This document shows, piece after piece, positions 1-64,000 of a stretch of 64,000 nucleotides of DNA (within the stretch, counting starts at the first letter, position 1; the number at the start of each line of letters is the position of its first letter). This DNA comes from Myxococcaceae bacterium (GTDB lineage Bacteria > Myxococcota > Myxococcia > Myxococcales > Myxococcaceae): NCBI GenBank assembly GCA_016793095.1, contig JAEUJQ010000032.1, positions 310,001 through 374,000 of the forward strand. The letters run 5' to 3'. Both the position numbers and the translations under genes were made by a program. The notes under the pieces were generated by a model. That model did no database searches. It saw only the letters and a list, made by a program, of their open reading frames with translations, and had not been told where the DNA came from.

Positions 1-1
1 A

Positions 2-151
2 ACGGCGGCGCGGGTCTTCGGCATCTCCAATGACCTGAAGGGCGTGCCCATCGCGGTCAAGGCCTTCGCGCCGACCGAGCTCGCCTCTGCCCGCGACTGG
101 TGCCAGCGCGCACGGCTCACGCGGGCTTCTGGAGCAGCTCCTTCTCGATGA
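2..151 (+). CDS. C-terminal end of an unidentified protein (partial)
   Basis: An open frame runs in from the left edge and stops at 149-151. It encodes about 49 residues that look like real protein (VFGISNDLKGVPIAVKAF, then ELASARDWC). The final hydrophobic strand followed by an acidic/Ala helix resembles the end of SpoIIAA-like/STAS proteins, but the fragment is too short to assign. It is convergent with the thioredoxin gene and overlaps its 3' end by about 35 bp. The last dozen residues, inside the overlap, look less protein-like. Confidence 0.45.
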   Translation, partial: TAARVFGISNDLKGVPIAVKAFAPTELASARDWCQRARLTRASGAAPSR

Positions 152-494
152 GCTCGCGGTGGTAGTGCCCGGCCCGGAAGCCCACCACCCGCTCGAACTC
201 GCGGCCCTTGCGGAAGTAGAGCACCGTCGGAGTGCCGCTCACCTTCAGCTTCGAGGCGAGCTTCGGGGCGCGCGCGACGTCGAGCTCGCCGACCTTGAGG
301 CGCCCCTTGAAGTCGCGAGACAGCTGCATCACCACGGGCTCGAGCAGCTTGCAGGGGCCACAGCCCTGGCTCCACACGTCGAGGAGCACGGGCGTGGGGC
401 TGTCGAGCACCTCCTTGCGGAAGTTGTCCTCGGTGATGGTGACGACCTCGTGCGTCTCAGGCTCGAGGCCCAGCAGCTTCGTGAACCAACCCAT
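117..494 (-). CDS. Thioredoxin-family protein
   Basis: 125 residues with a thioredoxin fold and the active site WSQGCGPC (Cys45, Cys48), followed by the conserved cis-Pro loop GTPTVLYF. No signal peptide is visible, so it should act in the cytoplasm as a dithiol/disulfide reductase. It is the last gene of the minus-strand molybdoenzyme operon, 36 bp after the preceding stop. That position suggests it supplies reducing equivalents or protects thiols for the sulfur/molybdenum chemistry encoded upstream; this role is inferred. The N-terminal extension before the first strand is slightly longer than in a minimal thioredoxin. Confidence 0.9.
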   Translation of the reverse strand: MGWFTKLLGLEPETHEVVTITEDNFRKEVLDSPTPVLLDVWSQGCGPCKLLEPVVMQLSRDFKGRLKVGELDVARAPKLASKLKVSGTPTVLYFRKGREFERVVGFRAGHYHRELIEKELLQKPA

Positions 495-530
495 GCGGCG
501 TAGGAGCCCGCGGCCCCGCGAGAGGGTTCG

Positions 531-890
531 TCAGAGGGCGATGTCGTGGCGGGTGTCGTCGAGCAGCACGAGCGTGCGGCGGGCCCGCTCGATCCACGGC
601 CGCCACGCCGCCGCCGTCGAGGGGTACTCGCTGGCCAACGCCTCGTACTGCGCGAGCTGCGCGCGGGTGAAGTCGGCGAGGCGATCGACCATCGCGATGA
701 GCTCATCGGCCGTCTGCGCCGACCGCAGGATGTCCACCAGCATGCGCGGCCGCTCGTTGACGCGCACGCTCGCCTCGGTGAGCCGCGCCAGCACCAGCAG
801 CTCGTTGCGGGTGAGGTACACCCCGCTCTTCGCGGGCGTCATGAAGGTGCGCGCGAGCGCTTCGAAGGGGCCGGCGTCGCGGGTGGTCAT
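531..890 (-). CDS. Hypothetical helical protein of the molybdoenzyme operon
   Basis: 119 residues starting MTTRDAGPFEAL. The start ATG overlaps the stop of the preceding gene (ATGA), which fixes the start and implies translational coupling. The sequence looks all-helical (LTRNELLVLARLTEA, TADELIAMVDRLADFTRAQ), with no signal peptide, Cys cluster or membrane segment. I do not recognise the family. Position after the TorD-like chaperone and polyferredoxin suggests an accessory or maturation role. Confidence 0.75.
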   Translation of the reverse strand: MTTRDAGPFEALARTFMTPAKSGVYLTRNELLVLARLTEASVRVNERPRMLVDILRSAQTADELIAMVDRLADFTRAQLAQYEALASEYPSTAAAWRPWIERARRTLVLLDDTRHDIAL

Positions 891-1678
891 GGCGCCACTC
901 CGAGGTGCGGGTAGGCCCTGCGGAAGCCGTCGTCGGTGAGCTGACATGGGCGGAATGACGTCTGGGCGAGCGCCGCCTCGAGGTCGTTGGGCACGCGGGC
1001 GTCGACGCCCAGCTGCGCGGCGAGCTCGTCCCCGGCCCTGCGCACCCAGAGCGTGAACGGCGGGCCGAGCACCGTCTCGGGGGGCCAGGCGCGGCGGCGC
1101 GACGGCGCGAGCGCCCACGAGGTCGCGACCCAGACCTCCTTCGGCGAGCCGGTCACGCGGCGGAGCGGATCACCCTCGAACGACGTGTCGATGGCGAGAT
1201 CGGCCGCGACGCGATGGGCTGGCTCGGCCCGGGGCGCGGTGGTGACCGTGAGTTCGAGCTCACCGACGGGGAGCGCCGCGCCGAGGTCCGCGAAGAGCCC
1301 ATTGAGCGCTGCGGAGCGCGTCCCTTCAGGCCACCACTCGAGCAGCACGGCGCGCTGGGGCGCCGCGAACTCCACCAGCCGGCGCGCGTGCTCGAAGCGA
1401 GGGCCCGCGGCGTCCACCACGTCGACGAACGGCCCCTCCGCGTCGAGCGCCTTCGCGGCCTCGGCCCACAGCGACGGCGCGACGTGTACGTGGTGCGCGC
1501 GCTGCTGCTCGAGCAGGCCCTTCAGCACCGCGCCCACCTTCGGCGGCTGCACCACGAAGACGACGTACGCGGCGTCGAGGCCGTTGAAGCCGAAGAGCGC
1601 GTTGTAGAGCCGCGCCAGCCAGGCGTCGTCTTGGTTCGCGGTCACCAACCCGAAGACGCGCGTCGAGGGGCGGATCAT
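887..1678 (-). CDS. Hypothetical protein with a shikimate-dehydrogenase-like N-terminus
   Basis: 263 residues. The chosen ATG (1676-1678) overlaps the stop of the preceding mini-ORF (ATGA). The first 50 residues (RVFGLVTANQDD, YNALFGFNGLDAAYV) follow the opening strand-helix-strand pattern of AroE-type substrate-binding domains, but the usual Ser/Lys catalytic signature is not evident and no Gly-rich NAD(P) loop is seen. I would not call it an enzyme. It sits between the polyferredoxin and a small helical protein in the molybdoenzyme operon, so an accessory role is possible. Confidence 0.75.
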   Translation of the reverse strand: MIRPSTRVFGLVTANQDDAWLARLYNALFGFNGLDAAYVVFVVQPPKVGAVLKGLLEQQRAHHVHVAPSLWAEAAKALDAEGPFVDVVDAAGPRFEHARRLVEFAAPQRAVLLEWWPEGTRSAALNGLFADLGAALPVGELELTVTTAPRAEPAHRVAADLAIDTSFEGDPLRRVTGSPKEVWVATSWALAPSRRRAWPPETVLGPPFTLWVRRAGDELAAQLGVDARVPNDLEAALAQTSFRPCQLTDDGFRRAYPHLGVAP

Positions 1679-1776
1679 GCGCTCGCTCCCGGCCGTGGCG
1701 GCAGGGCGTGCGCACGGCGCGCCTCGTCCTGGCGTGGGCTCGACCACCGGTGGCCGCGCGGCGAGGGGCCACTCAT
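1675..1776 (-). CDS. 33-codon mini-ORF created by a junction duplication
   Basis: ATG at 1776 overlaps the polyferredoxin stop (ATGA), and its TGA (1675-1677) overlaps the ATG of the next gene. Its second half (QDEARRAHALPPRPGASA) is a drifted copy of the polyferredoxin C-terminus (QDDEARALHGLPPRPPGASA). It probably arose by duplication across the gene junction. It may serve only to keep ribosomes coupled; a functional peptide is not implied. Confidence 0.35.
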   Translation of the reverse strand: MSGPSPRGHRWSSPRQDEARRAHALPPRPGASA

Positions 1777-1850
1777 GCGCTGGCTCCCGGCGGACGTGGC
1801 GGCAGACCGTGTAGCGCCCGGGCCTCGTCGTCCTGTCCGATGCAGCGTGG
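1675..1850. repeat. Degenerate tandem duplication at the polyferredoxin 3' junction
   Basis: Starting at 1675 and again at 1773 (98 bp apart), the sequences share tcatgcgct, gctcccggc, cgtggcggcag and gcctcgtc, with a 3-nt indel and scattered substitutions over roughly 65 bp. Each copy contains the end of the polyferredoxin frame plus an ATGA overlap. The divergence suggests it is older than the duplication at the other end of the same gene. Confidence 0.7.
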
Positions 1851-2858
1851 ACAGAGCGCGTCTCCCCCGTCGTACTTGAAGCGCGCCCCGCACTCGCCGC
1901 AGTCCTTCACCTGGAAGCGCGCGAGGCTCACTGGCTGCGACTCCAGGAACCGCGCGGGCTCGAAGCGCTTCGCGACGGTGATGGAGCCGGGAGCGCAGGC
2001 GTCGTGGCACGCGCGACACTTGAGGCACCGCCCCGTCTCGAAGCGCACCTCGTCCTGCGCGCGGGAGGCCGTGAGCGCGGCCGTCGGGCACACGCTCACG
2101 CACTGCATACAGCCGGTGCAGGTGACGACGTCGAGCGCCTTCAGCGAGGTGAACGGCACCTCGTCGGCCTCGAGCACGGCGGGCGGCCGGGCGCGGGTCA
2201 CGTGCTTCAGCGCCGCGAGCAGCCGCTCCCGTCGCGCCGGCAGGGGGCGCTCGCGCAGCCTCGAAGGCTCGAGCGTGCCGGCGCCGAGGGGCGCCAACGC
2301 GAGCGGCCCGGCCGTGGAGGGGGCTGGCGCGAGACCGGGGAGGAGCCGCCGCAGCAGCGCGCGCCGGGAGTCCGCCACCGCCGGCTTCTCTGGCAGGACC
2401 GGCGCCGCGCCCGGCTTCACCACCGTCACCAGCCGCGCCTCGAAGCCGCTGGCGAGGAGGAAGGTGTTCGCCTGCTCGAGGCGCTCGAGCACCACGGCGC
2501 GGTGTTCTCGGCAGGCCTGGCAGCCGGCGCCATCGACCTTCACGTTGCCGTGTCTCAGCGCGAGCGTGATGAGGTCTTCGACGGCCAGCACCTGCAGGCA
2601 CAGCGTGGGGCCGCACGCGAGCGACGGACCGGCGGTCGCCATGAAGGCGCCCACGTCAGCTACGCCGCTGAAGGCCTCGTCCGGGCACGCGGGCTGGCAC
2701 AGGCCGCACCGGGTGCACGCCGCGAGCTCGACCTTCACCGAGCTGCGCGGGCCGTCGAGCGTGATGGCGCCCGTGGGGCAGGCGTCGACGCACGCCCGGC
2801 ACGCCGCCGAGGTCGAGCGCGTTCGAACGCAAGCCTCCCAGCGCAACGAGAGCGTCAA
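1773..2858 (-). CDS. Polyferredoxin with C-terminal zinc ribbon (4Fe-4S protein)
   Basis: 361 residues from a TTG start (MTLSLRWEACVR...). The TTG overlaps an upstream stop (TTGA) and lies 8 nt after GAGGAG. An ATG at 3005 is also in frame, but that extension runs through the 110-bp repeats and lacks protein character. The N-terminal module has CX2CX3CP (CRACVDACP) with an extra upstream Cys, then CTRCGLCQPACP. A central region has CGPTLC and CQACREH. The C-terminal module has CTGCMQCVSVCP and CLKCRACHDAC, followed by a Cys-pair zinc ribbon (CGECG...CPRC). No signal peptide or Tat motif is seen, so it is probably cytoplasmic, unlike the Tat-exported enzyme upstream. It may carry electrons to or from the membrane complex or help cluster assembly. 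Confidence 0.85.
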   Translation of the reverse strand: MTLSLRWEACVRTRSTSAACRACVDACPTGAITLDGPRSSVKVELAACTRCGLCQPACPDEAFSGVADVGAFMATAGPSLACGPTLCLQVLAVEDLITLALRHGNVKVDGAGCQACREHRAVVLERLEQANTFLLASGFEARLVTVVKPGAAPVLPEKPAVADSRRALLRRLLPGLAPAPSTAGPLALAPLGAGTLEPSRLRERPLPARRERLLAALKHVTRARPPAVLEADEVPFTSLKALDVVTCTGCMQCVSVCPTAALTASRAQDEVRFETGRCLKCRACHDACAPGSITVAKRFEPARFLESQPVSLARFQVKDCGECGARFKYDGGDALCPRCIGQDDEARALHGLPPRPPGASA

Positions 2859-2968
2859 GGAGCGGGCTCCTCGTGGTGCTGCTCGGGCATGCCATGGGCG
2901 CGCGCGCGGCTGACGGCGGCGGTCGAGCGCGCTGGGAGGCGCAGCTGTCGCTGCAGCGAGAGCGTCAC
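2855..2968 (-). CDS. 37-codon mini-ORF in 110-bp tandem repeat (copy adjacent to polyferredoxin)
   Basis: GTG start at 2968 overlaps the preceding mini-ORF stop (GTGA). Its TGA (2855-2857) overlaps the polyferredoxin TTG start. The peptide begins VTLSLQRQLRLPARST, aligning with the polyferredoxin N-terminus, and ends QHHEEPAP, aligning with the TorD-like C-terminus. Cluster-ligand Cys residues are absent. This is probably a duplication by-product that preserves coupling. Confidence 0.35.
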   Translation of the reverse strand: MTLSLQRQLRLPARSTAAVSRARAHGMPEQHHEEPAP

Positions 2969-3080
2969 GCGGGGAGCTCCTCGTGGTGCTGCTCGGGCAC
3001 GCCATGGGCCCGCGCGCGGCTGACGGCGGCGGTCGAGCGCGCTCGGAGGCGCAGCTGTCGCTGCAGCGAGAGCGTCACGC
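2861..3080. repeat. Two near-identical 110-bp tandem repeats at the torD-like/polyferredoxin junction
   Basis: 2861-2970 and 2971-3080 align base for base with 6 mismatches (104 of 110 identical by hand count). Flanks continue at lower similarity into the torD-like 3' end (tcctcgtggtgct near 3088-3100) and the polyferredoxin 5' end (ggtcgagcgcg near 2811-2821). Each unit carries a GAGGAG ribosome-binding motif, an NTGA stop-start overlap and a 37-codon open frame. Confidence 0.95.
2965..3078 (-). CDS. 37-codon mini-ORF in 110-bp tandem repeat (copy adjacent to torD-like gene)
   Basis: GTG start at 3078 overlaps the torD-like stop (GTGA), and the TGA at 2965-2967 overlaps the next mini-ORF start. 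The peptide begins VTLSLQRQLRLRARST and ends QHHEELPA, matching the last residues of the TorD-like protein (QHHEELAA). It lies 2-3 nt after GAGGAACTC in the torD-like tail, so it could be translated by coupling. Confidence 0.35.
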   Translation of the reverse strand: MTLSLQRQLRLRARSTAAVSRARAHGVPEQHHEELPA

Positions 3081-3665
3081 GGCGAGTTCCTCGTGGTGCT
3101 GGTGGAGCAGGTGCAGCACCGCGTCGGCGCCGTCCCGGTAGAGCTCGGTGCGGGCGCTGCGCTTCACCGCGAGCAGGTAGAGGGGCGCCCAGGCGAGCAG
3201 GTGGTCGGTGAGCAGCTCGCGCTCGACGGCCCGCGCCTGCCGCGCCTCGTCGTCGGACGCGGCGTCGGCTTCCCGCGCGCACAGCAGCGCCATCAGCTCG
3301 AGCTCGATGCCGAGGTGGTCGGGCGACAGCGAGCGGACCGTGCCGAGCTCGGCCTCGAAGCCGTACTTCGTCAGGAACACCGCCAGCGGGTTCGCGCCGC
3401 CCGACTCGATCATCGCGTCGTCGCGCCGGTAGAACGACTCGTAGGGCACGACGTTCACGACGGTGACGTGCGCGAAGTCGGCGTCGAAGGTCGCCACCCG
3501 CCGCGCCTCGGGGAACAGCGCGTCAGCGTCGGCCGAGCGCGTGAAGGCCGGCAGCAGCGCCCTCCCCTGCTCGCCGCGCAGCACCTCGGCGAACGCGTCG
3601 TCCACCTCCTTGACGAAGAGCCGGGAGAGGAACGTGTAGAGCCTGGCGCGCGCGCGGGGGTCCAT
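3075..3665 (-). CDS. TorD/DmsD-family molybdoenzyme chaperone
   Basis: 196 residues, the usual size for the TorD/NarJ family of cytoplasmic chaperones that bind Tat signals of molybdoenzymes and assist cofactor loading. Recognisable signatures are YTFLSRLF near the N-terminus, VPYESFYRRDD in the middle and DHLGIELELMALL in the second half. It starts 3 bp after the stop of the molybdoenzyme catalytic subunit, its likely client. The 3' end (HHEELAA) has been duplicated downstream. Confidence 0.88.
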   Translation of the reverse strand: MDPRARARLYTFLSRLFVKEVDDAFAEVLRGEQGRALLPAFTRSADADALFPEARRVATFDADFAHVTVVNVVPYESFYRRDDAMIESGGANPLAVFLTKYGFEAELGTVRSLSPDHLGIELELMALLCAREADAASDDEARQARAVERELLTDHLLAWAPLYLLAVKRSARTELYRDGADAVLHLLHQHHEELAA

Positions 3666-3668
3666 TCG

Positions 3669-6600
3669 TCAGCCTGTCGGCATCTTGTACGCGCTCCTCG
3701 CGAGCGGCACCCAGGGCCGCTTGAGGTGTTCGGGGCGGCGCAGCCCACCGGGTCCCGGCGCGGGCCGCGTGAGCTCGTCGCGCCACACCTGGTACGTCTT
3801 GAAGGTGGCGGCGATGTCGACGGAGAGGTCGCCGATCTTCTCGCCGGGCGCCGGCTGCTCGAGCAGCACCTTCTGGTGCCAGCAGTGCATGCCCGACACC
3901 GGGTCCGGGTGCGGGTGGTGCACCGCGTTCTGCCAGACGCCCGAGAGGCCGTCCCAGCTGATGTTGTCGAGGTCCTTGTTGAAGTCCGCGTAGGGCCAGC
4001 CGCGCTCACCGAACTCCTTCGTGGGCGTGACGCGCAGCTTCGAGATGCCCTCCACGGGGCTCAACGTGCGCTTCGAGCCCTCCTCCTTCAGGGCCGCCAC
4101 GGGCGCGCCGAGGCCCATCACGCCGAGGGGCTTCTCGAAGCCCTCGATGGGCACCGCCTTCACGACGCGCCAGCGGCCCGCGTGGTGCGAGCAGGCCAGC
4201 GTCCCCGGCGCGACGCCCTCGGTGGGCATGGCCATCGCGATGAAGAAGCCCGCCTCGAGCTTCGACATCGTGTCGACGACGCGCACCTTCACCGGCTGCC
4301 CGCGCTTGAAGCCCAGGCGCTCGGCGTCCTTCGTGTTGATCCACAGCGGGTTGTGGTTCTGGCTGATCTCCATCAGCCACTTCGAGTTCACCGAGCGCGT
4401 GTGGATGTTGTACGGCAGCCGGAAGATGGGGTTGAGCGCGAAGGCGTTCGGCTCGGTCATGTACTGGTGGTGCACGTGCGTGACGACGTGCACCATCGCG
4501 TCGCGCTGCTCCTTCGTGCGCGGGTAGATGGGAATGGCGTACTCGGGCCAGCCCCAGTCCTTGAACCAGCGCGCGTAGAACTCCATCTTGCGCGACGGCG
4601 TCGGGAACCCGAGCGCGAGGCGCCCGCCGGGCCGCTTCACGCCGACGTTGTGCCGGCCCTCCTTCGTCTCGACGTAGAGCTGCTGCGTGCGCGCGTCGGT
4701 CTTCACGTCGGCGAGCGGGTACTCGACCAGGCCGCCCCAGAACTGCGGCTCCTTCACCTTGACGAGCTGCTTCTCCTCGTCGACGTGCAGCTCCTCCTCG
4801 TGCTGGTCGTAGACGTCGACGCGCTCGGTCCACGCGCCGCGGTCACGCAGCAGGTCGTAGTTCGGGTACTTCACCGCGAAGGCGGCGAGCCTCTTCTCGA
4901 CGTCGCTCTTCGCGCTCTGCGCCTTCAGCTGGGCGGCCTGCGCGGCGGCGGCCCTCAGCTTCGGCAGCGTGCCGAACGCGGCGTTGTAGTACTCGGCGAT
5001 GGTGACGGGCTTGCCCGGGTTCTCGCGGCTCTCCCAGTACTTGCGGATGCCGAGGCTGCCGTCGGGATCGACGTGGTGGAACAGCAGGTTGATCCACAGC
5101 TCGTTCTCCTCCCAGATCTCCCCCAGGCCCGCCTTCACGTGCGCCTCGAGGGTGGCCCTCGCGGGGTCCTTCGGCTCCCAGCCCGACTTCTCGAGCGCGA
5201 CGCGCAGCACCGGTTGGCGGAAGCCGAGCCACGCCTCGGTGTTGGTGGGCTCGGAGTGCTGGTCGTGCCGCTCGCCCGAGATCCCGACCGGAAGGATGTA
5301 GTCCATGAACCAGTTCGTCTCCGACCAGGTCGGCGACGGGTTGAAGGTGAGCTCGAGCTTCGTCTCGTCTCGCAGCACCTCGATCCACCGGAAGCCGTCG
5401 GGGTTGATCCACACCGGGTTGTACTGGCGGGGAATCCACACCGAGAGCTTCTGCGGCACCGAGAGGCCCTTCGCGCGCCACTTGTCCTGCCAGGCGGTGT
5501 CCGAGAGCAGGTGCGGCAGCAGGTACGACAGCTCGTAGCTCGAGAGCGGCCACTCGGGCGGGTACGACAGCTCGTTCCACGCGTCGACCTTCGCGGGCTT
5601 CTCGCCCACGCACGCGACGCCGCCCTTGCCGGCGACGGCGATCATGCGGCCCTCTTCCTGCCCGAGCGCGCCGACGCCGTTGAAGTTCCCGGTGAGGCCC
5701 AGCAGGAAGATGCCGGTGCGGCCAGACGCCATCCACCCGCCGCGGTTGCCCGAGCCCGCCGCGCGCCAGAAGAACGACGAGATGCGGTTGCCCGCATACA
5801 GCACGAACTCGTACAGCCTCTCGAGCTTCTCGAGGGGAACGCGGCACTCCTCGGCGGCCCACTCGAGCGTGTAGCGGCCGTAGAGGTCGAGCAGCAGGGC
5901 CTCGAAGTCCTCGAACGTGTTCCCCTTCGGCAGCGCGGCGATCAGCCCGCGGTCGAGCAGCAGCTTCAGCTCGTCGGCGTCGTCGAGCAGGTCGTGCCAG
6001 TTCCACCACTCGCGCACGAACTCGCGGTCGTACTTCTTCTCGCGAAGCAGGCGCGCGCCCAGCGCCAGGTACAGCGCCGACTCGGTGCCCGGCCACACCG
6101 GGATCCACAGGTCTGCGATGGCGGCGGAGTTCGACAGCCGCGGGTCCATCACCACCAGCTTCGCGCCCTTCTTCCGGGCCTTCGCGATCTGCCCGGCCGA
6201 CTGCTGGAAGTAGTGGCCCGCGTCGGCGGCGTGCGAGCTCTGCAGGAAGATGAGGCGTGAGTTCGCCCAGTCGGGGGCGCTGCGGTCGTCGTTCACCCAG
6301 AGCAGGCTCGACATGCGCGCGCCGGCCGAGCAGATGTTCGTGTGCGAGTTCTGGCAGTCCTGCCCGAGGCTCGCCCACACGCGCGGCGTGAAGCCCGACT
6401 CGTTGGGCCGCCCCACGTGGTGCATGATCGCCTTCTTCGACGCGGCGTCGCCCCGCTGCAGCGTCTCGCGCATCTTCTTGCCAATCGTCGACAGGGCCTC
6501 GTCCCACGTCGTGCGCACCCACTTGCCGTCTCCGCGCTTCGAGCCCGGCGCGCGCTTCAACGGGAAGGGGATGCGATCGGGGTCGTACATCTGGCTGCCC

Positions 6601-7013
6601 ACGGCGTAGCCCTTGGCGCAGTTGCGGCCGAGGCTCGCGGTGTGGAGCGGGTTGCCCATGAACTTGCGGACGACGAGGGTCTCCTTGTCGACCCACGCGG
6701 TGAGCCCACAGGCCGCCTCGCAGTTGTTGCAGATGGTGGGCACCAGCACGTGCTCGTGCACCTTCACCTCGGCGCGCCCGATGCCGCCGCGCTTCCAGTC
6801 GTCGCCCGACAGCTCGCGCCAGCCGCCCCACTTCTCGACCGGCGGGTAGCTGGCGAAGTTGCCGTTCACCACCGGCACCTTGTCGAACGTCGTCGGGAGC
6901 GGCTGGCCCGCCTTTGCCTCGGGGATGAAGGAGCGCACCGCGCCGACCGCCACCGCCGTCGCGCCGCCGGTGACCGCCGCTGCCTTGATGAAGTCGCGTC
7001 GATTGAGCGTCAT
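3669..7013 (-). CDS. Tat-exported molybdopterin oxidoreductase, catalytic subunit (Psr/Soe/Ttr-like branch)
   Basis: 1114 residues. A twin-arginine signal (RRDFIK, residues 5-10) precedes a hydrophobic Ala/Val stretch, so the enzyme should be periplasmic. The N-terminal [4Fe-4S] motif is CX2CX3C (Cys95, 98, 102) plus Cys132 in GRNCAKG. Cys228 in HTNICSAGAR is the likely Mo/W ligand. A molybdopterin-dinucleotide-binding domain occupies the C-terminal third (HTRSVNSKWLMEISQNHNPL). It is followed by the chaperone gene and preceded by NrfD and four-cluster subunits, the composition of polysulfide/thiosulfate/tetrathionate reductases and SoeABC sulfite dehydrogenase. The substrate cannot be read from the sequence; a sulfur oxyanion is plausible given the neighbouring operon. 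It is somewhat longer than a typical PsrA. Confidence 0.88.
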   Translation of the reverse strand: MTLNRRDFIKAAAVTGGATAVAVGAVRSFIPEAKAGQPLPTTFDKVPVVNGNFASYPPVEKWGGWRELSGDDWKRGGIGRAEVKVHEHVLVPTICNNCEAACGLTAWVDKETLVVRKFMGNPLHTASLGRNCAKGYAVGSQMYDPDRIPFPLKRAPGSKRGDGKWVRTTWDEALSTIGKKMRETLQRGDAASKKAIMHHVGRPNESGFTPRVWASLGQDCQNSHTNICSAGARMSSLLWVNDDRSAPDWANSRLIFLQSSHAADAGHYFQQSAGQIAKARKKGAKLVVMDPRLSNSAAIADLWIPVWPGTESALYLALGARLLREKKYDREFVREWWNWHDLLDDADELKLLLDRGLIAALPKGNTFEDFEALLLDLYGRYTLEWAAEECRVPLEKLERLYEFVLYAGNRISSFFWRAAGSGNRGGWMASGRTGIFLLGLTGNFNGVGALGQEEGRMIAVAGKGGVACVGEKPAKVDAWNELSYPPEWPLSSYELSYLLPHLLSDTAWQDKWRAKGLSVPQKLSVWIPRQYNPVWINPDGFRWIEVLRDETKLELTFNPSPTWSETNWFMDYILPVGISGERHDQHSEPTNTEAWLGFRQPVLRVALEKSGWEPKDPARATLEAHVKAGLGEIWEENELWINLLFHHVDPDGSLGIRKYWESRENPGKPVTIAEYYNAAFGTLPKLRAAAAQAAQLKAQSAKSDVEKRLAAFAVKYPNYDLLRDRGAWTERVDVYDQHEEELHVDEEKQLVKVKEPQFWGGLVEYPLADVKTDARTQQLYVETKEGRHNVGVKRPGGRLALGFPTPSRKMEFYARWFKDWGWPEYAIPIYPRTKEQRDAMVHVVTHVHHQYMTEPNAFALNPIFRLPYNIHTRSVNSKWLMEISQNHNPLWINTKDAERLGFKRGQPVKVRVVDTMSKLEAGFFIAMAMPTEGVAPGTLACSHHAGRWRVVKAVPIEGFEKPLGVMGLGAPVAALKEEGSKRTLSPVEGISKLRVTPTKEFGERGWPYADFNKDLDNISWDGLSGVWQNAVHHPHPDPVSGMHCWHQKVLLEQPAPGEKIGDLSVDIAATFKTYQVWRDELTRPAPGPGGLRRPEHLKRPWVPLARSAYKMPTG

Positions 7014-7023
7014 CGGAAGATCC

Positions 7024-7923
7024 TCACGAGAGCGGGAGCAGCTGCGGCGCGATGAGCCACGCGTGCTTCACCATCCACAAGCCGGCGAGCGCCGACACCG
7101 CCGCGAAGCGCAGCGCGACCGGCCGGTTCACCTTCGCCGAGAGGAAGCCGAGCGCCGCCGGCAGCACGAAGCCGAAGACGAGGCCCGCGGCGAAGAGCGC
7201 CCCGAGCCGCCCCGAGACGAGGGTGTGAATGACGTACTCGGCCTCTTCGGACTTCTGGGGCGCGAACACCACCTCGCCGAGGAAGATGAGCAGCGCGACG
7301 GCCGCCGACAGCGAGAGCACCCAGCCCAGCGAGATGGACTCCTCGTTCGTGGGCGAGCCGAGGATGAGGAACGTCGCGCTGCCCGACAGCGTCGCGGCGA
7401 GCAGCATCTGCGCCGTCTCGGTGGGCATGCTCCACACCTCGCGCGCGTTCGCCTGGCCCATGAGCGCGGCGGTGTAGATGGTCGCGAAGAAGGCCAGCAC
7501 CACCGTGGGCACGATGAGCCTGTCGTAGAGCGCGTCGTTCTTCTTCCACCAGGCGAACACCATCAACGCGAGCAGGCCGGAGTACGCGCTCAACAGCCAC
7601 GCGCCGATGTTGATGGCCGACGTGGTGTGGGGCCAGACGAACATGTGCCAGAAGCGGAACATCTGGTGCAGGTCGAGCACCGTGAAGAGCAGCGTCAGCC
7701 CGATGAAGGCGAAGCCGACGAGGGGCATCCACCGGCGGTAGAAAGCGCGGCTCTGGCCGTAGCGGTGCATCATCGCCACGCCGACGAGGAGCACGCCGGT
7801 GCCGACGCTCTTCGCCCACATGTTCATGGTGACGTACCAGCCCCACAACACGCCGCTGTGGAGCGCGTCGAGGGTGACGGTGGCCGACTGCAGCACCGGG
7901 GCGTCTGCGGTGAGCGGGTCCAT
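7024..7923 (-). CDS. NrfD/PsrC-type quinone-interacting membrane subunit
   Basis: 299 residues with about eight hydrophobic segments, the NrfD/PsrC pattern. An N-terminal helix (LHSGVLWGWYVTMNMW) and a Trp/His-rich loop (FRFWHMFVWPHT) are visible. The start ATG overlaps the stop of the iron-sulfur subunit gene (TGATG), so the two are coupled. Such subunits exchange electrons with menaquinone or ubiquinone and anchor the iron-sulfur and molybdenum subunits on the periplasmic face. The catalytic subunit gene follows after 10 bp. Confidence 0.88.
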   Translation of the reverse strand: MDPLTADAPVLQSATVTLDALHSGVLWGWYVTMNMWAKSVGTGVLLVGVAMMHRYGQSRAFYRRWMPLVGFAFIGLTLLFTVLDLHQMFRFWHMFVWPHTTSAINIGAWLLSAYSGLLALMVFAWWKKNDALYDRLIVPTVVLAFFATIYTAALMGQANAREVWSMPTETAQMLLAATLSGSATFLILGSPTNEESISLGWVLSLSAAVALLIFLGEVVFAPQKSEEAEYVIHTLVSGRLGALFAAGLVFGFVLPAALGFLSAKVNRPVALRFAAVSALAGLWMVKHAWLIAPQLLPLS

Positions 7924-8558
7924 CACTCGCCTCCGATCTTGTCGAGGGTGCCGATGCGGTTGAACAGCGACGGGCCTTCTTCTCGCTTGCTCGCGAGCGG
8001 CTCGAGGTGGTTCGCCCCTCCGCCCGTGTAGAAGTGCTTCGGCTTCGTGCCCTTCTCGGGCTTGCGCACGCGCACGTCGCGATGGCTCGCGATGTACTGG
8101 CTGATGTGAGAGCCGGGCTCGTCGAGGTCGCCGAAGATGTTCGCCTCGGTGGGGCACGCCACGACGCACGCGGGCTCGAGGCCGCCCTCCACGCGGTGCG
8201 CGCAGTAGGTGCACTTGTCGGCCGTGTTCGTCTCGGGGTCCATGTAGATGGCCCCGTACGGGCAGGCCATCATGCAGGCCGCGCAGCCGATGCAGCGGTC
8301 CTTGTCGACGTTGACGATGCCGTTGGGCAGGTAGTGGAGCGCGCTCACCGGGCACACGCGCTCACACGGCGCGTTCTCGCAGTGGTTGCAGCGCATCGGG
8401 GTGAACGAGCGCTTCGCCTCGGGGTAGACGCCGGAGTCGACGTACTTCACCCGCAGGCGCCACGAGTTCACCGGCACTTCGTTCTCGGCCTTGCAGGCGA
8501 CTTCACACGCCTTGCAGCCCATGCAGTTGTCGAGGTCGACGAGGAAGCCGAGGCGCAT
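7923..8558 (-). CDS. Four-cluster ferredoxin subunit of molybdoenzyme complex (PsrB/DmsB-like)
   Basis: 211 residues with 16 Cys in four [4Fe-4S] motifs: CMGCKACEVACK near the N-terminus, CNHCENAPCERVCP, CIGCAACMMACPYGAI and CTYCAHRV...ACVVACP. This is the standard electron-transfer subunit between the NrfD-type membrane subunit and the molybdenum subunit. There is no Tat signal of its own, so it is presumably co-exported with the catalytic subunit. It is the first gene of its operon; the divergent thioredoxin-like gene starts 53 bp away, so both promoters share this short gap. Confidence 0.92.
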   Translation of the reverse strand: MRLGFLVDLDNCMGCKACEVACKAENEVPVNSWRLRVKYVDSGVYPEAKRSFTPMRCNHCENAPCERVCPVSALHYLPNGIVNVDKDRCIGCAACMMACPYGAIYMDPETNTADKCTYCAHRVEGGLEPACVVACPTEANIFGDLDEPGSHISQYIASHRDVRVRKPEKGTKPKHFYTGGGANHLEPLASKREEGPSLFNRIGTLDKIGGE

Positions 8559-8610
8559 GCGAGAATCTCCTCAACGGAACCGGAAAGGCGACGAGAGGCT
8601 CCCACCACCC

Positions 8611-9009
8611 GTGCGAACCCTGCTGCTCATCACGTCACTGCTGGCCCTGCCGTCGGCGGCGACCGACGGCGGAGTGCCCCGCGCCGCCCGCACCGTCGAG
8701 ACCGTGCGGCTCTTGTACTTCAGCGCCTCGTGGTGCGCCTCGTGCCGGCGGCTCGACGAGGCGAAGGTGCCCGCCTCCATCACCGCGCGGCTGCCGGCGC
8801 TCAGGCTCGAGCGGGTGGACGTCGACGCCAACGAGGCGCTGAGGGAGAAGTACGGCGTCGAGGTGACGCCCACGCTGGTGCTCGTCGACGCCGACGGCTT
8901 CCCGCTCGGGCGACCGCGCATCGACCTCGACGACCCCGCCGGCACCGTGGACCGCGCGGTGAAGCTCGTCGAGAAGATGACGCGGCGCCGCCTCACAAGC
9001 AGCCCTTGA
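8611..9009 (+). CDS. Exported thioredoxin-like protein
   Basis: 132 residues from GTG 8611, chosen because it begins a clean signal sequence (VRTLLLITSLLALPSAA). GAGAGG lies about 12 nt upstream. A thioredoxin fold follows with active site SASWCASCRRLD (Cys42, Cys45) and the cis-Pro loop VTPTLVLVD. It resembles the periplasmic C-terminal domain of DsbD and related reductases. It is divergent from the ferredoxin subunit gene and overlaps the convergent small exported gene by 17 bp. It may keep periplasmic Cys or heme-binding sites reduced for the molybdoenzymes on both sides. Confidence 0.8.
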   Translation: MRTLLLITSLLALPSAATDGGVPRAARTVETVRLLYFSASWCASCRRLDEAKVPASITARLPALRLERVDVDANEALREKYGVEVTPTLVLVDADGFPLGRPRIDLDDPAGTVDRAVKLVEKMTRRRLTSSP

Positions 9010-9391
9010 AGGCGCCGGCCTTCGGCTTGGGCGTGACGCGGTACTCCGAGACCGTGACCGTCGCGAGCCCCGTCTTCTTGTCCACCGCCTTCACCTTGCC
9101 GGTGACGTCGACCGAGCCGCCGCCGTACGCACGCTCGAGCGCCGAGGTGCGCACCGTCTTCGCGTCGAGCTGGTAGTACTGCATCTCGGCGACATCGAAG
9201 ACGACGATGCCCTTCGGCGCCTCCTCGAGGGGACACGACGAGAGCAGGTCGAGCTTGCCGGTCTCGACGGCCTTCTTCGCGCACGCCAGGCCAGTGACGG
9301 GCGCGCTCGAGAGCTCGACCTCCTCGCCCGGCTCGGCGGCGCGGGCGAGGGCAGCGAAGACGGTGACGGCCAGGAAGAGTGGACGGGTCAT
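8993..9391 (-). CDS. Small exported protein of the type II molybdoenzyme operon
   Basis: 132 residues with a signal peptide (MTRPLFLAVTVFAALARAAEP). ATG overlaps the gamma-subunit stop (ATGA). The mature part is a compact beta-rich protein (VDVTGKVKAVDKKTGLATVTVSEYRV) suggesting an OB-like barrel, with Cys at LACAKK, SSCPLE and the C-terminus (FKGCL). I do not recognise the family. As the last gene of the sulfur/molybdenum operon it may be an accessory periplasmic factor. Confidence 0.75.
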   Translation of the reverse strand: MTRPLFLAVTVFAALARAAEPGEEVELSSAPVTGLACAKKAVETGKLDLLSSCPLEEAPKGIVVFDVAEMQYYQLDAKTVRTSALERAYGGGSVDVTGKVKAVDKKTGLATVTVSEYRVTPKPKAGAFKGCL

Positions 9392-10539
9392 GGGGTGCCT
9401 CGGCCATCGAGGGTGCGGAGGAACGCGACGATGTCGGCGAGCTGCTCGGGGGGAAACTTCTCGAACGAGGGCATCTTCGAGGCGCGCTTGCCGCCGGGGC
9501 CCACGGTGAACCACTGGAACGCCTCGGCGTTGGGGTACGCGCCGTTCGGGTCGCGCTGCGCGCTCTTGTCGTAGTGCTGGTTGGGGTTGGGCCCGAAGAG
9601 GATGACGGCGCTCGGCGCGACGACGCTCTCGCGCAGGTACGCGGGCGTGGCGATGGCGCCGATGTCGACGAGGCTCGGCGCGAGGCCCTCGGGCGCGACC
9701 GCGCGGCCGGGGACATGATGACACGAGGTGCAGATGGCCTCGACGAGCGTCTTCCCGTTCGCCGCGTCGCCGAGCTCCTTCGGGCCGAAGCCCCACGACA
9801 CCGAGGCCACGTAGTCGGCGTCGGGGGTGCGCCCGGGTACGCGCACGAAGCGCCACGACGACAGCCGCTTGTTGCCGGCGCGCTCGAGGCGAACCCCGCC
9901 CTCCCAGACGGCGAACGACACCGGCACCAGCGCGCTCTTCGCGTCGAGCGGCACCTGGAACTGCGCGCGCCACCGCTTGCCGTTGGCGTCGAAGGTCATC
10001 ATGCCCTGCGGCGCCGTCGCGGGGCCCTGGCGCGTCGAGCTACCGAAGCCGGCAGCCTGGAGCGCGGTCAGCTGCGAGCCCGCCTTCGTCGCCCGCTGCA
10101 GCCAGAGCCGCACGGGCTGCTCGTCATCACCCATCGAGATGGCCGGCAGCCGCTGCCCCTTCCCGAACGAGACCGGCACCTGCACCGCCGCCGAGTCCGC
10201 GTAGCTGTTCACCTCGTCTTCGCGCACCACGTCCTGCGTCGCGTCGGCCCACTCGAGCAGCAGCGCCAGCTCGGTGCCGGTGGTGACGGCCCTGACGACG
10301 AGCTCGGTCGCCCCGGCCCGCTGGAGCACCGCGTTCGCCTGTTTGTCGTGCAGGCGGATGGTGCGCTGCGGCGCGAGCGAGAAGGGCTTCGCCGGCGCCG
10401 CGCTCCAGGCCGCGTCTTGCGTGCCCTTCGGCGCCTGCTTCACCGCGACCGCGTCAACGACCTCGCTCTGGAAGAAGCCCTCGCTCGCCCACGCCGCCGA
10501 CGAGAGGAGCACCAGCACCGACGAGAGCGCGCGCCTCAC
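9388..10539 (-). CDS. Type II molybdoenzyme gamma subunit fused to cytochrome c
   Basis: 383 residues from a GTG overlapping the beta-subunit stop (GTGA), giving a signal peptide (RRALSSVLVLLSSAAWA). Residues about 20-240 resemble the heme-b gamma subunits of ethylbenzene dehydrogenase, selenate reductase and DMS dehydrogenase: YADSAAVQVP, MGDDEQPVRLWLQRA, FAVWEGGVRLERAGNK and SSWRFVRV. A C-terminal class I cytochrome c follows with CTSCH and a likely Met ligand in KMPSFEKFPPEQLADIV. Gamma subunits of this family are normally single-domain, so the fused heme c is unusual. It would pass electrons between the heme b and a periplasmic acceptor or donor. Confidence 0.85.
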   Translation of the reverse strand: MRRALSSVLVLLSSAAWASEGFFQSEVVDAVAVKQAPKGTQDAAWSAAPAKPFSLAPQRTIRLHDKQANAVLQRAGATELVVRAVTTGTELALLLEWADATQDVVREDEVNSYADSAAVQVPVSFGKGQRLPAISMGDDEQPVRLWLQRATKAGSQLTALQAAGFGSSTRQGPATAPQGMMTFDANGKRWRAQFQVPLDAKSALVPVSFAVWEGGVRLERAGNKRLSSWRFVRVPGRTPDADYVASVSWGFGPKELGDAANGKTLVEAICTSCHHVPGRAVAPEGLAPSLVDIGAIATPAYLRESVVAPSAVILFGPNPNQHYDKSAQRDPNGAYPNAEAFQWFTVGPGGKRASKMPSFEKFPPEQLADIVAFLRTLDGRGTP

Positions 10540-11549
10540 TTGAGCACCGGGAGCTTGAAGCCAGGACGCGGCTTGCCGAGCTGGAACATGTCCTGGTGTT
10601 TGTAGGCGATGAGCAGGTCGAGCAGCTCCGACGGCTGGCCCTTCTTGCGCTTGTCGAGCTCGGCCGAGAGCCGCTTCAGCACGTCGTGCACCGCGGGCCC
10701 GAAGAGGCTCTCGAGGTACGCGGTGGGAATGCGCTCGCTGCCCTCGATGGGCTTGCCCGTCTTGTCGAAGCGGCGCGGCCCGGGCAGCGGCGGCACGTAG
10801 TAGACGTTCGGCTGCGTGCCGTACTCGGGGTGCAGGCCCAGCGCGACCTGGTACTTCTTCACCAGCTTGTGCACCTGGCTGTTCTCGTCGTCGAGGTAGC
10901 CGACGAAGCGGATGCGGCCCACGCACTGGTCGGCGCACGCCGGCGGCAGCCCCTGCTCGATGCGCGGGAAGCAGAAGATGCACTTCTCGGACTTCGACAG
11001 CTTCGGGTTGAAATAGATCTTCTTGTACGGGCACGCCGCGATGCACTGCCGGTTGCCCTCGCAGCGGTTGAGGTCCACCAGCACGATGCCGTCCTGGTCG
11101 CGCTTGAAGATGGCCTGCCGCGGGCACGCCGCGAGGCAGCTCGGGTTCGAGCAGTGGTTGCAGATGCGGGGCAGGTAGAAGAAGTGCGAGTTGGGGAAGT
11201 CACCCGCGCCCACGTCTTCGTCCCAGTTGGGCCCGACGCGCGGCTCGGTCTGCGCGTGCACCTCGGCGCCCTTGAGGATCTCGTCCGAGTTGTAGTCCCA
11301 GGGCACGCCGTAGTCGCCGTAGCGCGAGGGCACCACGCCCTCCTTCAAGTTGCCCCTGTCGTCGAAGCCGCCGCCCAGCTCCTCCCACTTCTTCGGGAAG
11401 CCGGCGCCGGGCTTCGTCTCGACGTTGTTCCAGTACATGCCCTCGCGGCCGTTGCGGTTCGTCCACTGCGTCTTGCAGGCCACGGTGCACGTCTGGCAGC
11501 CGATGCACTTGTTGAGGTCCATCACCATCGCGAGCTGGCGGGTCGACAT
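10536..11549 (-). CDS. Type II molybdoenzyme beta subunit (NarH/SerB/EbdB-like iron-sulfur protein)
   Basis: 337 residues, typical for beta subunits of selenate, chlorate, DMS and ethylbenzene enzymes. Motifs in order: CIGCQTCTVACK, CNHCSNPSCLAACP, CEGNRQCIAACPYKKIYFNP and CIFCFPRI...CADQCVGRIRFVG. In the third motif the position that is Trp in NarH is Asn (CEGNRQC), consistent with one [3Fe-4S] cluster alongside three [4Fe-4S]. It links the molybdenum subunit to the heme gamma subunit. It lies 11 bp after the alpha-subunit stop. Confidence 0.92.
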   Translation of the reverse strand: MSTRQLAMVMDLNKCIGCQTCTVACKTQWTNRNGREGMYWNNVETKPGAGFPKKWEELGGGFDDRGNLKEGVVPSRYGDYGVPWDYNSDEILKGAEVHAQTEPRVGPNWDEDVGAGDFPNSHFFYLPRICNHCSNPSCLAACPRQAIFKRDQDGIVLVDLNRCEGNRQCIAACPYKKIYFNPKLSKSEKCIFCFPRIEQGLPPACADQCVGRIRFVGYLDDENSQVHKLVKKYQVALGLHPEYGTQPNVYYVPPLPGPRRFDKTGKPIEGSERIPTAYLESLFGPAVHDVLKRLSAELDKRKKGQPSELLDLLIAYKHQDMFQLGKPRPGFKLPVLK

Positions 11550-11560
11550 GGTGGCTCCTC

Positions 11561-14434
11561 TCAGACCTTCGCCAGGTCGACGGTGGTCTCGTAGGCGTGC
11601 TGGTTGCCGTCCCAGTTCGTGCCGAACTTGAGGTGGCCCCAGCCGTCGGACAGCTCGAGCAGGTTGAGCATGTCGCCGACCAGCAGGTTGTGGCCCTTGC
11701 GGCCGGGGTACATGAAGGGCTCCCAGCCGTGCTCGAGCACGAGCCCATCGGGCGGCGCCGACGGCGACACCTTCGCCATCAGCTTCACCTCACCCAGCTC
11801 GTTGTACATCTTCACGAGGTCGCCATCGGCGATGCCGCGCGCCTTCGCCACCTCGGGGTTCACCATCACCGCCGGCTGCCCGCGCTGGAGGCGCAGGAGG
11901 ATGGGCGAGGTCTTGTACGTCGAGTGAATCGACCAGCGCGCGTGCGGCGTGATGAGCACGAAGGGGTGCCGCTTCGGGCGAATGGGCGGCTTCGCCGTCG
12001 GCACGTGGGCGTTGGCGGCGATCCACAGCGGGTGGTCGACGTAGAAGGTGAGCCGCCCGGTGAGCGTGTCGAAGCGGTGGTGCAGGTACAGCTGGTTCTC
12101 GAAGGTGTTGTACGGCCGGTCGGCGTACAGCGGCGAGCTCTTGCCGGCCTTCTCGTTGAGCTGCAGGAAGCCGCCGCGCTCGTACGCGGTCTTCAGAGTG
12201 TTCGGCTTGAACTGGTCGACGTGCTCGAGGGCGTACTCGACCGCGTCCTTGTCGGTGCGCAGCGCGCCGTCCTTCGTGAACTCCTTCACCAGCTCGTCGA
12301 GGCGCCGCGTGCCCGTCTGCGTGTGCGTCTTGTCGACGATGGCGAGGTCTCGCTCGTCCTTCGACTTCGCGTAGCGGGCCTTCGCGAGCGCCTCGAGCTT
12401 CTCGACGACGAGGGTGGCGATCTCCCACTCGCTCTTCGACTCGCCTACGGGCTTCAGCGACGGTGAGGGGTACGCGAGGTTGGCGTAGCGGTGGTAGCCG
12501 GGGTTCGTGCGCAGGTCCCAGCTCTCGTAGGGCGTCTTGCAGGGCAGCAGCACGTCGGCGAACACGCCGAAGTCGCTCATGCGGAAGTCGCCGTAGGCGA
12601 TGAACTTCGCCTTCTCGAGGAAGCCCTTCTGGTAGTGCCCCTTGTTGCGGCGGAACCGCGAGTCGGCGAACAGCAGGAAGTTCTCGACCGTCGTCCAGTA
12701 CGGCTTGCCTTCCTTGTAGCGCTCGTCGTTCTTCCCCTGCTCGAGCAGCTCGACGACCTGCTTGCGGTAGTCGGCCTTCGACAGGCCCGTGCCGCGCCGG
12801 AAGTCTTCGTCGGAGTAGAGGGTGTCGGCGTCGGCCAGGCCGTCACCGAGCATGAACTCGCTGACGAAGCCCGAGGCGAAGCGGTGCACGTACTTGCCCG
12901 AGAACCCCGACAGCCCCTCGAGCCCGGTGATGTTCCACTCGTTCTCGGTGTTCATGCCGCCGTTGGGCCCGAGCTTGCCCATCATCGCGGTGAGCACGGC
13001 GATGGCCCGCTGGCTCAGCATGCCGTTGAAGTGCTTGCCGACGGCGAAGCCCATGGTGATGAGCGCGTTCTTCGCCTGGGTGAGGTCGGTGGCGAGCTCG
13101 TCGACGATCGCCGGGTGCACGCCGGTCAGGTCCTTCACCTTCTCGGGCGCGAAGGCCTCGAGCTCCTTCTTGAAGAGCTCGAAGACCGTGGTGACCTTCA
13201 CCTTCTTGCCGCCCTCGAGGGTGAGCGTCCACGAGCCGTTCAGCGCCGGGTCGATGTCCCAGTCCATGTCGGTGAGGCGCAGCGTCTCGAGCTGGCTGCC
13301 CTCGCTGCCCGGCATGACGGTGAACTTCTTCGTCTTCGTGTTGAAGGCGAGGAAGTTGTCGTGCGGGTGGTCTGCCTTCGCGAACTGCTCGATGGACTTC
13401 GCGTCGACGTCCTTCGCCTTGCGGTCGACCTCCGACAGGCGCACGAGCTCCTTCGTGTCGGTGCGCACGAGCAGCGGCAGGTCGGTGTACTCCTTGAGGA
13501 ACTCGGGCTTGTAGAGCTTCTTCGCGACGATGCGCTGCACGATGGACAGCGCGAGGTGCCCGTCGAAGCCCGCCTTCACCGGCACCCAGAGGTCGGCGTG
13601 GATGCAGGTCGCGTTGTACTCGGGGGTGATGACGATGATCTTCGAGCCGTTGTACTTCGCCTCCCACAGGTAGTGCGCGTCGGGGATGCGCGAGACGTTC
13701 GGGTTGCAGCCCCAGAAGACGGCGATGTTCGTGGTGAAGACGAAGTCGTAGGTGCAGCCGATGTTGCCCTCGCCGTAGACGGCGCTGACGCCGGGGAACA
13801 TGTCACCCACGTAGCTCGCGATGTACGGCCGCACGGCGCCGAGCAGCGCCCCCAGCCGCTTGATGGACGCGGCGCGCGCCTCGGTCAGCACGCCGGCGCC
13901 CACGTGCACGTAGTTCGACGCGGGGCCCTTCTCACGCAGGCCGTCGTAGAGGTGCTGCGCGACCTCGGTGATGGCCTCGTCCCAGCTGATGCGCTGCCAC
14001 TGCCCCGAGCCGCGGGGGCCCACGCGCTTCATCGGGTAGAGCAGCCGGTCCTTCTCGTACATCACCTGGCTGTGCTGGCTGCCCTTGTTGCAGCCGCGCG
14101 GGTTCGCGTCGGGCAGGTTCGGCGCCAGCTGCGGGTACGCCGCCGACTGGTTCTCACGCGTCACCTTGCCGTCCTTCGTCCACACCTCGAAGGCGCAGTT
14201 CCCCTGGCAGTTGACGCAGTGGTACGCGAAGCCGCGCTCGTCGCCAGCGCCGCGCACCGCGCGGAACTCGGCCCGGTAGGCCTCCTCGGTCGACTTCGGG
14301 TCCGGGTAGGCCTTGCGCGCGTCGTCGATGCGCACCGGCTTCGTCTCGGCCCGCGCCGGCGTCGCGCTGGCCGCCTTCGCGACGACACCGGCCGCGACGA
14401 GGTTCTTGAGGGCGTCTCGACGAGAAAAGGACAT
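11561..14434 (-). CDS. Type II DMSO-reductase-family molybdoenzyme, alpha (catalytic) subunit
   Basis: 957 residues. Tat signal SRRDALKNLVAAGVVAK directs periplasmic export. The cluster motif is HX3CX3C (His72, Cys76, Cys80) followed by Cys115 in NPRGCNKG; a His first ligand marks the type II clade (NarG, SerA, ClrA, DdhA, EbdA). The segment YTDLPLLVRTDT is also characteristic of that clade. Asp211 (YVGDMFPG) is the likely Mo ligand. The C-terminal molybdopterin-binding region includes HARWSIHSTYKTSP. The substrate is unknown: the clade includes selenate, chlorate, DMS and hydrocarbon enzymes. Co-location with thiosulfate-type sulfurtransferase and YeeE genes points to a sulfur compound, as inference. 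No dedicated TorD-like gene lies inside this operon. Confidence 0.88.
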   Translation of the reverse strand: MSFSRRDALKNLVAAGVVAKAASATPARAETKPVRIDDARKAYPDPKSTEEAYRAEFRAVRGAGDERGFAYHCVNCQGNCAFEVWTKDGKVTRENQSAAYPQLAPNLPDANPRGCNKGSQHSQVMYEKDRLLYPMKRVGPRGSGQWQRISWDEAITEVAQHLYDGLREKGPASNYVHVGAGVLTEARAASIKRLGALLGAVRPYIASYVGDMFPGVSAVYGEGNIGCTYDFVFTTNIAVFWGCNPNVSRIPDAHYLWEAKYNGSKIIVITPEYNATCIHADLWVPVKAGFDGHLALSIVQRIVAKKLYKPEFLKEYTDLPLLVRTDTKELVRLSEVDRKAKDVDAKSIEQFAKADHPHDNFLAFNTKTKKFTVMPGSEGSQLETLRLTDMDWDIDPALNGSWTLTLEGGKKVKVTTVFELFKKELEAFAPEKVKDLTGVHPAIVDELATDLTQAKNALITMGFAVGKHFNGMLSQRAIAVLTAMMGKLGPNGGMNTENEWNITGLEGLSGFSGKYVHRFASGFVSEFMLGDGLADADTLYSDEDFRRGTGLSKADYRKQVVELLEQGKNDERYKEGKPYWTTVENFLLFADSRFRRNKGHYQKGFLEKAKFIAYGDFRMSDFGVFADVLLPCKTPYESWDLRTNPGYHRYANLAYPSPSLKPVGESKSEWEIATLVVEKLEALAKARYAKSKDERDLAIVDKTHTQTGTRRLDELVKEFTKDGALRTDKDAVEYALEHVDQFKPNTLKTAYERGGFLQLNEKAGKSSPLYADRPYNTFENQLYLHHRFDTLTGRLTFYVDHPLWIAANAHVPTAKPPIRPKRHPFVLITPHARWSIHSTYKTSPILLRLQRGQPAVMVNPEVAKARGIADGDLVKMYNELGEVKLMAKVSPSAPPDGLVLEHGWEPFMYPGRKGHNLLVGDMLNLLELSDGWGHLKFGTNWDGNQHAYETTVDLAKV

Positions 14435-14472
14435 GGGGCTCCCAGAGGACGACGGGACTCGACCAGCGCTCT

Positions 14473-14937
14473 TTAGAGACAGCCGCCGCCCGCGGAGTTC
14501 TTCGGCGGCGAGTAGTCGCCGACGTCTTCGGGAAGCAGCGCGTCACTCCACGCCGTCATTCCGCCCGCGAGCACGCGCGCGTTCATGAACTGCCCCCGGC
14601 ACCGCTCCACCGCGGCCTCCTGGCCGTCACCGGCGATGAGCACGGTCTGCACGTACGGGTAGATCCGGTCGCGCGCGGCGGGCGGCGCGTTCTCGATTGA
14701 GCAGTCTGGCATCGGCACCGAGCCGGGCACGTGCGCGTCGAGGTAGTTGTCGTCGTCGTAGGCGCGCAGGTCGACGAGCTGCAGCTTCACCTGCGGGTTC
14801 GACAACAGCCCGTAGAGCTCCTTCGCGTTCAGGGCGAGCTTGCCGTCGAGCGCTGCGCTGCGCCGGCCCTCGGCGATCAACGCCACCAGCAGCACCGCCA
14901 TCACCGCGCCGTAGAGGAGTGGTTCGAAGCGCTTCAT
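14473..14937 (-). CDS. Membrane-anchored rhodanese-like protein lacking the catalytic Cys
   Basis: 154 residues with an N-terminal membrane anchor (LLYGAVMAVLLVALIAEG) and one rhodanese domain (LQLVDLRAYDDDNYLDAHVPGSVPMP at its start, RVLAGGMTAW at its end). Where active rhodaneses have a Cys-containing loop after the hydrophobic strand, this has VLIAGDGQEAA, so it is probably catalytically dead or a sulfane-sulfur binder of another kind. The C-terminus ends GGGCL, offering a lone Cys. ATG overlaps the stop of the 47-residue peptide gene. It directly precedes the molybdoenzyme alpha subunit. Confidence 0.82.
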   Translation of the reverse strand: MKRFEPLLYGAVMAVLLVALIAEGRRSAALDGKLALNAKELYGLLSNPQVKLQLVDLRAYDDDNYLDAHVPGSVPMPDCSIENAPPAARDRIYPYVQTVLIAGDGQEAAVERCRGQFMNARVLAGGMTAWSDALLPEDVGDYSPPKNSAGGGCL

Positions 14938-15077
14938 GGGGTCCCTCCTGCCAGGGGCGTTCCCGTTGGCTGCGACACCTGGGCCTCGCGCGCGTCGTTG
15001 CGCACCCGGAGCCCTACCACCGCGGCGAGGAGCGCCACGATCAACGCGAGGAAGAAGAGGCGCACTTGCAGCTTCAT
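14934..15077 (-). CDS. 47-residue single-pass membrane peptide
   Basis: ATG at 15077 shares its A with the YeeE/YedE stop (TGATG), and its TGA (14934-14936) overlaps the rhodanese ATG (ATGA). Coupling on both sides strongly supports a real gene. The peptide has one hydrophobic segment (LFFLALIVALLAAVVGL), then a charged and Pro/Gly-rich tail. It could be an assembly partner of the transporter or the anchored rhodanese. I do not recognise the family. Confidence 0.65.
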   Translation of the reverse strand: MKLQVRLFFLALIVALLAAVVGLRVRNDAREAQVSQPTGTPLAGGTP

Positions 15078-16201
15078 CAGTCGTACACCTCGTCACCCAC
15101 GCGCTGGGCCTCGCCGAAGTCGAGACGGCGCGTGAACAGCAGCAGGTTCGAGGTCGCCATCGACGCCACGAAGAACGTGCCGCCCATGGCCAGGCTGCCG
15201 ACGGAGAGCGTGGGCCACGCTGCGATGAAGGCGCCCGTCGTGCAGCCGCCGCCGATCATCGCGCCGAGCGCGAGGCCGAAGCCGCCCGCCAGCGCCTTGC
15301 CCGAGGCCTTGACGCTGAAGGTGGGCTTGACCGTCGGGTGCGTCGCCGCCTCGGACTTCGTCGAGAACAGGTGCGCGAGGAAGCCGCCGGGAAAGACGCC
15401 GACGATCAGCATCGCCCGCCAGAGGATGTCGTCGTTCACCTTGGGCACGAGCTCCATCGGGTGACCGACGAGGTGGGCCGCGCCGCCCACCACCGCGAGC
15501 GCCGCGCCCGAGAACCCGAGGTAGCCGTCCTGCGCGGTGGCCAGCACGATGACGATGCCGCCCAGCGTGCCGCTCGCCACCCAGCTCCACTCGCCGCGCA
15601 CGTAGTCGACCAGCGACCTGCGCTCCTTCGCCGGGGTGAAGACCTTCTCGGGCAGGAACCGATCGACCGCCACCGAGATGCCGAAGAAGAGCGCCGACCA
15701 CCCCATCGCCACCACGCCATAGGGCAGCCCCAGCAGCCCGTGCAGCGTCATCGGCTTCTGGTTGGTGGCGATGACGCCCGCGTCCGTGAGCGGAGCCTTG
15801 ACCCACGCGTAGGCGATGATGCCCAGCACCAGCCCGAGAATGGAGAAGCCCGCCGCGAAGCGTTTGTCGCCGCCCATGCCCCCGGCCTTCGCGACGCAGG
15901 TGCCGGGGCAGGTGCCGGTGACGCCCATCGCCACGCCGAAGATGACGCCGCCGAGCACGTGCGCCGCGCCGATGAAGGGCATGACGCGCGGCACCAGGTG
16001 CAGCTGCTCCGCGACGCCGAAGACCGCCGCGAGGCCGTAGAGCGCCGAGGCGGTCGCGATGGCGGTGAAGGCGAACTTCATCACCTTCGTGTCCCGCAGC
16101 GTCAGCATGCCAATGACGCGCGAGTACCGGCTCGCGCCGACCTTGTAGAGCACGACGCCGAACGCCATGCCGGTGAGCAGCCCGAGGAAGACGGCCTTCA
16201 T
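15077..16201 (-). CDS. YeeE/YedE-family sulfur-compound transporter
   Basis: 374 residues with about ten hydrophobic segments in two homologous halves. Conserved Cys motifs occur in each: GVTGTCPGTCVAK in the first and GAMIGGGCTTGAF in the second. In this family (TsuA is the studied thiosulfate importer) such Cys residues line the substrate path. Both halves are in one chain here. It starts 17 bp after the exported sulfurtransferase stop and is followed by two membrane proteins, so the operon imports or channels sulfane sulfur. Confidence 0.9.
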   Translation of the reverse strand: MKAVFLGLLTGMAFGVVLYKVGASRYSRVIGMLTLRDTKVMKFAFTAIATASALYGLAAVFGVAEQLHLVPRVMPFIGAAHVLGGVIFGVAMGVTGTCPGTCVAKAGGMGGDKRFAAGFSILGLVLGIIAYAWVKAPLTDAGVIATNQKPMTLHGLLGLPYGVVAMGWSALFFGISVAVDRFLPEKVFTPAKERRSLVDYVRGEWSWVASGTLGGIVIVLATAQDGYLGFSGAALAVVGGAAHLVGHPMELVPKVNDDILWRAMLIVGVFPGGFLAHLFSTKSEAATHPTVKPTFSVKASGKALAGGFGLALGAMIGGGCTTGAFIAAWPTLSVGSLAMGGTFFVASMATSNLLLFTRRLDFGEAQRVGDEVYD

Positions 16202-16218
16202 GCGGGAGTCCTTTCGCC

Positions 16219-17157
16219 CTACTGCTGCGTGGCCAGCGGCAGCTCAGGGGTGTTGCCCCACTCGCTCCAGCCGCCGACGTACAGCTTCGTGTTCGTGTGG
16301 CCGGCCTTCAGGAGCGCGAGGTACTGGAAGGAGCCGCGGCCGAGGCCGACGTGGCAGTAGGTGATGACGGGCTTGCCGGCGTCGTAACCATTCTTCTTCA
16401 GCTTCTCGAGCTGCTTCTGGACGTCCTTCGCGTCCTTGAGGGTCGGCTTGCCCGCCTCGGCGTCCTTGTTGCCGGCGTACTTGGTCCAGGGTGAGAAGAC
16501 CGCGCCAGGAATCGAGCCGCCGCGCGCGACGGTGATCTCCTTCCCCGGCGCCGTGAGCCCGCCCTGCAGCTCCTTGCCGGTGTACTCCTCGAGCTTGTGA
16601 CGGGAGTCGAGGATGAGGCCCTTCCCGGGCTCCTTCACCATCGCCTCGACATCAGCGCGCGTGGCGATCATTCCCCACTGCACCTCGCCCTTGAAGGCCT
16701 TCGCCGCGGGAGGCTTGCCCTTCCCCTCCTCGACCGCCCCACCCTTCGCCTTCCAGCCAGCGAGGCCTCCGTCGAGGATGCGGACGTTCTTGTGCCCGTA
16801 GAGCGAGAGGAAGAACCACACGCCGCTCGCGTTCACGCCCATGCCGGCGTCGTAGGCGATGACCTGGGTGTTCGCGTCGATGCCGAGGGTCTTGCCGATG
16901 AAGTCGAAGGCGGTCGCCTCGCACATCGGCAGGCCCTTGCACTTGCGCACGTCGTCGAGCAGCTGCAGGTCGTGCGCGAAGGCTTCGACGGCGCCCGGCA
17001 GGTGGCCCTTCTCGAAGTCCTTCTCGCTGTCGGCAGCGACGAAGCGCACGCCGTCTTTCCCGGCGAGCTTGAGGGCGTCGTCCGCGCTGATGAAGACGTC
17101 CTGTGCGAGCGCAGACGTCGACAGCGCAACGGCCAGCAACAACGTGATGCGGGTCAT
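16219..17157 (-). CDS. Exported two-domain thiosulfate sulfurtransferase (rhodanese)
   Basis: 312 residues with a signal peptide (MTRITLLLAVALSTSALAQ). An N-terminal inactive rhodanese domain (LPGAVEAFAHDLQ, ILDGGLAGWKAKGG) and a C-terminal domain with catalytic Cys268 in VITYCHVGLGRG are visible, the arrangement of TST/SseA enzymes. The CDC25-like region (LILDSRHKLEEYTG) opens the second domain. It should move sulfane sulfur from thiosulfate or a related donor to cyanide or a protein thiol in the periplasm. It is the first gene of the operon. Confidence 0.9.
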   Translation of the reverse strand: MTRITLLLAVALSTSALAQDVFISADDALKLAGKDGVRFVAADSEKDFEKGHLPGAVEAFAHDLQLLDDVRKCKGLPMCEATAFDFIGKTLGIDANTQVIAYDAGMGVNASGVWFFLSLYGHKNVRILDGGLAGWKAKGGAVEEGKGKPPAAKAFKGEVQWGMIATRADVEAMVKEPGKGLILDSRHKLEEYTGKELQGGLTAPGKEITVARGGSIPGAVFSPWTKYAGNKDAEAGKPTLKDAKDVQKQLEKLKKNGYDAGKPVITYCHVGLGRGSFQYLALLKAGHTNTKLYVGGWSEWGNTPELPLATQQ

Positions 17158-17404
17158 GGCTTCTCCTGAAGACCGCGTGGAACGGCGTGGGCTGAGAGCC
17201 GGTGCTGCTGAATTCGATTCAGCCGTCTCATCCCACTTGTGGTTCCAGGTGGTTGCAGCCGTGGTCATCACCAGGGCGGCTCGGCCAGCCGGCGAGGCGC
17301 TGCGCTTGAGCCAGCTCAGCCAGCCGCTCACCCGCGAAGGTTGTCGCCGCCACGCGCAAGGCCTTCCCGAAGCGGTCGCGCTCGGAGCACCAGCCGACCG
17401 AGGA

Positions 17405-17620
17405 CGCGCTCATCAACCACCGCTGCAGAGCTGCACGCCCGCGCCGGCGACGTCGCAGCTGATGTCGCCCTGGCGCCGCACGCACGTCGCCGTCCCTCCG
17501 GCTGTGGCGGGCCAGGGGCTGACGAGGAGCCGCCGCTGCTCCGACGTGTCGGGAGACCCTGGCTGCCGCAGCGATGGAAGCCGGGGTTGCACGTGAGGTC
17601 GCACGCCGCGCCACGCTGGT
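17405..17620 (-). pseudogene. Remnant of a Cys-rich repeat surface protein
   Basis: On the minus strand CDLTCNPGFHRCGSQ is followed, after a frame change, by PATAGGTATCV, GDISCDVAGAGVQLCSGG and a stop. These are the typical pieces of Cys-rich repeats in myxobacterial lipoproteins (GTATCV..., CDISC..., FHRCGSQC). At least one frameshift and loss of several Cys are needed to join them, and no start or signal is present. The rest of the 17158-17723 gap shows no gene; it should hold the promoter of the sulfur operon near 17160-17230. Confidence 0.5.
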
Positions 17621-17723
17621 CGCGACCGGGAGCGGCAGGCTGTCGAGGTTTCAGGCGTTCGGCGCGCCCGCGTCTCGAGGAGCCGCAGCGCACTGGGCAC
17701 GACAAGCCCGGCCTCCCGCGCCC

Positions 17724-19226
17724 TCACCGCCTCACGACGGCCGTCGCGCAGAGGTGCGCGAGGGCCATGATGCTCACCATCGGGTTCACACCGGTGTTGG
17801 TGGGGAACACGCTGGAGTCGGCGACGTAGAGGCGCTCGAGATCGTGATGCCGGAAGTCCGGCCGCACGACTGAAGTCGAGGGGTCGCTCCCCAGCCGCGC
17901 GGTGCCGAAGAGGTGCGTCATCGACATCGAGTACGCACGCACGTCGTCAGGCGCGGTGCTCCGCAGCCCGTGGGCCTGCTCCATGGAGGTGAGCTCGGCT
18001 GGCAGGCCGGCGACGGAAGGAGCAACTGCCACTGCGCCCGCCGCGAAGAAGAGCTCGGACAGCACCTGCACCCCACGCCGCACGAGCTTCACGTCGTCGC
18101 CGCCCAGGGCGTACCGCACGACCGGCACGCCGCCGACGCTGCGCACGGTCCCCTTCGCCTTCGCACGAATCGCCGCGCCCCACGCCGCGTGGTGGTCGAG
18201 CTGCTCGAGCGCGTGCGCGAACGACCGGCCGGCTCCCGGCAGCCGGCTCGCGAGGATGGAGAGGTCGAACCCGAGCGCCTCGACCTTGATGCCCTCGTGG
18301 CGCAGGCCGATGACCTCGTGCCCCTGGGTCGCGCCCAGGTGGTTGTTGACCGCCTCCGCGAAGCGGCCTGTCACCGAGACGCCCGGGTGCGCCATCAGGT
18401 TGTCTCCCACAGGACCGCGGTCGAGGCCGCTCGCGCGCAAGAGGAGCGGCGTCTGAATCGCGCTCGCCGCGAGCACGACCGCCTCGCGCGCCACCACGTT
18501 GACCGGCGCGCCGCGCGTCGAGACGCCCTCGACGCCGACCGCCCTGCCGGCCTCCGTCACGACCCGCTGAACGCGAACGCCAGACACCACCTTCGCGCCG
18601 GCCTGAACCGCGTCGGCGAGGAACGTGCGATCGACGCTCGCCTTGCCCCCTGTGGGGCAGCCTTGCAGACAGCGGCCCGAGCCCTGGCAGCCGGGCGCGT
18701 TGCGGCGGATCGGCCGATGCTCGAGCCCCAGCACCCGTGCGCCGTCGCCGAGGAGCAGGTTCTTCCTGCCCGCCACGCGGGGATCCGTGGGCGCGACGCC
18801 GAGGCGTTCGTCCACCATGGCCTCCGCGGCGTCGATGGCCTCGTACGGGAGCGCGTCGGCGAGCGCCGCGTCGTCGCGCACCCACGCCTCGTGCACGTCT
18901 CGCGGCAGCCGCCAGCAGATGGCGCCGTTCACCACCGAGGTGCCACCGACCACGCGTCCCTGGAGGTACGGGATGAGGGCCGGTCCCAGCGCAATGGACA
19001 TGCCGAGGTCGCGGTACCAGCGCGCCATGGCTTCGAGCGCGCTCTCGGGGAAGTCGGCAGGCGTGGCCTCATGGCCCTCCTCGAGCACCACGACCTGCAG
19101 CCCGGCGCGGGCCAGGGTGCGCGCGGCGGTCGCTCCGGCGGGTCCGCTGCCGACGATGACGACGTCGGTGGCGAGGGTGAGCCGCGCGTGGATGTTCCTG
19201 CCGTCGAGCTCGACGAGGGTCGTCAT
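17724..19226 (-). CDS. GMC-family FAD-dependent oxidoreductase
   Basis: 500 residues. An FAD-binding motif (VVIVGSGPAGATAARTLARAG, residues about 22-40) opens the protein, with LQGRVVGGTSVVNGAICW as the GMC signature. A C-terminal domain ends with LYVADSSVFPTNTGVNPMVSI, where the second His of some GMC enzymes is replaced by Asn. A Cys-rich insert (GCQGSGRCLQGCPTGGKAS) resembles long-chain alcohol oxidases and related sterol/alcohol enzymes. Probably oxidises a hydrophobic alcohol. ATG overlaps the stop of the upstream 350-aa gene, in an operon headed by a GntR regulator. Confidence 0.88.
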   Translation of the reverse strand: MTTLVELDGRNIHARLTLATDVVIVGSGPAGATAARTLARAGLQVVVLEEGHEATPADFPESALEAMARWYRDLGMSIALGPALIPYLQGRVVGGTSVVNGAICWRLPRDVHEAWVRDDAALADALPYEAIDAAEAMVDERLGVAPTDPRVAGRKNLLLGDGARVLGLEHRPIRRNAPGCQGSGRCLQGCPTGGKASVDRTFLADAVQAGAKVVSGVRVQRVVTEAGRAVGVEGVSTRGAPVNVVAREAVVLAASAIQTPLLLRASGLDRGPVGDNLMAHPGVSVTGRFAEAVNNHLGATQGHEVIGLRHEGIKVEALGFDLSILASRLPGAGRSFAHALEQLDHHAAWGAAIRAKAKGTVRSVGGVPVVRYALGGDDVKLVRRGVQVLSELFFAAGAVAVAPSVAGLPAELTSMEQAHGLRSTAPDDVRAYSMSMTHLFGTARLGSDPSTSVVRPDFRHHDLERLYVADSSVFPTNTGVNPMVSIMALAHLCATAVVRR

Positions 19227-20275
19227 GGAGCACCTCCCGGGGAATGAAGGCGAGCGGTCGCAGGCGAGGCTGCTGCAGAGGTCGCGGCTGTTGGAGTGGC
19301 GGGCGGGGCCGCGGCGCGGACACCCTGCGTCGACTCGACCGCTCCGTTCCCGCGGCCGTCATCAGGCGATGCGGGCGCCGCGGCAGTCCCAGCCCTCACG
19401 AGCCCCGCGCGAACCCCCTCGCTCTCGAGCAACGCGAAGCACGCGAGCACCTTGAGCGTCGATACGAGCTGCTTCACCGTGAGGCTCGGGTGCGCGGCCA
19501 TCGCCTCGGCGCAGGTGACCCGGCTCTGCGCATCGAGCGCGAAGAAGGGCCGGCCGAAGCCCATGCTGAGCGGCAACATCGTGAGGGCGTGCACCGCCAC
19601 CCGCAGGCCCGGCTTCACCAGCGCGGGGGCATGCGCGGCGATGAGCTGCCAGAAGCGCTCGTGCTTCGGCAACGGTGTTCCCAGCAGGCCCTCGAAGAGT
19701 GCGTCAGCCCAGCGCCGCTCGAACTCCCGCAGCGCGGGCGCCGGCTCGAACAGCGGCGGCACGTACGAGATCGGCTGGTCGCGATGCAGCGCGAACCAGG
19801 TCGGCGTCGGCACCCGGCGCGCCCCAAGCACCGCGTAGCTCACGCCCAGGAGCAGCTCGCCGCCCTCGTCGACGGCGACCAGCGGGTCCTTCACGAAGCG
19901 CATCGTGTCGAGCGCTCCGGCAAACGGGGCGTAGTCGATGACCAGGCCGCGCTCGAAGCCGGGCTGACCGCAGGGCAGCACCTCGTAGGGCCACACGCAC
20001 CGGGGAACCCCACCGTCCAGCAGCGGCCGGCTCGGGCCGTCGAGCCCGGTCTGCTCGAGGCGCACGTTCCACCCGACGAGGCGGCCGTCGGCGAGGCGAT
20101 GGAACGTCTTCTGAAACGTCGTCCAGGTGAGCCGCTGGACCAGGCGCGGCGTGGCGAGCACCGTCCCACGGAAGGCCCAGCCCTCGAGGCTCGACGGGTC
20201 GATCGGGTGGCCGTCCGCGAGCAACCGCTCGAGCTCGCGCGCCGGCAGGGTTCGCAGTTCGTGCAACGTCGTCAT
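19223..20275 (-). CDS. Hypothetical partner of GMC oxidoreductase
   Basis: 350 residues, coupled by ATGA overlaps to the GntR gene before it and the GMC gene after it. The first 230 residues look like a soluble beta/alpha domain (WNVRLEQTGLDGP, LVIDYAPFAGALDTMRFVKDP). A helical segment (LTVKQLVSTLKVLACFALLES) recalls the helical N-terminal extension of alcohol-oxidase-type GMC proteins. The last 60 residues are Ala/Pro/Thr-rich and low in complexity. No signal peptide. Function unknown; the conserved pairing suggests a substrate-processing or accessory role. Confidence 0.7.
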   Translation of the reverse strand: MTTLHELRTLPARELERLLADGHPIDPSSLEGWAFRGTVLATPRLVQRLTWTTFQKTFHRLADGRLVGWNVRLEQTGLDGPSRPLLDGGVPRCVWPYEVLPCGQPGFERGLVIDYAPFAGALDTMRFVKDPLVAVDEGGELLLGVSYAVLGARRVPTPTWFALHRDQPISYVPPLFEPAPALREFERRWADALFEGLLGTPLPKHERFWQLIAAHAPALVKPGLRVAVHALTMLPLSMGFGRPFFALDAQSRVTCAEAMAAHPSLTVKQLVSTLKVLACFALLESEGVRAGLVRAGTAAAPASPDDGRGNGAVESTQGVRAAAPPATPTAATSAAASPATARLHSPGGAP

Positions 20276-21006
20276 CGCTGACTCCTCTTCTGGGCGCGCC
20301 GCCTGCGCGCGATCGCCTCGAGCACTTCGTCGTCTGCTGCCTCGAGCCCCTTGCGAAGCACGACCCGCGCCACCTCTGGGTCCTTCGCCTCGATGAGGCT
20401 GACCGTCGCCGTGTAGCCGGCGAGCGACCGCTCCCGATCCTCGACGAGGGCCTCCGAGAACGCCGGGTGCGCCGCCGAGATGGGCTCGAGCGTGTTGAAG
20501 AGCAGCATGGTGGCGAACGACTGTGAGGCGCGGAGCACCACCCGGGCGAACTGCACGTCGCGCTCGACGTAGCGTCTCATGTCACGCTCGTCGGCCTGCA
20601 GCGCCGCCAGCTGCTTGAGCTCGGCGAGGTCGCCAGGCGTCGCGCGCTCGCAGGCCAGCGCCACCGCCTCGACCGCCACCGCCCGCCGCAGCTCGAGGAA
20701 GGACCGCAGCACGTCGGTGCGCTCGGCAATGTCGAGGTGCGCCAGCACCCCCAGCCCGCCGTGCTGCATCACGTCCAGCACCCGCACGCCGTCGCCCTGC
20801 CGCGCGCGCACGAGCCCTTCGGCCTCCAGCCTCGCGAGCGCCGCCCGCAACGTGAGCCGGCTCACCCCCAACGACGAGGCGAGCTGTCGCTCGGGCGGCA
20901 GGTAGTCACCCGCCGGGTATTGGCCGTCGAGCACGGCGCGGCGAAGGCGCTCGAGCACCGCGTCGACGGGGCGGGGCACACGGGGAAGCGGGCTCAGGAG
21001 CGGCAT
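20272..21006 (-). CDS. GntR-family regulator, FadR/FCD subfamily
   Basis: 244 residues from ATG 21006; a GTG 12 nt upstream (21018) is in frame but lies inside the operator. Residues about 10-80 are a winged helix (AVLDGQYPAGDYLPPERQLA, GVSRLTLRAALARLEAEGLV). The C-terminal FCD ligand-binding domain is all-helical, with the usual metal-binding region near DVQFARVVLRAS. It is the first gene of the GMC operon. A palindrome at its start codon suggests autorepression relieved by a small acid or alcohol ligand. Confidence 0.88.
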   Translation of the reverse strand: MPLLSPLPRVPRPVDAVLERLRRAVLDGQYPAGDYLPPERQLASSLGVSRLTLRAALARLEAEGLVRARQGDGVRVLDVMQHGGLGVLAHLDIAERTDVLRSFLELRRAVAVEAVALACERATPGDLAELKQLAALQADERDMRRYVERDVQFARVVLRASQSFATMLLFNTLEPISAAHPAFSEALVEDRERSLAGYTATVSLIEAKDPEVARVVLRKGLEAADDEVLEAIARRRRAQKRSQR

Positions 21007-21026
21007 TGGTTTAACCACTAAACCAA
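21006..21026. promoter_or_regulatory. Palindromic operator at the GntR start codon
   Basis: Arms ttggttta and taaaccaa flank accac, a perfect 8-bp inverted repeat. Inside it tggtttaacca (21007-21017) is itself palindromic and fits the TGGTnnnACCA pattern of FadR-type GntR sites. It abuts or overlaps the initiation codon of the regulator, a good place for autorepression. Confidence 0.75.
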
Positions 21027-21093
21027 TCGCGCCGGGTACGCAAGGGCCCCTGGCGCGCGGCGCCGGCAGGGCAGCTGCGGAGGTCTTGAAGGG

Positions 21094-21648
21094 CTACTTC
21101 TTCTTCGGCGGCGGCGCGGGCGCCTTGCCGGGCTTCACCGTCACCGAGCAGTGATGGAAGGTGCCGTCGATGATGACGGCCACGAAGCGCAGCGACGGGT
21201 GCCAGAAGGCCTTCTGCAGCTTCGACGACTCCCTCATGCCGGACGCGTAGCAGCTCTGCGTCTTGCCTCCGCCCTCGACGACGAAGCCAGGTGACTCACC
21301 ATCGGTGACGAGCTCTGCGCCGATGGCCAGGCCCTGCGCCGAGGTGCCGGCCGTGCCGGTGCTGACGAGCTTCTGCCACTGGTACGGCGCCTTGTTCTGG
21401 TCGAGGAAGCGCACGCACTCGAGCCCCGCCTCGGTCATCTTGTCCTGGTCGTTGAGCAGCGCGGGCCACTTCGGAGCGGCCTCCGTCGTCTGGCAGAAGT
21501 ACAGCTCGGTGATCTCGTTGCGGCCCGGCCGCGAGAACGCCAGCCAGGTGCCGTCTTTGGACCAGCCGTGGAACGCGTCGCTCTGGGCAAGCGCCGGGGC
21601 GGCGGAGAGCAGAGACAGCACGAGGACTGCAGGGCGGGCGAGCTTCAT
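21094..21648 (-). CDS. Exported hypothetical protein
   Basis: 184 residues with a signal peptide (MKLARPAVLVLSLLSAAPALAQ). Mature protein contains HGWSKDGTWLAFSRPG, a beta-propeller-like strand pair, four Cys (FCQTT, LECVRF, SCYASG, HHCSVT) that could form two disulfides, and a Pro/Lys tail. No family recognised. ATG overlaps the upstream lipoprotein stop (ATGA). Confidence 0.75.
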   Translation of the reverse strand: MKLARPAVLVLSLLSAAPALAQSDAFHGWSKDGTWLAFSRPGRNEITELYFCQTTEAAPKWPALLNDQDKMTEAGLECVRFLDQNKAPYQWQKLVSTGTAGTSAQGLAIGAELVTDGESPGFVVEGGGKTQSCYASGMRESSKLQKAFWHPSLRFVAVIIDGTFHHCSVTVKPGKAPAPPPKKK

Positions 21649-22073
21649 GGCGTAGTTCCAGTGGCGCCGGGGGAAGGCTGATCGGCTGGGACAGGCGGCG
21701 ACTCCGGCGCGGGAGGAATCGGGGCCGGCGGCAGAGGCGGTGGGAGGGGCGGCGGCGCGAGCGCGAGGACGTACGACGAGTGACCCGGCGGCAGCTGCAG
21801 CACCAGCACGGGGTTCTCGTCGAGGTACTTCTTCTCGACCGGGAGCTTCAGCACGCCATCGGGACCGCTGGTGAGCACCAACCGGTTCTTCCACTCGCTC
21901 AGCTCCACCTTCGTGTTCGCCAGGGGCTGTCCTGTGGAGCTCGTCACCATCAACTGCACTTCCTTCCCCTCGGTCGTGGGGGTCACGAAGTCGCGATACC
22001 GGGGACGCAGTGCACACGCCTGACCGACGAGGAGGACGAGGAACGCAACGGTGACGTGTCGAGCGACTGGCAT
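21645..22073 (-). CDS. Small lipoprotein with carboxypeptidase-regulatory-like fold and Pro-rich tail
   Basis: 142 residues. Lipobox VGQAC follows a hydrophobic signal, so it is probably lipidated at Cys20. The core (VQLMVTSSTGQPLANTKVEL, SGPDGVLKLPVEKKY) reads like a short Ig/CarboxypepD-regulatory strand domain. The last 40 residues are a Pro-rich stretch (APPPLPPPLPPAPIPP) that may span the cell wall or be disordered. It is coupled to the downstream exported protein; function unknown. Confidence 0.72.
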   Translation of the reverse strand: MPVARHVTVAFLVLLVGQACALRPRYRDFVTPTTEGKEVQLMVTSSTGQPLANTKVELSEWKNRLVLTSGPDGVLKLPVEKKYLDENPVLVLQLPPGHSSYVLALAPPPLPPPLPPAPIPPAPESPPVPADQPSPGATGTTP

Positions 22074-22159
22074 GGACTGCTCTTCTAACGGCCCTTGTCG
22101 AAAAGGTCAGCGATCAACAGACGCGGAGGCCAGAGCGAGCTTCACGGGCCTTCTTCCGC

Positions 22160-24094
22160 TCAGACGGCGTGAACCATCGGCAAGGTGATCGCGAACGTCG
22201 AGCCAGCGCCGGGCGTGCTGTCCACCGTGATCCGCCCGCCATGGTTCTCGACGATGCCCTGCACGATGGAGAGCCCCAGCCCGGTGCCCTTTCCATCGGG
22301 CTTGGTGGTGAAGAACGGTTCGAAGATCCGCTGCTTCACGTCGTCGGGAATGCCCGCGCCAGAATCGCGCAGCTCGATGACGGCCTGCCCGTCGTGCGCC
22401 CTGGTCGTCACGGAGATGCGGCCCCCTGGCGGCGTCGCATGGCACGCGTTGGTGATGAGGTTGACGAACACCTGCACCAGGTTCTGCCGTACGGCGAGGA
22501 AGCGCGGCACCTCACCAAAGGCGCGCTCGAGCGTGATGCCGTGCTTGTGCAGCACGTGTTCACAGAACCCGATGGCGCGCTCGATGGTGGCGTTGAGGTC
22601 GACCTCCTCGGGCGTGTCCTGCGCGGGGCGGGCGTAGCTGACGAGGTCTCGGGTGAAGCGCAGCACGCGGTCGGTGTTCTCGACGATCTTCCGATACTTC
22701 GAGACGTCGTTCGGGTCGGCGGTGAGAGACGTCGAGGCGCGGCTCAACAGAGCGTCGGCGTAGGTGGCGACGGCCGTCATCGGGTTGTTGATCTCGTGCA
22801 CGACCGAGGCGGCGAGCTGGCCGAGCGAGGCCAGCTTCTCGGCCTGCACCACCCGCCGCTCGAGATCCCGCATGCGCGACAGGTCCTGGCCGATGGCGAT
22901 GACCCCTTCGATGTCACCCGACTGGCTCACCACGGCGCTCGACGCCATCGTCACCCGGGCCTCACGCCCGTCTTTGGTGAGCAGCACGGTCTCGAAGGCG
23001 GCCTGCGCCTGGCCGACCAGCGCGTCGCTGAGGACCCGCATCAGCATGAGGCGCATCGAGGGCGCGACCAGCTCGTTCAGGTCGCGCCCCAGCACCTCGG
23101 CCTTGGTCCACCCGGCCAGGCGGGTCAAGGCGCGGTTGAACACGACCACCTTGCCCTCGCGGTTCGTCACCACGATGAGCGCGTTGGCGTTCTCGAGCAG
23201 CTCCTCGAGGTACTTGCGAACGAAGGTCAGCTCGTCGATGAGCTTGGCGTTCCGCACGGCCACGGCGACCTGGTTGGCGAGCTGAATGAGAATGCGCTCG
23301 TCGGCCACGACGTCGGCGGTGAGCCCGGCCGGGTACTCGACGTTGATGGCGCCCACCAGCTGTCCCGAGGCGACGAGCGGCGCCGCGATGCCGCGCACGC
23401 TGCCCAGGAAGACCAGCGGCAGCTCTCCGGTCGACACCACGACCTTGTCCTGCGGCAGGTGGCCGGTCTCGAGGTTCGTCTTCTCGACCATCGAGCGTCG
23501 CAGGTGGAACACGTCGCGCGGCCCGTCGCGCAGCCTGCCCTCGGCGTAGAGCGAGGTGAGCGCGCAGGTCCGGGGGTCGACGATGCGCACGACGAAGGTG
23601 CGACCGGGGAAGAGCCCCTTCACCCCACGGGCGACCGTCGCCACCAGCTCTTCTTCGCCCGTCGAGCCGGCGACGTTGCGGCCGATCTCGAGCAGCTGCG
23701 ACTCCACCCGGGCCTGCTCGATCAACGCGCGCCCTGCCGCGGCGAGCGAGTCGAGCATGGGCGAGAGGCGACGTGCGACGACCGCCACGGTCTGCCCTCT
23801 GCGGCTCACCGTCAACGTGACCTGCTGGCCGCTCTTGAGCGTCACCTCCAGGTCCACCGGGCGCTCCTCTTCCGGCGCAGAGATGGAGGACGCGCCCAGG
23901 CACTCGGCGAGCGCTCGCCCGACCAGGTCCTTCCGACCAGCCAGCACCTCGAAGGGAGAGTTCGCGGTGAGCACGGTGAGCGAGAGGTCGCAGAGCGCGG
24001 CCGGGGCGTCGACCATGTCGAAGAACGCCTGGAAGGCGTCGGCCGCAGGGCCGGAGCTCTCGAACGGCTTGAGCTGAGGCCTCTCACTCTTCAT
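22160..24094 (-). CDS. Hybrid-free sensor histidine kinase (PAS-GAF-PAS-HisKA-HATPase)
   Basis: 644 residues, no membrane segment. An N-terminal PAS-like domain (residues 20-120), a GAF domain (about 135-295; GLFPGRTFVVRIVD, VGAINVEYP) and a PAS domain (about 305-420; NREGKVVVFNRALTRLAGW) precede HisKA with phospho-acceptor His in VVHEINNPM and a complete ATPase domain (NLITNACHATPPGG, DSGAGIPDD, GTGLGLSIVQ). Its gene overlaps the neighbouring HisKA-only protein gene by 11 bp, suggesting the two proteins work together. No response regulator lies next to it. Confidence 0.92.
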   Translation of the reverse strand: MKSERPQLKPFESSGPAADAFQAFFDMVDAPAALCDLSLTVLTANSPFEVLAGRKDLVGRALAECLGASSISAPEEERPVDLEVTLKSGQQVTLTVSRRGQTVAVVARRLSPMLDSLAAAGRALIEQARVESQLLEIGRNVAGSTGEEELVATVARGVKGLFPGRTFVVRIVDPRTCALTSLYAEGRLRDGPRDVFHLRRSMVEKTNLETGHLPQDKVVVSTGELPLVFLGSVRGIAAPLVASGQLVGAINVEYPAGLTADVVADERILIQLANQVAVAVRNAKLIDELTFVRKYLEELLENANALIVVTNREGKVVVFNRALTRLAGWTKAEVLGRDLNELVAPSMRLMLMRVLSDALVGQAQAAFETVLLTKDGREARVTMASSAVVSQSGDIEGVIAIGQDLSRMRDLERRVVQAEKLASLGQLAASVVHEINNPMTAVATYADALLSRASTSLTADPNDVSKYRKIVENTDRVLRFTRDLVSYARPAQDTPEEVDLNATIERAIGFCEHVLHKHGITLERAFGEVPRFLAVRQNLVQVFVNLITNACHATPPGGRISVTTRAHDGQAVIELRDSGAGIPDDVKQRIFEPFFTTKPDGKGTGLGLSIVQGIVENHGGRITVDSTPGAGSTFAITLPMVHAV

Positions 24095-26036
24095 GCGACG
24101 ACGCCTTGTCGAGATCGACGATCTGCGAGGTGCCCACGTAGCTCGTGGTCTCGTAGCGGGTGATCTTGCCGATCTTCCGCACGATCTCGGCCATGCGCTC
24201 GGCCTCCCGGTAGATGATGTCCACGTACTTGTTCGCGGCGTCGTCGGCCTTGAGCTTGCGCTTGAGCAGCTCGGCGTAGCCGGTGACCGAGGTGAGCGGC
24301 TGGTTGAGCTCGTGCGCGGTGGTCCCGGCGAGGGCGACGATGACGGCGTTCTTCTCGCTCTCGAGCAGCCGGGCCTCGACGTCGGTGAGCTTGCGCTCGA
24401 GGTTGAGCCGATCGCGCAGGTCGGTGAACAGCCCGACGGTGCCGACCTCGCTGCTGCCGTCTTGAATGATGCTGGCGGTCATGTTGACGGGAATCCGCTC
24501 GCCGCTCCTGCTGATGATCTCGTTCCGCGAGGACGCGAGGCGCCCTGGCCCGTGCTCGCCAGAGCGAAGCCGCGTCATCACGTCGCGCGCGACGCCCTCG
24601 GGGTACAGCCGCGTCACGTGGAGCTTCCCGATGACGTCTTCTGCCCGGTAGCCGGTCACCAGCTCGGCGGCCTTGTTGAAGATGGTGATGTTGCCGCGCA
24701 TGTCGGCGGCGATGATGGCGTCGACGCTCGAGTCGATGAGGCGCTCGAGGTACTCCTTGGTGCGGCGCAGCTCGTCAGCCATCTGGCGCTGCCGGGTGAC
24801 GTCACGCATCGTGAGAATCGCGACGCCTTCGCCCGCGTCGCCCGTCAGGGGCGCGGCCGAGAGCGACAGGGTCAACCGCCGCCCCGCCGCCGTGGCCACC
24901 TGCACGTCCACGTCGGTGCGCACGCTGCCCTTCGACACCGAGTACAGCACGTCGAGCAGCAGCCCATCATCGGTCGCGTTGGTGAGCGCGTTGATGTGGT
25001 GACCCAGGGCGGCGGCAGAGGTCACGTCGAGCAGCTTCTCTCCCGCGGGGTTGAGGGAGAGGACGCAGGCGCGCCCGTCGAGGATCGCCACCCCGTCAGA
25101 CAGGTGCGCGAAGTAGGCCGCGTATCGACCAAGCTCGTGCACGCGCTCTTCAGCAGCGAGCCGGGCGCTCTTCTCGAGTTCACGTTTGCCGCGCTCCCGA
25201 TCGAGCTGGCGGATGTTGCGGAAGGCGATGGCGGTCGCGTGCGCCACCGTGGTGAGGAAGTCGATCTCGCGGGGGTTGAAGGCGCCGCGGGCGGACGAGC
25301 GGCGCACGAGCAGCACGCTCAGCACCTTGCCGCCGACGATCAGCGGGAAGGCGGCGATGTTTCGAATGTTGCGCGCCTTGACCGACTCCTTCACGTCCTC
25401 GAGCAACGGGTGCGAGGGCGCGTCCTCGACGACCACCGGCTTGCCCGTGCGCACGGCCTCGCGGATCTCCGGGTAGCGGGAGAGCTCGATGCGCAGGTCC
25501 TTGAGCAACGCGTCATCAGACGCCGCGACGATGGTGCCCTGCTGACGCTCGACGTCCACCACCACCAGCGTGGCGCGATCGATGTCGAAGTCCTCGGCGA
25601 GCTTGCGGGTGACGTCGTGCAGCAGCTCCTCGATGTCCGTCGCCTCGGCGTAGCGGGCGGTCAGCTCGAGCAGCACCTTGAGGTCACGCTGGCGGGCGAC
25701 GGCGTCCTGCTGGCTCACGAGCCGCGCGCGGAGGCGCCCGAGCCGGGGCAGCAGCTCGGTGTCGAGCGTCGTGGGAGAGATGACCTCGAGCACCGTGCCC
25801 TCGAGGGCGAGGTCCGAGTCGCTGATGACGAGCACGCCGAGCCGCGGCGCCCGGTGGAGCAGCGCCCGCTTCCGCTCGAGGCCTTCGGGGGTCGTCACGT
25901 CGCACACCGCGACGTCTACCGCCTGGGTCACCTCACCCGAGACGGGCACGCCCGCGTGGTCGAGCAGCGAGCGCACCTTCAGGTGCACGCCGATCGGCTC
26001 CACGAAGACGGCCTTGCTGGGCACCGGGGTGTCCAC
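24084..26036 (-). CDS. Sensor protein with HisKA but no ATPase domain
   Basis: 650 residues. A receiver-like N-terminus without clear phospho-Asp context (about 1-110) is followed by GAF (about 130-290; DIDRATLVVVDVERQQ), PAS (about 305-420), a second PAS (about 430-545; FNKAAELVTGYRAEDVIG) and a HisKA segment with TTAHELNQPLTSVTGYAEL. The protein then ends within about 60 residues (YETTSYVGTSQIVD), leaving no room for N, G1 or G2 boxes. The stop is followed directly by the next gene, which has a full ATPase domain, so trans-phosphorylation in a heterodimer is plausible. Loss of a downstream domain by frameshift was considered, but the next frame starts with its own PAS, not an ATPase. Confidence 0.88.
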   Translation of the reverse strand: MDTPVPSKAVFVEPIGVHLKVRSLLDHAGVPVSGEVTQAVDVAVCDVTTPEGLERKRALLHRAPRLGVLVISDSDLALEGTVLEVISPTTLDTELLPRLGRLRARLVSQQDAVARQRDLKVLLELTARYAEATDIEELLHDVTRKLAEDFDIDRATLVVVDVERQQGTIVAASDDALLKDLRIELSRYPEIREAVRTGKPVVVEDAPSHPLLEDVKESVKARNIRNIAAFPLIVGGKVLSVLLVRRSSARGAFNPREIDFLTTVAHATAIAFRNIRQLDRERGKRELEKSARLAAEERVHELGRYAAYFAHLSDGVAILDGRACVLSLNPAGEKLLDVTSAAALGHHINALTNATDDGLLLDVLYSVSKGSVRTDVDVQVATAAGRRLTLSLSAAPLTGDAGEGVAILTMRDVTRQRQMADELRRTKEYLERLIDSSVDAIIAADMRGNITIFNKAAELVTGYRAEDVIGKLHVTRLYPEGVARDVMTRLRSGEHGPGRLASSRNEIISRSGERIPVNMTASIIQDGSSEVGTVGLFTDLRDRLNLERKLTDVEARLLESEKNAVIVALAGTTAHELNQPLTSVTGYAELLKRKLKADDAANKYVDIIYREAERMAEIVRKIGKITRYETTSYVGTSQIVDLDKASSHEE

Positions 26037-26075
26037 GTCGCGTCGATGCTACCCCGACTCGTGGGGCGATGTGCG

Positions 26076-26168
26076 ATGAACCACGACGAGAGGGGGCGTT
26101 GCCGTCGTTGCGCAACGCGCCACACGCACTGGCAGGACGGAGCGTGGAAGGGCCTTGCATCGCAGTGA
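26076..26168 (+). CDS. Possible 30-residue CXXC micropeptide
   Basis: ATG 26076 opens a frame encoding a basic peptide with CRRCATRHTHW, ending 22 bp before the aromatic hydroxylase start. GGGG lies about 10 nt upstream. Length and Cys/His content resemble tiny zinc-binding peptides, but support is weak. Confidence 0.25.
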   Translation: MNHDERGRCRRCATRHTHWQDGAWKGLASQ

Positions 26169-26190
26169 CCTCGAAGCGACAAGGCCGCAC

Positions 26191-27759
26191 ATGGATCGCC
26201 TCCCCGCCGCGGCCCTTCCAGCGCACCTGCAGCGCTACGTCGTCGATCAGGACTACGCGTCCTACACGCCGCGCGACCAGGCGGTCTGGCGCCACATCAT
26301 GCGGCGCCTGCGCTCGCACCTCGACGGGCGGGCCCACCCCGTCTACCTCAAGGGCCTCGACGCGACCGGCATCGACCTCGAGCGGATCCCCAGACTCGAG
26401 ACGATGAACGAGAAGCTGGCGCCGCTCGGGTGGAGCGCGGTGGGCGTTCGCGGCTTCATTCCTCCTGCGGTCTTCACCGAGATGCAGGCGCGGGGGGTGC
26501 TCGCGATCGCCGCCGACATTCGCAGCCACGAGCACATCGCCTACACGCCGGCGCCCGACATCGTTCACGAGTCGGCTGGGCACGCGCCCATCATCGCCGA
26601 CGCGGCGTACGCACGGTTCCTCAAGGCGGCGGGTGAGGTGGGCTTCAAGGCCATCGCGTCGGCCGAAGATCGCGCGATGTTCGAGGCCATTCGCAACCTG
26701 TCCGTCGTGAAGGAGGACCCGTTCTCGACGCGCGAGGACGTGGTGCACGCCGAGAACCGGCTCTCGGCCGCCGCCGCCTCGGTGCGCTACGTCTCGGAGT
26801 CGACCCGGGCGAGCCGCCTCTACTGGTGGACGGCCGAGTACGGAATGGTCGGCACGCCGGAGCAGCCGAGGCTCTATGGCGCGGGCCTGCTCTCGAGCAT
26901 CGGCGAGGCCGAGCACTGCCTCACCAGCGCCGTCCGCAAGGTGCCGCTCTCGCTGGTGTGCACCACCACCGCCTACGACATCACCCGCATGCAGCCGCAG
27001 CTCTTCGTGGCGCGCGACTTCGACCACCTCAACGACGTGCTCGACGAGTTCCGCGACACGCTCGCGTGGGTGCGTGGTGGAGACTTCGGGCTCGACGAGG
27101 CGCTGCGCTCACACACCGTGAACCACCTGGTGCTCAAGAAGCCGACCGGCGACCTGCTCGAGCTCAGCGGCGAGGTGCTGCAGGTGCATCGCTTCGGGCG
27201 CGAGACCGGCCCCAACCTCACGGCGGCGGTCATCGAGCTCGGCGGCCCGGTGATGCTCTCGAAGGGTGGCGTCACCACCGAGGGACCCAAGAAGAACAAC
27301 GCGGTGGTGCTCATCGGCACCGAGCGCCTGCCGGCGCGGGGGCACTTCAGCTTCACGCTCAAGTCGGGCGTCGAGGTGTCGGGCTTCGTCGTCGAGGGCC
27401 ACGAGGTGATCGACTTCAGCGCCTGGTACGCGGGCAAGCCACTGCCGGTGCCGACCTGGGCCTTCGTCGCCATCGCCCAGTCGATTCCTTCGGTGGCGGG
27501 TGGGCCCGCGGATCCAGCCACGTGGGACACCCACTTCGGCCAGCTCGACTCGTTCACCGCGGGCACGTCCGAGGCGCTCGCCCGCAAGCGCAAGGCCGAC
27601 GAGCTGGCGCCCACGACGGCGCAGGCCTACCGCGACGTCGCGTCGCTGCGCGCGACGAAGACGCCCGACCTCAAGCACCTCGAGCTGCTCCGCAAGGAGT
27701 TCAAGGACGAGCCCCTGCTGCAGGAGGAGATCGTCGAGTTGCTCGAGCGCCGCAACTGA
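26191..27759 (+). CDS. Aromatic amino acid hydroxylase (phenylalanine-4-monooxygenase family) with C-terminal extension
   Basis: 522 residues from ATG 26191; an in-frame ATG at 26155 would add 12 unconvincing residues. The catalytic domain (about 1-290) has iron ligands His126 and His131 in IVHESAGHAPI and Glu216 in YWWTAEYGMVG, the 2-His-1-carboxylate triad of pterin-dependent hydroxylases. The remaining 230 residues are a beta-rich region (GHFSFTLKSGVEVSGFVVEG) and a charged helical tail. Minimal bacterial enzymes are under 300 residues, so this is a long form. It should use tetrahydropterin and O2 to hydroxylate Phe, Tyr or Trp. Single gene, divergent from the sensor pair. Confidence 0.87.
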   Translation: MDRLPAAALPAHLQRYVVDQDYASYTPRDQAVWRHIMRRLRSHLDGRAHPVYLKGLDATGIDLERIPRLETMNEKLAPLGWSAVGVRGFIPPAVFTEMQARGVLAIAADIRSHEHIAYTPAPDIVHESAGHAPIIADAAYARFLKAAGEVGFKAIASAEDRAMFEAIRNLSVVKEDPFSTREDVVHAENRLSAAAASVRYVSESTRASRLYWWTAEYGMVGTPEQPRLYGAGLLSSIGEAEHCLTSAVRKVPLSLVCTTTAYDITRMQPQLFVARDFDHLNDVLDEFRDTLAWVRGGDFGLDEALRSHTVNHLVLKKPTGDLLELSGEVLQVHRFGRETGPNLTAAVIELGGPVMLSKGGVTTEGPKKNNAVVLIGTERLPARGHFSFTLKSGVEVSGFVVEGHEVIDFSAWYAGKPLPVPTWAFVAIAQSIPSVAGGPADPATWDTHFGQLDSFTAGTSEALARKRKADELAPTTAQAYRDVASLRATKTPDLKHLELLRKEFKDEPLLQEEIVELLERRN

Positions 27760-28180
27760 CGCGCGCGCGAGCCCCCGCTCTTCCCACCCTCGCGAGCTCT
27801 GCGGGCCGGGCGTGCCTCGCACGCGAGTCCTGCAGAATGTGGGGGGAACCAACGAGGTGCAGGACTCGGCGGCGGGCACTGATTCAGAACAGCTCGAGGT
27901 GTTCCTGCGCGAACGTCAAGTGGACCGAACTGATCAGAGTTCGGGGTGGAGGGCCTGCACGAAGGACAAGGGCGCGGGCACTGATCAGCGCTCGAGGTGG
28001 TGCTTGTGCAGCTCGTGCGGCGGGAGCTGACGAGGCGGCAGCTGAAGGCAGGCGGATTCGTCTCCGTCGCGCATCCCACTGGCCGGCTCGTCACACCCGG
28101 CCTTCGAGGTCTGCGCTGCCCCCGACGCGCGGGTACGGGGTGCCGCGTCGCCCGCCGCGGACGGAGCGTCTGGGAGCCGG
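27760..28180. other. 421-bp intergenic region between convergent genes
   Basis: No convincing gene on either strand. Two short related segments occur: gcgggcactgat followed by ctcgaggtg near 27875-27905 and again near 27975-28000, as if a small piece was duplicated. Open frames here lack protein-like composition, and no clear T-tract terminator was seen. Confidence 0.5.
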
Positions 28181-29161
28181 TCAGGCGGGCAGCTCGTCGG
28201 GCACCAGGCCCTTCGACTCGAGGAACGACGGGTTGAAGACCTTCGAGGTGTAGCGGCTGCCGTGGTCGCAGAGGAACGTGACGATGCGCTTGCCCGAGCC
28301 CCGGTACGCCTTCGCGAGCTCCCACGCGCCCCGCACGTTCAACGCCGCGCTGGTGCCCACGACGAGCCCGTCATGGCGCGCGAGGTGGTACAGCATCTCG
28401 ATGGTCTGTTGATCGGTGATGCGCAGGGCGCGATCGACGCGCGCGCGCTTGAAGTTCTCGGTCAGCCGCATGATGCCGATGCCCTCGGTGATCGACGAGC
28501 CGGAGCCCTCGACCTTGCCCTCGGTGACGTGGCAGTAGAGGCCCGAGCCGGGCGGATCGAGCAGCACCACCTCGACCGACGGGTTCTTCTCCTTGAGCGC
28601 GCGCGACACCCCGCCGAGCGTCCCGCCGGTGCCGACCGACGCGGTGAGCACGTCGACGCGGCCGCCGGTCTGCGTCCAGAGCTCCTGTCCCGTCGTCTCG
28701 TAGTGGAAGTCACCGTTCGACGGGTTCTCGAACTGGTTCGCCCAGAACCAGCCGTGCTGCTCCGCGAGGGTCTTCGCCTGGTGGTAGAAGTGGCCAGGGT
28801 TCGCGAACGGCACGACCGGCACCTTGCGCACGTCGACGCCCATCGCCTCAAGGTACGTGTACTTCTCGGTGGCCTGGTTGTCCGGCATGGTCACGACGAC
28901 CCGGTAGCCGCGCTCGATGCCCAGCACCGCCAGCCCGATGCCGGTGTTGCCCGCGGTGCCCTCGACGATGGTGGAGCCCTTCTTCAGCAGCCCCCTCGCC
29001 TCGGCGTCGCGGATCATGCCCTTCGCCGCGCGGTCCTTGATGCTGCCCCCCGGGTTCATGAACTCGGCCTTCCCGAGGATCTCGCAGCCGGTCAGCTCCG
29101 AGAGCGAGGCGATGCGCAGCAGCGGCGTCTGTCCGACCGAGTCCCAGAGGGTGGAGCCCAT
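28181..29161 (-). CDS. Cysteine synthase-family PLP enzyme
   Basis: 326 residues of the PLP fold-type II cysteine synthase/CBS family. The PLP Lys is Lys42 in MNPGGSIKDRAAKG; the substrate loop is EGTAGNTGIGLA and the phosphate loop SVGTGGTLGG. The usual Ser of TSGNTG is replaced by Ala (TAGNTG). It should form cysteine from O-acetylserine (or phosphoserine) and sulfide, or a related reaction. It is a single gene; a palindrome matching the GntR operator lies 48 bp upstream. Confidence 0.85.
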   Translation of the reverse strand: MGSTLWDSVGQTPLLRIASLSELTGCEILGKAEFMNPGGSIKDRAAKGMIRDAEARGLLKKGSTIVEGTAGNTGIGLAVLGIERGYRVVVTMPDNQATEKYTYLEAMGVDVRKVPVVPFANPGHFYHQAKTLAEQHGWFWANQFENPSNGDFHYETTGQELWTQTGGRVDVLTASVGTGGTLGGVSRALKEKNPSVEVVLLDPPGSGLYCHVTEGKVEGSGSSITEGIGIMRLTENFKRARVDRALRITDQQTIEMLYHLARHDGLVVGTSAALNVRGAWELAKAYRGSGKRIVTFLCDHGSRYTSKVFNPSFLESKGLVPDELPA

Positions 29162-29208
29162 GCCGCGCTCCTAGGCCCGGGCCGCCCGCCGCGCCACCTC
29201 TGCGCAAC

Positions 29209-29219
29209 TGGTTAAACCA
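29209..29219. promoter_or_regulatory. Second candidate GntR operator upstream of cysteine synthase-like gene
   Basis: tggttaaacca is the inverted version of the core in the operator at 21007-21017. The downstream bases also match (cact then aa), giving about 15 of 20 identities. It lies 48 bp before the cysteine synthase-like start and 109 bp before the divergent 1024-aa gene. Confidence 0.45.
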
Positions 29220-29327
29220 CTGAAGCCGTGGCGCGACAGCCGCCGACCTGCGCATTTGAGGCGCGCCGGGTGTCGTGACAAGACCGTCTCCTTCTTTCAC
29301 CTCGCCTCACTCTCCAGGGGGTCGTCC

Positions 29328-32300
29328 ATGCCCAGCATCACCGTCAAGCGCGGCGTGCAGTTTCGTCCTGATCTGTTCGCGAAGTCCGATCGCACGGCCT
29401 GGTTCGACGCCGTCGGCAAGGAGCTGGAGACGAAGGGCATCAGCCTGAAGGTCGGCGACGGGGCCGGCGCGAAGGTGGTGAAGGACGGAGCGAGCCTCAA
29501 GGCGGCGATGAAGGAGCTGTCGGCGCAGGCCTCGGCGTCGAACCAGCCGCTGCGCGCGTACGTCGCGGACCTCGTGCAGGCGATGGACGACGTGGTGGTG
29601 GGTGGCAAGGTGAAGGCCGGCGACGTGTTCGACTTCTCGAAGGGCTCGAACCTGTCGAAGGCCCTCGGCATCGACGACGCGTCACGCTTCAACTACGCGG
29701 CCAGCACCACGGAGTTCGGGAAGGCCGCGAAGGCGAAGCCCGAGGCCTCCCTCGCCATCGACGGGGTGACGCTGCAGATCGTCGAGCCGCAGGCCACGGT
29801 CGATCTCTCGACCATTCCGCACATGAGCGCGGCGACGTTCAAGGACGCTCCGGTGACCTACGGTCGCGACGGCGAGGAGGTCGAGGACACCCGCGTCATC
29901 ACGGGCCTCACCAAGGAGGAGACCGTCGCGCTGGCGACGCGCTCGTTGAACGACCTGCAGCGCCCGCGCGCAGCGGCTGGCCTCACCGTCGGCGTCGTGC
30001 CCCTCGAGGAGATGAGCTGGGAGAGCGACGCGCACGCCCTGCGCCGCGCGAACCCCTACGTCTCGTTCACCCTCGACAGCCGCAGCTACGAGACCAACCC
30101 GAACAACGGCCAGCCGCGCGTGGCCATCGGCCGCGACTTCTTCTTCGACACCTTCATGGCGAAGAAGGACGTCAAGACCGGCAAGCTCACGAAGGACCTG
30201 CAGCGCGCGGAGCTGATGTACCGCGCGCGCATTCGCTACGGCTCCGATCGCGACCCGTTCGACGGCACCCGCGTGCTCATCGGCATGAAGGAAGGCACGG
30301 CTGTCGACGCGTCGGGCACCAAGCACGCGCGGAAGATCGACAGCCGCACCGACAGCGCGAACCAGGAGATCTTCGACACGCTGCTCAACAGCGCCGCCAC
30401 CGGCAAGCTGGGGAACGCGTGGGGCAGCTGGAGCGCCAACAACGTCGCCCCGGCCGCCGCCGCCGTCTATCGGGCCGCCGTTCAGCGCGGCATCACCGAC
30501 GACGTGGGCGGCGAGAAGGGTGTGCTGGCCATGGAGCCAGGCGCCGTGGCGCGGCAGATCCGCGGCCGGTTCCACCTCGACGAGACCGATCAGAGCGCGC
30601 TCGTCACCTCGTTCCAGCAGGCCGGCGAGCCGCGCATCAAGGAGCTCGCCGAGCTGATCAAAGCGGCCCCCGACTTCGCGGCGTCGAACGGGCAGCCGTC
30701 GAAGGCTGAGCTGCTCACGAAGGCCAACGCCCTGCTCGATCGGAGCGCCATCGTCGCGGCGGCCGCCGAGGGCCTCAAGAAGATCGACCCCAACGTCACC
30801 GTCGACAAGGCCCTCATCGACCGGCTGTGGCCTGGTCAGCCCATCAGCTCGAAGCAGGACGCGAAGCTGCAGCGCGCGGTGGCCGACGCGATTCGTGGCC
30901 AGTACGACGGCTTCGCCGAGAACGTCGACCAGCTGCAGCGGGCCATCGGCGGCAATGGCGACCGCGCGGTGCGTGACGCAGGCAGCGCCAACGACGTTCG
31001 CGACTTCCTTCGCACGAAGGCCGCGGTCGCCCGCTTCATGGCGCACGCCGAGCGCACCTCGGGGTCCGGAGTGACGGCGGGCAACGCCGCCAGCTACGTC
31101 GCCTACGCGAAGAAGGTCATCGACATGCCCGACGGCCGGGACAAGACGAACCTGCTGCAGTCCATTGGCGTGGGCGCCAACCAGCTGCGTGACCTGACCG
31201 AGGCGTCGTTCAGCTCGCCCGTGAAGGTGAGCGCAGAGCTGACGAAGCAGCAGACGTTCGGCGGGTTCCTCAAGGAGTTCGACGCGCAGCTCGCCGGCCC
31301 CAACAAGGACGCGTTCCTCGCCGAGCTGGGCGCCGCGCTCGCGGGCAGGAACTCGCCGGCCCTCCAGGGCGCGAGCGACAAGGCGAAGGTGGCCGGCGAC
31401 CTCCGCAAGAACCTGGTGGCCGCGCACGCCGAGGTGCTCCACCGCATGGTCGAGGGCGCAGGCGGCTGGGGCCAGGCGGTGTGGTTCAACAACTACCGGC
31501 AGGCCGCGCTGAACATCAACCCGCAGTCCTGGAACTTCATCATCGGCTCCATGGACTACTCGGAGTTCTACGACGCGAAGGTGGGCCAGGAGCTCGCGTT
31601 CAAGGACCGCACCAGCCGCACGCCCCTCGACGCCTCGAAGATGACCGGCGCGATGATCTCGAACGACATCCAGATCGAGCTCGAGGCCGAGGCCGGGTAC
31701 ACGAGCGCGATCCGCCGGGCGCAGTACGCGCTCAACGGCGCCGCCGCGGGCCTGATGATGGACTACGCGCTGTCGAAGAACACGCCGGGCCTGTCAGCCG
31801 GCGACGCCCCCGCGTTCGAGAAGTGGTTCGCGACGCAGGTGGCGAAGACGGGGGCGCCGAAGCAGGCCTTCATCGACGAGCTGAACGCGTTCGCGAAGAC
31901 GAAGGGCTCGCCCATCGACTTCAACCGCGTGCTGCGGCCGCTCGACGAGCAGGAGCAGGCGATTCGCGTGCTGTCGGGCTTCTACGCAAAGAAGAACCCC
32001 CAGGCGAACCCCAACGACCGCGTCGCCATCGAGGGCTGGTACCGGCAGCAGGCCAGCAAGCCCGAGACCGAGCTGAACGCGTTCCTCACCGAGGTCGCGC
32101 AGCACGCCGCCGACACGAAGAGCGAGATTCCGCTGTCGCCCGAGCTGCTCAAGACCCTCGACTTCAAGCCCTTCGCGAGCGGCAACGTCGGGCAGCCGGC
32201 TACCGGTCACGCCGCCCTCGTCGAGGACCTCGGCACCGCCGAAGAGGTGTGGACGATGGTGAAGAAGGCGACGCAGGACCTGTCAGCCGCGCGCGGCGCC

Positions 32301-32402
32301 GAGGTGCAGCGCATCCTCCGGGACAACAACCTGCAGGGGAAGGGCTGGGATCCCCCGACCAAGGCGAAGGGCGACTACGCCATCGACTACTCGCTGCGCT
32401 GA
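29328..32402 (+). CDS. Large hypothetical soluble protein (1024 aa)
   Basis: Start ATG 29328 (MPSITVKRGVQFRPDLF) follows a GGGGG ribosome-binding site. An earlier in-frame ATG (29256) would add 24 non-protein-like residues. No signal peptide, membrane helix or known motif is apparent. Residues about 230-350 (YVSFTLDSRSYE, IGRDFFFDTFMA, RARIRYGSDR, VLIGMKEGT) show the alternating strand/basic pattern of a CYTH-like tunnel fold, but this is tentative. The rest is helical and rich in Ala, Lys and Asp. Size and lack of relatives in the neighbourhood could suit a secreted effector or scaffold; there is no direct evidence. Confidence 0.8.
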   Translation: MPSITVKRGVQFRPDLFAKSDRTAWFDAVGKELETKGISLKVGDGAGAKVVKDGASLKAAMKELSAQASASNQPLRAYVADLVQAMDDVVVGGKVKAGDVFDFSKGSNLSKALGIDDASRFNYAASTTEFGKAAKAKPEASLAIDGVTLQIVEPQATVDLSTIPHMSAATFKDAPVTYGRDGEEVEDTRVITGLTKEETVALATRSLNDLQRPRAAAGLTVGVVPLEEMSWESDAHALRRANPYVSFTLDSRSYETNPNNGQPRVAIGRDFFFDTFMAKKDVKTGKLTKDLQRAELMYRARIRYGSDRDPFDGTRVLIGMKEGTAVDASGTKHARKIDSRTDSANQEIFDTLLNSAATGKLGNAWGSWSANNVAPAAAAVYRAAVQRGITDDVGGEKGVLAMEPGAVARQIRGRFHLDETDQSALVTSFQQAGEPRIKELAELIKAAPDFAASNGQPSKAELLTKANALLDRSAIVAAAAEGLKKIDPNVTVDKALIDRLWPGQPISSKQDAKLQRAVADAIRGQYDGFAENVDQLQRAIGGNGDRAVRDAGSANDVRDFLRTKAAVARFMAHAERTSGSGVTAGNAASYVAYAKKVIDMPDGRDKTNLLQSIGVGANQLRDLTEASFSSPVKVSAELTKQQTFGGFLKEFDAQLAGPNKDAFLAELGAALAGRNSPALQGASDKAKVAGDLRKNLVAAHAEVLHRMVEGAGGWGQAVWFNNYRQAALNINPQSWNFIIGSMDYSEFYDAKVGQELAFKDRTSRTPLDASKMTGAMISNDIQIELEAEAGYTSAIRRAQYALNGAAAGLMMDYALSKNTPGLSAGDAPAFEKWFATQVAKTGAPKQAFIDELNAFAKTKGSPIDFNRVLRPLDEQEQAIRVLSGFYAKKNPQANPNDRVAIEGWYRQQASKPETELNAFLTEVAQHAADTKSEIPLSPELLKTLDFKPFASGNVGQPATGHAALVEDLGTAEEVWTMVKKATQDLSAARGAEVQRILRDNNLQGKGWDPPTKAKGDYAIDYSLR

Positions 32403-32601
32403 GCTTCAGCGACGCGAAGGCGCTGAGCCGACGAACGCGATGAAGGAGCACCGTGCGCGTCGGCTCGACGAACTCCGTGCGCTGGTCGAGCACGAGGGTG
32501 GGCGCCACGCGGCCTGAGGCTCCTCAGCGTCGCTGGGCGAACAGCCGGTCGAAAGAGGTCTCTCTTCAAGTGGGTCCGCGGTGAGCTAGCGTCTGCCGCC
32601 G

Positions 32602-33315
32602 ATGACGCCCCTCAGCTGCCCCTCGTGCGGCGCCTCGTACCGCACGTCCGACATCGATCGAACGCTGGCCATCGCAAGCTGCCACGCGTGCGGCGCGGTG
32701 ATGGATCTCAAGACGCGGACGCCCGCGGACGAGTCGAGGCTCGACGCACTCACCCGGCCGGCGCCTCCGCCAGCGCTGCCCCTGCCTGAGAAGTTCACGG
32801 TGGCCGAGACCCCGGGCCGACTGGAGGTGACCTGGCGGTGGTTCTCGGCCGTGCACGTCTTCCTCTTCTTCTTCGCGCTCTTCTGGAACGGCTTCCTCGT
32901 GCTGTGGTTCGGCATCGCGTTGGCGCAGGGCGAGCTGGTGATGGCGCTCTTCGGCTCGCTGCACGCGGCAGTCGGCATCGGGCTGGCGTACTCGGTGCTG
33001 ACCGGCTTCGTGAACCGAACCCGCATCGCGCTCGAGCACGGCGTGCTGACGGTGAAGCACGGCCCGCTGCCATGGCCAGGGTCCGGTGAGTGGAAGCGCG
33101 AAGACCTCGCGCAGCTGTACGGCGAGCAGCACGTCTCTCGCGGGAAGAACGGCACGACGACCACCTGGTCCCTCAACGCCATGCTGCGCGACGGGCGTCG
33201 GGTGAAGCTGCTCAAGGGCCTCACCGAGCGCGCCCAGGCGCTCTGGCTCGAGCGCACCCTCGAGGGCCGGATGAGCATCGTCGACGCGCCGGTCGTGGGC
33301 GAGATGGAGAAGTGA
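32602..33315 (+). CDS. Zinc-ribbon membrane protein
   Basis: 237 residues. An N-terminal zinc ribbon (CPSCGASY...CHACG) is followed by two membrane helices (VHVFLFFFALFWNGFLVLWF and a second from MALFGSL). A C-terminal PH-like or DUF3592-like beta domain follows (RIALEHGVLTVKHGPLPWPG). Probably a membrane-anchored regulatory protein. The 200 bp upstream hold only a short palindrome (ctgagg/cctcag) and a doubtful 25-codon frame. Confidence 0.78.
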   Translation: MTPLSCPSCGASYRTSDIDRTLAIASCHACGAVMDLKTRTPADESRLDALTRPAPPPALPLPEKFTVAETPGRLEVTWRWFSAVHVFLFFFALFWNGFLVLWFGIALAQGELVMALFGSLHAAVGIGLAYSVLTGFVNRTRIALEHGVLTVKHGPLPWPGSGEWKREDLAQLYGEQHVSRGKNGTTTTWSLNAMLRDGRRVKLLKGLTERAQALWLERTLEGRMSIVDAPVVGEMEK

Positions 33316-33317
33316 CC

Positions 33318-33923
33318 TCAGCCGACGAGGTCGGGACGCAGCGCGCGCAGGTGCTCGCGGAAGGCGGCGGCGGTCGTGAAGACCCGGCCATGCAGCCCCA
33401 GGGCGGTCGCGGCGTCGGCGTAGCGCGGCACGTCATCGAAGAACGCGGCGCGTGAAGCAGGCACGCGCGCGAGCTCGAGTGCCTTCCGGTAGACGGCCTC
33501 GTCGGGCTTCATCGCGCCCACCTCGCACGAGAGCACCAGCCCGTCGAAGCGCTCGAGCACCGGCAGCCTCGGGCGCAGGTACGCGACGTGCTGATCGTGG
33601 GTGTTCGACAGCAGCACGAGGCGAATCCGCCCGACGAGGCGCTCGACCTCCCGCACCATCTCGTCGTGCAGGGTGAAGTGACAGTTCCACAGGTTGAACC
33701 ACTCAACCGGTCCGAGCTCAGCGCCCAGGCGCGCGACGAGCTCCCGGCGCAGGGCATCGCCGGGCAGCAGTCCGCGATTCACCCGCTCCCACAACCCACC
33801 GTCGAGGCGCGCGCGCACTGCCTCTCGAGTCGAGCCGAAGGCGCGGGCGAGCTCCGAGAACAGCTTCTCGTTGTCGTGGAACGCCAGCACGTTGCCGAGA
33901 TCGAGGATGAGGGCGTCGATCAT
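33318..33923 (-). CDS. HAD-superfamily hydrolase (YihX-like)
   Basis: 201 residues. Motif I is LILDLGNVLA (nucleophile Asp8, Gly in place of the second Asp as in the YihX subgroup). Motif II is LVLLSNTHD, and motif III/IV are KPDEAVYRKAL and AAFFDDVPRYADAA. Such enzymes dephosphorylate sugar phosphates. The start ATG shares its A with the stop of the upstream phospholipase-D-like gene (TGATG). Confidence 0.88.
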   Translation of the reverse strand: MIDALILDLGNVLAFHDNEKLFSELARAFGSTREAVRARLDGGLWERVNRGLLPGDALRRELVARLGAELGPVEWFNLWNCHFTLHDEMVREVERLVGRIRLVLLSNTHDQHVAYLRPRLPVLERFDGLVLSCEVGAMKPDEAVYRKALELARVPASRAAFFDDVPRYADAATALGLHGRVFTTAAAFREHLRALRPDLVG

Positions 33924-34555
33924 CACGGCCTCCCGAGCCGCCGGGCTCTTCCCAGCACGATGCCAGTCGGGGCGCGGGCGCGACGACCGGCCTTCACCGA
34001 GGGGCCCCGCCCGATGGGGTCCGGGCACTGGGCGAACAGACGACAGGACCCACACTCGCTTCCACCCCAGACGGCCTCGAAGAGCGCTGAGACGCGGTCG
34101 ATGGTGTCGAAGTCTTCGGTGACGAGGCCCAGCTCGAAGTTCCGCGCGTGCGCGTGCTTCGCGCCCAGGCCCGCGCCCGTCAGGTTCGCGCTGCCCAGGT
34201 ACAGCCAGGCGCCGTCGACGAGCACGGCCTTGAAGTGAACGCGCGGGCACAGCTTGAGCTCCATGCGCGCACCGCCGGCGCCGCCGGTGCGGATCAGCTT
34301 CTCGTGGCGATCGAACGCCGCACGAAACGGGCGGGAGGGCAGCTCGGCGTGCAGCACGCGCACCGAGACGCCCCGCTTCGTCAGCCGCGCGAACACGTCG
34401 GCGACCGGACGGAACCTGCCATCGACCTCGACGAGCATCGCCTTCACGTTGGCCGTCGCGATGAGGACGGACTCGCGCGCCAGCAGGAGCCGCTCGACGA
34501 CGACGCGGCGGTAGAGCTCATCGCTGACGAGCAGCTCTGCGTCCAGGGGGCGCAC
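33923..34555 (-). CDS. Phospholipase D-like protein with a single HKD motif
   Basis: 210 residues, one HXKX4D motif (HFKAVLVDGAWLYLGSANLTG) in the second half. With only one HKD it must dimerise to be active, as in Nuc/BfiI-type nucleases. A C-terminal Cys cluster (CGSCRLFAQC) and a basic tail could bind metal or nucleic acid. It may be a nuclease or phosphodiesterase; no signal peptide. Coupled to the HAD gene downstream. Confidence 0.8.
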   Translation of the reverse strand: MRPLDAELLVSDELYRRVVVERLLLARESVLIATANVKAMLVEVDGRFRPVADVFARLTKRGVSVRVLHAELPSRPFRAAFDRHEKLIRTGGAGGARMELKLCPRVHFKAVLVDGAWLYLGSANLTGAGLGAKHAHARNFELGLVTEDFDTIDRVSALFEAVWGGSECGSCRLFAQCPDPIGRGPSVKAGRRARAPTGIVLGRARRLGRP

Positions 34556-34664
34556 AGGCCCACTCTCGCACGCCAGAGCGGCGCGCCAAGGGCCGGAGCA
34601 GGCCGACGTCCGCCGACAGGTCCGACCCGAGGCCCCCGGCGGCTCGAAGCGCTAAGGTGAGGTG

Positions 34665-36212
34665 ATGCTCCGCCTCCCTGTTGCGGCCCTGGTGTCGCTG
34701 GTCGGCCCCCTCTGCGCGTGTCAGCCGCCCGACATGCCGACGCTCGAAGTCATCGCGAGCCCCCGCACCATCGACGGCCGCGGAGGAACCTCCACCATCT
34801 CCGTGAGCGCATCGCGGCGCGACCAGGTGGCTGGCAGTGGCACCGTGCGGCTGAGCTCGACCGCCGGGACCTTCAAGCCGCCGGTGACCCTCACGCTGGA
34901 CGGTGAGGGGAAGGCGAGTGAGACGTTCACGTGCCTCACCGCCAACGACCCCGCTTGCGTGCCGCGCGTCACCATCACCGCTGAGTGGGTGCACAACGGC
35001 ATGGCCTTCGCGGCCGAGACCCGTGTCACGGTGAGCGCTGCAGGCGGTGGTGCGGCAGGCGGCGGTGCGGCAGGCGGTGGTGCGGCAGGCGGCGGTGCGG
35101 CAGGCGGTGGTGCGGCAGGCGGCGGTGCGGCAGGCGGCGGTGCGGCAGGCGGTGGTGCGGCAGGCGGCGGCTCGGCAGGCGGCGGTGCGGCAGGCGGCGG
35201 TTCGGCAGGCGGCGGTTCGGCAGGCGGCGGTTCGGCTGGCGGCGGTTCGGCAGGCGGCGGTGCGGCAGGCGGCGGTTCGGCAGGCGGTTCGGCAGGCGGC
35301 GGCTCTGCCGGAGGGACCACTGATGCCGGCAGCAACCTGCGCTTCAGCGCCCCTGTGATCGACCCGTCCCACGTCATTCTGTTCGGGACCCTCACGCGGA
35401 ACACCTGCGAGGGCGCGTTCGCACAGGTGGACGCAGGCACCACGAGGCCGTTCGTGGGGGTGCCCTGTGCGCTCGAGCCGCAGCACGCGTCGCTCCGACC
35501 TGATGGTGGCTTCGTGTATCTCCACCCGACCACGAGCCGGGTGCTGCACGCGGTCCCTGATGCGCTCGGGTTTCACTCGAACGGGTGGCTCTACCCGACG
35601 AACGTCGAGGGCAATGACATCGACCTCACTCCGGCCTGCACCGGGAACCCGACGCGCTTCCTGCTTCGCCCGAATGGAGCGGTGGTCGCGCAATGCTCGA
35701 ATGGCACCTGGATGGAAGGGGCAGCGACGCTCACGCACCTCGGCATGGAGAACATCATCGCCCTGGGCCGCGATGGGACAGCGATGGTGAATCGCTCAGG
35801 GAACGTGTTTCTCATCTCGAACACGGGCACGCAGACCCCCGTCGCGACCCCCTTCGTACCCGCCTCGAAGCTGACGCGCGCGAACGCCGCAGGCTTCCTC
35901 TCGGTAGCGACGATGCCAACCTGCTCGCTGTACCAGATCGCCAATGACGGCACTGTCACCAAGGTCGGTGACTACTCGACCGTCTCGGGCATCGGCAGCA
36001 TCGCTCCAGCGTGCAACGGCCGCATCGACGCGACCGGCACCTTGTTCTTTGGAGTCACGACCATCGGCGGTACTGGTGTCGTTCAACGGCCGCTTGGCGC
36101 CGGTCCGTTCACCTGGGTCGCCCTGCCGAACATGAGCAGCACCGTCTGGGATTTCGGGCCGCGCTACAACTTCATTCTCACCGACGGCAATCACCTCGTC
36201 ACCTCGCCCTGA
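34665..36212 (+). CDS. Lipoprotein with Gly-rich spacer and C-terminal propeller-like domain
   Basis: 515 residues; ATG 34665 follows GGTGAGG, and a GTG one codon earlier is possible. Lipobox VGPLCAC. Residues 25-125 form an Ig-like (invasin/Big) domain (ASPRTIDGRGGTSTISVSASRR). A spacer of about 19 AGGG(A/S) repeats follows. The C-terminal 300 residues (FLLRPNGAVVAQCSNGTWMEG, IIALGRDGTAMVNRSGNVFLI) show repeated strands like a beta-propeller. The layout suits a protein displayed on the cell surface, with the spacer reaching outward. Ligand unknown. Confidence 0.82.
   Translation: MLRLPVAALVSLVGPLCACQPPDMPTLEVIASPRTIDGRGGTSTISVSASRRDQVAGSGTVRLSSTAGTFKPPVTLTLDGEGKASETFTCLTANDPACVPRVTITAEWVHNGMAFAAETRVTVSAAGGGAAGGGAAGGGAAGGGAAGGGAAGGGAAGGGAAGGGAAGGGSAGGGAAGGGSAGGGSAGGGSAGGGSAGGGAAGGGSAGGSAGGGSAGGTTDAGSNLRFSAPVIDPSHVILFGTLTRNTCEGAFAQVDAGTTRPFVGVPCALEPQHASLRPDGGFVYLHPTTSRVLHAVPDALGFHSNGWLYPTNVEGNDIDLTPACTGNPTRFLLRPNGAVVAQCSNGTWMEGAATLTHLGMENIIALGRDGTAMVNRSGNVFLISNTGTQTPVATPFVPASKLTRANAAGFLSVATMPTCSLYQIANDGTVTKVGDYSTVSGIGSIAPACNGRIDATGTLFFGVTTIGGTGVVQRPLGAGPFTWVALPNMSSTVWDFGPRYNFILTDGNHLVTSP
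35040..35325 (+). repeat. 15-bp tandem repeat coding AGGG(A/S) spacer
   Basis: About 19 copies of the 15-bp unit gcggcaggcggtggt, varying at the third position and between gcg and tcg. It is in frame and encodes a Gly/Ala/Ser linker; not a CRISPR, as there are no unique spacers. Confidence 0.95.
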
Positions 36213-36262
36213 GCCACGCACAATCGGCCGCAGCCGGAGCGCCGACGGGCTACGGTGAGCGA

Positions 36263-37942
36263 ATGCGCTACTCCCGTGAGCCCGTCAAAGCCCCCCGCGT
36301 CGCCGGCGTCGCCCTGCGCGCGTTCGTCAACGCGCTCGAGAGCACGGTCGGCTCGGTCATCCTGAACAAGCTCGTCACCGACTCGGGCATCGCGCGCTTC
36401 CGCGAGACGAGCGCAGGGCACGCGTCGCCGATTCAGGTGCCGCTGCCGCTGGGCCCCGAGCCCACGGGCGTCACCGAGCCCAGGGCGCTGGCGCTCACCG
36501 CGCTCACCTCGCCGACCGTCGTTCCCGGGGTGAAGCTCGAGACGGCCGCGGCGTTCCGCGAGGCCTACCAGGCGGGCGCGACGGACCCGACGCGCGTCAT
36601 CCGCAAGCTCGAAGACGCCATCTTCAGGCTCGAGGGCGGCGACCAGCCGATGAACTTCTTCATCTCGCGCAAGGAGGCGCTGGTGCTCGCGGACGCCGAG
36701 AAGTCGACGGCGCGGTGGCGGGCGGGCGCTCCCTTGTCGGCGCTCGACGGGGTGCCGGTGGTGCTGAAGGACGAGGTGGACCTCGAGGGCTTCGTCACCA
36801 CGCTGGGCACGAAGTTCCGCACCGACGTCGCGACGAAAGACTCGACGGTGGCCGAGCGCCTCAAGGCAGCGGGCGCCATCATCCTCGGCAAAGCGAACAT
36901 GAACGAGATCGGCATCAACCCGATCGGCCTCAACCCGCACCACGGGCCGGCGCGAAACCCCTTCGACCGCACCCGCATCACGGGCGGCTCGTCTTCCGCT
37001 TCCGCCGCCGTCGTGGCCGCGGGCCTGTGTCCCATCTCCATCGGCGCCGACGGTGGCGGCTCCATCAGGATTCCCGCCGCGCTCTGCGGCGTCGTGGGCC
37101 TCAAGGCGACCTTCGGGCGCATCAGCGAAGCCGGCGTGCCACCGCTCTGCTGGAACCCCGGGCACGTGGGACCGCTCGGGCTGACGGTGGCCGACGTCGC
37201 CGCCGCCTACGCGCTCATCGCCGGCCCGGACGAACGAGACCCCGTGTCGATGCGTCAGCCGCCGCTCCACCTGACGGACTTCGAGAGGCGCTCACTCGAG
37301 GGGGTGCGCGTCGGCGTCTGCCAGCCCTACTTCGAAGACGCCGAGCCGGACGTGGTGGCCCGGTGCCGCGAGGCGCTCAAGGTGCTGACCGACGCGGGCG
37401 CGAAGGTGGTGGAGCTGCCGCCGCCCGACCTGAACCTCATCCTCTGGAGCCACTCCATCATCATCCTCTCGGAGATGCGGGAGGCGATGCACGACGAGGT
37501 GTTGAAGGACTCGACGCGGTTCGCCCTCGACTCGCGCACCAACCTGGCCATCGGCGGGCACTTCACGTCACGCGACTACGTGCACGCGATGCGGCACCGT
37601 CACAAGCTGACGCGCGAGTGGCTCGAGCTGATGCGCACGTGCGACGTCGTCGCGACGCCGACGACCGCCTGCACGGCGCCGCTCATCCCCGAGGCGACGC
37701 TGCCCGACGGTGAGTCGAACCTGCCGGTGGTGGACCAGTTGATGCGCTTCATCCGCGTGGGCAACCTCACCGGCTTCCCCGCCCTCTCGCTGCCGGTGGG
37801 CCTCGACGCGCTGGGGCTGCCGGTGGGCCTGCAGCTGATGGCGCGGCCGTACCAGGAGCACCTGCTGCTGCGCCTGGGCCGCGTCATCGAGAGCACCGTG
37901 CCGCGCAGCCGGCCACGGGTGCACGTCACCGCGCTCTCGTGA
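36263..37942 (+). CDS. Amidase-signature hydrolase
   Basis: 559 residues, amidase signature family. Catalytic Lys169 in VVLKDEVD, cis-Ser within GGSSSAS (243-245) and nucleophile Ser267 in GADGGGSIRIPA are all present. The long N-terminal helical extension (about 90 residues) recalls fatty-acid amide hydrolases. It should cleave an amide or ester of a hydrophobic substrate. No signal peptide. Single gene 50 bp after the lipoprotein. Confidence 0.9.
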   Translation: MRYSREPVKAPRVAGVALRAFVNALESTVGSVILNKLVTDSGIARFRETSAGHASPIQVPLPLGPEPTGVTEPRALALTALTSPTVVPGVKLETAAAFREAYQAGATDPTRVIRKLEDAIFRLEGGDQPMNFFISRKEALVLADAEKSTARWRAGAPLSALDGVPVVLKDEVDLEGFVTTLGTKFRTDVATKDSTVAERLKAAGAIILGKANMNEIGINPIGLNPHHGPARNPFDRTRITGGSSSASAAVVAAGLCPISIGADGGGSIRIPAALCGVVGLKATFGRISEAGVPPLCWNPGHVGPLGLTVADVAAAYALIAGPDERDPVSMRQPPLHLTDFERRSLEGVRVGVCQPYFEDAEPDVVARCREALKVLTDAGAKVVELPPPDLNLILWSHSIIILSEMREAMHDEVLKDSTRFALDSRTNLAIGGHFTSRDYVHAMRHRHKLTREWLELMRTCDVVATPTTACTAPLIPEATLPDGESNLPVVDQLMRFIRVGNLTGFPALSLPVGLDALGLPVGLQLMARPYQEHLLLRLGRVIESTVPRSRPRVHVTALS

Positions 37943-38009
37943 CGCCCTGCATGGGAGACGCCGCAAGGAGTCGGTGCCATCGCGAGCCACTTGGCTATCG
38001 TCGCTCGCC

Positions 38010-39368
38010 ATGGCCTCGACCCAATGCCCCAACTGCGGCGCTCCGCTGACCCAGAACCCGGCGCTCTACGGCCCGGGGCTGCCGGGCCTCGCCTGCGGTG
38101 CGTGTCAGACGACGTTCGCTGATGGCGCCGTCACCCAGAAGGTGTTCGAGGCCGCGGGGATTCCGCTCGGCGACGTGAAGCAGGCCATCGAGAAGGCGGC
38201 GCAGCGGCCGAACCAGAACCCGCGCAGCTGCCCCACCTGCAGCAAGAAGCTGGCGAAGTTCGTCTTGAAGGGCATCGAGCTGGACCTCTGCGTCGAGTGC
38301 GGCACCACCGCGTTCGACCCGGGCGAGCTGTGGCGGCTCACCGGCGGCAAGCTGGGCAAGGCGCCCGCCAACATGCCGAAGCAGGGCGTCTTCGAGATGC
38401 TGTGGGACTGCGAGCACTGCGACACGAAGAACCTGCTCGGCAAGACGAACCGCTACTGCCCGGTGTGCGGCGGCCCGCAGGACCCGAAGCGCCGCCGCTT
38501 CCCGGAGCCCGGTCAGGAGACCGCCGCGAACACCGAGTTCGACGGCGCTGACAAGGCCTGCCCGGCGTGCTCGACGCCGAACGGCGCGAAGGCGGTGCAC
38601 TGCCGGCACTGCGGCAGCCCCATGGACGGCGCAGGCCAGGTGAAGCGCCTCGCGGACCAGGTGGACGGGCGCAGCGTCGAGGAGGCTCCGAAGCAGGCGG
38701 CGCCCCCTCCCCCGGCGAAGAAGAAGCTGTGGCCGTACGTCGCCGGCGCGGTCGCAGTGATGATGTGCGGCTTCTGCGGCGTGATGGCGATGTGGAAGAA
38801 GCCGTCGAAGGCCACCGTCGCCGCGCACACCTGGGAGCGCGTCATCGACGTCGAGAAGTACGGCCCCGTCTCGGAGTCGGCGTGGTGCGACTCGATGCCG
38901 AGCGGCGCCTACGACGTCTCGAAGAGCCGCAAGCAGCGCTCCACCAACAAGGTGCCCGACGGAGAGACGTGCAGCACCCGCAACGTGGACCGCGGCGACG
39001 GCACCTTCGAGCGCAAACAGGAGTGCAAGCCGAAGTACAAGGAGGAGCCGGTGTACGACGACCACTGCGCCTTCAAGGTGGACAAGTGGGCGAAGTCGCG
39101 CAGCGTCACCGCGAAGGGCTCCCGGCGGGAAGCGCCCACGTGGCCGTCGCTCGCGGGCCTGCGGGGCGGCGTGGGCGTGGGCGCCGAGCGCGAGGGCGCG
39201 CACCACGAGACGTACACGGTGAAGTTCACCGGCCCGAAGGGCGAGGACTGGAGCTGCGCCTACGGCGAGGGCCAGTGGCAGTCGCTGCAGGAGGGCACCA
39301 CCCACGACGTGCAGGTGCGCGTCATCGGAGGCGGGCTCGACTGCGGCAGCGTCTTCTCGGGGAAGTGA
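38010..39368 (+). CDS. Multi-zinc-ribbon membrane protein
   Basis: 452 residues. Four Cys-pair zinc ribbons occur in order: CPNCGAP...CGACQ, CPTCSKK...CVECG, CEHCDTK...CPVCGG and CPACSTP...CRHCG. One membrane helix (LWPYVAGAVAVMMCGFCGVMAMW, near residue 245) follows, then an extracytoplasmic domain with several Cys (TCSTRN, KQECKPK, DDHCAFK). The layout suggests a membrane-anchored sensor or assembly factor; the ribbons would be cytoplasmic. I know no characterised relative. Confidence 0.82.
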   Translation: MASTQCPNCGAPLTQNPALYGPGLPGLACGACQTTFADGAVTQKVFEAAGIPLGDVKQAIEKAAQRPNQNPRSCPTCSKKLAKFVLKGIELDLCVECGTTAFDPGELWRLTGGKLGKAPANMPKQGVFEMLWDCEHCDTKNLLGKTNRYCPVCGGPQDPKRRRFPEPGQETAANTEFDGADKACPACSTPNGAKAVHCRHCGSPMDGAGQVKRLADQVDGRSVEEAPKQAAPPPPAKKKLWPYVAGAVAVMMCGFCGVMAMWKKPSKATVAAHTWERVIDVEKYGPVSESAWCDSMPSGAYDVSKSRKQRSTNKVPDGETCSTRNVDRGDGTFERKQECKPKYKEEPVYDDHCAFKVDKWAKSRSVTAKGSRREAPTWPSLAGLRGGVGVGAEREGAHHETYTVKFTGPKGEDWSCAYGEGQWQSLQEGTTHDVQVRVIGGGLDCGSVFSGK

Positions 39369-39399
39369 AGCGAAGGGGTCGAGGTGTCGAGGGCTCGTC

Positions 39400-40968
39400 T
39401 CACGGGACGCCGGTGATGAGCGCGAGGCCGGTCGGCGCGCCCGGCGCGTCGCTCAGCGCCGCGCGCACGAGCTGCTCGAGCGCCGGCTGCGAGCGCTTCG
39501 TCTTCCAGTGGCCCTCGAGCGCCTCGTACAGTCGTGACGCCTTGCCGCCCGGCCAGACCTCGGCGAGCTGCGAGGCCGTCTGCGGCTGGCCGTCGTACGC
39601 CAGCGTGCCCGGGAAGAAGAGCCGGTGGAAGTCGTGCACCGTCGCCTCGCCGCCCTCGTCGAACGCCTGGTGGCCGTCGCCCTTCACGCCACGCGGGCCC
39701 ACCTGCACGGGCTGCTTCCAGGCCTGACGGAACCACTTCACGCGCTGGTAGCGATCGGACAGGTGGGCGACGAGCAACGGCACCGCCGCCGCGCCGTCGA
39801 GCGTCGCGAGGGCCTGGCGCCCGGCTGCCCGCGGGTTGTCGTTGTCGCCGTGGTCCTTCCGGTCGAGCACCGCCAGCACCGCGTCGCACACCCCCCGCCA
39901 CGCCGCGTCCCCCATCGGCGCGCCCAGCCACACCAGCGCGTGCCGCTCGTCGTGGAGCGGCAGCAGCGCGACCCGCTCGTGCTCCTGTCTGAGGAGCGCC
40001 ACCTCGTACCGCCGCGTCCTGAGCGTCTCGACGCGGCCCGGTGGGAGCGCGGTCGCGACATCGGGCAGGAGAGCCCGCACGGCGACCAGCTTCACGTCGC
40101 CGGTCGGCGCGGGGCGCGACCAGGTGTTCTTCTGGAAGTCTTCCCAGAAGGCGTTCTTCGCCAGGGTGACGATGCGCAGGGGCGCTTCGCCGAGCTGCGC
40201 GTTCGCGACGTCGAGCAGCGCCCGCAGCCCGTTGCCGTACCCGCCCTTCGCGCCGCGCCCGAGAAAGCCCGGGCTGGGGAACAGCAGCAGGTCATTCGCC
40301 GCGAGGTGAAGGACGCGCCCGTTCTCGAAGTGGTCGCCCCGCTCGCGCAACGACTTGCGCTCGAGCGCCTGGCCGTGGCCCGACGGCACGATGGTGCGCG
40401 CCTCCTCGCTCGAGGCCCAGGCGAACGCTTCACGGGCTCCGGCTGCGTAGGGCGTCACCGTCATGCGGTGTGGGTCGAAGAGTGCGATGGCCACCTCGAG
40501 GCGGTTCGAGAACGCCCCGCGGCAGAGCGCGTCGAGCGCGAGGTTGGCGGCCAGGCCCGGGTCCGCGTCGGCAGCGAGCGAGTCGGAGAGGGCCTGGAGC
40601 GCGGCCTCGAGCGGCGTCGCGACCGGCACGCCCGCGGTGTCCACCGCGCGCAGCGAGACGAAGGCGAACCGCGCCTCGGGCAGCTCGAAGCCGGCGAACA
40701 CCTCGGGCACGGCGCCGGGAATCGGCTGCTCGATGAGGGACAGCTCGAAGCGCCTCACGGCCCAGTTGCGCAGCGTCGCGTCGGGCTCAGGGAAGGGCGG
40801 CGCCTTCGCCTGCGCGGCCGCCGGCCGTTGGGTCGCGTGGTGCGTCGACACGGCCTGGGCGTGCACCACCAGCGTCGTCTGACAGAAGGTGCAGGTGACA
40901 CGCTCGGCGCCGACGGGCACCTCGATGGGCGCACCGCACGACGGACAATGAGGAGCCTGCAGGTGCAC
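39400..40968 (-). CDS. Zinc-ribbon protein with a PP2C/SpoIIE-like region
   Basis: 522 residues. N-terminal zinc ribbon (CPSCGAP...CTFCQT). Residues about 85-290 carry strands resembling SpoIIE-type phosphatases (VAIALFDPHRMTVTPYAAGA, HLAANDLLLFPSPGFLG), though the metal-binding Asp residues are not all recognisable. The C-terminal half includes a helical region and FHRLFFPGTLAYDGQP. Possibly a regulatory phosphatase or pseudophosphatase. Convergent with the multi-ribbon gene, which shares the same N-terminal ribbon type. Confidence 0.72.
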   Translation of the reverse strand: MHLQAPHCPSCGAPIEVPVGAERVTCTFCQTTLVVHAQAVSTHHATQRPAAAQAKAPPFPEPDATLRNWAVRRFELSLIEQPIPGAVPEVFAGFELPEARFAFVSLRAVDTAGVPVATPLEAALQALSDSLAADADPGLAANLALDALCRGAFSNRLEVAIALFDPHRMTVTPYAAGAREAFAWASSEEARTIVPSGHGQALERKSLRERGDHFENGRVLHLAANDLLLFPSPGFLGRGAKGGYGNGLRALLDVANAQLGEAPLRIVTLAKNAFWEDFQKNTWSRPAPTGDVKLVAVRALLPDVATALPPGRVETLRTRRYEVALLRQEHERVALLPLHDERHALVWLGAPMGDAAWRGVCDAVLAVLDRKDHGDNDNPRAAGRQALATLDGAAAVPLLVAHLSDRYQRVKWFRQAWKQPVQVGPRGVKGDGHQAFDEGGEATVHDFHRLFFPGTLAYDGQPQTASQLAEVWPGGKASRLYEALEGHWKTKRSQPALEQLVRAALSDAPGAPTGLALITGVP

Positions 40969-40986
40969 GCCCGAACCCTGCCACGC

Positions 40987-41628
40987 TCAGAGCGAGCGGC
41001 CCAGCTTCTCGGCCTCGGCGATGGCCGTCTCGAGCCCGCGCGCGGCGGCCTCGGGGCCACCAGCCACCATCGGCTCGGCCGCGACGGCGTGAATCGGGTC
41101 GAGGCCCATGAAGCCGAGGATCATCCTGAGGTACGGCAGGTGGTAGTCGTAGGACGCGAAGGGCGAGCCGGGACGGTAGTCGCCGTCGCGCGAGGTGAGC
41201 ACGACCGCGCTGCGCCCTTTGAGGAGCCCCTGGTAGCCGCCGTTGACGTACTCGAAGGTGAGGCGCCCCTGGACGACGGCGTCGAGCCACCGCTTGAGGA
41301 ACCAGGGGATGCCGAAGTTCCACATCGGCGCCGACACGACGACGAGGTTCGCCGCGTGCAGCTCGTCGGTGAGCGCGGTGAGGGCGTTCCACCGGCGGGC
41401 GCCGACCTCGTCGAGCTTACCCTCGCCGTACATCACCTCGAACTTGGCCTCGACGTCCCACTCATCGAACGCGGGCAGTGAGTCGTGGTGGTGCGCGAGG
41501 TCCTTCGCGATGATGTGCGCGTCGGGCCGGCTGGCCTTGAGCCCGCGGAAGAACGCGTCGTGGACCTTGCGGGTGCGCGAGCGCTCGCCGCGCGGCATGG
41601 CCTGGACATCCAGAACGGTGAACGGCAT
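40987..41628 (-). CDS. azoR: FMN-dependent NADH-azoreductase
   Basis: 213 residues of the AzoR/NQO flavodoxin-like family. Signatures are SAPMWNFGIPWFLKRWLDAV (FMN and dimer contacts), FEYVNGGYQGLLKG and YLRMILGFMGL. AzoR reduces azo dyes and quinones with NADH and FMN. Start ATG 41628 follows GGAAAC after GAAG. It precedes the zinc-ribbon/SpoIIE-like gene by 18 bp. Confidence 0.9.
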   Translation of the reverse strand: MPFTVLDVQAMPRGERSRTRKVHDAFFRGLKASRPDAHIIAKDLAHHHDSLPAFDEWDVEAKFEVMYGEGKLDEVGARRWNALTALTDELHAANLVVVSAPMWNFGIPWFLKRWLDAVVQGRLTFEYVNGGYQGLLKGRSAVVLTSRDGDYRPGSPFASYDYHLPYLRMILGFMGLDPIHAVAAEPMVAGGPEAAARGLETAIAEAEKLGRSL

Positions 41629-41648
41629 GAGAGTTTCCTTCTCGTGGT

Positions 41649-42230
41649 TCAGCGTTGCGTGAGATGAAACGAGACGACGGCGGTGCCCGAATCGTCCCTC
41701 ACTGCGAAGCCCTGTGCGACGTCGTTGATCGCCGTGACGAAGGGAGACGACTCGACGGTCTTCACCTCGAAGCCGGGAATCGACAGCCGGAACTCGAAGC
41801 GCACGCCTCGCGGCTCGACCGCGGCGGTGAGCGAGCCCGACCCGCTGGCCTGCACCCACCGGGCGACGCCGCAGAGCACCGCTTGCAGCCTCGAGAGATC
41901 GGCCCAGTCGTAGCCGAGCCAGGTCGCCAGGTACTTGATGCCCGAGCGGAGGTTCACCAGGGACGTCGGCGTCATGAGCTCCCACTCGAAGACGCCGGTG
42001 GGCTCGGCACCGAGGGCGCTCAGCAGCTCACGCTCGAGGCGCGGGCCGTGGGCAACCGACAAGCCGCGGAGGTTGCGCACGAGCTGATCGACGAGCGCCG
42101 CACGACGCTGCAGGTCGAGCTGCTGCAGCTCACTGGCCACGTCAGCGCCGAGCCCGTCGAAGACCTGCTTCAACTCGATGGCACAGTGACGTGAGACGAC
42201 GGGACGCGCGAGCTCGGCGAAACTGCTCAT
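41649..42230 (-). CDS. Hypothetical helical protein
   Basis: 193 residues starting MSSFAELARPVVS; an earlier in-frame start would add unlikely residues. The first two thirds are helical (LERELLSALG, KYLATWLGYDWADLSRLQAVL) and the end is a beta-sandwich-like stretch (FEFRLSIPGFEVKTVESSP). No Cys motif, signal or catalytic signature. Upstream of azoR in the same direction; function unknown. Confidence 0.65.
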   Translation of the reverse strand: MSSFAELARPVVSRHCAIELKQVFDGLGADVASELQQLDLQRRAALVDQLVRNLRGLSVAHGPRLERELLSALGAEPTGVFEWELMTPTSLVNLRSGIKYLATWLGYDWADLSRLQAVLCGVARWVQASGSGSLTAAVEPRGVRFEFRLSIPGFEVKTVESSPFVTAINDVAQGFAVRDDSGTAVVSFHLTQR

Positions 42231-42389
42231 GGCGAAACTGTGATGGGCGGAGGCCGGGTTCGCAAGCATCCATCCTCGTCGGCAACTTCTGGCGCCGCGA
42301 AGAGTGACTACCCCCACATGCACTGTTGTGCGGTGTCAGGCGGACCAGACCGTGGCAGGGTGCGCGCTCACCCCCGGAGGAGTCACGCC

Positions 42390-43166
42390 ATGGTCGCCCT
42401 CATCACCGGAGCCTCGTCAGGCCTCGGCGAGCAGTTCGCCCACCGCTTCGCGAGAGACGGCCACGACGTCATCCTGGTCGCGCGCAACGAGGCACGCCTC
42501 AACGCGCTGGCCGAGCGACTGCGGACCAACGCCGTGCGCACCTTCGTGATGCCGTTCGACCTCGCCGACCCGAAGACGCCGCAGCGCCTCTTCGACGCGG
42601 TGAAGGAGAAAGGCCTCGAGGTGGATTTCCTGGTGAACAACGCCGGCTTCGGCACCAACGGGCCGTTCCTCGACCTCGACCTCGCGCGCGAGCTCGAGAT
42701 GGTGCAGGTGAACTGCGCGGCGCTGCTCGAGCTCTGTCACCGCTTCGTGGGGCCGATGCGGGCGCGGGGCCGGGGGCGGGTGCTGAACATCGCGTCCACC
42801 GCGGGCTTTCAGCCGGGGCCCTTCATGGCGACGTACTACGCGTCCAAGGCCTTCGTGGTGAGCTTCAGCGAAGCGCTCGCGGACGAGCTGAAGGGCACCG
42901 GGGTCACCGTCACCGTGAGCTGCCCCGGCGCGACCGCCACCGGGTTCGCGAAGACGTCGGGAAACGACAAGTCGCGGCTCTTCCAGCGGCCAGGCGTCGC
43001 GAAGGCCGAGGACGTCGTGCACGCCGCGTACGAGGCGATGATGCAGGGCGAGACGACCGTGGTGCACGGGCTGATGAACTACCTCGCCTACCAGTCGCTG
43101 CGGCTGGCCCCTCGCACGGTGGCGCGGTCCATCGCGGCGACGCTCAACAAGCCCCCCGGCAGCTGA
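42390..43166 (+). CDS. Short-chain dehydrogenase/reductase
   Basis: 258 residues. NAD(P) motif TGASSGLGEQFA near the start, NNAG (VNNAGFGTNG), catalytic Ser in NIASTAGF and YYASK as YX3K. The C-terminal segment resembles DltE/SadH-type SDRs. Start ATG 42390 has a strong GGAGGAG site. Reduces or oxidises a small alcohol/ketone; substrate unknown. It is convergent with the barrel-protein gene. Confidence 0.9.
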   Translation: MVALITGASSGLGEQFAHRFARDGHDVILVARNEARLNALAERLRTNAVRTFVMPFDLADPKTPQRLFDAVKEKGLEVDFLVNNAGFGTNGPFLDLDLARELEMVQVNCAALLELCHRFVGPMRARGRGRVLNIASTAGFQPGPFMATYYASKAFVVSFSEALADELKGTGVTVTVSCPGATATGFAKTSGNDKSRLFQRPGVAKAEDVVHAAYEAMMQGETTVVHGLMNYLAYQSLRLAPRTVARSIAATLNKPPGS

Positions 43167-43904
43167 TCAGTCGATCGGGAACACCCAGCCGACGAGCAGC
43201 GTGGCGCCATAGCGCGGCGCTCCGACGAGTCCGTACTCGCCCGCGAGCCCGACCGACAGGTACCGGTCGATACGAACCCGCGCGCCGGCCCGCACCGAGA
43301 ACCCGAAGCCGGACGACTTGTACGTGCCCGGCAGTCCATCGACGCTGACCTCGGCCGTCGCGAGCTGCACGTCGCCCAGCACGTCGGCGAACGGCGTGAC
43401 GCGACCGAGCGTGTACTCGCCGCCCAGGCCGAAGCGGATCACCCACAGCGAGAGCGACCTGGGGCTGACCTGAAGCGGGGCACCCACCAGCGGGCTGCCG
43501 GTCGCCTCCACGGAGCCATCGAGCGCGCCCTGCCGGAACTGGGCGAAGGGCTTCTGCAGGCCGAGCGTGAAGCGCACGTGGCTCTGGATGGCGCGCGCCT
43601 CCCAGGCGGGCCCCGCGGTGATGAGCGCGCGCTGGTTCGGCCCTCCGAAAGGCGCGCCCAGACCCGTCGCGCCCGCGACGCCCGCCGCCTCGCCGGACTG
43701 GAAGACGAGGGGCATCGAAGAGGGATCGACCACGCCTCCCATGAAGCCCATCGTGAGCTCGTACGCGAAGGTCGGCTCGGGCTCCCGCGCGGGCTTCGTC
43801 ACCTTCGCGTCACGAACCTCGTCGTCCTGCCAGCGCTCCTCGGCGCGCGCCGACGCCGACAGGAGCACCACGCCGCACAGCACCACCACTCGTTGGATGT
43901 GCAT
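43167..43904 (-). CDS. Outer-membrane beta-barrel protein
   Basis: 245 residues with a signal peptide (VVVLCGVVLLSASARAEE). Repeated amphipathic strands (YELTMGFMGGV, RFGLGGEYTLGRVTPFADV, FGFSVRAGARVRI, RYLSVGLAGEYGLV) and a terminal strand ending in aromatic/hydrophobic residues (TLLVGWVFPID) fit an eight- to ten-strand barrel. The last strand lacks the classic terminal Phe but is otherwise typical. Role unknown. Confidence 0.78.
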   Translation of the reverse strand: MHIQRVVVLCGVVLLSASARAEERWQDDEVRDAKVTKPAREPEPTFAYELTMGFMGGVVDPSSMPLVFQSGEAAGVAGATGLGAPFGGPNQRALITAGPAWEARAIQSHVRFTLGLQKPFAQFRQGALDGSVEATGSPLVGAPLQVSPRSLSLWVIRFGLGGEYTLGRVTPFADVLGDVQLATAEVSVDGLPGTYKSSGFGFSVRAGARVRIDRYLSVGLAGEYGLVGAPRYGATLLVGWVFPID

Positions 43905-44082
43905 GGCTGCGAACCAGAGCAATCTCGCGGCCGCGGCCAACTCCGCGAGGGCTGGGCAGCGTGACCGACCCATGACGCGGGCAGGCCGGCGACCCCGACA
44001 CCGCTGCCTGCCTCCCCGGCGACGCACTGCGAAGCGCGCGACGCACCTGAAACACCGCGCCGGGGAGAGCGTAGGGTGAGGC

Positions 44083-45078
44083 ATGTTCACGGACTTCGCG
44101 AACGTCTGGTCTCCCGTCACCCTGGCGAAGCGGCTCGGGAAGACGCCGCTGCCGGTGCGGTTCGCTGGAGAGAACCTGGTCTTCTTCCGCGACCAGCAAG
44201 GGGTGGCCCACGCCCTGCTCGACCGCTGCCCGCACCGCGGCGTGAAGCTGTCGCTGGGCAAGGTCACCGACGACGGCTGCCTGCGCTGCCCCTTCCACGC
44301 GTGGGAGTTCGACGGCCAGGGCCGGGCCACCCACATTCCCCTCAACCCCGACGCGAAGAAGGAGCGCCTGGGCGCGACGGCGGTGCCCACGCGGGAGCTC
44401 GGCGGCCTGCTGTGGGTCTACACGGCTCCCGGCGTCGAGGCGCCGGTCGAGCCCATCGTGCCCGAGGCGCTGACGCAGCCTGGCCTCTCGCGCACCTTCC
44501 TCGAGGTCGACTGGAACGCCGACTGGACGCGGGCGATGGAGAACATGCTCGACTCGCCGCACGTCCCCTTCCTGCACGCCGCCACCATCGGCCGCTTCGT
44601 GAAGCCGCTCCTCAAGCGCGACTCCTCGATGCACATCGAGTGGGAAGACACGCCGTACGGTGGCCGCACGACCTCGTCCATCGACGGCAACCCCGATGGC
44701 GGCGCCGGGCTGCAGTTCTACGCCCCGAACACCATGGTGCTGACCATCCCCGTGCCGAACGAGGTCTTCCGCATGCACTCCATCTGCGTGCCCATCGAGA
44801 CCGGGAGGGTGCGCATGATCATCATCGGCGCGCGCTCGTTCGCCCGCCTCCCGCTGCTCAACCCGTTCTTCAACCGCTCGAACGCGAAGATCGCCGCCGA
44901 AGACCGCGCCGTCGTCGAGTCGTCGTGGCCCGTCGTCGTTCCGCCGGCGAACGAGGAGCGCTCGGTGCGCACCGACAAGGCGACGCTGCGCTTCCGCAAG
45001 TACTACTTCGAGAAGCTCAAGGGCACGTCCGCCGAACCGCGGCCGCCCTCGGGGCTCCGGCTCGTGCAGTCGAGCTGA
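44083..45078 (+). CDS. Rieske non-heme iron oxygenase
   Basis: 331 residues. The Rieske [2Fe-2S] motif is CPHRG (Cys49, His51) and CPFHAW (Cys69, His72). Mononuclear iron ligands are likely Asp157, His160 and His165 in NMLDSPHVPFLHA. The C-terminal catalytic domain is short and beta-rich. Relatives include oxygenases of aromatic, sterol and chlorophyll-like substrates. No ferredoxin reductase gene lies next to it. Confidence 0.88.
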   Translation: MFTDFANVWSPVTLAKRLGKTPLPVRFAGENLVFFRDQQGVAHALLDRCPHRGVKLSLGKVTDDGCLRCPFHAWEFDGQGRATHIPLNPDAKKERLGATAVPTRELGGLLWVYTAPGVEAPVEPIVPEALTQPGLSRTFLEVDWNADWTRAMENMLDSPHVPFLHAATIGRFVKPLLKRDSSMHIEWEDTPYGGRTTSSIDGNPDGGAGLQFYAPNTMVLTIPVPNEVFRMHSICVPIETGRVRMIIIGARSFARLPLLNPFFNRSNAKIAAEDRAVVESSWPVVVPPANEERSVRTDKATLRFRKYYFEKLKGTSAEPRPPSGLRLVQSS

Positions 45079-45111
45079 CCCGGGCGCCAGAGCGGTGCAA
45101 GCTCACCATCC

Positions 45112-45576
45112 GTGCTCGGCGCCGCGCTCCTGTCGACGTTCCACCTGCTCGCCCTCGCCGTCGGCCTGCCCGGCGTGGTGATGCGCGGGCGCGCGCTGAG
45201 GCGGCTCGCGACCGACCCCTCTGCCGTCGACGACGTCCTCTTCGCGGACAACCTGTGGGGCCTCGCGGCGCTGGCGTGGATCGGCACCGGCCTCGCGCGC
45301 ATGTTGGGCGACTTCGAGAAGGGCCCGGGCTTCTACCTCAGCAGCGACTCGTTCCTGGTGAAGCTGGGGCTGCTGGGCGTCGCGATGACGCTCGAGCTGT
45401 GGCCGATGGTCACCTTCATCCGCTGGCGGGTGAAGAAGGCGAAGGGCCAGCCGCTCGACACCTCGAAGGCGCGGGCGCTCGCCACCGTGAACTCGGTCGA
45501 GGTCGGGCTCACGGTGGCCATCCCCTTCGTCGCGTCGATGATGGCGCGGGGCATCGGCTTCACCTGGTTCGCCTGA
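45112..45576 (+). CDS. DUF2214-family membrane protein
   Basis: 154 residues from GTG 45112, 33 bp after the Rieske stop. Four hydrophobic segments with conserved DNLWGLAALAWIGTGLARMLG and the charged KGPGFYLSSDSFLVKLGLLG stretch typical of DUF2214. Function unknown. Its 3' end overlaps the convergent propeller gene by 17 bp. Confidence 0.85.
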   Translation: MLGAALLSTFHLLALAVGLPGVVMRGRALRRLATDPSAVDDVLFADNLWGLAALAWIGTGLARMLGDFEKGPGFYLSSDSFLVKLGLLGVAMTLELWPMVTFIRWRVKKAKGQPLDTSKARALATVNSVEVGLTVAIPFVASMMARGIGFTWFA

Positions 45577-47179
45577 CGCCGCCCTCGCCGACGATGCGCA
45601 CGCCGTGGATCTGGTTGCTCCGCGTGCCCAGCACGAGCAGGTCGTCGAACACCGCAGGGCTCGCCTCGATGTCGCCCGACAACTTCACGGTGGCCACCTC
45701 ACGGCCGGTGCGCGCGTGCAGGAGCCGCAGCAGCCCGCCGATGCCGCCCTGCAGGAGATAGCTCTCGCCGTCCTCGTCCTTCACGAGCGTGGGCGTCGAC
45801 CAGGCGTACTGCGGCAGCTCGAACCGCCACACCTCCTGGCCGGTGGCCTTGTCGAGCGCGAGCACGAGGCCGTCCTCGGGGCCGGGGCACCGCGCGATGG
45901 TGAAGAAGACGAGGTCGGCGACATCGCCCGAGCCGATGGCCGGCGTCGCGAAGAGGCCCGCGTCGATCTTCTTCGGTGACAGCGCCCCGCGGCACTCGAA
46001 CGAGTTGGTCCACTCCACCGCGCCGGTGAGCGCGTCGAGGCGCCGCAGGTGCGAGAAGCCCCTGGGGCCCGTCTTGTCCACCTCGCAGCCGGTGAAGAGG
46101 GCCGGCCGCTCGAGCGAGGTGTCGAGCGCGAGGCTGGCGTCGGTGTCGTCGCCCGCCGCGAAGGCCCACAGCGGCGAGAACGTGCGCAGGTCGACAGCCT
46201 GGAGCGTGCCGCCGTTGTCGGCGAAGAAGGCGAGCCACCCGAGCGCCGACATCGAGTTCTCGACGCCGAAGTGCTGGCTCGACTCCTCCTTGTACCGGTA
46301 GCGCACGACCTCGGGCGCCACCTTCAGGGTGAGCGCGATGGGGTCGAAGTCGGTGTGCAGCTTGAGCAGGTAGATGAGGCCGTTCTCGCCGCCGACGACG
46401 TAGGTGTCGGTCGCGCGGTTGAGCAGGCCGGACGAGTCGAAGGCGCCCCACTCGCGGCGCGGCGCCTCCTTGTCGGCGCCGGGCAGGAAGAAGACCTCGC
46501 GGTGGCCGATGAGCTCGTAGACGCGCAGGCCGATGGGCACGCTCTCGGGAATGCCCTGGCCCACGAAGAGCAGCGGGTAGCCGCGCGGGTCGAGCGACAC
46601 GCTGCCCTTGATGGGGTTGCCGGTGACGATGGCCGGGCGCGTGGGCTTGCCGGTGGCGAGGTCGAGGAAGTGAACGCGGCCGTCGAGGCTGCCCTGAATG
46701 ACCTCGACGAAGCCGGCCTGGCGGGTGCGCGCCTTGAGCTTCGGCATCGAGTGCCGCACGACGTCGGGCCAGCGCACGATGGCTGGCTGGCCCGTCCAGC
46801 CCGAGCCGCCGAACCAGGGCGCGCGGCTCTGGCCGGTCTGGTGCGTCCACACGAGCTCGAGCGCCACCGGCTTTCTGGGCACCCGGCCGAACGCGCCGCC
46901 GCTCCGGGACGGGCCACCGCGGAAGGTGAAGACGCCGTCGACGGTCGAGTACGTCTCGGGGAACACCTGTCGGTCGCCCTCGGGCACGCCCGCGTCACGC
47001 AGGAGCGCGCGCTTGAGCGTGGTGAGTGACTCGGGCTGCGCCTCGGCGTCGAACCAGCTGGGGCGGGACGGGGCGGGGGGCGCGGGCGGTGGCGCCTCGA
47101 CCTTCGGCGGAGGCGGAGGCGGGACGACGCTCTTCGGGCTCGCGCAGGCGACGACGACGAGGAGTGGCGACCAACGCAC
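45560..47179 (-). CDS. PQQ-like beta-propeller lipoprotein
   Basis: 539 residues. Signal with lipobox VVACAS, a Pro-rich linker and then propeller blades (HFLDLATGKPTRPAIVTG, LQAVDLRTFSPLWAFAAG, LVLALDKATGQEVWRFELP, LLHARTGREVATVKLSG). Such eight-bladed PQQ-like repeats are usually scaffold or binding domains; a cofactor is not proven. A Cys pair (FTGCEVDK, SFECRG) may bridge. Single gene. Confidence 0.85.
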   Translation of the reverse strand: MRWSPLLVVVACASPKSVVPPPPPPKVEAPPPAPPAPSRPSWFDAEAQPESLTTLKRALLRDAGVPEGDRQVFPETYSTVDGVFTFRGGPSRSGGAFGRVPRKPVALELVWTHQTGQSRAPWFGGSGWTGQPAIVRWPDVVRHSMPKLKARTRQAGFVEVIQGSLDGRVHFLDLATGKPTRPAIVTGNPIKGSVSLDPRGYPLLFVGQGIPESVPIGLRVYELIGHREVFFLPGADKEAPRREWGAFDSSGLLNRATDTYVVGGENGLIYLLKLHTDFDPIALTLKVAPEVVRYRYKEESSQHFGVENSMSALGWLAFFADNGGTLQAVDLRTFSPLWAFAAGDDTDASLALDTSLERPALFTGCEVDKTGPRGFSHLRRLDALTGAVEWTNSFECRGALSPKKIDAGLFATPAIGSGDVADLVFFTIARCPGPEDGLVLALDKATGQEVWRFELPQYAWSTPTLVKDEDGESYLLQGGIGGLLRLLHARTGREVATVKLSGDIEASPAVFDDLLVLGTRSNQIHGVRIVGEGGVRRTR

Positions 47180-47355
47180 CGGAAGAGCAGCTTAGCCCTC
47201 GCCCAGCCTGATGACACCGGACGCCGGGAGCCGTGCCCTTCGGGGACAACGCGGTGTTCGACCGGCCAGCGGTCTGGGGCAGCCTCACGGCCGGCCCAGA
47301 CGAACACTCCGGGCCGCGAACGAAGGCGTGGGCACAGCAGACACGAGTGGGCGGA

Positions 47356-49674
47356 TCATCGGCGTCGCCGCAGGCAGGTGAGCGCGAAGACGAGCCAGAG
47401 CCCTCCATCGCCCGACACCGACGAGCAGCCGGTGTTCGCCGCGACGCCGCCGGGCCGCCCGCCTGCGGTGCCGCCTGAACCACCCGTGCCCGATGAGCCG
47501 CCGCCCGTCGCAGGTGCGCCCCCGCCCGTGCCTGACATTCCACCGCCGGGGCCGCTCAACCCTCCGCCGGTGCCTGAGGTTCCGCCGCCGGTCCCCGACA
47601 CGCCGCCGCCGGTCCCCGACATGCCGCCGCCGGTCCCCGACATGCCGCCGCCGGTCCCCGAGGTTCCGCCACCGGTGCCCGAGGTTCCTCCACCCGTGCC
47701 CGACGCTCCTCCGCCCGTACCGGACATGCCGCCGCCGGTGCCACTCATGCCGCCAGCCGCGCCTCCACCGGTGCCCGACGTGCCGCCGCCGGTCCCGCTC
47801 ATGCCGCCGCCGGTCCCGCTCATGCCGCCGCCGGTCCCGCTCATCCCGCCGCCGGTCCCGCTCATCCCGCCAGCCGCGCCTCCGCCGGTACCCGCCGAGC
47901 CTCCGCCGGTTCCTCCGCTCGGTGACGTGCCGTAGCGCCACGCGCGCGTGATGGCGACCTCGTCGAGCTCTCCGTCGAACGCGCCGTCTCCATTCGGGCA
48001 CGCCGCGCGGGCTCCGGGCGCACCGATGCTCAGTACGTCGTTCGTCCCTGCGAGCGTCGCGGGGGCGCGCACGACGCGGTTCGTCTCCACGCCGTTCACC
48101 AGGAACACCATCGTCCCGCTGGCGGCGTCGTACTGGAAGGCGACGTGCGTCCACTGGCCGAGGGGAGCGGCCGCCATCGAGCGGATGTCGTACTGCACGC
48201 CTCCAGCGACCCGCACGCGCGCCTGGAATGAGCGGTCCTCCTCGAGCACGAGGCTGTACGCGCCGTTGATGTTCGGCTTGCCCAGCAGCATCCGGTAGTT
48301 GTTGTTCGCGTCGCAGTTCGGCTCCGTGCGCGGCTTGAGCGACAGCTCGACGGTGATGGCGTTGACGGGCAGCAGGCTCGTCGCGTGCGGCACCTCGACC
48401 CGCCCCGACAGGCCGTCGAACGAGATCGCCTTGCCGACCCGCCCGTTGTTCCGCGCAGGGTACGACGCGCCGCCGCGCAGCGTGCCAGTGTTCGAGTAGC
48501 CCGAGCTGTCGGCCGTGCGCGCGCGGTCGTAGGTGCCCTGCGCGGTGACGAACTCGTTGAAGTGCCACATGCCCGCGTAGCGGCCGTCGAGCGAGTCGTC
48601 GAAGACCACCTCGCCGTAGTTCGACGTGTTGCTGCCGAAGAAGGGCCACACGTCGATGCCCCGCGTGAGCGGGAGCGGCAGCGCGTTCATCGGCCCCGGC
48701 GACGAGAAGAACAACCGCACCGTGTCGTCCGTCGCGGGGTTCAGCGCGCCGTCGACGTGGGCGACCTGCCAGTTCGTCGGGTAGCCGATGAACGAGAGCG
48801 CGTTGCGTCGCGGGCCGCAGCCCGGCGGATCTTCGTTCGGCGGGTTCACCCGGCACGGCATGTTCACCGCGGTGAAGTTGACCGCCTCGCCGTCAGGGAA
48901 GATCCACGGGTAGCCGCCGTAGACGAGCTGCGTCGAGGTGAACGCGACGCCCGCCGGATCGCGCAGCGGGCGCTCGGCGATGCGGTAGCGGCCCTGCACC
49001 AGCGGGTCGGTGTTCATCGCGGCGATGGTCTTCGGCGCCGTCCACCCCGACAGCCCACAGGCCGTCTGGTTCACCGAGTAGACGATGGTGTCGATGGCGC
49101 CGGAGTTGTTCGGGTGGCCCTGCCAGACCAGCAGCTTCCCGTCGCGGGTGACGGAGGGTTCGATGCCCCGCAGCGTGGGCTGCAGCGGCGTCAGGGTCGA
49201 GTCAGTCCACGAGAAGCTCGAGACGGTGGCCTGCGCGGTGTTCGGGTTCGACACCACCACCTTCAGGCGCCGACGGCGCAGCACGTTGTTGGGGGCGGGC
49301 GTCTCGGCGTTCGAGTCGATGACGACGAAGTCGTAGCAGCGGTGGCTCCCGCCGGACGCGGGCGCACCCGAGGCGTTGCACGCGACCGGCTGCGCGGTCT
49401 CTTCACACATCGCGAGCGCGTTCTCGGCGCTCATCGCCGGCTGAATGAGCACGCCGGGCGAGAAGGCGTTCGAGAACGAAGGCGGTTGTCCGGCGGGCGT
49501 GCTCACCGCCTGGGGACGCAGCACCCGCGCTTCCCAGCCCGGGCCGGTGCGCACGATGAAGAGCCTGCCGTCGAACGAGACGTTGTGGCCGTTGCCGCCA
49601 AAGGGCGTCGACACCACGTTGGTGCTCGTCGCGGCGAGGGTGACGCTGGTGAGGAGAAGCGCGGGGGTGATCAT
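47356..49674 (-). CDS. LamG-type surface protein with Gly-rich spacer and MYXO-CTERM-like tail
   Basis: 772 residues from ATG 49674, giving a signal peptide (MITPALLLTSVTLAATS). The first 400 residues are beta-rich with propeller-like repeats (PSVTRDGKLLVWQGHPNN). A concanavalin/LamG domain follows (VEVPHATSLLPVNAITVELSL, WTHVAFQYDAASGTMVFLVNG, ELDEVAITRAWRYG). A spacer of GTGGG(M/A/V)S repeats leads to TGCSS, a short hydrophobic stretch (GLWLVFALTCL) and RRRR, the pattern of MYXO-CTERM sorting signals. Probably cell-surface and possibly carbohydrate-binding. Confidence 0.85.
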   Translation of the reverse strand: MITPALLLTSVTLAATSTNVVSTPFGGNGHNVSFDGRLFIVRTGPGWEARVLRPQAVSTPAGQPPSFSNAFSPGVLIQPAMSAENALAMCEETAQPVACNASGAPASGGSHRCYDFVVIDSNAETPAPNNVLRRRRLKVVVSNPNTAQATVSSFSWTDSTLTPLQPTLRGIEPSVTRDGKLLVWQGHPNNSGAIDTIVYSVNQTACGLSGWTAPKTIAAMNTDPLVQGRYRIAERPLRDPAGVAFTSTQLVYGGYPWIFPDGEAVNFTAVNMPCRVNPPNEDPPGCGPRRNALSFIGYPTNWQVAHVDGALNPATDDTVRLFFSSPGPMNALPLPLTRGIDVWPFFGSNTSNYGEVVFDDSLDGRYAGMWHFNEFVTAQGTYDRARTADSSGYSNTGTLRGGASYPARNNGRVGKAISFDGLSGRVEVPHATSLLPVNAITVELSLKPRTEPNCDANNNYRMLLGKPNINGAYSLVLEEDRSFQARVRVAGGVQYDIRSMAAAPLGQWTHVAFQYDAASGTMVFLVNGVETNRVVRAPATLAGTNDVLSIGAPGARAACPNGDGAFDGELDEVAITRAWRYGTSPSGGTGGGSAGTGGGAAGGMSGTGGGMSGTGGGMSGTGGGMSGTGGGTSGTGGGAAGGMSGTGGGMSGTGGGASGTGGGTSGTGGGTSGTGGGMSGTGGGMSGTGGGVSGTGGGTSGTGGGLSGPGGGMSGTGGGAPATGGGSSGTGGSGGTAGGRPGGVAANTGCSSVSGDGGLWLVFALTCLRRRR
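47470..47925 (-). repeat. Tandem repeat coding GTGGGxS spacer
   Basis: About 17-20 in-frame copies of a 21-bp unit encoding GTGGGMS and variants in the LamG protein gene. Copy-number variation by slippage is likely. Confidence 0.92.
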
Positions 49675-49813
49675 CGACTGCCTCCAGGACCGCCCTCGTA
49701 CAGGGTCTCGTGCGCCGTCCGCAATTCCAACTCGGGTCCTCGGGTGTGCACGCGAGGTGGCACCACTCTGCGGGGGTCTTGCCTGCATTCGTCCGACGCG
49801 CCATCACGGGGCC

Positions 49814-51055
49814 ATGCGCTCGTCGTTGCTGCTGCTCCTCGTCCTCGCCGCCGCCTGTGGGCCCCCGATGCCTGCTGCAGACGCCGGGAGCCCGGCAACG
49901 GACGCGGGGCTCGACCTGGTTGACGCTGGGAGCCCGGCGGACGCAGGAGCGGTGGACGCGGGCCCAGCGAGCGACGGTGGGCCGTTCATTCCAGTCGTCA
50001 TTCAAGCGAGCCTCTTCTGGAGCGACGCCGGCGTCGTCGATGACCCGCAGGTGGTGAGCTTCTCGAAGCTGATGCGGCTCGCCTCACACGACGACCACGG
50101 AGGGCGCCTGCTGTCCGAGTGGTTCCATCGCTTCGCGACGACGCCTCACAGCGAGCGGGCGCTGCCCGCCCAGTTCATCGACGAGGTCGCGCGCGTGCAG
50201 GGCGCCGACCCGTCACGCTGGGACCTGTCACGGCTGCCCTTCGTCATCACCGGGCTTCACAACCGCGTCGATCTCGCGGCGCTCGAGCCAGGCGGCCACT
50301 GCGGCGAGTTCCGCGTCTCGGCGGCCAGCACGGACCCGACGCTGCAGCCGTTCCACATGCTCTTCCTGTTCCGCCAGCCGCTCGAGGCCGACGACACGGT
50401 GAACGGCCGCGTCACCTGCGAAGGCACCGCGCGGCGCTGGGCGCAGCTCTCGACGCTCACCGGCCCGGCGCTCGACGCCGCGCTCAAGGCCACGTTCGCG
50501 CGGCGGCTCACCCGCGAGCACTTCCTGCTCATCGAGACCGTGGAGCAATCGCTGTCACCGTGGGAGTGGCGGCAGTGGGTGAAGGCGCCGTCGAGCTCGG
50601 GCCTGCCCTTCGTGCTCGAGAACCCGCCGCTCTTCCAGCAGCTCGACCTCGAGCGTCTGAATCAGCCGGGAGCGCTGCGCTCCTCGTTCCTGGCGTGGCT
50701 CGAGACGAACGCCGACGCTGCCGTCACCCGCCGCGCGCCGATTCCCGAGGCCTTCCGCCCGCCGTCCGTGCGCGCGGTCGCGGGGGTGCCGCGGCAGCCG
50801 CTATCGCTCGCGGGACTCGACGCGCAGGTGCTGGCGCGCCACCCCACCTTGCGGCAGCAGCTCGAGCTCGTCGGGTGCGCGGCCTGTCACACCGCCGACG
50901 CCGACTTCGTGCAGACGCGGGCCGACCGCTCCATCAGTCCCTTCTACGCGAAGGAGCTCGACGCGCGTGCGCGCCACCTCGAGCGTCTCTCGAGAGGGGA
51001 AGCGCCAACCGCGCCCTTCGGTCCTCTCCAGGCGATGCCCGCGCTGCCGCCCTGA
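49814..51055 (+). CDS. Cytochrome-like lipoprotein (one CXXCH)
   Basis: 413 residues from ATG 49814, giving lipobox LAAACG and a DAG-rich linker. The 350-residue body is not a known fold. A single CXXCH (GCAACHTADADF) near the C-terminus should bind heme c. It starts the plus-strand heme cluster, about 200 bp before the first EB_dh lipoprotein. Exposure outside the inner membrane is likely from the lipid anchor. Confidence 0.8.
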   Translation: MRSSLLLLLVLAAACGPPMPAADAGSPATDAGLDLVDAGSPADAGAVDAGPASDGGPFIPVVIQASLFWSDAGVVDDPQVVSFSKLMRLASHDDHGGRLLSEWFHRFATTPHSERALPAQFIDEVARVQGADPSRWDLSRLPFVITGLHNRVDLAALEPGGHCGEFRVSAASTDPTLQPFHMLFLFRQPLEADDTVNGRVTCEGTARRWAQLSTLTGPALDAALKATFARRLTREHFLLIETVEQSLSPWEWRQWVKAPSSSGLPFVLENPPLFQQLDLERLNQPGALRSSFLAWLETNADAAVTRRAPIPEAFRPPSVRAVAGVPRQPLSLAGLDAQVLARHPTLRQQLELVGCAACHTADADFVQTRADRSISPFYAKELDARARHLERLSRGEAPTAPFGPLQAMPALPP

Positions 51056-51107
51056 GCTGAATCCTCTTTCGCTCGTCAGCACTCTCACTCGCGAGTTCCT
51101 GACGGCG

Positions 51108-51125
51108 TGTCAGGTCGAGCTGACA
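51108..51125. promoter_or_regulatory. Palindrome upstream of the heme cluster
   Basis: tgtcag and ctgaca flank gtcgag, 16 of 18 bases symmetric, about 135 bp before the 51258 gene. A gcgc-ttttt-gcgc hairpin lies at 51167-51179. Either could be an operator or an attenuator element; neither is followed by a convincing T tract. Confidence 0.35.
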
Positions 51126-51257
51126 GTGCGCGCTGGCGTACAGCGACGCACGCGATCGAAGTGCAGGCGCTTTTTGCGCAGACGCAACGATTGCATTGGG
51201 AGTGCGCTTTTCCGCTGCCCCTGACCGGGGACTCCGGTTTGCACCGGCTCAGCCGCG

Positions 51258-52889
51258 ATGACCCGCTTCGCGTTGCTGTGCGCGCTGACGCTTGTAGTCG
51301 CGTGTAAACCCCCTCCGTACGAATACCCCGACGCCGCGGTTCCGGGAACACCGCTCACACTCGACTCGGTCGCACCCAACGAGGGTCGCGCGAACGAGGA
51401 CACCGAGCTGACGCTGCTGGGCAACGGCTTCCAGGACGGTCTGGTGGTGCTGGTCGGCAGCCGCGTGGTGACGAGCGTGGCCATCCGCAATCAGGCCGTA
51501 GTGACCGGCATCCTGCAGAAGGGCAGCCGCCCGGGGACCTATGACGTGACGGTGGTGAGCGCGAAAGGCGAGCGCGTGAGCCTGTCCCAGGCCTTCACCG
51601 TCGTGCCAGCAGCAACGGGCGGCGGCACGGCAGGCGGTGGCACGGCAGGCGGTGGCACGGCAGGCGGTGGCACGGCAGCCGGCACGGCGGCCGGCGGCAC
51701 GGCAGGTGGTGGGGCGGCAGGGGCGGCAGGTGGTGGGGCGGCAGGTGGTGGGGCGGCAGGTGGTGGGGCGGCAGGTGGCGGCACGTCAGGTGGCGGCACG
51801 TCAGGTGGTGGGGCGACAGGTGGCGGCACGGCGGGCGGCACGAGTGGTGGCGGACTGGCGGGGGGAATGGCTGGGGGCGCTCCGGCAACGGTGACGTTCG
51901 CGCTCGGCGTCGTGAACAACATGTTCGCGCCCCCGCAGACCGCACAGCGCCTCAACCTGCTCTTCCGGCCCGGCACCGCGTCTCCGATGACGGTGGTCTC
52001 TCAGCGCACGGCGGTGCCGCCCTCCATCGACGGCCTCGACGGTGACTGGAGCGCCGCCCCGGCGAGCACGGTGGCGCTCTCGAGTCCGGGCTCCGTCATC
52101 GGGATGAGTGAGCTGCAGTGGAACGCCGAGCTCGCGCCGTTCGGCCGCACCTGGCCTTTCGACTTCTTCATCACCTCGGCGACGGTGAAGTCGATGTGGG
52201 ACGACCAGAACCTCTACTTCCTCGTTCAGTGGGCCGACCCGACGCCCAACACGCTGAAAGGAACCCTCACCTACGACGGCGACGCCGGGCTGTGGCGACG
52301 GAACCTGGAGGACGAAGACCGCCTCACCCTCTCCTTCAACATCAACAACTCCTTCCCCGGGTTCGAGGTCATCGGCTGCGCGGCGGCCTGTCACGTCAAC
52401 CGGAACCTCGGTGACACCTCTGACGCTGGCCGCGCCTTCCGGCTGAGCATGCACACCAACGGCCCCACCGAGTTCGCCGATGTGTGGGAGTGGAACTCGG
52501 CGACCACCAACCCGATGTTCGCCGCCGACGACTCGTATTGGGACGTCACCCGCCGGAACGCCGACGGCCCCGTCTCGTGGACCACCAGCAACGTGCGCAA
52601 CCTGTCGGATGGGGGCGTCGAGCCCGTCTCGATGGGCGCAGGGGGCGTCAACTCGAACCCGGCTGCCATCTTCTCTCCGGACTCGGGGCTCACCCCCGCC
52701 GCGGTCCTCTTCGACGGAACGGGGGTCTCCGACGGCACCACCGTTCCCGGAGTCGTCCATCGCCAGGCCAGCCCGGCGCGCTCGGACTTGCGCGCCCGCG
52801 GCCGCTGGAGCGCTGGCGTCTGGACAGTGGAGCTCTCACGCGCCCGCCTCACCACGGATTCCAATGATGCCCAGTTCCCCAACCAGTGA
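51258..52889 (+). CDS. IPT/EB_dh heme-binding lipoprotein with CX3CH
   Basis: 543 residues. Lipobox LVVACK, an IPT/TIG domain (SVAPNEGRANEDTELTLLG, about 35-105), a Gly-rich spacer (about 118-210) and a C-terminal ethylbenzene-dehydrogenase-like (EB_dh) domain (IDGLDGDWSAAP, NLYFLVQWADPTPN, DEDRLTLSFNI). A heme-type motif with three spacing residues (GCAAACHVN) sits in that domain. EB_dh domains normally hold heme b through Met/Lys, so a CX3CH covalent heme would be unusual. The 3' end overlaps the next lipoprotein gene by 26 bp. Confidence 0.85.
   Translation: MTRFALLCALTLVVACKPPPYEYPDAAVPGTPLTLDSVAPNEGRANEDTELTLLGNGFQDGLVVLVGSRVVTSVAIRNQAVVTGILQKGSRPGTYDVTVVSAKGERVSLSQAFTVVPAATGGGTAGGGTAGGGTAGGGTAAGTAAGGTAGGGAAGAAGGGAAGGGAAGGGAAGGGTSGGGTSGGGATGGGTAGGTSGGGLAGGMAGGAPATVTFALGVVNNMFAPPQTAQRLNLLFRPGTASPMTVVSQRTAVPPSIDGLDGDWSAAPASTVALSSPGSVIGMSELQWNAELAPFGRTWPFDFFITSATVKSMWDDQNLYFLVQWADPTPNTLKGTLTYDGDAGLWRRNLEDEDRLTLSFNINNSFPGFEVIGCAAACHVNRNLGDTSDAGRAFRLSMHTNGPTEFADVWEWNSATTNPMFAADDSYWDVTRRNADGPVSWTTSNVRNLSDGGVEPVSMGAGGVNSNPAAIFSPDSGLTPAAVLFDGTGVSDGTTVPGVVHRQASPARSDLRARGRWSAGVWTVELSRARLTTDSNDAQFPNQ
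51615..51880 (+). repeat. Tandem repeat coding Gly/Thr/Ala-rich spacer
   Basis: Runs of ggcggcacggca and ggtggtggggcg units, in frame, encode GGGTA/GGGAA repeats between the IPT and EB_dh domains. Confidence 0.92.
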
Positions 52890-53385
52890 GCGCTGGGCGC
52901 TGCTCGGCGCCATGCTGACGCTCGCCGTGCTGCCCGGCTGTTGGGAAGGTCCCAGGGTCGGCGCGCTCAACGAGGAGTTCGTCCCCACGGCCGGCGGGGC
53001 ACCGGACACCGGCGACGACGCGGGGACCCTGGCGGACGCCGGCGCCCCCGGCCTGCCCTTCTCCCGCATCGTCACGACCATTCTGGTGCCCAGCTGCGCC
53101 GACGCCTCGTGCCACGGCGGGAATCCGCCGCCGTTCGCGCCGATGTCTCTCGAGGCCAGCACCGCGTGGAGCTCGCTCGTCAACAAACCAGCGAGCCAGG
53201 TGCCCACCATGCTGCGGGTCGCGCCCAGGGACCCCGGCGAGAGCTACCTCATGAAGAAGCTGCTCGGCACCGCCCGCTCCGTGGGCGGCGTGGACTCGAC
53301 CATGCCGCTGTTCCGCCCGCCGCTCGACGCCGAGAAGCTCGACGCCATTCGCAGCTGGATTGCCCGAGGTGCCCCCAATGACTGA
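52864..53385 (+). CDS. Lipoprotein with CX4CH cytochrome motif
   Basis: 173 residues; ATG 52864 or 52867, inside the end of the preceding gene. Lipobox VLPGCW. The domain (SCADASCHGG, then LVNKPASQVPT, PGESYLMKKLLG, MPLFRPPLDAEKLDAIRSWI) matches the small cytochrome-like family with CX4CH that is common in Myxococcota and Planctomycetes. Probably binds a heme in a c-type-like way. Overlaps the porin gene by 8 bp. Confidence 0.82.
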   Translation: MMPSSPTSERWALLGAMLTLAVLPGCWEGPRVGALNEEFVPTAGGAPDTGDDAGTLADAGAPGLPFSRIVTTILVPSCADASCHGGNPPPFAPMSLEASTAWSSLVNKPASQVPTMLRVAPRDPGESYLMKKLLGTARSVGGVDSTMPLFRPPLDAEKLDAIRSWIARGAPND

Positions 53386-54529
53386 CCGTCAGCGGTTGCT
53401 CCGGGGCTTCGTCGCCGGGCTCATCATCGCGGGCGTGCTCGCCATTCCGGCGGGCGCCAGCACCGTCACCTTCGCTGGCTCGGCCTTCGCCGACTACTGG
53501 TTCACGACCTCCGAGGCCGCCCGGCGCGCGTCCGTCACGGGCTTCACCGGCCTCACCGGCTTCACCCCCGAGGCCGCCATCAAGCTCGAAGCCGACGTTC
53601 ACGAGAAGCTCTCGTTCACGGGCCGCGCGTGCTTCGGCTGCCATGGCGTCGAGGTCGATCGCGTCCACATCGACTACACGCCCTCGACGTACTTCAACAT
53701 CCAGGCTGGCCGAATCGGCGTGCCCTTCGGAGAGATGTCGATTCGGTACGACCCCACCAGCCACCGCTCGGTCAGCAAGCCGCTCATCTACGACATGGGC
53801 CGCATGGCCTACTACGGGCCCAACGCCTTCAACCTCGGCGTGGTGCCCCAGCCCTACGTCGAGACCGGCGCGGTGGTGTACGGGCAGCTCCAGCCGACCG
53901 AGACGTTCCAGATCTGGTACGGCGCGTACATCGTCGCGGGCATGCGCGGGAACAACGACTTCGACTTCCGCGCGATGCGCCAGCCCTTCTACGTCGACAA
54001 CAACGACGAGCCGGCGGGCGGCGGACGGGTGGTGTTCACCTGGTCACCTGAGAACTCGCTCATCAAGGACGTGCAGTTCGGGTTGTCGGGCATGTACGGC
54101 CGCTACGACGCGAAACGAACGCTGGCCTACACCGCGCTCGGAGCTGACGCGGCCCTGCGCATCGGCGCCGTCACGGTGCGCTCCGAGGTGGCCTTCATCC
54201 GCGTGGACCTGCAGCGCGACCCCCGCCTGTACCGCTACCGCCTCATCGACACGTACATGGACAAGGGTGGCGGCTTCGTCGAGGTCGAGCACCCCATCAC
54301 CTCGTGGCTGTCGACGCTCTACCGCTTCGACGTCCTGGCGCGAAAGGCGAACCCCTTCACCGAGTCCTTGCGCGAGCTGACCCCCGACAGCCGCATCTAC
54401 CGGTACACCCAGGCCTTCCAGCTGCTGCTCACGGACTCTGCGTACGCGAAGGTCTCGTACGAGTACTGGCACCCCACCGACTTTCCAACCTTCCACTCCG
54501 TCCACGTCGGACTGGGAGGGACGTTCTAG
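53378..54529 (+). CDS. Porin-like beta-barrel with an internal CXXCH
   Basis: 383 residues from ATG 53378 (signal MTDRQRLLRGFVAGLIIAGVLA, AGAS). Most of the chain alternates strands of a porin-like barrel (FNIQAGRIGVPFGEMS, FQIWYGAYIVAGM, VEVEHPITSWLSTLYRFDV) and ends with a typical terminal strand ...HVGLGGTF. Near residue 88, RACFGCHGVEVDR provides one CXXCH. Outer-membrane porins rarely carry heme themselves; this could be a heme-bearing electron conduit. It sits between cytochrome lipoproteins and a kinase. Confidence 0.82.
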   Translation: MTDRQRLLRGFVAGLIIAGVLAIPAGASTVTFAGSAFADYWFTTSEAARRASVTGFTGLTGFTPEAAIKLEADVHEKLSFTGRACFGCHGVEVDRVHIDYTPSTYFNIQAGRIGVPFGEMSIRYDPTSHRSVSKPLIYDMGRMAYYGPNAFNLGVVPQPYVETGAVVYGQLQPTETFQIWYGAYIVAGMRGNNDFDFRAMRQPFYVDNNDEPAGGGRVVFTWSPENSLIKDVQFGLSGMYGRYDAKRTLAYTALGADAALRIGAVTVRSEVAFIRVDLQRDPRLYRYRLIDTYMDKGGGFVEVEHPITSWLSTLYRFDVLARKANPFTESLRELTPDSRIYRYTQAFQLLLTDSAYAKVSYEYWHPTDFPTFHSVHVGLGGTF

Positions 54530-54544
54530 CAGCAGGGTGTCGCC

Positions 54545-57061
54545 ATGACCGACTCGGACAAGATCGCGAGGTACTCCATCATCCGCCGGCTCGGCACGGG
54601 CGGCATGGCCGAGGTGTTCAAGTGCCACTTCGAAGGGCTCGGCGGCTTCGACAAGGTGGTGGTGGTGAAGCGCATTCTGCCCCACCTCGCCGAGGACGAG
54701 ACCTTCGTCTCGATGTTCCTCGATGAGGCGCGCATCGCCTCGAACCTGAACCACCCCAACGTGGTGCAGATCTACGAGATCGACCAGGACGAAGACGGCC
54801 GCCCCTACATCGCGATGGAGTTCGTCAAGGGCCCGACGTTCTCCCAGCTCATCCGCGCGGCCTTCAAGGCCGGCCCGGCGCCCGTCGCCAAGATGGTGAA
54901 GATCATCATCGGCGCGGCGATGGGCCTCGACCACGCGCACAACTCCACGTCGCCCGACGGCACCCCGCTGAACATCGTCCACCGCGACGTGAGCCCGCAC
55001 AACATCATGGTGTCGGTGGACGGCATTCCGAAGATCCTCGACTTCGGCGTCGCGCGCGCGAACGGACGGCTCACCCACACGCGCAGCGGCACGGTGAAGG
55101 GGAAGGCGCGCTTCATCGCGCCTGAGCTGCTGAGAGACCCGAACACCCTGTCCGCCCGCTGCGACGTCTTCAGCCTCGGCGTCTGTCTCTACGCGGCCAC
55201 CACGGGCGCGTACCCTTTCGAAGGGCAGACGGAAGCAGAGATCATGGAGTCGATCGCCCGCGGCGCGTTCCGCAAGCCGTCCGAGGTGATTCCGACGTAC
55301 CCGGCAGACCTCGAGGACATCGTGCTGTGGGCGCTCTGCCAGAAGCCCGAGCTGCGGTGCCCGTCGTGCAAGGACCTGGGAGAGCGGCTGAACGCGTGGC
55401 TGGTCGCGTCGCAGCAGGCGGTGACGTCGCAGGAGCTGGGCAAGTGGGTGCGAGAGCTCTTCCCGAACGTCGATGACGAGGCCTGGGGCGCCGACTGGGC
55501 TCGAACGCCGTCGAACAGGACGAGCGGCGAGTGGAAGGTCGCCTCGTTCGCTGGAGACCCGAGGCGCGTTCCCGTGCGCATCAAGCTGCCGTACGCGACC
55601 GAGGGCGAGTTCGTCGAGCGCTACGGGGGCAACGTCACCCGCGACGGCATCTTCATCGCGAGCCGCGTCACCAAGCCGGTGGGCACCGCCCTCATCTTCG
55701 AGCTGGTGCTGGCTGACGGCTCGCGGTTGATGCGCGGCGAAGGCGAGGTGACCGCCGAAACGACCGAGGGCCGGACCGGCATCCCCGTGCGCTTCGGTCG
55801 CCTCGACCCGCGAACCCGCGCGCTCGTCGATCGCATCGTGGTCGCCCGAGAGGCCAAAGAGCTGGCGAACCCGCAGGAGCCCATCAAGTCAGACTTCACC
55901 TTCGTCGTCACCGTCGATGATCCGCTCGTCGTGCGACGGCGCCGCTTCGCCATCGCCTCGGCCGTCGCGGCGGTCGCTGCCCTGCTGGTGGTGTGGCTGT
56001 GGCCGACGAAGGCCCCGACGGCCCGGCCCTACCTCGACGAGGCCAAGCGCGCCATTCTCGCCGGGAAGCTGCCCGTCGCCACCGAGCTCGTCGAGAAGGC
56101 CCGGAAGGTGCCCGAGCTACCCCACCACGAGATGATCGAAGCGGCCCACCTCGCCGAGTCGCTGAAGGTCTCGACGCTGGTCGGGGAGGCGAGCTCGGCC
56201 ATCTCGCGAAACGACGTCGCCGCGGCGACGGTGAAGCTGGACGAGGTCGAGCGGCTGTGGCCCTCGAGCCCCGAGGTCCGCCGCCTTCGCGGCGAGCTCG
56301 ACAGGCTGCGGCCCGCGACCGACCCCCCGGCCGTCGCGGTCAACGAGCCGGCGCCCGCTGCGCCGGACGAGATCGACCTCTCCGCCCCAGCGCCGGGAGC
56401 GACGAAGCAGGTCCGCCCTGCGGGGAAGCCTGTCGCTGTCAGGCCCGGGTCGCAGCCGCAGCCCACCGATGCTCAACCCACGCCGACTCCCGCGTCCACG
56501 CCGACTCCCGCGGCCATCCCCAGTCCCCCGCCGCCCTCGCTCCTCAAGCTGACCGCCCCGGTGACCGCCCAGCTCACCATCGACGGCCGGCCGGCGGGCC
56601 ACACCCCACTCGAGCTGTCCACGCTCGCGCCTGGCGAGCACACGGTGGCGGCGACCGCTGAGGGCTTCGAGCCGCTGGTGCAGAAGGTGACCGTAGCCGC
56701 CGGCGAGACGAGCTCGGTGGCCCTCGAGCTCAAGGCCATCGTCAAGCAGGCGGTGAAGGCGCCCCCTCCGCCGCCGGACGAGCCCGAGCCCGCGGCCAAC
56801 GAGGCCGCGCTCGCCGCGCTCGGCAACTGCCCCGAAGACACCACCGCGCAGGGCAGCCCGCCGCCGGCCGGGCTCAGCGTGTGGTGCGCGACCGCTGACG
56901 GCGTCAAGCACGGCCGCTTCCTCAGGTGGCACAAGAACGGCCAGCGCGCCGAAGACGGCGCCTTCTTCAACGGCAAGAAGAACGGGCAGTGGATTGAGTA
57001 TTTCGAGGACGGTACCGAGCGCGACCGCATGACGTGGCGGCGCGGCGTGAAGACATGGTGA
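54545..57061 (+). CDS. Ser/Thr protein kinase with PilZ-, PEGA- and MORN-type modules
   Basis: 838 residues. Kinase domain about 10-285: GTGGMAEV loop (17-24), Lys42, HRDVSPHN catalytic loop, DFG and APELL. A PilZ-like region (about 335-435; RVPVRIKLPYATEGEF) may bind c-di-GMP. A membrane helix lies near 460-480 (FAIASAVAAVAALLVVWLW). The outer part has a PEGA domain (LTIDGRPAGHTPLELS) and MORN-type repeats at the end (GRFLRWHKNGQRAEDG, NGQWIEYFEDGTERD). Likely senses something in the envelope and phosphorylates cytoplasmic targets. Embedded between cytochrome genes. Confidence 0.92.
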   Translation: MTDSDKIARYSIIRRLGTGGMAEVFKCHFEGLGGFDKVVVVKRILPHLAEDETFVSMFLDEARIASNLNHPNVVQIYEIDQDEDGRPYIAMEFVKGPTFSQLIRAAFKAGPAPVAKMVKIIIGAAMGLDHAHNSTSPDGTPLNIVHRDVSPHNIMVSVDGIPKILDFGVARANGRLTHTRSGTVKGKARFIAPELLRDPNTLSARCDVFSLGVCLYAATTGAYPFEGQTEAEIMESIARGAFRKPSEVIPTYPADLEDIVLWALCQKPELRCPSCKDLGERLNAWLVASQQAVTSQELGKWVRELFPNVDDEAWGADWARTPSNRTSGEWKVASFAGDPRRVPVRIKLPYATEGEFVERYGGNVTRDGIFIASRVTKPVGTALIFELVLADGSRLMRGEGEVTAETTEGRTGIPVRFGRLDPRTRALVDRIVVAREAKELANPQEPIKSDFTFVVTVDDPLVVRRRRFAIASAVAAVAALLVVWLWPTKAPTARPYLDEAKRAILAGKLPVATELVEKARKVPELPHHEMIEAAHLAESLKVSTLVGEASSAISRNDVAAATVKLDEVERLWPSSPEVRRLRGELDRLRPATDPPAVAVNEPAPAAPDEIDLSAPAPGATKQVRPAGKPVAVRPGSQPQPTDAQPTPTPASTPTPAAIPSPPPPSLLKLTAPVTAQLTIDGRPAGHTPLELSTLAPGEHTVAATAEGFEPLVQKVTVAAGETSSVALELKAIVKQAVKAPPPPPDEPEPAANEAALAALGNCPEDTTAQGSPPPAGLSVWCATADGVKHGRFLRWHKNGQRAEDGAFFNGKKNGQWIEYFEDGTERDRMTWRRGVKTW

Positions 57062-57417
57062 AGACGACGGGTCGGCTGGTGATGGTGCTCATCATGGCCG
57101 GCCCGCTCGCCGTCCTGCCTGCAGACCCGCGCGACCGCGGCCCTGACACCATCGACGTCTCGACCTGGCCAGAGAAGCAGCAAGAGCAGTACAAGACCTT
57201 CACCGTCAAGTGCAGCAAGTGCCACTCCCTCTCTCGGGCGATCAACGCGAAGCTGAAGGCCGACGAGTGGAAGTTGTATGTGAAGAAGATGAAGCGTCGG
57301 GCAGGCTCAGGCATCACCGACACCAACGCCGAGGTGCTGAGCGAGTTCCTCGCCTACTACTCGGCCGTTCGTGAGGGCAGAGCACCCGCGCCAGCCGAGA
57401 ACGGAGCGGCGAAATGA
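57055..57417 (+). CDS. Small c-type cytochrome
   Basis: 120 residues from ATG 57055, overlapping the kinase stop. N-terminal signal or anchor (LVMVLIMAGPLAVLPA). One CXXCH (VKCSKCHSLSRA) and a C-terminal helix with KMKRRAGSG, the Met a possible sixth ligand. Resembles short quinol/cytochrome c partners. ATGA overlap with the diheme cytochrome gene. Confidence 0.88.
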   Translation: MVKTTGRLVMVLIMAGPLAVLPADPRDRGPDTIDVSTWPEKQQEQYKTFTVKCSKCHSLSRAINAKLKADEWKLYVKKMKRRAGSGITDTNAEVLSEFLAYYSAVREGRAPAPAENGAAK

Positions 57418-58202
57418 ACAGACAGGTCGTGCTCGCCTCGGTGGCGGTCGCTGGCATCCTCGTCGGCCTGGCGGCGGCCTTCGGCATTCAGCGTTTCCTC
57501 GCCCCGCCGGTGAGCGAGACGGGCTCGCGCTTCGAGCGGGGCCGGGCGACGGCGGTGAAGATGGGCTGCTTTCTCTGCCATGGCCCGGACGGCCGCGCGG
57601 GCACCGCCAACTTCCTGCCCGAGCTCGACGAGGTCCCGTCGTGGTCGCAGGGCAACTTCGCGACCTACGTGAAGTCGGCAGACGAGGTGCGTGAGTGGAT
57701 CCTCGACGGGGCGCCGAAGCGCATGCTGGCCGACCCTGATGAGAAACGCCGCATCTCGCAGCAGCTCATCAAGATGCCGGGCTACCGCAAGCAGCTGACG
57801 TCGGCCGAGCTGGAAGACCTCGTCTTCTACGTCACCGCCGCCGGGCTCCTGTACCCCTTCGACGAGAACTCACCCGAGGGCCGCGGCCGAGCCGTCGTGT
57901 TGCGGCTGGGGTGCTACGGCTGCCACGGCGCGGAGGGCCGGGGCCGGGCGCCGAACAAGGGCTCCCTCAAGGGGTACATCCCCTCGTGGGACTCGAGCGA
58001 CTGGAACGAGCTGGTCGAGAACCCCCAGGAGCTGCGCGAGTGGGTGCTCGACGGCGCCCCGAAGCGCCTGCGCACGAACCCCGCGGCCAACTTCTTCCTC
58101 ACCACCCAGATGGTGACGATGCCGTCGTACCAGGGGCACCTCGACGACAAGGAGCTCGACGATCTCGTCACCTACGTCCAGTTCGTGAGGACCCGCAGAT
58201 GA
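57414..58202 (+). CDS. Diheme cytochrome c
   Basis: 262 residues with an N-terminal membrane anchor (VVLASVAVAGILVGLAAAFG). Two class I heme domains: CFLCHGPDGRAG and CYGCHGAEGRGR, each followed by a Met (KMPGYRKQL, MPSYQGHL) that can be the sixth ligand. Probably shuttles electrons at the periplasmic side between the inner membrane and the outer-membrane proteins of this cluster. Confidence 0.92.
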   Translation: MNRQVVLASVAVAGILVGLAAAFGIQRFLAPPVSETGSRFERGRATAVKMGCFLCHGPDGRAGTANFLPELDEVPSWSQGNFATYVKSADEVREWILDGAPKRMLADPDEKRRISQQLIKMPGYRKQLTSAELEDLVFYVTAAGLLYPFDENSPEGRGRAVVLRLGCYGCHGAEGRGRAPNKGSLKGYIPSWDSSDWNELVENPQELREWVLDGAPKRLRTNPAANFFLTTQMVTMPSYQGHLDDKELDDLVTYVQFVRTRR

Positions 58203-58212
58203 GGAGTCGGTC

Positions 58213-60522
58213 ATGAACCTGAAGGCCCCGATGCTGCTGGCGCTCTCACTCGCCGCGTGCCCGCCGATCGTCGACGTCCCGGACAGCGGAGCACCTTCGC
58301 TCCTGCGCCTCGACGTCGTCGGACCTGCCGAGGTCCTCTCGACCGAAGACACCACCGTCAGCCTGCTCGGCTTCGGCTTCAAGTCGCCCTGCGTGGTGTT
58401 GCTCGGCGGACGCGCGCTCGGCCGCTCGACGGTGCTTTCGCCGGCAGTGGTGACGGTGGTGGTGCCGCGCGGCACCAGGCTGGGCACCTATGACGTCACC
58501 CTGGTGAACGGCGACGGAGAGCGCGTCACCGCAGCCCAGGCGCTCACTGTCGTCGAGCCGTCGGCCACCGACGGAGGCTCCGACGCGGGCATGGACGCGG
58601 GCGTCGTCATCGAGGTGCCCCTCGGCTGGCAGGCTGGCGCGGTGGTGCCCGGCTACGTGCTCTCGGGGCCCTCGGGCGGCCGCAGCGACGTGCGCGCCGT
58701 CGGGACCTGGGCCCAGGGCCGGTGGACCGTGCGCTTCACCCGCAGCCTCACGACCGTCGACCCGCTCGACGACGTGCAGTTCTCGGGGCTCGCGACCGGC
58801 GCGACGTACTCGCTCGCCGTCGCCGTGCTGGACAACACCGTCGGGGCGCTCGACGCCACCATGCGTGGCCAGCACGCGGCAGCCTACAGGCTGGGCAACG
58901 AGGCCTCGACCGCCGACCTCAAGGCGAAGAGCGTCACGGCGGCTCCGACGTCGAGCCCAACCGACCCGGGCTGGGGCGCTCCCTTCGTGAAGCCCGCTGG
59001 CGACGCGGGCCTGGGCACGGCCACCGGCGCCGCGGTCACCCTGCGCGCGGCGTATGACAGCGCCAACGTGTACCTCCTGGCCGAGTGGGACGACGCGACC
59101 GAGTCTGCCTTGAAGGAGTCGTGGGTCTACGACGGCGCGACGTGGGCACGGCGCCCGGCGAGCACGTTCGACGAAGACCGCCTCGCCATCTTCTGGGACA
59201 TCAGCGTGCCCGACTTCGCGACGCGCGGTTGCGGGGCCCTCTGCCACCCCGTGCGCATGGGCGTCGAGACCGACGCGGGCCCGGGCGTCATCAACGCCGA
59301 CCTGTGGCACTGGAAGGCCGCCCGCACCAACCCGATGGGCTTCGCCGACGACCAGCGCCTCACCTATGGCGTGCGCGAGGGGCGGCTGATGGCCTACCGC
59401 GCCGACGACCTCGGCGCGGGCATGGAGACGGCCAACACGCGCGCCACCGACGCCGGGCCGCGCCCTCTGTCGATGCCTGAGAGCGCGCCCGACGCCTCGG
59501 CCACCTTCCTCTTCTCGTGGCCCCCGGGGAGCGGACGCGCGGTGCCGCTCGTGGGGACGTTCCCGACCGGCGCTGAGCTGCCCGGCTTCACGCTCGGTCC
59601 TCCAGCCGGCGGGCGCAGCGAGCTGCGGACGACGAGCAGCTGGGCGAACGGCCGGTGGACGGTGCTCTTCCGGCGTGCGCTGCGGAACGCCTGGACGACG
59701 GACGACGTGCAGCTCGACGCGCTGGCCGCTGGAGCGACCTACCGCTTCTCAGTGGCCGTCCTCGACAACGCCGGCGGCGCCAACGATGCGACGATGACGA
59801 GCCAGAACGTGGGGCCGCACACGCTGGGGAACGAGGCCAGCACCGCAGACCTGAAGGCCCGCAACGCCGCGCTCCCTCCCACGGCCAACCCCGCTGACCC
59901 CGGCTGGGGCCCGAGCTTCACGAAGCCGGGCGGCAGTGGCATTCCAGGCACCGTGACGGGGAGCGCGGTCGAGCTGAGGGCGGCCTACGACGCGACGAGC
60001 TTCTACCTGCTCGCCACCTGGAGCGATCCGACCGAGTCGATCCGCAAGGAGTCGTGGCGCTTCGATGGCACCCGCTGGGTGCGTCGCTCTGCGCGGGGCA
60101 CGGACAACAGCTGGGCCACCATCGGCGCCGACGACGACCAGTGGGACGAAGACCGGCTCGCCATCTTCTGGGACATCTCGGTGCCCGGCTTCGACACCCG
60201 CGGCTGCGGAGCGCTCTGCCACCCCACCCGCATGGGCATCGAGACCGACGCAGGGCCGGGCGTCATCAACGCCGACCTCTGGCACTGGAAGGCCGCCCGC
60301 ACGGCTCCGATGGGCTTCGCCGACGATCAGCGGCTCACCTGGGGCGTGCGCGACGGGAAGAACATGGCCTACCGGGCGGACGACCTGGGCACGGGCATCG
60401 AGCAGGCCAACACGGTGACGGTGGACGGCGGCGCGCTGCCTGCGTTCGCGTCCGAGACGCCCGCGACGTTCCTCTTCCGCGCTCCGGCAAGCGGCGCGCG
60501 CGCCATCGGCTGGCGCCCCTGA
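58213..60522 (+). CDS. IPT lipoprotein with two tandem EB_dh domains, each with CX3CH
   Basis: 769 residues. Lipobox SLAACP and an IPT/TIG domain (VVGPAEVLSTEDTTVSLLG, about 35-110). Two homologous EB_dh units follow, each with a strand block (DDVQFSGLATGATYSLAV; DDVQLDALAAGATYRFSV), the EDRLAIFWDISVP stretch, GCGALCHP (CX3CH) and DLWHWKAART, a known signature of these heme domains. The duplicated halves are about 60-70% identical by eye. With the 51258 protein this gives three CX3CH sites in EB_dh folds. Probably a surface electron carrier. Confidence 0.88.
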   Translation: MNLKAPMLLALSLAACPPIVDVPDSGAPSLLRLDVVGPAEVLSTEDTTVSLLGFGFKSPCVVLLGGRALGRSTVLSPAVVTVVVPRGTRLGTYDVTLVNGDGERVTAAQALTVVEPSATDGGSDAGMDAGVVIEVPLGWQAGAVVPGYVLSGPSGGRSDVRAVGTWAQGRWTVRFTRSLTTVDPLDDVQFSGLATGATYSLAVAVLDNTVGALDATMRGQHAAAYRLGNEASTADLKAKSVTAAPTSSPTDPGWGAPFVKPAGDAGLGTATGAAVTLRAAYDSANVYLLAEWDDATESALKESWVYDGATWARRPASTFDEDRLAIFWDISVPDFATRGCGALCHPVRMGVETDAGPGVINADLWHWKAARTNPMGFADDQRLTYGVREGRLMAYRADDLGAGMETANTRATDAGPRPLSMPESAPDASATFLFSWPPGSGRAVPLVGTFPTGAELPGFTLGPPAGGRSELRTTSSWANGRWTVLFRRALRNAWTTDDVQLDALAAGATYRFSVAVLDNAGGANDATMTSQNVGPHTLGNEASTADLKARNAALPPTANPADPGWGPSFTKPGGSGIPGTVTGSAVELRAAYDATSFYLLATWSDPTESIRKESWRFDGTRWVRRSARGTDNSWATIGADDDQWDEDRLAIFWDISVPGFDTRGCGALCHPTRMGIETDAGPGVINADLWHWKAARTAPMGFADDQRLTWGVRDGKNMAYRADDLGTGIEQANTVTVDGGALPAFASETPATFLFRAPASGARAIGWRP

Positions 60523-60671
60523 GCGACGCTCGAGCGTCGGCAGCGTCGGCCTGAGCGTTTGGTTGCCTCGGGGCTGGAAACCGATCCAACCCGCTGCTTT
60601 GTTCCCGGGCCTTGAATCCGCTCGGAACTGCAGCGTCTCTCGACGCATCAACCGCTCGCCACGGACGACTC

Positions 60672-62459
60672 ATGAGACCCCTCCTCAAGACCCTCTGCGC
60701 AGTGCTCGCCCTCGCTGCCCCGGTCGCCAACGCCCAGCCCTGGAAGAAGCCCATCAAGGCGGCCGCTGACGCAGTGGAAGACGCCTACGACCGGACCCAG
60801 CGTTCGAACGGGAGGTGCCGGAGCCAGGTGGGCGCTCCGCTGAACACCGTCGTCGATCGCCTCGACGACCTCGAGAAGCAGCCAGCGCCATTCGACGAGC
60901 TGCACCAGCTGCGGTTCGAGCTGGCGACGCTCGCGCAGCAGGCTCCCTACGCGGCCTGCCCCATCGGCGTCACCGAGGACCTGCAGCGCGCGCTCGACAT
61001 CCTCGAAGACGCGCGGGTGTCGGTGTGGGCCGACCCGGAGCGGGGCAAGAAGAACCGCCGCGACAAGCGCAAGGGCGACCTCGGCGGGCAGCAGTCACTC
61101 TTCGTGCAGCTCTCGCCCATCAAGGTGACGCTGGGCGTGCCGTTCCAGAACGAGCTGGCCGTACAGCTCGCCCTGCCGGAGGTGCGCTTCGAGGGGCTGC
61201 AGGGCCAGGGCTTCTACGTCGCCACGCGCTTCCGGTCGTTCGAGGGTGACTGGAGCAACTGGGTGACGACGCAGGTGTGGACGGTGCCGTCGTCGCCGTT
61301 CGTCTGGAGGAATGGCTACAACCACGTGCTGCGCTACTCGACGCTCGCCGAGGAGGACTACTCGAGCGGCCGCTTCATCGCGCACATCGCCGTGTTCGGC
61401 GCCCAGGGGCAGGAGCTCGCCTTCCGCGAGGTGGCGTTCCGCGTGCCGGTCGCGCCCTCCGTGCCGGTGGTGGTGGCGCCTCCCCCTCCCCCGGTGCCGC
61501 CGCGCCGCGACTGCGGCACGGGCCTCGACGACCCCGGCTGCCTGATGCTCCGCGACGGCCAGTTCGCGATGGACGCGGCGACGTACCAGGGCTTCGCCCA
61601 GGCGATGCGCAACAACCGCAGCGACATGTTCCGCATGGACGTCGTGAACTCGATGCTGGCAGGGCGCTACCTGACGGCCGCGCAGTTCGGCCCGCTGCTC
61701 GACCTCTACATGAGCGAGATGTACCGGCTCGACTTCGCCGAGCGCGCCGCGCCGCGCATCGTCAACCCGCAGCACGCCATCGGCTTCGCGTCGAAGTTCC
61801 GTAGCTCGATGTACGCGAACAAGTACACGAAGGTGATGGCGCGGCAGCCGGCGGGCACGCCGTGGCAGCCGGGCATGCTCGGCCCCAACGGCGTCGTCAT
61901 TCAGGCGCCCGGCGTGGTGGTGGCGCCCGGGACGATCGTCGCGCCGGGAGTCGTGGTGGCGCCGGGCCAGCCGGTGCCAGCGGTCGTCCAGCCGACCCCG
62001 GGCGTCGTGGTGCAGGTGCCGGGGATGACCGTGACGACCGGCATGCCGGTTCCTCCGCCTCCCGCGCAGCCCGGCTACGTCCAGCCCGTGCCGGCCGTCG
62101 CCGTCGCGATGCGCGACTGCGGCACCGGCGCCAACGACCCCGGTTGCCAGCTGACGCGCAACGGCTTCGTCGCCATGGACGCGATGGCCTACCAGGGCAT
62201 GCTGACGTCGCTGCGCTCGGTGATGAACGAGCTCACCCGCGAGGACATGTTCGAGAAGCTCATCACGCGGCACGGGCTGACGGCGCTGCAGCTGTCAGCG
62301 GTGCTCGACCTGTTCAACAACGAGATCACCCGCCTCGACATCGCGAAGACCGCGGCCTCGCACGTCGTGAACCCGCAGCACGCGCTCGGCCTGTCGACGA
62401 AGTTCGGCAACAGCTTCAACGCCCAGGAGTTCGTCGAGGTGTACGCCGACCAGCACTGA
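60672..62459 (+). CDS. Exported protein with two DUF4476 domains
   Basis: 595 residues with signal MRPLLKTLCAVLALAAPVANA. A mid-region beta domain (GLQGQGFYVATRFRSFEGDW) is followed by two DUF4476 units (DCGTGLDDPGC...RIVNPQHAIGFASKF and DCGTGANDPGC...HVVNPQHALGLSTKF), separated by a Pro/Val-rich linker of PGVVVAPG repeats. Function unknown. It follows the heme cluster by 150 bp and is convergent with the YifB/ComM-type gene. Confidence 0.83.
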   Translation: MRPLLKTLCAVLALAAPVANAQPWKKPIKAAADAVEDAYDRTQRSNGRCRSQVGAPLNTVVDRLDDLEKQPAPFDELHQLRFELATLAQQAPYAACPIGVTEDLQRALDILEDARVSVWADPERGKKNRRDKRKGDLGGQQSLFVQLSPIKVTLGVPFQNELAVQLALPEVRFEGLQGQGFYVATRFRSFEGDWSNWVTTQVWTVPSSPFVWRNGYNHVLRYSTLAEEDYSSGRFIAHIAVFGAQGQELAFREVAFRVPVAPSVPVVVAPPPPPVPPRRDCGTGLDDPGCLMLRDGQFAMDAATYQGFAQAMRNNRSDMFRMDVVNSMLAGRYLTAAQFGPLLDLYMSEMYRLDFAERAAPRIVNPQHAIGFASKFRSSMYANKYTKVMARQPAGTPWQPGMLGPNGVVIQAPGVVVAPGTIVAPGVVVAPGQPVPAVVQPTPGVVVQVPGMTVTTGMPVPPPPAQPGYVQPVPAVAVAMRDCGTGANDPGCQLTRNGFVAMDAMAYQGMLTSLRSVMNELTREDMFEKLITRHGLTALQLSAVLDLFNNEITRLDIAKTAASHVVNPQHALGLSTKFGNSFNAQEFVEVYADQH

Positions 62460-62462
62460 GCG

Positions 62463-64000
62463 TCAGAGCTCCAGCTCGTCAGCCGGGTGCTGGAACGGGG
62501 CTGGCGGCCGGTCCTCGACGACCAGGTTGGCGAGCCAGGTGCGGCGGTCGATGACGCGGCAGTTGATGGCGAACAGCACGTCCTGTTGGGACACCTCGGC
62601 GCGGCTCTCGAGGTCCGCGCGGGTGCGGGCGAGCTTCAAGATGCGGTCATGGGCCCGCGCAGACAGGCCGAACCGATCGACGGCCTGCTTGAGCACCGCC
62701 TTCGAGCGCGTGTCGAGCGAGCAGTGCTTCGCGAGCTGCTGCGGCGTCATCTGCGCGTTGGTGAAGACGCCCGGCACGTCAGCGAAGCGATGCGTCTGGC
62801 GCTCACGAGCGGCCTCGACGCGGTCGCGGAAGTAGGCCGAGGGCCGCCGCTTCTGGCTCAGCTCGGTCATCGTCTTCACCTCGACGGGGCGCGACTGGAG
62901 CGTGATGTCGATGCGGTCGAGCAGCGGGCCCGACACGCGCGCGTGGTAGTCGAGCACCCGCGTCCGCACGCACTCGCACTGGCGCTCGGCGACGTTGAAG
63001 TAGCCGCACGGGCACGGGTTCATCGCCGCCACCAGCATCACCTCGCACGGGTAGCTGACGTGCTGGTTCGCGCGGGCGAGGCGAATGACGCCCTCCTCGA
63101 GCGGCTGCCGCAGCACCTCGAGCACGTGCCGGCGGAACTCGGGCAGCTCGTCGAGGAAGAGGACGCCGCGGTGGGCCATGGAGAGCTCTCCGGGTCTCGC
63201 CATCGCGCCGCCCCCGACGAGGCCTGCGTCGCTGATGGTGTGGTGCGGCGCGCGGAAGGGCCGCTCGTGAATGAGCGCCGCGTCTTGCGGCACGAGGCCG
63301 AGCACCGAGTAGATGCGGGTGACGTCGAGCGCCTCGTCGAAGCGCATCGGCGGCAGAATGGTGGGCAGCCGGCGCGCGAGCATCGTCTTGCCCGAGCCGG
63401 GGGGACCGCAGACGAGCACGTTGTGCCCGCCGGCCGCCGCGAGCTCGAAGGCGTCCTTCACGTCGTCCTGCCCGCGCACGTCGGCCATGTCGAGCTGGTG
63501 GGCCGGTCTCGGAGCGGCGTTCAGGTTGCGCTGGAAGGGCGGCAGCGGCGCGTCGCCCGAGAGGTGCGCGACCGCCTGCTGGATGGTGGCGACGGGGATG
63601 ACGTCGATGCGGTCGACGAGCGCGGCCTCGGCGGCGTTCGCCGACGGAACCAGCACGCCCCGAAAGCCCGCGTCCCGCGCCGCCAGGGCGAGCGGCAGCA
63701 CGCCACGAATCGGCTTCACGGCGCCATCGAGCGACAGCTCTCCACCGAAGAGCCACGGCTCGAGGGAGTCGGGCTCGAGCAGCCCCCCGGCTGCCAGCAC
63801 GCCCAGCGCGATGGGCAGCTCGAAGGTGGCGCCCTCCTTCTTGAGGTCGGCGGGGGCGAGGTTCACGGTGACGCGCTTCTGCGGCAGCACGAAGCCGCAG
63901 TTCTTCAGCGCCGACACCACCCGCACCTTCGACTCCTTCACCGCGCCGTCGGGCAGGCCGACGACGTTGAAGAACGGCAGGCCGAGCGCCATGTCCACCT
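62463..64000 (-). CDS. yifB: YifB/ComM-type AAA+ ATPase (5' end cut off by window)
   Basis: At least 511 residues; reading from the right edge it begins in MDMALGLPFFNVVGLPDGAV, so about 15-20 N-terminal residues are missing. N-terminal Lon-like domain, Walker A CGPPGSGKTMLAR, Walker B LFLDELPEF and a C-terminal Mg-chelatase-type region with the zinc-binding CPCGY...CECV. Relatives (ComM) are helicases in natural transformation. Ends 3 bp from the convergent DUF4476 gene. Confidence 0.93.
   Translation of the reverse strand, partial: VDMALGLPFFNVVGLPDGAVKESKVRVVSALKNCGFVLPQKRVTVNLAPADLKKEGATFELPIALGVLAAGGLLEPDSLEPWLFGGELSLDGAVKPIRGVLPLALAARDAGFRGVLVPSANAAEAALVDRIDVIPVATIQQAVAHLSGDAPLPPFQRNLNAAPRPAHQLDMADVRGQDDVKDAFELAAAGGHNVLVCGPPGSGKTMLARRLPTILPPMRFDEALDVTRIYSVLGLVPQDAALIHERPFRAPHHTISDAGLVGGGAMARPGELSMAHRGVLFLDELPEFRRHVLEVLRQPLEEGVIRLARANQHVSYPCEVMLVAAMNPCPCGYFNVAERQCECVRTRVLDYHARVSGPLLDRIDITLQSRPVEVKTMTELSQKRRPSAYFRDRVEAARERQTHRFADVPGVFTNAQMTPQQLAKHCSLDTRSKAVLKQAVDRFGLSARAHDRILKLARTRADLESRAEVSQQDVLFAINCRVIDRRTWLANLVVEDRPPAPFQHPADELEL

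Follow-up and report, generated by a model that had tools for sequence, protein, structure and literature searches.

The window analysed here, a stretch of 64,000 nucleotides from a Myxococcaceae bacterium, carries at positions 49814-60522 a run of eight genes, g1 to g8, all co-directional on the plus strand:

g1, 49814..51055, plus strand: lipoprotein with one CAACH motif near the C-terminus (50876-50890).
g2, 51258..52889, plus strand: lipoprotein with a TIG domain, a Gly/Ala-rich linker and an EB_dh domain carrying a CX3CH motif (CAAACH, 52377-52394).
g3, 52864..53385, plus strand: predicted lipoprotein monoheme cytochrome with a CX4CH motif (CADASCH, 53095-53115).
g4, 53378..54529, plus strand: 16-strand porin of the OprP/OprO type whose strand 3-4 hairpin carries CFGCH (53630-53644).
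g5, 54545..57061, plus strand: Ser/Thr kinase with a PilZ-like TIGR02266 region, one transmembrane helix and, across the membrane, a PEGA domain and a C-terminal repeat.
g6, 57055..57417, plus strand (alternative ORF start 57034): predicted small monoheme cytochrome with CSKCH (57211-57225).
g7, 57414..58202, plus strand: predicted diheme cytochrome c, membrane-anchored by a hydrophobic N-terminus, with CFLCH (57567-57581) and CYGCH (57912-57926).
g8, 58213..60522, plus strand: lipoprotein with an N-terminal part that resembles the TIG region of g2 and two EB_dh units, each with CGALCH (59230-59247 and 60205-60222).

An earlier interpretation made from the letters alone (the sequence-only reading) had described eight plus-strand genes with nine heme-type motifs, and all of them were present. 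The nine CX2-4CH motifs, in frames read from the sequence, amount to at most two per protein; 5000 composition shuffles of the eight proteins averaged 0.012 motifs, the highest count being 1. Across the remaining 39 called genes of the window (16,831 aa) there was a single motif, a CRACH in a doubtful ORF. Intergenic spacing from g2 to g8 was -26 to +15 bp, indicating one operon-like unit, and relatives retain the g2, g3, g4 and g6 motifs.

The view that all eight genes form one system had to be given up. g1, for which the Pfam search returned no family, was rejected as a member because its orthologs (62-77% identity) occur where the barrel is missing from the contig or the genome and because 202 bp separate it from g2. 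Divergent from g1, at 47356-49788 on the minus strand, is a gene for a protein with a long Gly-rich repeat of the GTGGG(M/T)SG type and a C-terminal hydrophobic and RRRR sorting-like tail. g7 matched Cytochrom_C in Pfam (62.8 bits), and its good relatives among 145 genomes were only two, neither of them beside the barrel. By profile score both g2 (81 bits) and g8 (181 bits, in three stretches) belong to the EB_dh family (PF09459, cut-off 33), and g8 is a lineage-specific paralog of g2. g7 and g8 are lineage-specific additions. The EB_dh halves of g8 are ordered C-N-C-N after the N-terminal domain, as if a duplication had involved two circularly permuted units.

The C, C and H of the g2 motif were invariant in six aligned sequences, and the TIG domain of g2 scored 24 bits. 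The AlphaFold model of its EB_dh domain had a pLDDT of 42, at which the heme site was not placeable, and its PDB sequence matches were mostly to low-complexity linkers. In two MAGs (L062 and L066) g2 and g3 are fused into one protein. C78, C83 and H84 of g3 were invariant in a 16-sequence alignment and M147 nearly so, making this Met a candidate distal ligand. A small CSKCH-like cytochrome corresponding to g6 adjoins the barrel in nearly all complete loci.

No Pfam match was found for g4, and a PDB sequence search gave nothing beyond a weak cytochrome match. AlphaFold (AF2) modelled g4, at a mean pLDDT of 84, as a barrel of 16 strands; the CxxCH occupies the turn that joins strand 3 to strand 4 and begins at residue 85, the end of the third predicted strand. 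General porins ranked top in Foldseek, and VIA-align placed OprP first (Z 27.7), with OprO at Z 27.5, at about 15% identity. Model and fold searches confirm the porin-like barrel with a heme motif that the sequence-only reading had proposed. CxxCHG was invariant in 26 of 26 aligned sequences, with C85, C88, H89, G90 and M140 as invariant positions. Counting strands from a periplasmic N-terminus would place the motif at the barrel's outer end; side-chain alternation in the model suggests that C85 points into the lumen, and M140, located in the long loop that follows strand 5, may be the second ligand of a heme attached there. Other myxobacteria have weaker homologs that align chiefly to the profile from position ~86-90 on, and the five examined lack CXXCH, which makes gain or loss of a heme within an ordinary porin lineage probable. 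We found no description of a heme porin of the g4 type in the open-access literature.

The search for the same gene set elsewhere defined a core of g2 (EB_dh lipoprotein), g3 (CX4CH lipoprotein), g4 (heme porin) and g6 (monoheme cytochrome) that recurs across Myxococcota. Two peptide patterns applied to ~85,000 species genomes gave 28 loci, all labelled Myxococcota or broadly named MAGs. Whole-genome search found the heme porin module in all nine genomes searched from the genus to which Anaeromyxobacter belongs and not in some further genera of that family; by our count near full-length matches occur in about 28 of 195 genomes of the phylum. The order g3-g4-g6, often with g2 ahead, is kept across genera, and at nearly every locus sufficiently complete for a judgement a c-type cytochrome gene accompanies the heme porin.

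The slot beside the core is variable. It is occupied by an EB_dh protein in the window, in genomes of the A. dehalogenans type and in several MAGs, by a pentaheme protein in L053, in L078 by a P460-type protein encoded two genes upstream, and in nine Anaeromyxobacter-type loci by a decaheme lipoprotein with MtrC/MtrF domains. The proposal of a conserved envelope redox module around a heme-motif porin is supported, and in the Anaeromyxobacter relatives the module has these MtrC/MtrF-like neighbours. A short N-terminal motif that starts from the lipobox Cys, C-x(1-5)-P-x-[VILM]-G, is common to g3 and the decaheme proteins, and 12 of its 13 carriers among 38 scored lipoproteins lie in the module, in a small sample counted after the motif had been spotted. 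The operon of the window has no MtrC-like neighbour, and MtrC-like proteins are encoded elsewhere in the same genome. One contig of an Anaeromyxobacter MAG (MEMX01000117.1, loci L061 and L060) holds the heme-porin module twice, along with two genes for MtrC-like decaheme proteins. Two clusters of the window's own genome, L166 (G000:C63:150000-168000) and L101 (G000:C90:122000-141999), encode many multiheme cytochromes with 4 to 23 motifs, and L101 includes an MtrC-like decaheme protein.

g5 is a Hanks-type Ser/Thr kinase (Pfam, 127.6 bits; HRD in HRDVSPHN and DFG in the sequence). The genome of the window has at least 151 kinase domains, so that proximity of a kinase alone means little, and we at first favoured a pure chance neighbour. 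This was revised on two observations. In a MAG of a sister genus (G129, contig G129:C306, L132) a g5 ortholog of the same kinase-PEGA-C-terminal layout lies between the porin end and g6 (kinase domain 47% identical, C-terminal repeat 42%); in G051 (L134, 5567-9216, minus strand) another ortholog follows by 8 bp a porin relative without the heme motif, a pair that suggests an older porin-kinase association. The tie thus seems to be one of kinase and porin rather than kinase and heme. No kinase lies between g4 and g6 in the Anaeromyxobacter loci or in L053, and a clear link of this kind was not found for other members of the kinase subfamily; a g5 paralog ends the multiheme cluster on contig C63 (L166). 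Of the built-in kinase of the sequence-only reading there remains a recurrent companion of the porin that stands outside the core and may monitor the porin. In the Anaeromyxobacter loci the genes directly after g6 encode a HAMP-SpoIIE phosphatase, an RsbW-like (HATPase_c_2) protein and a STAS-like protein; a histidine kinase considered for this position was rejected on these Pfam assignments, the STAS match being weak.

The best explanation of the locus, which we hold to be slightly more probable than its negation, is that g2, g3, g4 and g6 form a trans-outer-membrane electron-transfer module, a porin-cytochrome variant with covalent heme c in the porin barrel and swappable surface cytochromes. 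Electrons would leave the inner membrane through the anchored diheme g7 and pass to the small periplasmic g6, from there to the heme of the porin g4 and on to the CX4CH lipoprotein g3, which would hand them to an exchangeable terminal lipoprotein, presumably exposed at the surface. This last carrier would be of the EB_dh type here (g2, with g8 as an extra) and MtrC/MtrF-like in many Anaeromyxobacter, and g5, a sub-clade addition, would probably signal the state of the porin or the periplasm to the cytoplasm.

In favour of electron transfer across the outer membrane are the invariant CxxCHG of the 26 porins on a 16-strand fold, the recurring core order and its presence in all nine searched genomes of the Anaeromyxobacter genus, the MtrC/MtrF-like protein that adjoins the core in nine loci, the exchange of EB_dh, decaheme, pentaheme and P460 proteins in the terminal slot, the g2-g3 fusion, the common lipoprotein motif and the operon-like spacing. 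On the other hand, the single heme of the porin lies near one rim and the 16-strand barrel is probably too narrow for g6, leaving a long electron hop (by estimate) unexplained; with this gap, a conduit shown to span the whole envelope, as first proposed, is not supported. The operon has no multiheme MtrA-like partner, no MtrB-like one and, at the window's own copy, no MtrC-like neighbour, and the regulatory genes that often flank the module suit a sensor too. The distance gap is not fatal, since iron oxidation has been shown for Cyc2, likewise a 16-strand porin with one heme.

The same gap keeps alive, as an unlikely but serious alternative, an outer-membrane redox sensor in which the porin heme would report the redox state outside the cell or in the periplasm through g6 to a membrane signalling protein (g5 here, the HAMP-SpoIIE phosphatase with the RsbW-like and STAS-like proteins in Anaeromyxobacter). 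A single heme fits sensing better than bulk transfer, and the SpoIIE, HATPase_c_2 and STAS-like genes right after g6, the kinase ortholog in the same slot of the sister genus and behind the non-heme porin, and the paralog that closes a multiheme cluster of the window's own genome are all consistent with it. However, the MtrC-like decaheme neighbours indicate transfer on the scale of respiration, the signalling partners are unrelated and differ between clades, and with at least 151 kinases one would fall into a random run of seven genes about 1 time in 7 by rough estimate.

The resemblance to Cyc2 could also be read as function: a soluble reduced metal or other donor would enter the porin and reduce the barrel heme, and g6 and g7 would carry the electrons inward. 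The combination of a 16-strand OprO/OprP-like porin with a single heme, as in Cyc2 (PMC8406198), and the likeness of g6 and g7 to periplasmic carriers agree with such an extracellular oxidase, but the Cyc2-specific motif is missing in all 26 sequences, the heme is at a different site and Cyc2 needs neither lipoprotein cytochromes nor MtrC-like proteins, which makes this improbable. Least probable of all is an uptake or export porin whose heme would be structural or a redox gate, with the cytochromes belonging to an unrelated respiratory operon, a reading to which the non-heme homologs in the same order, one of them also with a kinase, lend some weight, but against which stand the invariant heme motif and the c-type cytochrome gene beside nearly every heme porin in a complete locus.

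If electron transfer is the function, the module could represent a new class of outer-membrane conduit in Myxococcota, in which a small porin with heme c in the barrel wall replaces the MtrAB-type wire and feeds, by way of single-heme partners, exchangeable surface cytochromes, MtrC-like ones among them, and is read out in some genera by a dedicated Ser/Thr kinase; we regard this wider proposal as possible rather than probable. Anaeromyxobacter includes dissimilatory soil Fe(III) reducers, and the porin-cytochrome cluster published for three Anaeromyxobacter strains consists of two genes only, with no gene for an outer-membrane cytochrome (PMC4245776). The module is a concrete candidate for electron transfer in Anaeromyxobacter, and elsewhere in the genus MtrC-like cytochromes adjoin it. 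Were it confirmed, a covalent heme in the barrel wall would be a third outer-membrane electron route besides MtrAB/Pcc and Cyc2, and would raise the problem of how heme attachment is coordinated with barrel insertion.

The sequence-only reading had placed the locus outside the known conduit families, and comparison with each of them agrees with this. Among partial resemblances, a predicted porin with c-heme motifs is also found in GM18_3465 of Geobacter sp. M18, a predicted porin-like 10-heme cytochrome with 21 predicted strands and the hemes in long loops (PMC4245776), whereas g4 has one motif within a short hairpin and forms a conserved family. The OmcS/OmcZ type of multiheme nanowire cytochrome does not occur in the set, no protein of which has more than two motifs. 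According to the available portion of its description, ExtI of the Geobacter ext cluster is likewise a phosphate-porin-like barrel encoded with c-type cytochromes, but that portion reports no heme motif and names a rhodanese-like protein and multiheme cytochromes as partners (PMC5877670). g2 and g8 share the EB_dh family with the gamma subunits of DMSO-reductase-type II enzymes, from which they differ in being lipoproteins with CX3CH and in having no Mo or Fe-S subunit in the operon. Elsewhere in the window, at 3075-14434 on the minus strand, are two molybdopterin oxidoreductase operons, one with NrfD and one with Fe-S and an EB_dh-plus-cytochrome c gamma-like subunit, the latter (~9400-14434) being a canonical operon of the EB_dh gamma type.

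With MtrCAB/Pcc systems (PMC4245776) the module has in common a porin with periplasmic and outer-membrane cytochromes and, in relatives, an MtrC/MtrF-like lipoprotein beside the core; CX3-4CH motifs occur in Pcc outer-membrane cytochromes too (PMC4245776). It differs in a barrel of 16 instead of 26 strands, in the heme on the porin and in its single-heme partners. No MtrB/PioB-type barrel was found in the genome (PF11854 search, zero matches). The operon encodes no multiheme periplasmic cytochrome (one motif in g6, two in g7), and outer-membrane multiheme cytochromes are missing from the window operon but lie beside the core in the nine Anaeromyxobacter-type loci. Barrel size and the lack of a multiheme periplasmic partner rule out membership of MtrCAB/Pcc. 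Cyc2 is a fused cytochrome-porin with a single heme, a 16-strand OprO/OprP-like barrel and shown iron oxidation (PMC8406198), and g4 likewise combines in one chain a single CXXCH and a 16-strand OprO/OprP-like porin. Unlike the N-terminal cytochrome domain of Cyc2, the heme motif of g4 lies inside the barrel, at strands 3-4, and g4 comes with lipoprotein cytochromes; the Cyc2 signature, P-X-FAR[Q/K][T/Y] before and PXL after CXXCH, was found in 0 of 26 sequences of the g4 family. The missing signature and the heme position rule out membership of Cyc2. Although it belongs to neither family, the module most likely works like the Cyc2 and MtrCAB/Pcc systems.
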